Positions 1-26,025 of a stretch of 26,025 bases of DNA are shown one piece after another (the first letter of the stretch is position 1; each line of letters starts with the position of its first letter). The DNA lies in IMG/VR virus record IMGVR_UViG_3300030389_002260, positions 1 to 26,025 of that record, one strand, 5' to 3'. The position numbers and the translations under genes were made by a program. The DNA is from a virus. The notes beneath the pieces were generated by a model that worked only from the letters and a program-made list of their open reading frames with translations, was not told where the DNA came from and searched no databases.

Positions 1-125
1 TGTTTACTTAAATTAAACTCATAAGCTATGTCTTCATAAGTTTTACCCATAGCTCTCATATTCCATATAATTGGATATTGTTCTCTTTCTAGGTCATCTT
101 TTATATCTTGGTTTATACCTTGCAT
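1..125 (-). CDS. Partial helix-turn-helix-like small protein (3' end beyond window)
   Basis: This is the start of a gene that runs off the left edge; 41 codons are visible. The ATG is preceded by a clear ribosome binding site (AAGGAG, six bases upstream), and the first 13 bases overlap the end of the zinc-ribbon gene, as in a coupled operon. The visible peptide begins MQGINQDIKDDLE and contains the stretch MGKTYEDIAYEFNLS. That stretch has the pattern of a helix-turn-helix unit, as in small phage regulators, terminase small subunits or sigma region 4. Its role cannot be decided from the fragment. It is too short to appear as a full open reading frame here, but the start signal and operon position support it. 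Confidence 0.6.
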   Translation of the reverse strand, partial: MQGINQDIKDDLEREQYPIIWNMRAMGKTYEDIAYEFNLSK

Positions 126-271
126 TTTTTCTCCTTTGGTAAATATACTATTGTTAGTGATTGACATTTTGGACAACTTAAATTAGTTTCCATCATGTAT
201 TCTGTGTCTTCTTCCTCTATGTCATGGTCTCCACCCCATATTAATTGTGTATCACAATGCCAACAATTCAT
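113..271 (-). CDS. Small zinc-ribbon protein, 52 aa
   Basis: The protein starts MNCWHCDTQLIWGGDHDIEE and carries two CxxC knuckles, C3-C6 (CWHC) and C33-C36 (CPKC), separated by an acidic segment. This is the layout of a small zinc ribbon or rubredoxin-like fold. Its ATG overlaps the stop codon of the DNA polymerase gene (ATGA, four bases), so it is very likely translated by coupling in the same operon. Short zinc-ribbon proteins with this start are common in phage replication blocks, but I know of no assigned function. The metal-binding call comes from the cysteine pattern only; a role in nucleic-acid binding is an inference. Confidence 0.75.
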   Translation of the reverse strand: MNCWHCDTQLIWGGDHDIEEEDTEYMMETNLSCPKCQSLTIVYLPKEKKCKV

Positions 272-2127
272 TTTATTTCACCCCAACTTTTACCAACTTC
301 CATATCTATATCCATTGGAACTTCTAAATTAACACAATTAATCATAGCTTTTTTAACTATTTCTTTTTCTTCTTGGGTAGCTAAAGAAAAGTCTAATTCA
401 TCATGAACTTGCAATAAAGGCACGATACCTTCTTTTCTAACTTCTAACATTGCTAACTTAGTCATGTCTGCTGCAGAACCTTGGATTAATCTATTTAATG
501 CTTTATAAGTAAATGCTCTTTTTAAATCAAATCCATATTCTTCTATAGCTTTTTGTTCTGGCAGAGGTGTTACTTCGTTATAACTACCACTTGGCTCCCA
601 TCTATCGAACCTTGCTTTTCTACCACCTAATGTTTTTACATACCCTCTATCAGAAGCTAACTTAGTGCAATAATCCATTAGACCTTTAATAAAAGGAACT
701 TTAGTATGGTATTGGGCTAAAAGCTCGTTACCTTCCTCCTCAGAGACCCCTAGCTCGTTTATAAGCTTCCTTACACCCATCCCATAGGTAAGCCCTAAGT
801 TTATATCTTTAGCTTGTTTACGGGGTATGTTTGCCATATCTGCTACTATTTGGTGAAAATCAGCATTACCTTCTTTATAACTTTTAACTGCTTGTTCAGC
901 ACCAACCATTTTTAATTTATGTGCAAAATGAACTGTTATTCTTGGTTCTTGTTGGCTGTAATCAAAACAACACCATTCTTGTCCGTCCTCAGGAATAAAT
1001 ATAGATCTTATCATTGGACCTATTTCTGGATCTCTTGCGGGAACTTGTTGTAAGTTTGGATTAGAATAACTAAACCTACCTGTTACCGTTCCACCAAGCT
1101 CTGATCTTGAACTATGTGCTTCAGCATGTATTCTTCCATTTACTTCATGATCAAATATCATTTTCTTGATAAAAGTCCCACCTGCTTTATTATATTTTCT
1201 TGCACGTGCAATAGCTTTTGGTAAAGGATGTTCATGGTTTTCTAACCAATTAGCTTGGAAACTTGGTGAGCCTTTTTCTGTATAAGGGTAATGTAAACTA
1301 TTTTTATCAAAGGCTTTTTGTATAGAGGCATTAGCCCATATATCAACCTCTACTCCATATTGTCTTTTTATATCTAATAAAATCGCTTGTTCTTTTATAG
1401 ATAAGTCATGCATAATTTTTTCTGCTTTTTCTAAGTCTACCCTTACCCCCATCATTCTCATTTCAATAACAAGCTGAACTATATCCATTTCTGTTTTAAA
1501 TACTTTAGATAAATTTTCTTCAGCTATTTGTTGTTTTAAAACTTTCCATAGATCGTAAGTAAGCCTAGCGTCTCTTTCTGCATATGAACCTACATACTTA
1601 GATGGTAATTTCCACATATCACCTTTATTATTTAAACCATAAGATAATAAAGCCTCATCTAATAAACTCTCATCTTTCTTCTGACCACAATACTTTTCGC
1701 CTAGATTATCTAAAGAATATGAAAATGCGTTTTCATCTAATAAAGGTGCGGCAACTAAAGTATCAACTATATTACCTTCTATATTAAAACCCTCAGCTTT
1801 TAACCAACCTAAATCATAAACAGCGTTATGAAAAACTTTAGTAGCTTTAGAATTTAATTGCTTTTTTAACCATCTATAAACTATTTCTTTATCTAAATTA
1901 CCACCGCCTAAATGAGAGAACGGTAAATAAATTTCACCGCTCTCCCACCCTACAGCAACACCTATAATCTCTCCTTCTTTTCTAGCCCAACCTGAACCTT
2001 TAGTCCTTAATGAAGGATCTCTAGTTTCTAAATCGACACTAAACTCTTTACAGTTTGTTAAGTTTGGTAAAGTGTCCGGTATAGACCAGTCTGTATCTGG
2101 ATTAAACAGTGTTCTTTGTAGACTCAT
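268..2127 (-). CDS. polA: Family A DNA polymerase with 3'-5' exonuclease domain
   Basis: This is the replicative DNA polymerase of the phage. Exonuclease motifs come in order: Exo I VDLET near residue 30, Exo II FHNAVYDLGW and Exo III YAERDA, so proofreading is probably intact. Polymerase motifs follow: motif A DYSQQEPR, motif B RKQAKDINLGLTYG and motif C QVHDE. The DYSQQEPR form differs from the common DYSQIELR. Motif B has Leu where E. coli Pol I has Phe762 (TTA codon at 796-798). The start chosen is the ATG at 2127 (MSLQRTLF), giving 619 residues; a longer frame from a TTG at 2172 has no ribosome binding site and runs deep into the upstream gene. The ATG overlaps the upstream gene by 26 bases. 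There is no 5'-3' exonuclease domain, as usual for phage enzymes. Confidence 0.97.
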   Translation of the reverse strand: MSLQRTLFNPDTDWSIPDTLPNLTNCKEFSVDLETRDPSLRTKGSGWARKEGEIIGVAVGWESGEIYLPFSHLGGGNLDKEIVYRWLKKQLNSKATKVFHNAVYDLGWLKAEGFNIEGNIVDTLVAAPLLDENAFSYSLDNLGEKYCGQKKDESLLDEALLSYGLNNKGDMWKLPSKYVGSYAERDARLTYDLWKVLKQQIAEENLSKVFKTEMDIVQLVIEMRMMGVRVDLEKAEKIMHDLSIKEQAILLDIKRQYGVEVDIWANASIQKAFDKNSLHYPYTEKGSPSFQANWLENHEHPLPKAIARARKYNKAGGTFIKKMIFDHEVNGRIHAEAHSSRSELGGTVTGRFSYSNPNLQQVPARDPEIGPMIRSIFIPEDGQEWCCFDYSQQEPRITVHFAHKLKMVGAEQAVKSYKEGNADFHQIVADMANIPRKQAKDINLGLTYGMGVRKLINELGVSEEEGNELLAQYHTKVPFIKGLMDYCTKLASDRGYVKTLGGRKARFDRWEPSGSYNEVTPLPEQKAIEEYGFDLKRAFTYKALNRLIQGSAADMTKLAMLEVRKEGIVPLLQVHDELDFSLATQEEKEIVKKAMINCVNLEVPMDIDMEVGKSWGEIK

Positions 2128-2434
2128 TAGATATTTTTTCTTTAGCCATTTGGTCAAATATATGCGACTCAACTAATAATAAGTATCTTCTTAAATCCCC
2201 TATATCGTCTAAAATACCCTCAGCCCTAGAATCTTCTAACGCAGTTTGGAAAACATCCCAACCATGTTTTTTAACTTGGTTTTCTAATCTATCCCACTTA
2301 CGAGCTAACATCATAAAAGCTCCTACCCCACCACGTTGTTTCCAACTAGTGCCATAAGACTTCTCTGCCTCTTTAAGTATTTCGACATCGCCCCAAGCTA
2401 AGTCTTCTATTAATTTATAATTATTACCCGTCAT
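2102..2434 (-). CDS. DUF1599/Nmad1-like small helical protein, 110 aa
   Basis: A mostly helical 110-residue protein with the signature YGTSWKQRGGVGAFMMLARK near residues 27-46, followed later by an acidic ILDDIGDLRRYLLL segment. The pattern resembles the DUF1599 family, also called nucleotide modification associated domain 1 (Nmad1), named because its members sit with nucleotide- and base-modifying enzymes. The match is from memory of the pattern and is moderate; an all-alpha NTP pyrophosphatase (MazG-like) is the main alternative. A strong ribosome binding site (AAGGAGA) lies just upstream. The start codon directly abuts the stop codon of the thymidylate synthase homologue, so the two are probably made together. 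Confidence 0.6.
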   Translation of the reverse strand: MTGNNYKLIEDLAWGDVEILKEAEKSYGTSWKQRGGVGAFMMLARKWDRLENQVKKHGWDVFQTALEDSRAEGILDDIGDLRRYLLLVESHIFDQMAKEKISNESTKNTV

Positions 2435-3442
2435 TTAAGTTCTCCTTTTTATATAACCACTACAGGCTAATCTCCAATCCTCTTGAAGAATAGTTTCAGC
2501 CATTTCTACTGATTCTCTAAATTTATGTTCTTTAAATAAATTCCAACTTTTGATAGCAGGTATAGCAACACGCTCTAAAAATACATTATTTAATTTAACG
2601 TCCTGCCTATAATCACCGTCTAAAACAAACTTAAGTTCTTTATCAAAAGTTTTAGTGTCTTTAACTAAAGGTATAGTTTTTTCATGTAAAGCTTCAGCAT
2701 ACTTTTTATCGTTATAATTATGTAAACCTACTCCTACACTTATCTTAGAAACTTTATCTTTCCATATAGGAAAATCTATATATAAATGTAAGTTATCTGT
2801 AAAATGGTAATAAGTTCCTAATTTAACTCCGATCATTGCTGCCATGTATTCATGTAATACACTAAAGTGAACCATGTTGGCTCCAAAACAACCCCATATT
2901 AAATCGTTAGACCGATTAGTTACAGTCATCCGTAAAGCACCGTCTCTAATTTTGAAATATATTTGTGTGTTGCATGGGACGTCTTTACCCTCACCTTCTA
3001 AATGATTTAAATCTTTTTCCGCTCCCCACATTTGTAAAACACAACGTCTATCATCAGGGTTCTTTTTTAACATTCTTATTATCGTTTTTAATTGGTCTGT
3101 GCCAAACATCCATCTCCACCTATACCCATAAGCTCCCCATAAAGTTTTTCCATCATCACTGTATTCCCGCATACGTGGAACATAATGTTCCATAGAAGCT
3201 AAATCTCCTCTACCTGCCAACATCCATAAGCTTTCGGCTAAGTGAAAAAAAGGATTACAGTCTCTATAAGGGTCTTGTAAAACTCTTACGTTTGGGTATT
3301 TATAAGAAATACAAACTGGTGATTGTATTTCCCATACCCTACCATTTCTAGTTTCTTGTTCAATGTAATTGCCTCTATAACCGAACATATCAAGTCCTTT
3401 ATAAAAACCATCGTTTACATTAAATGCTTGTATTGTATGCAT
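2435..3442 (-). CDS. Thymidylate synthase family enzyme (dUMP methylase or hydroxymethylase)
   Basis: The enzyme transfers a one-carbon unit from methylene-tetrahydrofolate to C5 of a pyrimidine nucleotide. Visible landmarks are phosphate-binding arginines in PDDRRCVLQ (R132, R133), the catalytic Cys157 in VPCNTQ, RSND (R177, S178, D180), N189 in WGCFGAN, and H219/Y221 in DNLHLY. Asn at the position equivalent to E. coli N177 argues for dUMP rather than dCMP as substrate. At 335 residues it is longer than ThyA (264). It has one extra residue in the GLPFN-equivalent loop and lacks the IWDEWA segment of ordinary ThyA, so it may make 5-hydroxymethyl-dUMP instead of dTMP. A good ribosome binding site (AAGGAG) precedes the ATG, which lies 23 bases inside the upstream gene. 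Confidence 0.88.
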   Translation of the reverse strand: MHTIQAFNVNDGFYKGLDMFGYRGNYIEQETRNGRVWEIQSPVCISYKYPNVRVLQDPYRDCNPFFHLAESLWMLAGRGDLASMEHYVPRMREYSDDGKTLWGAYGYRWRWMFGTDQLKTIIRMLKKNPDDRRCVLQMWGAEKDLNHLEGEGKDVPCNTQIYFKIRDGALRMTVTNRSNDLIWGCFGANMVHFSVLHEYMAAMIGVKLGTYYHFTDNLHLYIDFPIWKDKVSKISVGVGLHNYNDKKYAEALHEKTIPLVKDTKTFDKELKFVLDGDYRQDVKLNNVFLERVAIPAIKSWNLFKEHKFRESVEMAETILQEDWRLACSGYIKRRT

Positions 3443-4289
3443 ACTTACTCCTTGTCCTACCTTGTCCCTTTAAAATTCTTGAATACTTGTCAAACTCACA
3501 TAAACCTCCCTCTACTTCTCTTAACTCAAAAGGATGTCTATTAGAGTTAAAAATGCTTTTAGGTAATAAATACCTGCATATTTTATATAGTTCATTCATC
3601 TCACCTACCCAGTCGTGAGACTTCTTTTTAAAATCTAAATTTCTACCTGTCAACCTGTTTAAACCTCTCATTGCTCCGGGACCTGCATTAGCCCATGTTA
3701 ATCTGTCTTTAGCGTCTCTCCCAAATTTAGTAAAACTTAAATCTGTTACAATTTCATAAGCCATAAATGGACCTTGAAAAGGAAAGCTTTTTATATATAA
3801 CCACATATCCTGCATAGAGTTTTGACGTGCGTTTGCTTTTGCTAATATTTCTTTTCTTTGCTCCCACATATAATCAATACATAAACTAATACCTTTTAAC
3901 TTATCGTAACCGTCTGGGCTTTTAATAACGTAAGCACCAGTAATCCATTGATCCTGTTCTCTAATTTTTTCGTTTGCTAATTCAGAGTCCCAATTAATAT
4001 GTAGGTTGTGTTTTAATAAAGTCTCACCTGTTTGGATTAAATTAAACCACCTAAATATAACAGTAGCCATAAAGACTTCTTCAGAATTTTCTAAAGGGTT
4101 ACGTATATTATCTATATACCATCTACTAGTTCTATCATCGTTCCTAAAAACTTGACAAAACTTATACTCTTTTAATATAGGGTCTTCAGTCCAAGGAGGA
4201 GTTTGATTTAACTCCTCCTTTTGAATTCTTATATTTTCTCTTTCTTCGATCCAATATAAATAAGTTTTTAACTCTTCTTTTAAAAACAT
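3420..4289 (-). CDS. aGPT-pyrophosphorylase / 5-hmdU kinase helical-domain family protein
   Basis: This 289-residue protein has the features I associate with the family annotated as alpha-glutamyl/putrescinyl thymine pyrophosphorylase or 5-hmdU DNA kinase helical domain, a DNA-glycosylase-like helical fold. They are PPWTEDPIL (31-39) followed by KFCQVFRNDDRTSRW (43-57), a GPFMAYEIVTDL segment (173-184) and the NAGPGAMRGLNRL loop (201-213). Family members in phages with hypermodified thymine activate 5-hydroxymethyl-dU in DNA. There is no P-loop kinase motif, so this is the stand-alone helical type. Its neighbours, a synthase homologue just downstream and a methyltransferase upstream (TAATG overlap of one base), fit base modification. 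The exact reaction is inferred, and the family call comes from motif recall without a search. Confidence 0.72.
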   Translation of the reverse strand: MFLKEELKTYLYWIEERENIRIQKEELNQTPPWTEDPILKEYKFCQVFRNDDRTSRWYIDNIRNPLENSEEVFMATVIFRWFNLIQTGETLLKHNLHINWDSELANEKIREQDQWITGAYVIKSPDGYDKLKGISLCIDYMWEQRKEILAKANARQNSMQDMWLYIKSFPFQGPFMAYEIVTDLSFTKFGRDAKDRLTWANAGPGAMRGLNRLTGRNLDFKKKSHDWVGEMNELYKICRYLLPKSIFNSNRHPFELREVEGGLCEFDKYSRILKGQGRTRSKYAYNTSI

Positions 4290-5140
4290 TAAACAGAGTC
4301 TTTTTTACTTAATCTCCAAAAACAATTATTTGAAGTCTCTGGATAAAAAGTAGCTGCAGCAACTCTTAAAAATTGTCTACCAAATCTTTCCTCTAACATA
4401 GATAATTGTTCTTTAGTCCATATCTCTTTTGCATTTTGAGATTGATTAAATTTACGCATTTGTGTAAACACACCGACCACTGACTCTAAATTAAAATATT
4501 TTTCTAATAGTTCTTTTAATTCTAAAAAGCCCCACTCGTAAATATGATCTTCTGGAAGTTTATCGTTAGACCCATCATGATTAGGTGTAGAGATAAATAC
4601 AGTCCCGTCTTTTCTTAAAACCCTACTTAGTTCTGATATCCAAGGCTCTACAGCTTCTCTAGGCATATGTTCTATAACTTCTGTAGACCAAGCTACATCT
4701 ATAGATTCATCTTCATGAGGTAATATTGGATCAATACTAACGTCTTTTATTTCTAAAGTAGCGTTAAAGTTTTTAATCCATGTAGTGTCTTCGAGATCAC
4801 AACCACCACCAGACCAATACCTAATTTCCTGAAAAGATGCAGGATCGATATCGTAACCCCAATAAGAAGCAACTACATCTGATTTTTTAACAACAAAAGA
4901 CTTATATAATGTCCTTAACACCCATACCTCTCCACACCCTATTTCTAAAGTATCTAAAGGTCTTCCTTTCTTTTTAGCATCGTCTATTAAATACGATGCA
5001 ATTTTTTCGTATCTAGACATATGAGCTATCTCATCCGGTCTAAAGTTAGCGAATACACCTGCATGAGAAATATTCATCCGAGTATTTTTACACTCGTTTG
5101 GATTTTGCTCAGCAGTTAATTTTTTTCTTATACTTGGCAT
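4289..5140 (-). CDS. Class I SAM-dependent methyltransferase
   Basis: A Rossmann-fold methyltransferase of 283 residues. SAM-binding motif I is LEIGCGEVWV (65-74), motif II is the acidic end of GYDID (95-99), and a later motif is DVAWSTEVIEHMPREA (148-163), followed by LSRVLRKDGTVFISTPNH (171-188). The EVIEHMP form is typical of small-molecule or glycan methyltransferases (methyltransferase 11/23 type). It is not a DPPY or PC motif of a classical DNA N- or C5-methylase. It is the first gene after a promoter-like sequence and has a strong ribosome binding site (AAAGGAG). Position in front of the thymine-modification genes suggests that it works on a modified nucleotide or nucleic acid. The substrate cannot be read from the sequence. 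Confidence 0.85.
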   Translation of the reverse strand: MPSIRKKLTAEQNPNECKNTRMNISHAGVFANFRPDEIAHMSRYEKIASYLIDDAKKKGRPLDTLEIGCGEVWVLRTLYKSFVVKKSDVVASYWGYDIDPASFQEIRYWSGGGCDLEDTTWIKNFNATLEIKDVSIDPILPHEDESIDVAWSTEVIEHMPREAVEPWISELSRVLRKDGTVFISTPNHDGSNDKLPEDHIYEWGFLELKELLEKYFNLESVVGVFTQMRKFNQSQNAKEIWTKEQLSMLEERFGRQFLRVAAATFYPETSNNCFWRLSKKDSV

Positions 5141-5169
5141 AAGTTTCTCCTTTCTAGTTATAGATTAAA

Positions 5170-5198
5170 ATTATAGTATACAAAAAAGCTCTTTACAA
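5170..5198 (-). promoter_or_regulatory. Sigma70-like promoter for the methyltransferase-to-polymerase operon
   Basis: On the minus strand the 52-base gap before the methyltransferase contains TTGTAA, exactly 17 bases of spacer and a perfect TATAAT. Transcription would start near 5163, leaving a leader of about 20 bases that ends in the AAAGGAG ribosome binding site. The -35 box overlaps the stop codon of the helicase gene. AT-rich DNA gives chance matches, but the exact -10 box, ideal spacing and location in the largest gap of the block all support it. Confidence 0.5.
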
Positions 5199-6686
5199 AT
5201 CAAAATATTTTCTTGTTGTTGGTTCGATTAAATATAATCGCTTTTTCGCCCTTGTTATACCAACGTAAAACACTCTGGTTTCATCGTCAGGATCACGTTG
5301 ATAATTATTAAAAACTTTATGTGTTATATCTGTAAACAATATAACATTGTCCGCCTCTGCTCCTTTTGCAGCATGTATGGTAGATATACGAATACGAGGT
5401 TGTTTTAAAACTTTTTCTCCTCTTCTCAACATAGCTTGTAAATAACTTCTTTCTGTTATAGAAATCATATCTAAACATTCAAACCATCTACCACGTGGTA
5501 AAACACCAACTATATTTTCTACGTAAGTTCTATCTACTTTTTCATCTCCTTCAAACATTTTTAATTGTGTTTTAGCTACCTTTTTTATATATCTTAAAAA
5601 TGTTCCACAATCTTGTTTGCTTAATTTTTCGTCTCTATTAAATTTTTCCCAGTTCCTTACACCCTCTAACTTTATGGCTGTAATACTTGGGTTACCTTTA
5701 ACTTCAAAAAACCATCCCTCATGCTTACAGTGATCTATAATATTATTTAATAAATAATTAGTTCTTGCTAAAACTAGCCAAGTTCCTTCACTCATGTCTA
5801 TATGTTCAAAGCCTCTTTCCCAACTAACTAGTCCTTGTTCCTCTTTAGGTTTCCAAGATTTAGCAACTCTTTTAGATAATCTTCCTACTGTGTCTCTAGC
5901 TAGTTTGTGTATGGAGCTAGGTATCCTATAACTTTGATTTAAAACAGTAGCATTTTTACAATTATTAATTAAATAATCTACGTCAGCCCCCGCCCATTTA
6001 TATATGGCTTGGTCGTCATCACCTGCTATATAAATTTTATGACTGCCTTCTATAATCTTATTAACTACAGACCATTGCAATGGGCTTAAATCTTGAGCTT
6101 CATCTATAAATAAAGCGTCTAACTTAGGTGCATAACCTCTTTGTAAAAAGAAAGAAAGCATATCTGTATAATCGTATAATCTTCTAACCTTTTTATAAGC
6201 CTCATACCCTCTACTAAATCTATCTAAAGCATACCAATTTACTGCATCTTCTACCTCATGCCATACATCTTCTAAAGATTCTTTCTTCATCCTAGCTAAA
6301 TTATCTATAAACATTAATCTATCATCTTTAGACATACCATATATATTTCCGTCATCCGTATTTTGTGAACCTGTAAGTTTTATATTTAATTTATCGTTTA
6401 ATTCAATCAAATGAGTTCTCTCAAAAACATCTTCTTTATTTAAACCTAATTGATGAAAGCTCAGAGAATGTAATGTTTTAAAATAAGGTAAATCTTTTTT
6501 AGACAATGAAAATTTATGCATTGCTCTTTCGATACCTTCGTTTACAGCTCTTTTAGTAAAAGTAAAAAACCCAATTTTATCTGGGGACACACCGCTATCT
6601 AATTCGTTTTCTATTAATTGTAATAAAGTAGACGTTTTACCTGTTCCCGGTGGTCCTAATATCACTTGAGTTTTTTCAGGCAACAT
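5193..6686 (-). CDS. UvrD/Rep-like superfamily 1 DNA helicase
   Basis: An ATP-dependent DNA helicase of 497 residues. Motifs in order are the Walker A GPPGTGKT (11-18), motif Ia FTFTKRAVNE (41-50), Walker B DEAQD (195-199), motif III GDDDQAIYKWAGAD (222-235), motif V STIHAAKGAEADNVILF and motif VI VFYVGITRAKKRLYL near the C terminus. At under 500 residues it is much shorter than UvrD or Rep (about 670-720), so some accessory subdomains are reduced, as in other phage versions. It sits two bases from the AlkB-like gene and upstream of the polymerase operon. A role in strand unwinding at the fork or in repair fits, since no DnaB-type helicase is visible in the window. Confidence 0.93.
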   Translation of the reverse strand: MLPEKTQVILGPPGTGKTSTLLQLIENELDSGVSPDKIGFFTFTKRAVNEGIERAMHKFSLSKKDLPYFKTLHSLSFHQLGLNKEDVFERTHLIELNDKLNIKLTGSQNTDDGNIYGMSKDDRLMFIDNLARMKKESLEDVWHEVEDAVNWYALDRFSRGYEAYKKVRRLYDYTDMLSFFLQRGYAPKLDALFIDEAQDLSPLQWSVVNKIIEGSHKIYIAGDDDQAIYKWAGADVDYLINNCKNATVLNQSYRIPSSIHKLARDTVGRLSKRVAKSWKPKEEQGLVSWERGFEHIDMSEGTWLVLARTNYLLNNIIDHCKHEGWFFEVKGNPSITAIKLEGVRNWEKFNRDEKLSKQDCGTFLRYIKKVAKTQLKMFEGDEKVDRTYVENIVGVLPRGRWFECLDMISITERSYLQAMLRRGEKVLKQPRIRISTIHAAKGAEADNVILFTDITHKVFNNYQRDPDDETRVFYVGITRAKKRLYLIEPTTRKYFDL

Positions 6687-6688
6687 AT

Positions 6689-7273
6689 TTATATACCTGT
6701 CCTAAAAGTTAAGTTTATTCTTGTCTTTATTGGTGCCTCTACGTCTAATATATTATGTGTAGATTTAAGTTGACTTTTACCATCAAATATAATTACATCA
6801 CCGTCCTCTAATAAAAAATATTTTGTGCAATCTAATTGTTTATACCTTACATCTATTTCAGAGGTATTAGTTTTATCTTTAATATTTTTTGCATATTGTC
6901 TCCAACCAAATACTCTAGGTGCACCAAATGAAACAGAAACTACTAAATCTTCTTCTGTAGGCACTGTATCGGAATGGTAAGGGATACCTTTTCCTTCTTC
7001 GCTATAAAAACCACACAAACAAAAATTAAATTCTACTTCCTCATTTAGTTCTTGTTTAATAAGTGTTTGTAGATTATCTTTAATATATTTCATTGGTTTT
7101 GTCCATGGGTCTGGTTTATAAACTTTACCTGCATAATTAAAGTTTTTATTCCCAAAAGCTCTAGTCGGTCTGCCTTTAACTAAATTACCTTTATACAATC
7201 TTATGTTAGGTTCATCCCAATAATCTATCTTAGGATCAAAACCAGATAGACCACCTTTTATAAATTTAATCAT
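6689..7273 (-). CDS. AlkB-like 2-oxoglutarate/Fe(II) dioxygenase
   Basis: A 194-residue dioxygenase of the AlkB type. The iron ligands are H100 and D102 (IPYHSD) and H173 (KSTHN). The 2-oxoglutarate-binding arginines are R185 and R191, in the diagnostic RxxxxxR spacing (RINLTFR). The segment NFCLCGFYSEEGKGIPYH (83-100) is the expected strand and turn before the HxD motif. AlkB enzymes remove methyl groups from damaged bases, and related enzymes can oxidise modified bases. The gene lies between a helicase and a small membrane protein in the replication block. Repair of alkylated DNA is the default reading. A part in base modification is possible because the thymine-modification genes are close by, but that is only contextual. 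Confidence 0.9.
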   Translation of the reverse strand: MIKFIKGGLSGFDPKIDYWDEPNIRLYKGNLVKGRPTRAFGNKNFNYAGKVYKPDPWTKPMKYIKDNLQTLIKQELNEEVEFNFCLCGFYSEEGKGIPYHSDTVPTEEDLVVSVSFGAPRVFGWRQYAKNIKDKTNTSEIDVRYKQLDCTKYFLLEDGDVIIFDGKSQLKSTHNILDVEAPIKTRINLTFRTGI

Positions 7274-7409
7274 TCCTTTCCCACTTACAGTTTATAATGT
7301 CCTCAGTATGTTTATTTCTATCTACCCACCTTCTAGAGTAGATAAAAACAAAACTAAGTAAGTTCCATAAAATAAATATTGTTATAACCCAAAATAAAAT
7401 TTCTAACAT
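7266..7409 (-). CDS. Small single-span membrane protein, 47 aa
   Basis: A short gene that fills the gap between the AlkB-like gene and the 84-residue protein. It starts MLEILFWVITIFILWNLLSF, giving one strongly hydrophobic membrane segment at residues 4-24, followed by a basic and polar tail (SRRWVDRNKH). The ATG has a ribosome binding site, AAGGGGAAG, at a suitable distance. The gene ends with an eight-base overlap into the next gene. The short N terminus and positive charges after the segment suggest N-out, C-in orientation. I do not recognise a family. Small membrane proteins in early phage blocks are often host-interaction factors, but nothing here shows that. Confidence 0.7.
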   Translation of the reverse strand: MLEILFWVITIFILWNLLSFVFIYSRRWVDRNKHTEDIINCKWERND

Positions 7410-7418
7410 ATCTTCCCC

Positions 7419-7673
7419 TTATATTGATTTCTTATAATTATTACTGCTAATTATTTCTTTAAATTTAACTCCAAGTAATTTATGTATTCTGTCTTCAAAC
7501 AGACTTACATGATCACTTACCATTTCTTGTTCTTTACCAGACATATTATCCCAATCCTCTATAAATTCTTCTGGTTCTTGTTTTAATCCATCGAACACTT
7601 TCATTAAATAATCTGATATTGTATGTTTAGCTTTTACTTTAGCTGTAACTTTATGACCTTGATATTCAATCAT
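7419..7673 (-). CDS. Unrecognised small acidic protein, 84 aa
   Basis: A soluble-looking 84-residue protein with no membrane segment. It starts MIEYQGHKVTAKVKAKHT, a short beta-prone N terminus. A helical acidic middle follows (FDGLKQEPEEFIEDWDNMSG), then a Lys-rich end. Its ATG overlaps the primase stop codon by four bases, so it is likely translated by coupling to the primase. I do not recognise the family. The tight link to the primase suggests a replication accessory, which is an inference from position only. Confidence 0.7.
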   Translation of the reverse strand: MIEYQGHKVTAKVKAKHTISDYLMKVFDGLKQEPEEFIEDWDNMSGKEQEMVSDHVSLFEDRIHKLLGVKFKEIISSNNYKKSI

Positions 7674-9199
7674 ATTTCCTCCTCTATATCGGTAATATCT
7701 TTCGGTATTAAAAAATTTTCTGTTTGTGTTTCAAACTCAGGCACATACCATACATTTGTTCCTTTACCTTTAATATTAAAAAAATGTGCACCTCCCCCCA
7801 TTTGTCTTAATTTAGAAGTTATTTTATTCCTAGCATATTCTTTAAAACCATTTCTAGTTAAATAATCTACTAAATCACTTACCCTAAAATATGTTTTACT
7901 ACCATCAGTCCAAGGCTTATGCAATAATATTTCATCTCTTTCTCTAGCCGGTCTTTCAGTGCAAAAAGTTTCTAATAACTCTTTAAAATGCCCCTCGTTA
8001 GATGCGTCGTCAGGCATCTCTATTACAGTTAAAGTATCTAATAATTGTTGTATAAGTTGTCTCCATACGTTTTCTTTTACTTTAGGTGGAATTACGTTTA
8101 ATGCGTCCATACATTTTCTTTGGAACCTATTTTGATTTAATAAATCATCTGTCTCTAATTCTAATCTACCCCCCTCAACATCTAAAAACCATATCGGAGG
8201 ATCACTGTTTTGTTTTGTTAAATTACTAAACTGTGGTGTTCCTCCAGAAGAACCTATACCAAACTTCCTAGTTCTACATACCGTTGAATTACAATGACCT
8301 GCTATAGGTTGGTCATTACATCTATAAAAATAATCTTTTTTCTGAACCTGTTTTATAACTGTCAACACCTCCTGTGCCACTAATGGTGGGCTCATATGTT
8401 GCATATTTACTTGCTCTAAACGTTTTTCCCAATCGTCCTCATACTTCTTTCTTAAAAACACCCCTAGATTAAATAAACCAGAGTTCCTAGTTCCTTTAGG
8501 AAAACCCTGTGTGATTAAATGTTGTAAGCATGGAGGAGATTGTTCTAACCATTCCTGATCTTGTGAAGCCTCTACAACATATTCTTCTAATTCTTTAGAT
8601 GTTATAGTTTTGCTACTTGCGTATTCAATAAATTCCTCAGGTGTTAAAGCTACACCGCTTTTACCAAATGCATATCTTGTTGAATCTTCACCACCAAAAT
8701 AAGGCATATTTAAGGCACTGCCTTTATCCCCCCTATCTAACAATAGTTTAGTTTGTTTAGGAAAAATCTCTGCTTGACCATAACCTAAACAAGCTGCAAT
8801 ATCTTTTAACTTTTTTTGTAGTATAGATGCAGGAACAGGATCAAAAACAAAAAGAAAGATATGTGCACCGCCACTTTTACTTCTACACAAAACTAACGGT
8901 AATTGCATCTGATGAAGTTTTTTAGCTAACTTTTTAAGATCGATAGTAAAGTCGTCAACGTCTATAGCCCCCCACGAGCAACAATTTTCTTCGTTAATAG
9001 GCACAATACCTATAGAAGTAACTCCGCTCAAATGTTGTTCCCATAGGTCTCTTAACCTATTTTCTGTCAGTTGTTCAGATACAGTTATAACTTTACCACC
9101 GACTTTACCATCATCCCTTAATTCAGATGTTTGAGTAAACTTTCCATAAGCCTGTCTTAGCCCTGCAAATAACTTTGCATAATCACGAGCTAAAGACAT
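7670..9199 (-). CDS. Archaeo-eukaryotic-type primase (AEP superfamily)
   Basis: This 509-residue protein has an AEP primase catalytic core. The metal-binding DxD is AIDVDD (D80, D82), the nucleotide-binding motif is RSKSGGAHIFLF (106-117, with H113), and EIFPKQ (144-149) follows. The core resembles the TOTE-type AEP primases. After it comes a PriCT-like helical region (residues 220-270) and four cysteines, C224, C294, C303 and C308, that could bind zinc or an iron-sulphur cluster. The C terminus (about 420-500) reads like a winged-helix domain ending FFNIKGKGTNVWYVP. It would lay primers for the polymerase encoded downstream. Translation is likely coupled to the upstream gene, which ends only three bases before this start. 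Confidence 0.88.
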   Translation of the reverse strand: MSLARDYAKLFAGLRQAYGKFTQTSELRDDGKVGGKVITVSEQLTENRLRDLWEQHLSGVTSIGIVPINEENCCSWGAIDVDDFTIDLKKLAKKLHQMQLPLVLCRSKSGGAHIFLFVFDPVPASILQKKLKDIAACLGYGQAEIFPKQTKLLLDRGDKGSALNMPYFGGEDSTRYAFGKSGVALTPEEFIEYASSKTITSKELEEYVVEASQDQEWLEQSPPCLQHLITQGFPKGTRNSGLFNLGVFLRKKYEDDWEKRLEQVNMQHMSPPLVAQEVLTVIKQVQKKDYFYRCNDQPIAGHCNSTVCRTRKFGIGSSGGTPQFSNLTKQNSDPPIWFLDVEGGRLELETDDLLNQNRFQRKCMDALNVIPPKVKENVWRQLIQQLLDTLTVIEMPDDASNEGHFKELLETFCTERPARERDEILLHKPWTDGSKTYFRVSDLVDYLTRNGFKEYARNKITSKLRQMGGGAHFFNIKGKGTNVWYVPEFETQTENFLIPKDITDIEEEI

Positions 9200-9202
9200 G
9201 AC

Positions 9203-9949
9203 TTATATACTGTCTTCTTGTTTTACTTTTACGTCTCCTGCCTTTGCTGCCATCATAAAGTCTTTCGCTTGTAAAGCTAAAGATTTTTCAGCACCGGTAA
9301 TTTGATCAGCTTGAGTAACATTAAAACCGAACCAAGAACCTTTATCATTACTTAGTTCTACAGTAGTCAAAAGATACTTATAAGCAAATATGGGAGCAGA
9401 TACAGAAACACCTTCAGAGTTTTGTATCTTAGCCATACGTAAAATAGTATTCCATTTTCTAGCTACTCCTAGTTGACTTCTACTAAAACTTAATACACAT
9501 TGCTGTGGACCTTCATTAGGGTCTAACAACAATATAAAAAATTGTGCAGTCTCATCAATAGTATTACCGTTTTCTAAAACAGGTATACCTTGATCGTTTT
9601 TAGTAGTGCTTCTAAGAATGGTAGGCTCATGGTCAGCAGTAACTAAACCACCACCTTTTTCCCTAGGTATCCATTCTAAGTATCGTTTTGTATAGCTACA
9701 AGGAATTATTTCAACACCTTTTTCACCATCATATATAGCATTAGTAACAGTATTATGTAACATACCTACTTCTGCCCCCTCAACGTGCTCTGGTGCACGT
9801 TTATTTACTTGTGGTGATAAAGCTTGTAAGACCCTTATAAAAGGTATAGCTAAATCATCACTAGTCATGTTTTCTAAACCAGTCCCTGCACTAAGCAGAT
9901 CATCGTCGAAAACGGCTATATTTGTGCTTTTTTTACTTTCTTCAGACAT
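9203..9949 (-). CDS. Conserved phage protein, possible single-stranded DNA-binding protein
   Basis: A 248-residue protein with an acidic, flexible N terminus, then SDDLAIPFIRVLQALSPQVN (30-49), a beta-rich centre with YTKRYLEWIPREKGGG (87-102), and an acidic C-terminal tail ending KQEDSI. Proteins of this look are common beside primases in phage genomes. An acidic tail and a beta-rich core are what one expects of a phage single-stranded DNA-binding protein. I cannot confirm an OB fold by eye, so the function is tentative. The ribosome binding site (AAGGAGGA) is one of the best in the window, suggesting high expression, which also fits a DNA-coating protein. Confidence 0.6.
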   Translation of the reverse strand: MSEESKKSTNIAVFDDDLLSAGTGLENMTSDDLAIPFIRVLQALSPQVNKRAPEHVEGAEVGMLHNTVTNAIYDGEKGVEIIPCSYTKRYLEWIPREKGGGLVTADHEPTILRSTTKNDQGIPVLENGNTIDETAQFFILLLDPNEGPQQCVLSFSRSQLGVARKWNTILRMAKIQNSEGVSVSAPIFAYKYLLTTVELSNDKGSWFGFNVTQADQITGAEKSLALQAKDFMMAAKAGDVKVKQEDSI

Positions 9950-9964
9950 AAGTCCTCCTTCTTT

Positions 9965-10537
9965 CTAAGATATTTTTGCACGACTACCAATAAAAAGACC
10001 AAATATATCAGTAGGAATGTTGCCATTACCACTTTCTATTTGTTCTTTCACCCAAGCTTTTAACGTGGAAGAGTGCACACCTTTATTATTATAAGGTGTA
10101 AAACCCATTGCACGGAGTTGGTCGTAAGCAGAGACAGCATCAATAGATTGATCCTTACCAAATTTTACCCCCACCTCATGTTTTATAATGTCACCAAAGC
10201 CATTATCTTCTAACCAAGCAAAAGCTTGTTCAGAATTAGCTTTAGATATATGAGCATTATAAAAGTCTTGAATAACGATTTTAACACCGTTATTTAATTT
10301 AATTTCACTAAAGCCTACTTCAGCCATCTTTTCAGGCAGTTGCCTTTCTTGAATGTCTCGTAGTTCTTCTTTAGCTAAACTAAGTTCTTCTGTAAGTTGG
10401 TCAACCTTATTTTTTGCTTCTACTTGTTTCTGAGCAAGGTCAGATACACCTTTCATCTCATCATCAGTAGTAGCATTTTTCCAATCAACATCTTGTTCAA
10501 AGAACTCTGCAGTTAGATTATCATTCGATTCCTTCAT
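9965..10537 (-). CDS. Conserved phage protein with coiled coil, 190 aa
   Basis: Residues 30-75 form a charged heptad-like coiled coil (KQVEAKNKVDQLTEELSLAK and on). A compact C-terminal region follows, with LPEKMAEVGFSEIKLNNGVK (68-87) and AFAWLEDNGFGDIIKHEV. I have the impression of a widespread family found next to single-stranded DNA-binding proteins in phages, without an assigned role that I know of. A very strong ribosome binding site (AAAGGAGGA) lies inside the upstream gene, which overlaps this one by 17 bases. The position suggests a replication or recombination accessory role, but nothing in the sequence identifies a reaction. Confidence 0.72.
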   Translation of the reverse strand: MKESNDNLTAEFFEQDVDWKNATTDDEMKGVSDLAQKQVEAKNKVDQLTEELSLAKEELRDIQERQLPEKMAEVGFSEIKLNNGVKIVIQDFYNAHISKANSEQAFAWLEDNGFGDIIKHEVGVKFGKDQSIDAVSAYDQLRAMGFTPYNNKGVHSSTLKAWVKEQIESGNGNIPTDIFGLFIGSRAKIS

Positions 10538-10865
10538 GTAAGTCCTCCTTTGCTTCTAGGTCTAATGATACAGGATAATAAACTTGCGTTTCTCTATCCC
10601 ACTTTAAAACTTTAAACTTGCTAAATTTTTGTGCTATCAAAGCACAGCATATCCCAATAGCAGAAGGGTCGCCTATTAATAATAGATAATCTTCCTCGGG
10701 ATTGAAATTAACAAGTTTACGTTTTAACTTCCTAATAACTGGTATACTACTGAACATAATATTAGTATTAGCAGGTAACAATACATCAAGATTGCCAAAT
10801 GAAGTTGCTTTTAGTATGTTTTTGCCCGGAGTTTCCTGAACAACATACACATAATTATCTTTCAT
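10521..10865 (-). CDS. Conserved phage protein of unknown function, 114 aa
   Basis: The first gene of the minus-strand replication operon. It contains LPANTNIMFSSIPVIRKLKR (30-49), then NFNPEEDYLLLIGDPSAIGI (53-72). The second segment is hydrophobic and may be a buried strand and helix. I recognise the pattern as one seen in marine phages but know no function for it. The start has an AGAAAGGTAG ribosome binding site, and a promoter-like sequence lies upstream. As the first gene of the early operon it may have a regulatory or nucleic-acid-handling role, which is speculation. Confidence 0.72.
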   Translation of the reverse strand: MKDNYVYVVQETPGKNILKATSFGNLDVLLPANTNIMFSSIPVIRKLKRKLVNFNPEEDYLLLIGDPSAIGICCALIAQKFSKFKVLKWDRETQVYYPVSLDLEAKEDLHEGIE

Positions 10866-10980
10866 TCTTTCTACCTTTCTATTAGTTATTAATTAGTTTT
10901 TATAATTTATAAAAAAAGTATATCAAAGTAAAGCGTTTTATTATTTTTTATAGTATATTAGTTTTCAGAGAGAAGAAATT
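10866..10980. promoter_or_regulatory. Divergent intergenic region between replication operon and SNF2 helicase
   Basis: A 115-base, almost entirely AT gap between two divergently transcribed genes, so it must hold start signals for both strands. On the plus strand there are TATAGT (10949-10954) and TATATT (10954-10959) boxes 20-30 bases before the helicase ATG, but I see no convincing -35 box for them. The helicase ribosome binding site is a weak GAGAGAAG. No gene, tRNA or strong hairpin is visible. Confidence 0.5.
10899..10926 (-). promoter_or_regulatory. Candidate promoter for the replication operon
   Basis: On the minus strand the divergent gap contains TTGATA, a 16-base spacer and TATAAA. 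The predicted start near 10892 would leave a leader of about 27 bases before the ATG at 10865. The region is very AT-rich, so a chance match is possible. The location at the head of a ten-kilobase operon makes a promoter here likely even if these exact boxes are wrong. Confidence 0.4.
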
Positions 10981-12417
10981 ATGTATAAGTTTAAAACTGT
11001 TCCTTATGAACATCAACATAAAGCTTTAAAAGAAAGTTGGAATAAACGTTCTTATGCTTATTTTATGGAGATGGGCACAGGTAAATCTAAAGTATTAATT
11101 GATAATATAGCTATTTTATATGATAGAGGAGCTATTAATACAGCAGTTATTATTGCACCTAAAGGTGTTTATCTAAACTGGTTAGAAAAAGAAATACCTG
11201 CTCATATGCCAGATCATGTAGAAACATATATTGCTTTATGGAAAGCAGCACCTACAAAAAGAAAGCAAGAAGCTTTATTAAAACTATTTACAGAAAGCGA
11301 TAAACTAAGGATATTAATAATAAACGTTGAGGCTTTTTCTTCTCAAAAAGGTAAAACCTTTACAGAAAAGTTTGTAAGGTCTACAGACTGTTTATTAGCT
11401 ATAGACGAAAGCACCACTATAAAAAATCCAAAAGCTAATAGAACTAAAAATCTTTTAAAAATAAGCCATGAGGCAAAGTTTAAAAGAATATTAACAGGGT
11501 TTCCTATTACTAAATCACCTATGGATTTTTATACACAGTTTAAATTTTTAGATACTAACATTTTAGGCTATGAATCTTTTTACGCTTTTCAAAACCATTT
11601 TGCAGAAGTTGTATCTAGGTCTGTAGGATCACATAGTTTTAGAGAAATTAAAAGTTTTAGAAACTTAGAAGAACTTAAAAAATTGACAAAACAACATAGT
11701 TATAGAGTTTTGAAAAAAGACTGTTTAGATTTACCCGATAAAATTTATAACAAGCATTACGTAGAACTAACACCTGAGCAAAATAAACTATATAAAGAAA
11801 TGAAAAAAGATGCGTTAGCTACCTTAAATGATTTAGAAACAGTAACAGCTAATTCTGTAATGACACAATTATTAAGATTACATACTATGTTATGTGGTTT
11901 TGTAAAGACTGATACAGATAGCATTATAGATATAAAAAATAACAGGTTAGACGCATTATTAGAATTAATATCTTACAATGATAATAAAGTTATTATATGG
12001 GCTAATTATGTTCATAATATCAAAGCTATAAAAGAAGTATTAGAAAAAACTTATGGTGGTGGTAGTGTTGTTAGTTATTATGGCAGCACAGGTCTTGATG
12101 ACAGAAAACAAGCTATTGAATTATTTCAGTCTCAAGAAAGTGATGTTAGGTTTTTTGTAGGTAATCAAATGACAGCAGGGTATGGTATAACTTTAACTAG
12201 TGCAAACAATGTTATTTATTATTCTAATAGTTTTGATTTAGAAAAACGTTTACAATCAGAGGATAGAGCTCACCGCATAGGTCAAAATGATAAAGTTACT
12301 TATTATGACTTAACTGTAAAAGACACTATAGATGAAAAAATTGTAAAAACTTTATGTGCTAAATTAGATTTAGCTCAACAAGTATTAGGTGATGGGTTTC
12401 AATCTTGGTTAAATTAG
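10981..12417 (+). CDS. SNF2-type superfamily 2 helicase/translocase
   Basis: The only plus-strand gene in the window. The 478-residue protein has the two RecA-like domains of an SNF2 enzyme: motif I MGTGKSK (31-37), motif Ia IIAPKGVYLNW (57-67), the motif II variant DEST (142-145) followed by TIKNP, and motif III RILTGFPITKSP. In the second domain lie GYGITLTSANNVIYY and motif VI QSEDRAHRIGQ. Phage members such as T4 UvsW-like and SNF2-like proteins remodel forks or recombination intermediates. It has no extra DNA-binding domain. It faces the replication operon and ends in a four-base overlap of stop codons with the virion block, so its orientation and probably its timing differ from its neighbours. 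Confidence 0.93.
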   Translation: MYKFKTVPYEHQHKALKESWNKRSYAYFMEMGTGKSKVLIDNIAILYDRGAINTAVIIAPKGVYLNWLEKEIPAHMPDHVETYIALWKAAPTKRKQEALLKLFTESDKLRILIINVEAFSSQKGKTFTEKFVRSTDCLLAIDESTTIKNPKANRTKNLLKISHEAKFKRILTGFPITKSPMDFYTQFKFLDTNILGYESFYAFQNHFAEVVSRSVGSHSFREIKSFRNLEELKKLTKQHSYRVLKKDCLDLPDKIYNKHYVELTPEQNKLYKEMKKDALATLNDLETVTANSVMTQLLRLHTMLCGFVKTDTDSIIDIKNNRLDALLELISYNDNKVIIWANYVHNIKAIKEVLEKTYGGGSVVSYYGSTGLDDRKQAIELFQSQESDVRFFVGNQMTAGYGITLTSANNVIYYSNSFDLEKRLQSEDRAHRIGQNDKVTYYDLTVKDTIDEKIVKTLCAKLDLAQQVLGDGFQSWLN

Positions 12418-13208
12418 ACAGGCAATCGTCTTATAATTTCTATATCTCTTAAAAAATCATCCATATTAGCTAAACTTAAACCTAATCTTTGATCTGGTGC
12501 TCCGCCACCACTGCCACCTCTTATATTAAAATTCATCATATCGTTTTGAAGTATCGGGTTTACCTCTACTCCTTTTATAGGATCAAAAACTAAATCTCCT
12601 ATGCCTCCTGCAGGAGGTGGAGATTGAACAAGTTGTGATTCTTTTTTATCTTCTTCATCTACCCCTTCTGGGAAAGTAGGTATTTCTTGATTCAAAGCAT
12701 CCATAATTGTTATTCTATATGGGTCATAACCAAACCCTAGTTGTGGAAAAAATCCTGCTCTTTGTCCTTGTATAAGTCTTAATAAAGGTTCAGGCATTTG
12801 CCTAATTAAATCTTTAGTTTGTTGTTCTTCCGTAGCGGGTGGAAGATCTAATCTTTCAGGTTTACCAACCATTTGGTCTTGCAAAATACCACCGTCTTGC
12901 ATACCTCTTATAGAGTCAAAATCTGCAGTAGCCTCCATAAGTTCATTAATTCTATTTTTCATAGTTTTAGTTTTATTCGAATTAAAATTATCTACTTCTA
13001 TATCATACACTGATGGATTATCTTTTTTAGATTTACCTCTAAGTTGTGTTATTTCGAAATCTACTTTTTTAAGATTGTTTCTAATATTAGTGCCGTCTCG
13101 CATAATATCTTGCGTATCCATCTTATCAAGGTTATTACCTAATTGATTAGTCATATTAGATAAAGATACTATGCCTTCTTCTATATTATTTAATTTATCA
13201 GATATCAT
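12414..13208 (-). CDS. Unrecognised virion-block protein, 264 aa
   Basis: The last gene of the virion block. The N-terminal half is polar and helical (residues 1-100, coiled-coil-like around LNNIEEGIVSLSNMTNQLGN). The middle is Pro- and Gln-rich (ERLDLPPATEEQQ), and the end has a Gly-rich loop (RGGSGGGAPDQ) before a final amphipathic helix. I recognise no family. Its ATG overlaps the stop codon of the 1010-residue gene by four bases (ATGA), so it is probably made with that protein and could be a minor virion component. Its stop overlaps that of the convergent helicase gene. Confidence 0.75.
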   Translation of the reverse strand: MISDKLNNIEEGIVSLSNMTNQLGNNLDKMDTQDIMRDGTNIRNNLKKVDFEITQLRGKSKKDNPSVYDIEVDNFNSNKTKTMKNRINELMEATADFDSIRGMQDGGILQDQMVGKPERLDLPPATEEQQTKDLIRQMPEPLLRLIQGQRAGFFPQLGFGYDPYRITIMDALNQEIPTFPEGVDEEDKKESQLVQSPPPAGGIGDLVFDPIKGVEVNPILQNDMMNFNIRGGSGGGAPDQRLGLSLANMDDFLRDIEIIRRLPV

Positions 13209-16200
13209 TCTTCTAATAACCTTACTTCTTCGGGTATTTCATCATCACTGATTATACCATCATAATTACGTGCTATTAAACCACCTATAGGAGAACTTAA
13301 TTTAATTTGTTTCATAGATTTAAATCTATTTTCTATAAAACTTTCTAAAGCAGTCTCATCAGTAATAAGTCTTGTTAAAAGATCATAACTTTTTTCAGCC
13401 TGTGTTTTATCAAATAATCTAAATCTAACGCTCATTGCATTTAGAGGACCAAGTGCAAATTGAAAAAGTCTTTGTCCTAAAGACACAGGTTGTGTAATCT
13501 GTCTTACTATGTCTTTTGCATTTTGTGCACTTTCTTTAGAGATTGAGGACATAATTCTTTTATTACTTAATTCTGCTGTTTCTGCTAACTTTTTTAAATT
13601 ATTAATATATTTTTTATCGAAGAAAATTTTAAACGATTTTTCAAAATTAGGGTCGTTAATAGTTTTTAATAAACTATCTAAATCTATAATTTTACCCATA
13701 AAAGGGTCTCTTGTAGTTATATCATTTAAAATTATTTTTTGTAAATGAAATTGAAATTGATTTTGTAATTCAGGTGAGGTTTTTAAAATACTAGCTAATT
13801 GTCGTCTTCTGCTATTTAATTGTAAAAAACTTTCATTAGGGTTGCCTTTAAATATGTTATAAATATTACTAATAACATCATCCGTATTACCTAAAAATTG
13901 AGCATATCTTGCATTTATTTTTTCTATTGCTTCTTGATAATTAACTTTAGCTTTAGCTACATAATCTAAATCTCTTGCAGATTGTCTAAATATTTTTTGA
14001 TCTTGTTTTGTAGGATAAAGTCTTTTAAAAATACCACTGTGATTATTTAAAAATTCTTTCACAGCGTTTTGTCTAGTTGAGGGTTTTTGTCTAGCTATTT
14101 CATCTTTTAATCTTTCACCGAATGCAAATCTTAAATCCGTAATTAGTGCATCATCTCCTAATTCTAAAACATCGTAAACATCATCAAAATATTCATTTCT
14201 ACTAGCGTTTCTCACGCTTTTGTTCATAGTTTCGTCAAATAGTTGAGAGGGTTGTATTTTTCCTGCTCTTAAATCACCTATAAATTGTTTTCTAGCTAAT
14301 TGATTTGCTTTTGTGTATTGATCTTTCGCAAAATTAAATGCTTCTGTTGGTGTAAATTCACGTTCACCCACAGTAACTTTATTTCCTGCTGAATCTGCTT
14401 GTTTTAAAGTAACACTAATGTCTTCATCAATAGCTTTCATTAGTTGAGTTATTTCTTTAGGGTCTAGGTCTACTTCCTTTTTACCTCCTCTTATTCTATT
14501 TAATAGTTTACGGGTTTCGTAAAGTTCACCTAAACTTAAAGGACTTATAAATTTACCTTGTGCATCTCTATTCGATAATTTAAGAAATAATTGTTTAGAA
14601 GCATTAGCGTCTTTACCAAAGACCCTTTCTGCAAAAGTCGGATCATCTAAAGCTGTGAATAAAGAATTAGATTTCTTTTGTTTAAGCAACCCTTCTAGTG
14701 TTTTTCTAGTTTTGGTTACTGTTGCTCTGAATGGTGCAGTGCTTAATTTTACTGTTTCATATAAAGCATCTTGTGCTTCAAGGTTTTGTTTTATTAAGTT
14801 TGATAAATAAGTTCCTCCCTCCTCAGGTATATCTTTATATAAATGTATTCCTAAATCTCCTGCTGCTCCTTCATATCCCGGTATTTTGCTCGTTGTAATA
14901 GCTAAGTTTTCTTGTTTTAATTTTATGTTATTTCTAAATCTATCTAGTAATTTTTGTTTCTTTTCTCCTGCTGCAGATTTAAAATTTCTACCGAAAACTT
15001 CTATTGCTTGTTCACCAAAATCCTCTCCAAATTCCTCAGCTAATTCTGTTGCAAATTTAACTAATGACTCTTCATTGTCTTGTAAGTTTGATAAAAAAGC
15101 TCTCCTGACTAAGGGGTCAGTTCCGGGAGTGTTGATGAAAGCGTCCTCTAAAGCTAAAAGTTCTTCAGATTTATACTTTTGTCCTAATGTAGGTTTAAAT
15201 CCGGGAACTACGTTAGGTTCTATAGTAGATTTTGCTTCTTTTCTAGCATTTTCTAACATGTCATTCATTTTATTAACAACATCGTTAGGCATTTTTTCGC
15301 CTTTTAAAGCTCTATACAAACCCCTGCCTAAAAAAGCTAAAGAATTAAAAACAGCAGTTCCACCACCTGCAAAAAGTGCTGGATTGATTGATTCTTGGAA
15401 TAGATCAGCATAATCTTTGTCTTGATTCAAACCAAATAAATGTTGCCCTACTGCTAATTTAGCAAATTCACCAGCTAATGTTCCTACTCCTGAACCAGCT
15501 GCTGTTCCGCCACCAGTTAATAAATTTTGAACAACTCCTGCAGGTAATTGTTTAAAAGTTCCTGTTAAAGCTATCTGTGCGGCAATATCTAAACCTAATG
15601 GTAAAGCCTCTTCCGCAATAAATTCACCTATATCTCCTGCATCAGCTCCCGGACGATTAAATGCGACTAATCGATCACCTTTATTAGCTTGAAAAACTGT
15701 GCCTATGCCTTGAATGTCTTCTATATAATAAGGTTCTTTTCCTAATTGTTTTGTTAATAATTTTTTACTGTCTTCAAAAGATAATTGTCTTGAACCAAAT
15801 CCTGCTTTTAATCTAGTTAAAAAATCTGCTCCAGTAGTATTTATATCAAGACCTAAATTAGCAGCAGCTTGTATTTTTTCTTCATCGTCTAACCACTCAC
15901 CTAAAGGTCTGTATAAATTTTGATAAGCGTTTAAAATAAAATCTGTTTTTAAAAAAGGTGTTAGGTTTATGTTTGGTAATTTATCTTCAGTTTTCTCTGC
16001 TATATCAGCTATTTTTTGTGCTCCTACACCAACTTTTTGTATAGAACTTTGAAATGTTGTTGGATCGTAATCTACCGGTGTTCGAGGGGCTTCTAGTCTT
16101 TTAACTAAATTACTATAATAATCTTGAACTGATGGATTTTCATTAAAAAATTTACTTCTTTCTTCTTCGGACAAAGCTGAAATACTTTGTAAAAGATTTG

Positions 16201-16237
16201 ATTCTTTTGGACTTAAAAGAGTAATAGGCTCAGCCAT
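13205..16237 (-). CDS. Large internal virion (ejection-type) protein, 1010 aa
   Basis: The longest gene in the window. The protein is mostly helical, with many Lys/Glu-rich stretches. It has one less polar region, about residues 205-310, that includes PLGLDIAAQIALTGTF and a Gly/Ala-rich GGGTAAGSGVGTLAGEF segment, which could insert in or cross a membrane. The size, helical nature and place at the end of the virion block match ejected internal proteins of short-tailed phages (such as T7 gp15/gp16), but no transglycosylase or protease motif is visible. It is separated from its upstream partner by one base. The assignment as an ejection protein comes from general features and context, not recognised homology. 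Confidence 0.72.
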   Translation of the reverse strand: MAEPITLLSPKESNLLQSISALSEEERSKFFNENPSVQDYYSNLVKRLEAPRTPVDYDPTTFQSSIQKVGVGAQKIADIAEKTEDKLPNINLTPFLKTDFILNAYQNLYRPLGEWLDDEEKIQAAANLGLDINTTGADFLTRLKAGFGSRQLSFEDSKKLLTKQLGKEPYYIEDIQGIGTVFQANKGDRLVAFNRPGADAGDIGEFIAEEALPLGLDIAAQIALTGTFKQLPAGVVQNLLTGGGTAAGSGVGTLAGEFAKLAVGQHLFGLNQDKDYADLFQESINPALFAGGGTAVFNSLAFLGRGLYRALKGEKMPNDVVNKMNDMLENARKEAKSTIEPNVVPGFKPTLGQKYKSEELLALEDAFINTPGTDPLVRRAFLSNLQDNEESLVKFATELAEEFGEDFGEQAIEVFGRNFKSAAGEKKQKLLDRFRNNIKLKQENLAITTSKIPGYEGAAGDLGIHLYKDIPEEGGTYLSNLIKQNLEAQDALYETVKLSTAPFRATVTKTRKTLEGLLKQKKSNSLFTALDDPTFAERVFGKDANASKQLFLKLSNRDAQGKFISPLSLGELYETRKLLNRIRGGKKEVDLDPKEITQLMKAIDEDISVTLKQADSAGNKVTVGEREFTPTEAFNFAKDQYTKANQLARKQFIGDLRAGKIQPSQLFDETMNKSVRNASRNEYFDDVYDVLELGDDALITDLRFAFGERLKDEIARQKPSTRQNAVKEFLNNHSGIFKRLYPTKQDQKIFRQSARDLDYVAKAKVNYQEAIEKINARYAQFLGNTDDVISNIYNIFKGNPNESFLQLNSRRRQLASILKTSPELQNQFQFHLQKIILNDITTRDPFMGKIIDLDSLLKTINDPNFEKSFKIFFDKKYINNLKKLAETAELSNKRIMSSISKESAQNAKDIVRQITQPVSLGQRLFQFALGPLNAMSVRFRLFDKTQAEKSYDLLTRLITDETALESFIENRFKSMKQIKLSSPIGGLIARNYDGIISDDEIPEEVRLLEE

Positions 16238-16238
16238 G

Positions 16239-17975
16239 TTATTGAATACCTATATCTATACCAAGAGATTTAGCAGCGTCAATAGCAATGTCTGAGGCAG
16301 ATTTTTGAGGAGGTCCAATATTTTCAATATTGTTCTTTTCTTGAGATTGTATTGGTTGATTTAAATATTTTTGTAAATAAACTTCATATGGTCCTCTTAC
16401 ACTCCCAATAGATCTTCCATAAATACTCGCAAGATTTAAATATCTTTGAAATTCTTCATAATTAATATTATTCGGATCTAATAAAGTTGATATAGGACCA
16501 GTAAAATCTTTTTTAATATCTTCCTCACTTAAATTATTAGATTTACGAAACGATTCTGTAATTTTAGTTAAATATGGTTTTGCTAATCCGTCAATTTCAT
16601 TTTCAGCTTTATCTAAAGCTCCTGCTGTAAAATTAATAATTGCTCTAGCAGCACCCTCACGTGTGCCTGTATTAGCACCTATGGTGCCTAATGCATTTAT
16701 AATATCTTTATCTGATACCGCCCTACTTTCTTGACCTTTTAATAATAATGAATAATAAGCTAATTCTAAAAATAATGCTTTATAGATGGCATCATTCGCA
16801 ACTTCTGCTCCAAGTTGAGACCATTTGAAACCTATAGGATTGCCTTGATCATCTACAGCGTTTTCTAATCGATTTGCTGATGTTGCATTATTATCTGTCG
16901 TGTTTAAATTTTCGAAAAGTTTTTGTGTATTCTTAAGTTTTTCTTCTTCCTCTTTAGGTAAATTTACCATTATTAATCTTTCTAAATTCTTTACCTCAGT
17001 TGAGAACTGACCTAGAAATCCTCTAATAGCACCTGTAAAACCAGCTATATCTGCAGGTGCACTACCTGCTTGTGTGGCTATTTCTAACATTTGGTTTACA
17101 GGACCAATAATATTAAACGCACCAGCAACTCTGTTTGCCGAGTTACCAACTTGTTTTAAATAGTCTTGGTATTTAGCACCACCACCACCGATAGTTAAAA
17201 AAGCCTCAGCATCTCCAGTATTTCTTACCTGTAATACAGCAGCACCGGCAGGTGCGAATGAAGAGGTGCCATCTTCATTCATTATTTTCTTTAACAGTTT
17301 TTCATTACCATCTCGATCAGTAACTATTTTACCAGTGCCAAAACCTTTTGTTGGAAGATCTATATCATTAGGATCAAAAATATTTACTACCTTTTCTCCA
17401 GCTTTGCTGTTTTTATCTTCCGCTAATGCTACTTTTAATAATTCACCGTAAACAAGATCTTTTCTTTTATTTACTGCTTTTCTTACTTCATTTTGTGTTT
17501 CTTTTATTGAAGTTTTAGCTTCTCTAAAACCTTGTTGGAACTGTGGTGATTGACCAGCAGCAATAACTTCTTTTATTAAACCTTTTAAAAAGCCTGAATC
17601 TTGTGTGCCTCTGGGGTCTATTTGTGCAGTTAAAATATTCGCTATATCATCTATATTACCTAAATTTATATCGTCTCTTGAAATACCGCCTAATACGTCA
17701 TCTATACTTATATCACTTGTAATTTCGTCTAATCGATTACCAGTTGGTGCAGTTCTTGTTGCCCCAGAAGTAGGAATATTAGCAGTAGGTAAATTAGCTG
17801 TGGGTATATTATTAACCATAGATACACCACCTGTTTGCGGTGCATTTACTCCGGGAAGATTAACATCTTTAAGAGTAGTAACACCTCCACTTGGTATAGT
17901 GCCACGTCTATAAATATCTAACGGATATAAACCACCGCTTTGAGCTATCATTCTTTCTAAATCTTGTAAATTCAT
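16239..17975 (-). CDS. Putative internal virion protein, 578 aa
   Basis: A 578-residue protein that starts MNLQDLERMIAQSGGLYP. A Pro/Thr/Asn-rich linker (about residues 25-80) contains a small repeat of the form IPTANLPTANIPTSG. A long helical region follows, with Gln- and Lys-rich stretches. No enzymatic motif is visible. It lies between the Gly/Gln-rich protein and the 1010-residue protein with one-base gaps, an arrangement like the internal core genes of podoviruses. The role in the virion is inferred from position and size. Confidence 0.7.
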   Translation of the reverse strand: MNLQDLERMIAQSGGLYPLDIYRRGTIPSGGVTTLKDVNLPGVNAPQTGGVSMVNNIPTANLPTANIPTSGATRTAPTGNRLDEITSDISIDDVLGGISRDDINLGNIDDIANILTAQIDPRGTQDSGFLKGLIKEVIAAGQSPQFQQGFREAKTSIKETQNEVRKAVNKRKDLVYGELLKVALAEDKNSKAGEKVVNIFDPNDIDLPTKGFGTGKIVTDRDGNEKLLKKIMNEDGTSSFAPAGAAVLQVRNTGDAEAFLTIGGGGAKYQDYLKQVGNSANRVAGAFNIIGPVNQMLEIATQAGSAPADIAGFTGAIRGFLGQFSTEVKNLERLIMVNLPKEEEEKLKNTQKLFENLNTTDNNATSANRLENAVDDQGNPIGFKWSQLGAEVANDAIYKALFLELAYYSLLLKGQESRAVSDKDIINALGTIGANTGTREGAARAIINFTAGALDKAENEIDGLAKPYLTKITESFRKSNNLSEEDIKKDFTGPISTLLDPNNINYEEFQRYLNLASIYGRSIGSVRGPYEVYLQKYLNQPIQSQEKNNIENIGPPQKSASDIAIDAAKSLGIDIGIQ

Positions 17976-17976
17976 T

Positions 17977-19431
17977 TTATACTGAACCTAATCCTGCACC
18001 CAAACTCATATCAAATTGATTACCTATCGGTATTACAGATGTTGTAGAACCTGCTAACGGTGCAAGACCACCAAATATTCCTGCTACATTAGCTATAGTT
18101 TGCATAGGTAAGTTATATTGACCAACAAAGTTTTGGTAATCTAAATCAAGACCTGCTTGCTGCATACCTCTTTGTGTGCCACCTATATTACCTAATAATT
18201 GAACATCTGCTCTTTGTAGAGCAGGGAGCTGTCTACCTATATTAAGTTGTTGTGTGCCTAATTGTCCTAATCCTTGTCCTAAACTTGAACCTAAAGCACC
18301 TGTATAACGTCCTGCACCTAAACCTAAAGTTCCAAGTTGTGAACCGAGTTGACCGATACCTAGACCTACTTGTCGACCTGCAGTTCCTGCAGCTTGTCCT
18401 AATCTACCTAGTTGTTGTGCTAACTGTGATTGTTGAGCACCACCTAATTGTGTAGCACCTAGTAAACCTTGTAATCCGGCTTGTTGACCGGCTAATGTTT
18501 GTTGTCCTAATGCACCAGTTTGTCCTGCTAATTGTGATAATAATCTAGCTTGATTTGCTTGTCTAGCTTGTTGTGCTTCAAATGCTTGTTGTGCAGCATT
18601 TTGTGCTAAACCAAACCCTTGTGCTCTTATTCCACCTACTGCTTCTGCTGCTCCACGACCTGCACGTCTAGCTAATTCTTCGGAAGCTAATCTACCTCTA
18701 GCTCCACCAAAAGCACCACTTCTAACTTGTTGTGCTCTATTAGCTATATCTGATGTAGCTAAACCTTCGCCAACATCACGTAATGTTTGTTGCACTACAG
18801 CGTCTTCAAAAGGATTAAAGAAAGCACTCGTTGACCTAGGATCAAAACCTCTTGTAGATAAAAGACCTGCAAGACCTGCTTGACCTAAACCGCCTAATGC
18901 AGAAGAAATAAAGGGAGCTTGACTTCCTGCAAGACCTCTAAAGCCCATCTGTGCCTCCCTTACCCCTCGACCTACATCACCTGCTCCCATACGAGCAGCT
19001 TGTTCTGCTTGTCTATATAAATCTAACTCAGGAGCTAAAGAACCTTCTAATCTTGAAACACCTCTACCTGCTAAATCTCTAGCTTGTGCTAAACCAGTAG
19101 CAATTTGTTCTCTACCAGTTTGTCCGCTACGCATTAATTCTTGTGCAGCTTGTTCTGTTAAAGAAGCACTTCTATCTAAAAAAGGTCTATATGAACCTAT
19201 AGCTTGTTCACCTAATTCAAAAGCTCGTCTTTCTTGTGGTGTAAAGTCAGCTATACGTTGCCCTGTATATGTAAAAGGGTTAGTATCTGGTAAACCTAGT
19301 TGTGAAAACTGATTAACTAATTGTTGATTTAATAAAGGGAATAATCCGGGAATACCTGCTCCGCCACCTGCAATCATGTCTTGCACTATTCTGTTAGGAG
19401 CTATTATTTGTTGTTGTGATTCTACTGCCAT
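17977..19431 (-). CDS. Gly/Ala/Gln-rich putative internal virion protein, 484 aa
   Basis: A 484-residue protein of strongly biased composition. The N-terminal third has a conserved-looking motif TSAFFNPFEDAVVQQTLRDV (residues 201-220), similar to the NPY/F-x-D-V-x-x-T-L pattern seen in marine phage structural proteins. From about residue 270 to 400 the sequence is low complexity, rich in Gln, Leu, Gly and Ala with repeated LGQ and GQL units. Such low-complexity helical regions are typical of ejected proteins that unfold through a narrow tail. Its ATG overlaps the upstream stop by one base (TAATG). The function is inferred. Confidence 0.72.
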   Translation of the reverse strand: MAVESQQQIIAPNRIVQDMIAGGGAGIPGLFPLLNQQLVNQFSQLGLPDTNPFTYTGQRIADFTPQERRAFELGEQAIGSYRPFLDRSASLTEQAAQELMRSGQTGREQIATGLAQARDLAGRGVSRLEGSLAPELDLYRQAEQAARMGAGDVGRGVREAQMGFRGLAGSQAPFISSALGGLGQAGLAGLLSTRGFDPRSTSAFFNPFEDAVVQQTLRDVGEGLATSDIANRAQQVRSGAFGGARGRLASEELARRAGRGAAEAVGGIRAQGFGLAQNAAQQAFEAQQARQANQARLLSQLAGQTGALGQQTLAGQQAGLQGLLGATQLGGAQQSQLAQQLGRLGQAAGTAGRQVGLGIGQLGSQLGTLGLGAGRYTGALGSSLGQGLGQLGTQQLNIGRQLPALQRADVQLLGNIGGTQRGMQQAGLDLDYQNFVGQYNLPMQTIANVAGIFGGLAPLAGSTTSVIPIGNQFDMSLGAGLGSV

Positions 19432-20477
19432 TATACTAATTTCGTCCTTATTTGTTCTAAGTTAGCTATACCTTGTTCGTAATCTCCACCACCTAAATAA
19501 TCTACCATAACTTTTGGTAAAACGTATTCTTGATCACTTAAGTATACAGGAATATCATCACTTGTTGGTGTTCCGGGACCTCTTATTTCTCCATCAGGTC
19601 TAACCATCATAGCATCAAGTTTAGGTCCTCCGTCTTTATAACCTATTTTTCCACCAAACATTGCTCTATTTGCTCCAACGAAATTTCTTAAATTTGGAAA
19701 CTGTGGTGTATTTACTACTGAACCTTGTATATAAGGGTTATTTTGTAAAGGGTTTACTCCCGGTCTAAGACCTTGATCAGCAAAACTAAACCTACCCTCC
19801 GTTCCGTATGGGTCTTTACCATAAATAGCTTCGACTAATTTAGGAAATATTAATTGTGTTCCAAGTTGAGTTGTTAAAGGGTTTTCTTCAGCAAATTCTT
19901 CTAAACTACCTATACCTCCTTTAATTCTATCTAATACAGTTTTATCTCCTGCTACTTTAGCTGCCTCAGCAGCAGCTTGGGCTTTTTCACCGAAAAGCTG
20001 ATTCGCACCTATATCAGATATAAACGCATCAGATTTTTTATAACCTCCTTTTACTTTAGTATAGCCTTCATCTTTTAATATTTTATCTAAAGCAGATGAT
20101 TTTTCTCCTATACCTAATAAACTACCTAAAGTCGAATCACCAACATTAGCAAAAGCTGAACTAAATGCTTGTCCGGGGTTTGAAAAAGTAGCTCCAAACC
20201 CTTGACCCTTTGCACCAAAACCACCGGCTAAACCAGCAGCAAGTAACATATTTTGTGCATAATTATCACTAGCAGATGTTTTCGTTCCAATACCAGCACC
20301 GATTGCAGCACCGGGAAGTCCTCCTATAACAGCACCAATAGTAGCCCCGATTGCAGGACCTAATTTTTTAAATGCTTTTCTAAGTTCGCCACCTATTCCA
20401 TACTCAGGTGCAGACTCAAAATCTTTTTCTACCATATTAGATAAAGAACCTATTCCTTGTTTTTCTAACATTTCCAT
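19431..20477 (-). CDS. Virion protein with glycine zipper and GPGT-SDDIP motif, 348 aa
   Basis: Two features stand out in this 348-residue protein. Residues 40-64 are a hydrophobic glycine zipper with Gly at exactly 40, 44, 48, 52, 56, 60 and 64, a pattern known to pack membrane helices and pores. The C terminus has IRGPGTPTSDDIPVYLSDQE, a motif shared by many marine phage virion proteins, followed by YVLPKVMVDYLGGGDY. The segment between is polar and contains Asn/Pro-rich linkers. The start overlaps the basic protein gene by 13 bases; ATG codons at 20477 and 20471 are both possible. A virion protein that enters the host envelope during DNA ejection is a reasonable inference. Confidence 0.75.
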   Translation of the reverse strand: MEMLEKQGIGSLSNMVEKDFESAPEYGIGGELRKAFKKLGPAIGATIGAVIGGLPGAAIGAGIGTKTSASDNYAQNMLLAAGLAGGFGAKGQGFGATFSNPGQAFSSAFANVGDSTLGSLLGIGEKSSALDKILKDEGYTKVKGGYKKSDAFISDIGANQLFGEKAQAAAEAAKVAGDKTVLDRIKGGIGSLEEFAEENPLTTQLGTQLIFPKLVEAIYGKDPYGTEGRFSFADQGLRPGVNPLQNNPYIQGSVVNTPQFPNLRNFVGANRAMFGGKIGYKDGGPKLDAMMVRPDGEIRGPGTPTSDDIPVYLSDQEYVLPKVMVDYLGGGDYEQGIANLEQIRTKLV

Positions 20478-20767
20478 CTTCTTCTAGCTTGTCTTAATCT
20501 TGAATTAGGGTTTTTTGCTGCTTTTGGGAATTTTTTCATTTGTCCTGCACTTCTTGCACAATAAGATTTCCTACGTTTTGCAGCTTTACTGCCTTTTTTA
20601 ACTTTTCCAGTTACTGCAGTTTTTAATTTAGATCCGGGATTTTTACGTCTATAAGCTTTTACACCTTTAGCAGTCATACCTGCTCCGCTTTTAGTAGGTC
20701 TGTAATTAGCCCCTTTGCCTTTAGTAGTGCGTCGTATAGATTTTTCTTTACGTTTTGCTTTAGCCAT
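20465..20767 (-). CDS. DUF6321-like highly basic protein, 100 aa
   Basis: A protamine-like protein of 100 residues with 37 Lys/Arg and a single acidic residue. It contains MTAKGVKAYRRKNPGSKLKT (31-50), then KRRKSYCARSAGQMKKFPKA, and ends RLRQARRRWKC. I recognise this as the DUF6321 pattern, common in marine phages. Its charge predicts tight binding to DNA or to polyanions. The location at the head of the virion block suggests a packaged or head protein, possibly helping to condense DNA, but no function is known to me. Its ribosome binding site (CAGGGAG) lies partly inside a predicted leader structure, so translation may be controlled. Confidence 0.85.
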   Translation of the reverse strand: MAKAKRKEKSIRRTTKGKGANYRPTKSGAGMTAKGVKAYRRKNPGSKLKTAVTGKVKKGSKAAKRRKSYCARSAGQMKKFPKAAKNPNSRLRQARRRWKC

Positions 20768-20876
20768 AAACTCCCTGCATACAAATCCTTATGTAATCTA
20801 TAAATAGATGCAGGTAGTCTTATTGACTCCTGAATACTTTATATCATAGCTATTATTATTAATAAGATAAAGTTTT
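20768..20876 (-). promoter_or_regulatory. Leader region with predicted RNA three-way junction before the basic protein gene
   Basis: A 109-base gap, the largest gene-free stretch within the late block. On the minus strand an outer stem (20808-20814 with 20774-20780, seven perfect pairs, CCTGCAT/ATGCAGG) encloses two smaller hairpins, ATCTAT-TT-ATAGAT (20796-20809) and TACA/TGTA (20780-20783 with 20792-20795). The 3' arm of the outer stem includes part of the ribosome binding site of the basic protein gene. A weak promoter-like TTTATC-17 bases-TATGAT lies upstream in the same gap. Both are predictions by eye. Confidence 0.4.
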
Positions 20877-21188
20877 TTAACTTATAGTAACAGTCACTGA
20901 GCCGACAGCTGAAGTAGCAGTTCCTACAATACATTTAGCTGTAAATGGTGTAGAGAGGTTTACAAACTCAAACCCATCCCATAGCTGTAAAGAATTAGTA
21001 GAAGTATTAAAAATTATAGTGCCGGTGTTAAAATTTTGTTTATCTCTATCTGTGGTATTTACTTGATAAGTATTTAATATATCTACTTGCCCTAAATTAA
21101 GTTCAAGTATTCTAATTAATTTATTAAATAATTCTGGACTTACTTCATCTACTGCAAAAGGCAAATTAGTCGGTAATAATTTAGCCAT
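20877..21188 (-). CDS. Small fibre- or neck-like virion protein, 103 aa
   Basis: A 103-residue protein with a helical N terminus and a beta-rich C terminus. The segment FNTGTIIFNTSTNSLQLWDG (53-72), followed by FEFVNLST, matches the repeat-type beta unit seen in phage tail fibres and appendages (gTxxyNTsTnxLqxwdG). The end is rich in Val, Ser and Thr. Its ATG overlaps the stop codon of the gp10-like gene by one base, so the two proteins are probably made together and could be joined in the tail. The family is not recognised beyond the fibre-like motif. Confidence 0.7.
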   Translation of the reverse strand: MAKLLPTNLPFAVDEVSPELFNKLIRILELNLGQVDILNTYQVNTTDRDKQNFNTGTIIFNTSTNSLQLWDGFEFVNLSTPFTAKCIVGTATSAVGSVTVTIS

Positions 21189-23059
21189 TACCTTCTACCG
21201 TCTTGCCTTACATCTACTCTTGTAGCTCCTAATCTCCAACCTGTGCCTGTATTAGCAGGTGCGTTATCATCATCTGATTCTACTCTAAATACAAACTGTC
21301 TACCCCTAGCTCTTATATGTTTTTGAGTTGTAGTAGAAGTAATTTCACTAGTATTAGCAGTAGATAAGTCCTCGTTAGGAAAGTTTCTAACTTTAGTAAC
21401 CATATTTAATTGACCGCCACCAGAATTAGATAAAAATTTAACGTCAGGTATTAACCTATTTATAAAAGAAAACGTATCACCTTCACCAATATCAATATCA
21501 GAACTTTCTATAAACACACCTGTCATAGGTTGACCATCATCATCAAAACCAGTTTCATGTTGATAAATATAATTATTAGCACTAGCTTGTGGGAAATTTT
21601 CCACCCCCTCGTCTAACCATGAAGTTCTAATAAGTTGTCCATATGTCCAAGTATCTTCTTCATAGTTATATATTACATATCTATCTATTTCATCAGACGA
21701 AGCAGAAGGATAAAACCATCCGACTTCATTTTTATTATTTATAGTAAACGCAAATATTTTATAAGCTTGATTTCTGTTAATATCACTAAATACATAATTT
21801 TGCACTGTGCACCTTACTTTATTAACAGCTCCTGTATAAGCATAAAAATTTTCATATCCCATCCATAAAACAGCTTTCGGTGTAGTTATAGCTGCTTTTG
21901 GAGCCATCAAACCGGAATTTTCATTAATTAAATTAATTCCAAAAGTAAAAGGAGGTCCTATAAATTGCATAGAATATAATGAGGTATCTGTCCATATTAA
22001 TATTTCTTGTCTAGCTTTGACTCCGCCTACAATTAAAGAACCAGAGGATAATCTTAAACTTCCTGCAGTATTAGTAGTTAAAGGTTTGAATACTGCAGGA
22101 TTTTCTTGATCACTAAAAGTTATTAACATAGGATCTAAAGTTCCTGTTCTAGCATCTTCATTAGCGTTTAATGGATCAGAACCTAAAACTATTAAATGCC
22201 TATCAGTTTCTGAAGTTATAACTTGCAGTCCTGCTGTAGGTGCTAAACTAGCTCCTGATAATGATGATAAAGCCACCGCCCTAGTGTTTAGACCATTAGT
22301 TTGATCCCAATAAAAAATGCCCCCTCCTCTAGGGTTTATAACTAAATCTTCACCAAAATTATCATGTGTCCAAAGTCTTAATTGATTTGATGCAGATATA
22401 GGTGAAGTAGAACCCCAACCTCCATCACCCCAAGTATTTACACCCCAACCACTAGATGCAACAAACACATCTAAACCAGTATTAATCTGATAAGCCCCTA
22501 CAACAGATCCCCCACCATTACCTGTGTCGCTAGAATTAGCAGTAACAGTTACTCCGCTAGTATTTTTAGCTTCTATTGTGTAAGAGTTTGCATTAACAAT
22601 ACTAGCTATTTGATATTCTTGATTTAATACAGCAGCAGTTATATTACCGCCTAAAGAAGAAGCACCAGAAAAAGTAACGAAATCATTTTTTACTGCTCCG
22701 TGTGCAGTATCTGTTACTGTTATTGTAGCGTCTGTATTAGTTGCAGAAAAAGTAACATCACCTGCTGCAGTAGTTGATCTTATAGGTGTTATGTCATTGT
22801 AAGATGAGCCTTCTAAAATATAATATTTTAAATTAGTTCCTATACCTAACAACTTTGTGCTACTTAAAGTAACCCAATTATGTAAAGCTCTTGCTGTGCC
22901 TAAAAAAGTATTAGCTGTTAATTTTAACCAACCCCCAAATTTTTCTGGTCTACCTTTTCTAAAACGAACTAAATTAACATCAAACCAACCACCTTCATTA
23001 TCATAGTCAGTGCCTTCTCTATTTATTCCCGGTCTGAATATTAATTTTTGTAATGCCAT
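21188..23059 (-). CDS. P22 gp10-like tail/head-completion protein, 623 aa
   Basis: The protein starts MALQKLIFRPGINREGTDYD, then GGWFDVNLVRFRKGRPEKFG. This opening is shared by a widespread set of marine phage structural proteins that I associate with the P22 gp10 (DNA-stabilising tail hub) family. The rest is beta-rich with many short aromatic turns (GWGVNTWGDGGWG near residue 206), as for a propeller- or barrel-type hub. At 623 residues it is longer than P22 gp10 (472). An inserted Thr/Ser/Val-rich domain at about 100-190, resembling an Ig-like fold, could account for this. It sits right after the lysozyme gene. The family link is tentative. Confidence 0.65.
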   Translation of the reverse strand: MALQKLIFRPGINREGTDYDNEGGWFDVNLVRFRKGRPEKFGGWLKLTANTFLGTARALHNWVTLSSTKLLGIGTNLKYYILEGSSYNDITPIRSTTAAGDVTFSATNTDATITVTDTAHGAVKNDFVTFSGASSLGGNITAAVLNQEYQIASIVNANSYTIEAKNTSGVTVTANSSDTGNGGGSVVGAYQINTGLDVFVASSGWGVNTWGDGGWGSTSPISASNQLRLWTHDNFGEDLVINPRGGGIFYWDQTNGLNTRAVALSSLSGASLAPTAGLQVITSETDRHLIVLGSDPLNANEDARTGTLDPMLITFSDQENPAVFKPLTTNTAGSLRLSSGSLIVGGVKARQEILIWTDTSLYSMQFIGPPFTFGINLINENSGLMAPKAAITTPKAVLWMGYENFYAYTGAVNKVRCTVQNYVFSDINRNQAYKIFAFTINNKNEVGWFYPSASSDEIDRYVIYNYEEDTWTYGQLIRTSWLDEGVENFPQASANNYIYQHETGFDDDGQPMTGVFIESSDIDIGEGDTFSFINRLIPDVKFLSNSGGGQLNMVTKVRNFPNEDLSTANTSEITSTTTQKHIRARGRQFVFRVESDDDNAPANTGTGWRLGATRVDVRQDGRR

Positions 23060-23503
23060 TTACACCTCAGTCCAATCTTTACCTTCAAATAATAAAGCTT
23101 CTGCTTCTCTACGTCTTACTAAACCTTGTAAAACCTTACCACCTGCTTTATTCCAACGTTTAATTTGATGAGGCACTTCATTAAAATCTTTATCATTCAG
23201 AACTTTTAACATAGTGCTTTCATTTAAATTTGTTGGACCTAAATTATACGTCCATGATACTAAAGCATCAAACTCATTTTGTTTTAAATCAATCTTGACT
23301 GCTTTTTCAACATGTTCGCAATACTCATCTAATTCATTAAGTAACATATTGTCAGCTTGTTCTTTAGAAATAGTCATACCTTCTCTAACGTTTTTTGTAT
23401 GACCATATCCAATAGTCCAAACTCCAACTGCGTCTTTATATGCTTCTAATTCACAACCTTCAAACTTTTTAATTAAATTAATACCTTCACTTGATATATG
23501 CAT
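23060..23503 (-). CDS. T4-type lysozyme (GH24 muramidase, endolysin)
   Basis: The endolysin cuts the glycan of peptidoglycan. In the 147-residue form starting at 23503, the catalytic triad is E15, D24 and T30, with exactly the E-8-D-5-T spacing of T4 lysozyme; WTIGYGHT follows. NEFDALVSWTYNLGP and the C-terminal RWNKAGGKVLQGLVRRREAE are also typical. The start at 23503 is chosen because GGGGAG lies nine bases upstream, while the longer frame from 23545 has no such site and extends into the thermonuclease gene. There is no signal peptide or signal-anchor segment, so release needs a holin. The thermonuclease stop codon ends one base before this start. Confidence 0.93.
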   Translation of the reverse strand: MHISSEGINLIKKFEGCELEAYKDAVGVWTIGYGHTKNVREGMTISKEQADNMLLNELDEYCEHVEKAVKIDLKQNEFDALVSWTYNLGPTNLNESTMLKVLNDKDFNEVPHQIKRWNKAGGKVLQGLVRRREAEALLFEGKDWTEV

Positions 23504-23504
23504 A

Positions 23505-23885
23505 CTAATAATCTCCCCAAATTTTAGTTTTTTTACCACCATCATATTCTACTGCGTGTCCTTCTTTTACTAAAATATCACACATATTTTCTCCCTTTTC
23601 TGTATAAGGTATAGCTAATATTCTGCCATATTTACCCTTACCAAAAGACTGTATTTTAATTTTACCTATACAAAGTTCTTTTAATCTATCTTTTGCTGCA
23701 AGCCCTAATTTTTTCTCTGCTAAATCACGGGTCCTTGACTCAGGTGTGTCTATGCCTGCCAACCTGCAGCGTTGTTTATACAGGCGGACATCAAACCCTA
23801 AGTCAAGGGTAACATCAATAGTATCGCCATCTACTACTTTTTCTATAGTAGCTTGATACACATATGGTTCGGGTGATTTACTCAT
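23505..23885 (-). CDS. Thermonuclease (SNase family)
   Basis: A 126-residue staphylococcal-nuclease-type enzyme that cuts DNA and RNA. Catalytic residues are R41 and E49 (CRLAGIDTPES) and R88 (GKYGRIL), with the calcium-binding D21 in VVDGDT (residues 17-22). All the key residues are present. There is no signal peptide, so it probably acts in the cytoplasm. Degradation of host DNA to feed the phage nucleotide pool is a common proposal for phage SNases, and its place between spanin-like and lysozyme genes shows late expression. The start overlaps the lipoprotein gene by eight bases. Confidence 0.93.
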   Translation of the reverse strand: MSKSPEPYVYQATIEKVVDGDTIDVTLDLGFDVRLYKQRCRLAGIDTPESRTRDLAEKKLGLAAKDRLKELCIGKIKIQSFGKGKYGRILAIPYTEKGENMCDILVKEGHAVEYDGGKKTKIWGDY

Positions 23886-24258
23886 TATTATTTGTGGTTA
23901 CTTTTCTATAATACACAACCACGTCTTTTAATTCTGTAATATATCTTTTTATCTCTTGCATATTGTATGCCATAATCTCATAATCCGGTATTGTCATAGC
24001 CAAGAATACTAATTCACCTTCTTGTTTTTCTATCTTTGCAAGCTGTTCTTCCCAATTATCAGGAGTAATTGCGATCCACTCTGGTTGTTTAAGATCTATT
24101 TCCCTAGGCATGATAGGTTGAACTATTTGCCTTTCGATAGGTTTAGCAGAGACTTGTATTTGTTTAGTCGGTAATAGACTGCAACTGCAAGCCATTATCA
24201 AGACCATCAACAGTGGTGCTGATTTTCTCAATATCTTCCATGATGTGTTTTGTGCCAT
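23878..24258 (-). CDS. Outer-membrane spanin-like lipoprotein, 126 aa
   Basis: The N terminus has basic residues (K8, R11, K12), a hydrophobic core and the sequence LLMVLIMACSC, whose IMAC fits a lipobox with C24 as the lipidated cysteine. Downstream is a conserved-looking block PREIDLKQPEWIAITPDN and a second part ending YITELKDVVVYYRKVTT, a pattern I have seen in cyanophage and marine phage lysis regions. It overlaps the i-spanin-like gene by 95 bases in another frame, the architecture typical of Rz/Rz1-type pairs. AAGGAAG lies seven bases before the ATG. At 126 residues it is longer than a classic Rz1, and it might instead be a separate conserved lipoprotein. Confidence 0.7.
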   Translation of the reverse strand: MAQNTSWKILRKSAPLLMVLIMACSCSLLPTKQIQVSAKPIERQIVQPIMPREIDLKQPEWIAITPDNWEEQLAKIEKQEGELVFLAMTIPDYEIMAYNMQEIKRYITELKDVVVYYRKVTTNNNE

Positions 24259-24559
24259 TATTTATCTTCCTTTCCATTTCTATTGGATCAGCTAATATTT
24301 TAGAAGCTAATTCATAATTTTGTATAAACTGTGTATACCTGTTAAGTTCTCTTTGTGCTTTTTGACTTTTAATATTAAGGTCTTGTAATTGTTGTGTTTG
24401 TAACTCGAAGTCTGCTTGTAAAGTTTTAATAGCTTCTTCTTGTGTTGCAACTGCACCCTCTAGGGCAGAATTATTAGCTTGTAATATTTGGTTTTGGTTA
24501 TATAAATAATAAGAAACAGCAAGCAAAACTAAAACTATACCTAATAAAACTTTACTCAT
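24164..24559 (-). CDS. Inner-membrane spanin-like (Rz-type) protein, 131 aa
   Basis: From the ATG at 24559 the protein starts MSKVLLGIVLVLLAVSYYLY, a single N-terminal membrane segment. A long periplasmic coiled coil follows (about residues 25-110), rich in Gln, Glu and Leu, and then a polar tail. This is the plan of an i-spanin such as lambda Rz. A longer frame from 24646 was rejected because it has no ribosome binding site and overlaps the upstream lipoprotein gene almost fully; a start at 24586 remains possible. The overlapping downstream lipoprotein supports a spanin pair that joins inner and outer membranes at lysis. Confidence 0.75.
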   Translation of the reverse strand: MSKVLLGIVLVLLAVSYYLYNQNQILQANNSALEGAVATQEEAIKTLQADFELQTQQLQDLNIKSQKAQRELNRYTQFIQNYELASKILADPIEMERKINNGTKHIMEDIEKISTTVDGLDNGLQLQSITD

Positions 24560-24755
24560 TATACATACACCAATTCCAAGCATCAGCATCCGAATATAAA
24601 AAAGCCTCACATTTTTTATATTTTTCTCGCCATTTATCAGAATCAAACTTATCGTTCCACTCTAAGCTAGAATCTTTTGCTATAGGTATAAATTTAGATG
24701 GTGTTGAACAACCTATACAAAATATACTAACCAGCAAGAGGGTTTTTATTTTCAT
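24552..24755 (-). CDS. Small lipoprotein, 67 aa
   Basis: A 67-residue protein with a lipoprotein signal, MKIKTLLLVSIFCIGCSTPS. The basic start, hydrophobic run and IGC16 fit signal peptidase II processing, although Cys at -3 is unusual. The mature part is short, with many aromatic and acidic residues and three cysteines (two after the lipid site). A good ribosome binding site (GAGGAAA) lies upstream. It is in the lysis block, between a membrane coiled-coil protein and the spanin-like gene. I do not recognise the family; a superinfection-exclusion or lysis accessory role would be a guess. Confidence 0.7.
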   Translation of the reverse strand: MKIKTLLLVSIFCIGCSTPSKFIPIAKDSSLEWNDKFDSDKWREKYKKCEAFLYSDADAWNWCMYNE

Positions 24756-25074
24756 CTTTTATTTCCTCTATTTTTTCTTCTAGACTTTTTATACTAGCTT
24801 TTATTGTAGCTATGTCTGTTTTTATTTCCGTAACGTCGGGAATAGATATATTATCTAATTCTTTTTCAAGAAAATCTACTGACGTTTCTATGCTTGCAAA
24901 ACGTTCTTCAATAATTTTTTGTGCGTCTTTAGTATCTCCTATTCCACCTATTTTAGCTTCTAGGTTATCAATCCTATTAACATACTGTGCTCCAGTCCAT
25001 CCGAATCCTGCTAATGTAGAAACTATGCCTACTAAAGCTATTAATTGTGTTGTTTTACTTTGTAACCAATCCAT
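24727..25074 (-). CDS. Membrane-anchored coiled-coil protein, holin-like candidate, 115 aa
   Basis: From the ATG at 25074 the protein starts MDWLQSKTTQLIALVGIVST, with one membrane segment at about residues 10-30. A long acidic coiled coil follows (about 33-110) with heptad-like Ile, Leu and Val positions, and a Pro-Leu-Ala-Gly end. The start is chosen because GGAG lies six bases upstream; a longer frame starting at 25086 would place the ATG before that site. The upstream stop codon is two bases away. It may be the holin that the signal-less lysozyme needs, since no other candidate is visible, or a second i-spanin-like protein. Topology alone cannot separate these. Confidence 0.7.
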   Translation of the reverse strand: MDWLQSKTTQLIALVGIVSTLAGFGWTGAQYVNRIDNLEAKIGGIGDTKDAQKIIEERFASIETSVDFLEKELDNISIPDVTEIKTDIATIKASIKSLEEKIEEIKDENKNPLAG

Positions 25075-25076
25075 TT

Positions 25077-26025
25077 TTATCTCCATATATTAGGCTGATC
25101 ATTAATCATGTTTTGTAAATTATTTATATTTGTGCTTGCATAATTATAAAAAGCATTTATATTATCATCTAAAACTATATTACTATAAATATCTTCAGAA
25201 CTATACCAAGACTGTTGGTCAGGTAAATTTAATTGTGTATATGTATTAAATTGTGGCACATAACCTATCAAGGCTACTAAACTTGATTCATCTCCATATT
25301 CTCCTGTAACTTGTTGTTCTTCTTGCATTTCTTCTTGTTGCTGTTCTATATTTTGTGCGATAATTTTATCAGCTATTTGATCTGCCTCTGATTGCGTCAT
25401 TACCCCACCAATAGCAGTATCTATTTCACCTTGAACGTTTTGAACTTGCACATCAGCCATAACTATTTCTGTTGTTCCATCTACAGATGCGATAGGTGTT
25501 ATACTTACACTAACGCTACCAACACCAGAACTCATAGATAAAACTTGATTATTTTGTGCAGTAGCACTTGCATATTGATCTGAAATACTAGGCGAACTAG
25601 ATGTGCTAATTCCTCCTGTAGAACTAGAACCACTATTGTTTGTGCTAATAGCTGAACTAACAACTCCTGATGAATTAGTCTGATTAGAAGAAGAACCATA
25701 ATTAACACTATTAGACGCTGTATTCAAAGCATTTTTTATAACTCTTAACGCTACAATTTTATTTTTATTTTTGATAGAAGATTCATTATTTTCAACTATT
25801 TCTAATTCTTCTATATTTTCTTCAATACTTTCTTCTTCTGTTTCTGTTACTATTTCTTCTTCTATAGGTTCTTCTATAACTTCTTCTTCAAGCTCATCTC
25901 TTTCAACAATTCTTTCTTCTCTAATTTCTTCTCTTATTTCTCTAGTTTCTTCTTCGAACCAATCATCAAGTTCTTCTATAGTATTAATCGCTAAGAAATT
26001 TTCAGGTTCTGTAAAATCTTCTACA
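25077..26025 (-). CDS. Partial Glu-rich/Ser-rich phage protein (5' end beyond window)
   Basis: The open frame is uninterrupted to the right edge, so the start lies outside the window; 315 codons are visible. The first 81 visible residues contain 34 Glu, in runs such as EEEVIEEPIEEE. A Ser/Asn/Gly-rich linker follows, then a Val/Ile-rich section (VSVSITPIASVDGTTEIVMA), a Gln/Glu coiled coil and a conserved-looking C terminus with LVALIGYVPQFNTYTQLNLP and NIVLDDN. The C-terminal pattern, GY-P-F--Y-----PD, resembles marine phage proteins coded near the lysis genes. No Met codon begins a convincing shorter gene; a TTG at 25727 is not credible because the coding bias continues upstream. The function is unknown. 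Confidence 0.75.
   Translation of the reverse strand, partial: VEDFTEPENFLAINTIEELDDWFEEETREIREEIREERIVERDELEEEVIEEPIEEEIVTETEEESIEENIEELEIVENNESSIKNKNKIVALRVIKNALNTASNSVNYGSSSNQTNSSGVVSSAISTNNSGSSSTGGISTSSSPSISDQYASATAQNNQVLSMSSGVGSVSVSITPIASVDGTTEIVMADVQVQNVQGEIDTAIGGVMTQSEADQIADKIIAQNIEQQQEEMQEEQQVTGEYGDESSLVALIGYVPQFNTYTQLNLPDQQSWYSSEDIYSNIVLDDNINAFYNYASTNINNLQNMINDQPNIWR

Follow-up and report, generated by a model that had tools for sequence, protein, structure and literature searches.

What does a helical-domain protein of the 5-hmdU DNA kinase family do in a virus for which no kinase can be recognized? This question is raised by a replication-gene block on the minus strand of a virus record of 26,025 bases, the whole of which was analyzed and is called the window here. 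From upstream to downstream, the block contains genes for a gp34-like protein, an AEP primase, a 2OG-Fe(II) oxygenase, a UvrD-like helicase, a class-I SAM-dependent methyltransferase (MT), the helical-domain protein itself (HEL), a thymidylate-synthase-superfamily protein (TS), a small protein, and a family A DNA polymerase (PolA). All positions in the window given below refer to the minus strand. HEL, a 5-hmdU DNA kinase helical-domain (aGPT-PPlase1) protein of 289 aa encoded by an ATG ORF, had been singled out in an initial annotation as a stand-alone, P-loop-free member of its family, possibly a pyrophosphorylase with the base as its direct substrate.

The family assignment made there is borne out by profile searches. 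HEL matches PF18723 (HMUDK_hel) over residues 7-273 with E = 1.1e-43 and 150 bits (cut-off 25), and PHROG 2396 with E = 2.4e-58; judged by these sequence matches, its membership of PF18723/aGPT-PPlase1 is far beyond chance. The three motifs quoted earlier, PPWTEDPIL (residues 31-39), FCQVFRNDDR (44-53), and NAGPGAMRGLNRL (201-213), lie in the ORF at exactly 3420-4289, and no P-loop of the form [GA]xxxxGK[ST] was found in the HEL sequence, in agreement with the GxxxxGK[ST] motif having been reported as missing. HEL had no match to the amino-acid:DNA transferase family PF18724 at E<=0.1, no NCBIfam model matched it, and PADLOC returned no match for HEL or TS. Sequence searches of solved structures with HEL or a HEL profile gave chance matches only.

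Structural likeness was assessed with an AlphaFold model of HEL based on 45 homologs (pLDDT 88.7). The highest ranking Foldseek match was the 5-PmdU glycinyltransferase of PaMx11 (8z2n; probability 0.98, E only 0.12), with DNA glycosylases next. VIA-align gave a Z of 10.8 to 8-oxoguanine glycosylase (Ogg) and of 10.7 to 8z2n over 219 residues, scores that helical folds can attain by chance, and the model also matches 8z2m and HhH glycosylases. With this caution, structure prediction returned the DNA-glycosylase-like fold that had been anticipated; a Pfam search at E<=0.1 gave no HhH-GPD match, and the HhH likeness is one of fold only. The PaMx11 enzyme, gp46 (8z2n and 8z2m), thus has a fold similar to that predicted for HEL, but the two share only ~8-10% identity and belong to different families by sequence (PF18723 for HEL, PF18724 for gp46).

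That HEL lacks a P-loop had been seen as an anomaly. For the protein family it is ordinary, whereas at the level of the genome something is indeed missing. The HEL proteins of the M6-type phage AN14 and of Pam3 and PAKlein3 are P-loop-free; the P-loop kinase has a gene of its own immediately upstream, and a PF18724 transferase is encoded further upstream. In a ViI-like Kuttervirus, the kinase gene is found ~50 kb from the HEL gene. A P-loop-free HEL with the kinase as a separate gene is normal in M6-, PaMx11-, Pam3-, and ViI-like phages. In Microbacterium phage BouleyBill (L567:1357-2830), HEL is preceded by a P-loop kinase of a different family, PF18751, in the place of PF18748.

Neither the kinase PF18748 nor the transferase PF18724 was present in 20 long relatives of the window (40-84 kb), which include a 60.7 kb record whose HEL is 99% identical to that of the window. 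Because PF18748 is not sensitive to every genuine kinase and detects those of the PaMx11 type only weakly, we also trained a kinase profile on 125 HEL-neighbor kinases; at a threshold of E<=1, it had no match in 11 of the 20 long records (read end to end except G003). UvrD carries the only convincing P-loop common to these 11 records, none of whose small proteins has a convincing P-loop near the N terminus, and the GPPGTGKT motif of UvrD is the only P-loop found in the window. Some small proteins in the long relatives have GxxxxGK[ST]-like motifs (e.g., a protein of 191 aa with the motif at residue 124); we do not take these for kinases, since the motif lies a long way from the N terminus and the proteins do not match the kinase profile. 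The window's lineage thus appears to be without any kinase that a profile can match, which is unusual, although a kinase too diverged for any profile may exist. The proposed pyrophosphorylase activity on the base fares poorly on the same grounds, since no kinase or amino-acid:DNA transferase was found that would make or use such an intermediate.

HEL is stand-alone in having no P-loop of its own, but not in the arrangement of its gene. The gene for MT (283 aa; 4289-5140) lies directly upstream, its stop codon overlapping the HEL start by one base as TAATG, and HEL overlaps the downstream TS gene (2435-3442) by 23 bases; given these junctions, MT, HEL, and TS are closely packed and seem to be coupled in translation. 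TS matches PF00303 with E 3.1e-22, and its nearest solved structure is a CMP 5-hydroxymethylase (1.2e-24), compared with 1.4e-14 for the best thymidylate synthase. This greater closeness to the hydroxymethylase fits production of 5-hmdU, and TS is, on sequence, probably a dUMP hydroxymethylase that supplies it.

The cassette is bordered downstream by PolA (268-2172; PF00476, E 5.3e-63) and upstream by UvrD (5193-6686; PF00580, E 1.3e-31). Between TS and PolA lies a conserved 110-aa ORF (2102-2434) without a Pfam match, which belongs to a 77-member cluster in the 84 loci that were compared. UvrD is adjoined by the AlkB-like 2OG-Fe(II) oxygenase (6689-7273; PF13532), a member of a 40-member cluster across the 84 loci, which may have a repair role or act on a modified base. 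The region from 12414 to 26025 contains large genes, such as 13205-16237 and 21188-23059, that probably encode virion proteins and have little database similarity, except for a homolog of a stabilization-protein-like protein common to HTVC023P-type phages.

MT is a class-I SAM methyltransferase with intact SAM motifs. It matches PF13489 (Methyltransf_23) with E 2.4e-10, and its E-x-GCG (E66, GCG68-70) and DIDP97-100 motifs are invariant in 37 homologs. The MT model matches class-I methyltransferase folds with Z 15-17, the top match being CmoM with Z 17.3, a rank shared closely by many methyltransferases that score within about two Z units. CmoM methylates 5-substituted uridine in tRNA, and most of the structures matched by the MT model are methyltransferases of small molecules. 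NCBIfam matches of MT fall far below the cut-offs of UbiG and other models. MT was rejected as a canonical DNA methyltransferase, given the lack of a DPPY-like motif and an E of only 0.048 for N6_N4_Mtase, and a PADLOC match to mads_2 (1.2e-11) was read as generic methyltransferase similarity.

The association between MT and HEL is strict. In 117 of the 118 loci that contain both genes, MT immediately precedes HEL, and HEL is next door to 101 of 102 distinct MT genes with enough flanking sequence. Gene order hardly varies across 80 loci and reads UvrD-(one small gene)-MT-HEL-TS-PolA. In L042, L069, and L080, a conserved protein of ~166 aa that begins with MNIF (cluster c19) is encoded between UvrD and MT; this insert is present in many relatives and not in the window. 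The slot directly upstream of HEL, which holds the kinase in M6-type phages, Pam3, and PAKlein3, is filled by MT in the window's lineage. In a set of 217 distinct HEL loci for which flanking sequence was at hand, MT is present in 98 and a kinase-profile match in 62 (37 of these with the transferase as well), although the latter count may take in ordinary nucleotide kinases where the match lies kilobases from HEL. None of the 217 loci has MT together with a kinase near HEL, and none has MT together with the PF18724 transferase. After clustering at 72%, none of 122 representatives has both kinase and MT (Fisher p 3e-7), a value that overstates independence because the MT loci are essentially one clade on the HEL tree. 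For the same reason, the adjacency and the mutual exclusion of kinase and MT do not represent many independent events. In a mirror-tree test, MT and HEL were no more tightly coupled than the gene block as a whole, in which the evolutionary distances of all genes correlate at 0.81-0.97, and a search of 22,547 ORFs for MT-HEL, kinase-HEL, or other fusions yielded none.

Comparison of loci with the same backbone shows that MT, HEL, and TS, which lie between UvrD and PolA, behave like a single all-or-none cassette. All three genes are absent from 59 loci with window-like primase, UvrD, and PolA, where the gap between UvrD and PolA is 38-1022 bp, and from the annotated region of HTVC023P, 023Pt_psg01, and DSL-LC04. 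Other same-backbone relatives, whose proteins are mostly 39-57% identical to those of the window (up to 73% for the small protein), have kept HEL and TS and have MT replaced, by an FkbM methyltransferase plus a glycosyltransferase in L223 and L227 and by a putative glycosyltransferase plus a radical SAM protein in L421 and L446. At L421:6900-8938, L446:6831-9704, and L277:6838-8882, HEL is followed by a glycosyltransferase-like protein of 346 aa with no Pfam match and a SPASM radical SAM protein; the HEL cassette of L446 also encodes a cytidylyltransferase-cupin protein.

Across the HEL tree, the type of partner (kinase, MT, FkbM, or TAGT) changed at least 17 times, and 21 loci have HEL with no recognized partner. 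TET-associated glycosyltransferases (TAGT) adjoin HEL elsewhere, 12 directly downstream and 1 directly upstream. In L220, L231, L243, and L263, TAGT (PF20691) is directly beside HEL, TS is nearby, and there is no kinase-profile match; these are probable glycosylated 5-hmdU loci. Such loci resemble the window in that HEL is adjoined by a transferase and TS is close by, but their donor is presumably a sugar, the transferase family is unrelated, and TAGT sometimes lies kilobases from HEL. PF18723-like proteins also occur on bacterial and archaeal plasmids (L565, L566, and 19 other plasmid records), where the annotations call them a nucleotide kinase or a base hypermodification protein; one Rhizobium case is beside a dCTP-deaminase gene.

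Taken together, the family and predicted fold of HEL, its strict adjacency to MT, the lack of a detectable kinase or amino-acid transferase, and the inheritance of MT, HEL, and TS as one cassette support a reading that we favor with slightly less than even confidence, namely that HEL binds DNA and presents the base as one half of an enzyme that modifies 5-hmdU after replication, the catalytic half being MT rather than a P-loop kinase. Judged by family, the TS-like enzyme would make 5-hmdUMP, which PolA would put into DNA. HEL, with its glycosylase-like predicted fold, would then bind duplex DNA and flip out 5-hmdU, after which MT would move a methyl group from SAM onto the exposed hydroxyl to yield 5-methoxymethyl-dU, and the modified DNA would resist host nucleases. 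We infer the joint action of HEL and MT from genomics and the product from the class of the partner; to our knowledge, 5-methoxymethyl-dU has not been described in phage DNA. More tentatively, it is possible that HEL is a general 5-hmdU-presenting adaptor, and that swapping of partners (P-loop kinase, class-I methyltransferase, FkbM methyltransferase, TAGT or another glycosyltransferase) around a core of HEL and hydroxymethylase leads to different hypermodifications, the one in the window's lineage being 5-methoxymethyl-dU.

Two observations speak most strongly against HEL and MT acting jointly: a phage that lacks HEL has a distant MT homolog, and conserved charged residues are dense in HEL. 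The latter bears on the catalyst: 25 positions of HEL are >=95% conserved across kinase, MT, FkbM, and TAGT contexts, and some 12 charged or polar residues hardly vary whatever the partner, so HEL could itself be the catalyst. Conserved residues of HEL include D52, R80, D183, R208, E260, and K268. It would then be a glycosylase-fold transferase like PaMx11 gp46, acting with some donor on 5-hmdU, while MT would act later or elsewhere. The rank of 8z2n among the Foldseek matches, the loci without a recognized partner, and the plasmid copies of HEL all point this way; we nevertheless consider it unlikely, as HEL does not match PF18724, it stays the same while its neighboring enzyme varies, and gp46 needs a phosphorylated base, 5-PmdU, for which no kinase was found in the window's lineage. 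The MT homolog in question is found in the podovirus MW202510 (L125/L562, 7372-8268; 26% identity), where it adjoins genes for an NTP-PPase-like protein, a thymidylate kinase, and a pyrimidine hydroxymethylase. Its place beside a hydroxymethylase in a HEL-less phage means that proteins of the MT family may not depend on HEL for their action. This neighborhood, like the small-molecule methyltransferases among the fold matches, would suit an MT that methylates the free nucleotide, converting 5-hmdUMP to 5-methoxymethyl-dUMP before polymerization, with HEL doing a separate job on DNA. We regard this as rather unlikely for the window's lineage, where MT seems to be coupled in translation to a HEL that is almost invariably next door, and the kinase of kinase-bearing phages acts on 5-hmdU in DNA, as described for M6 (PMC6449724).

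The two other explanations leave MT with a lesser part. A phosphorylated or aminoacylated 5-hmdU might still be made by a kinase too diverged to recognize, MT being an add-on tailoring enzyme. The weak detection of PaMx11-type kinases by PF18748 and the use of another P-loop family, PF18751, in BouleyBill make such a kinase conceivable, but it is improbable given that the trained kinase profile and the PF18724 search both give nothing and that, among the small proteins of the 11 long records, none has a convincing P-loop at its N terminus. Finally, MT and HEL could be functionally unrelated neighbors through joint inheritance of the whole replication block, as the correlated distances of all block genes would allow; this is improbable, since a constant backbone gains or loses the cassette as a whole and other transferases are swapped in beside HEL in relatives.

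The arrangement in which HEL presents the base to MT can be compared with the 5-hmdU kinase system of M6 and ViI (PF18748 plus PF18723), which has the same helical family and a hydroxymethylase-like TS, with the gene order partner-HEL-TS in M6-type phages as in the window. The difference is that the 20 long relatives of the window have no kinase or amino-acid:DNA transferase and that MT occupies the kinase position. HTVC023P-type pelagiphages, among the nearest isolates to the window by PolA, very likely belong to the same phage group. TS and aGPT-PPlase1 near PolA were published in 2022 for clades V, VIII, and IX of these phages, the pair being treated as M6-like (PMC9599517). The word methyltransferase is absent from the main text of that article, whose passages on the pair, as far as consulted, do not take up the adjacent MT, the missing kinase, or the partner swaps. 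Hence, the lone pair of aGPT-PPlase1 and TS is already on record, whereas the MT partner and the missing kinase seem new, although the original pathway papers may contain an earlier mention.

If HEL and MT do act together, a role would be assigned to a domain that hundreds of phages carry, and a new DNA base would be predicted in marine phages related to pelagiphages. A simple rule for hypermodification loci would follow, that is, to find HEL and read the product from its partner. The natural cassette swaps and the cassette-free relatives serve as comparisons, and decoration of DNA by MT, HEL, and TS could hide the virus from bacterial defenses.
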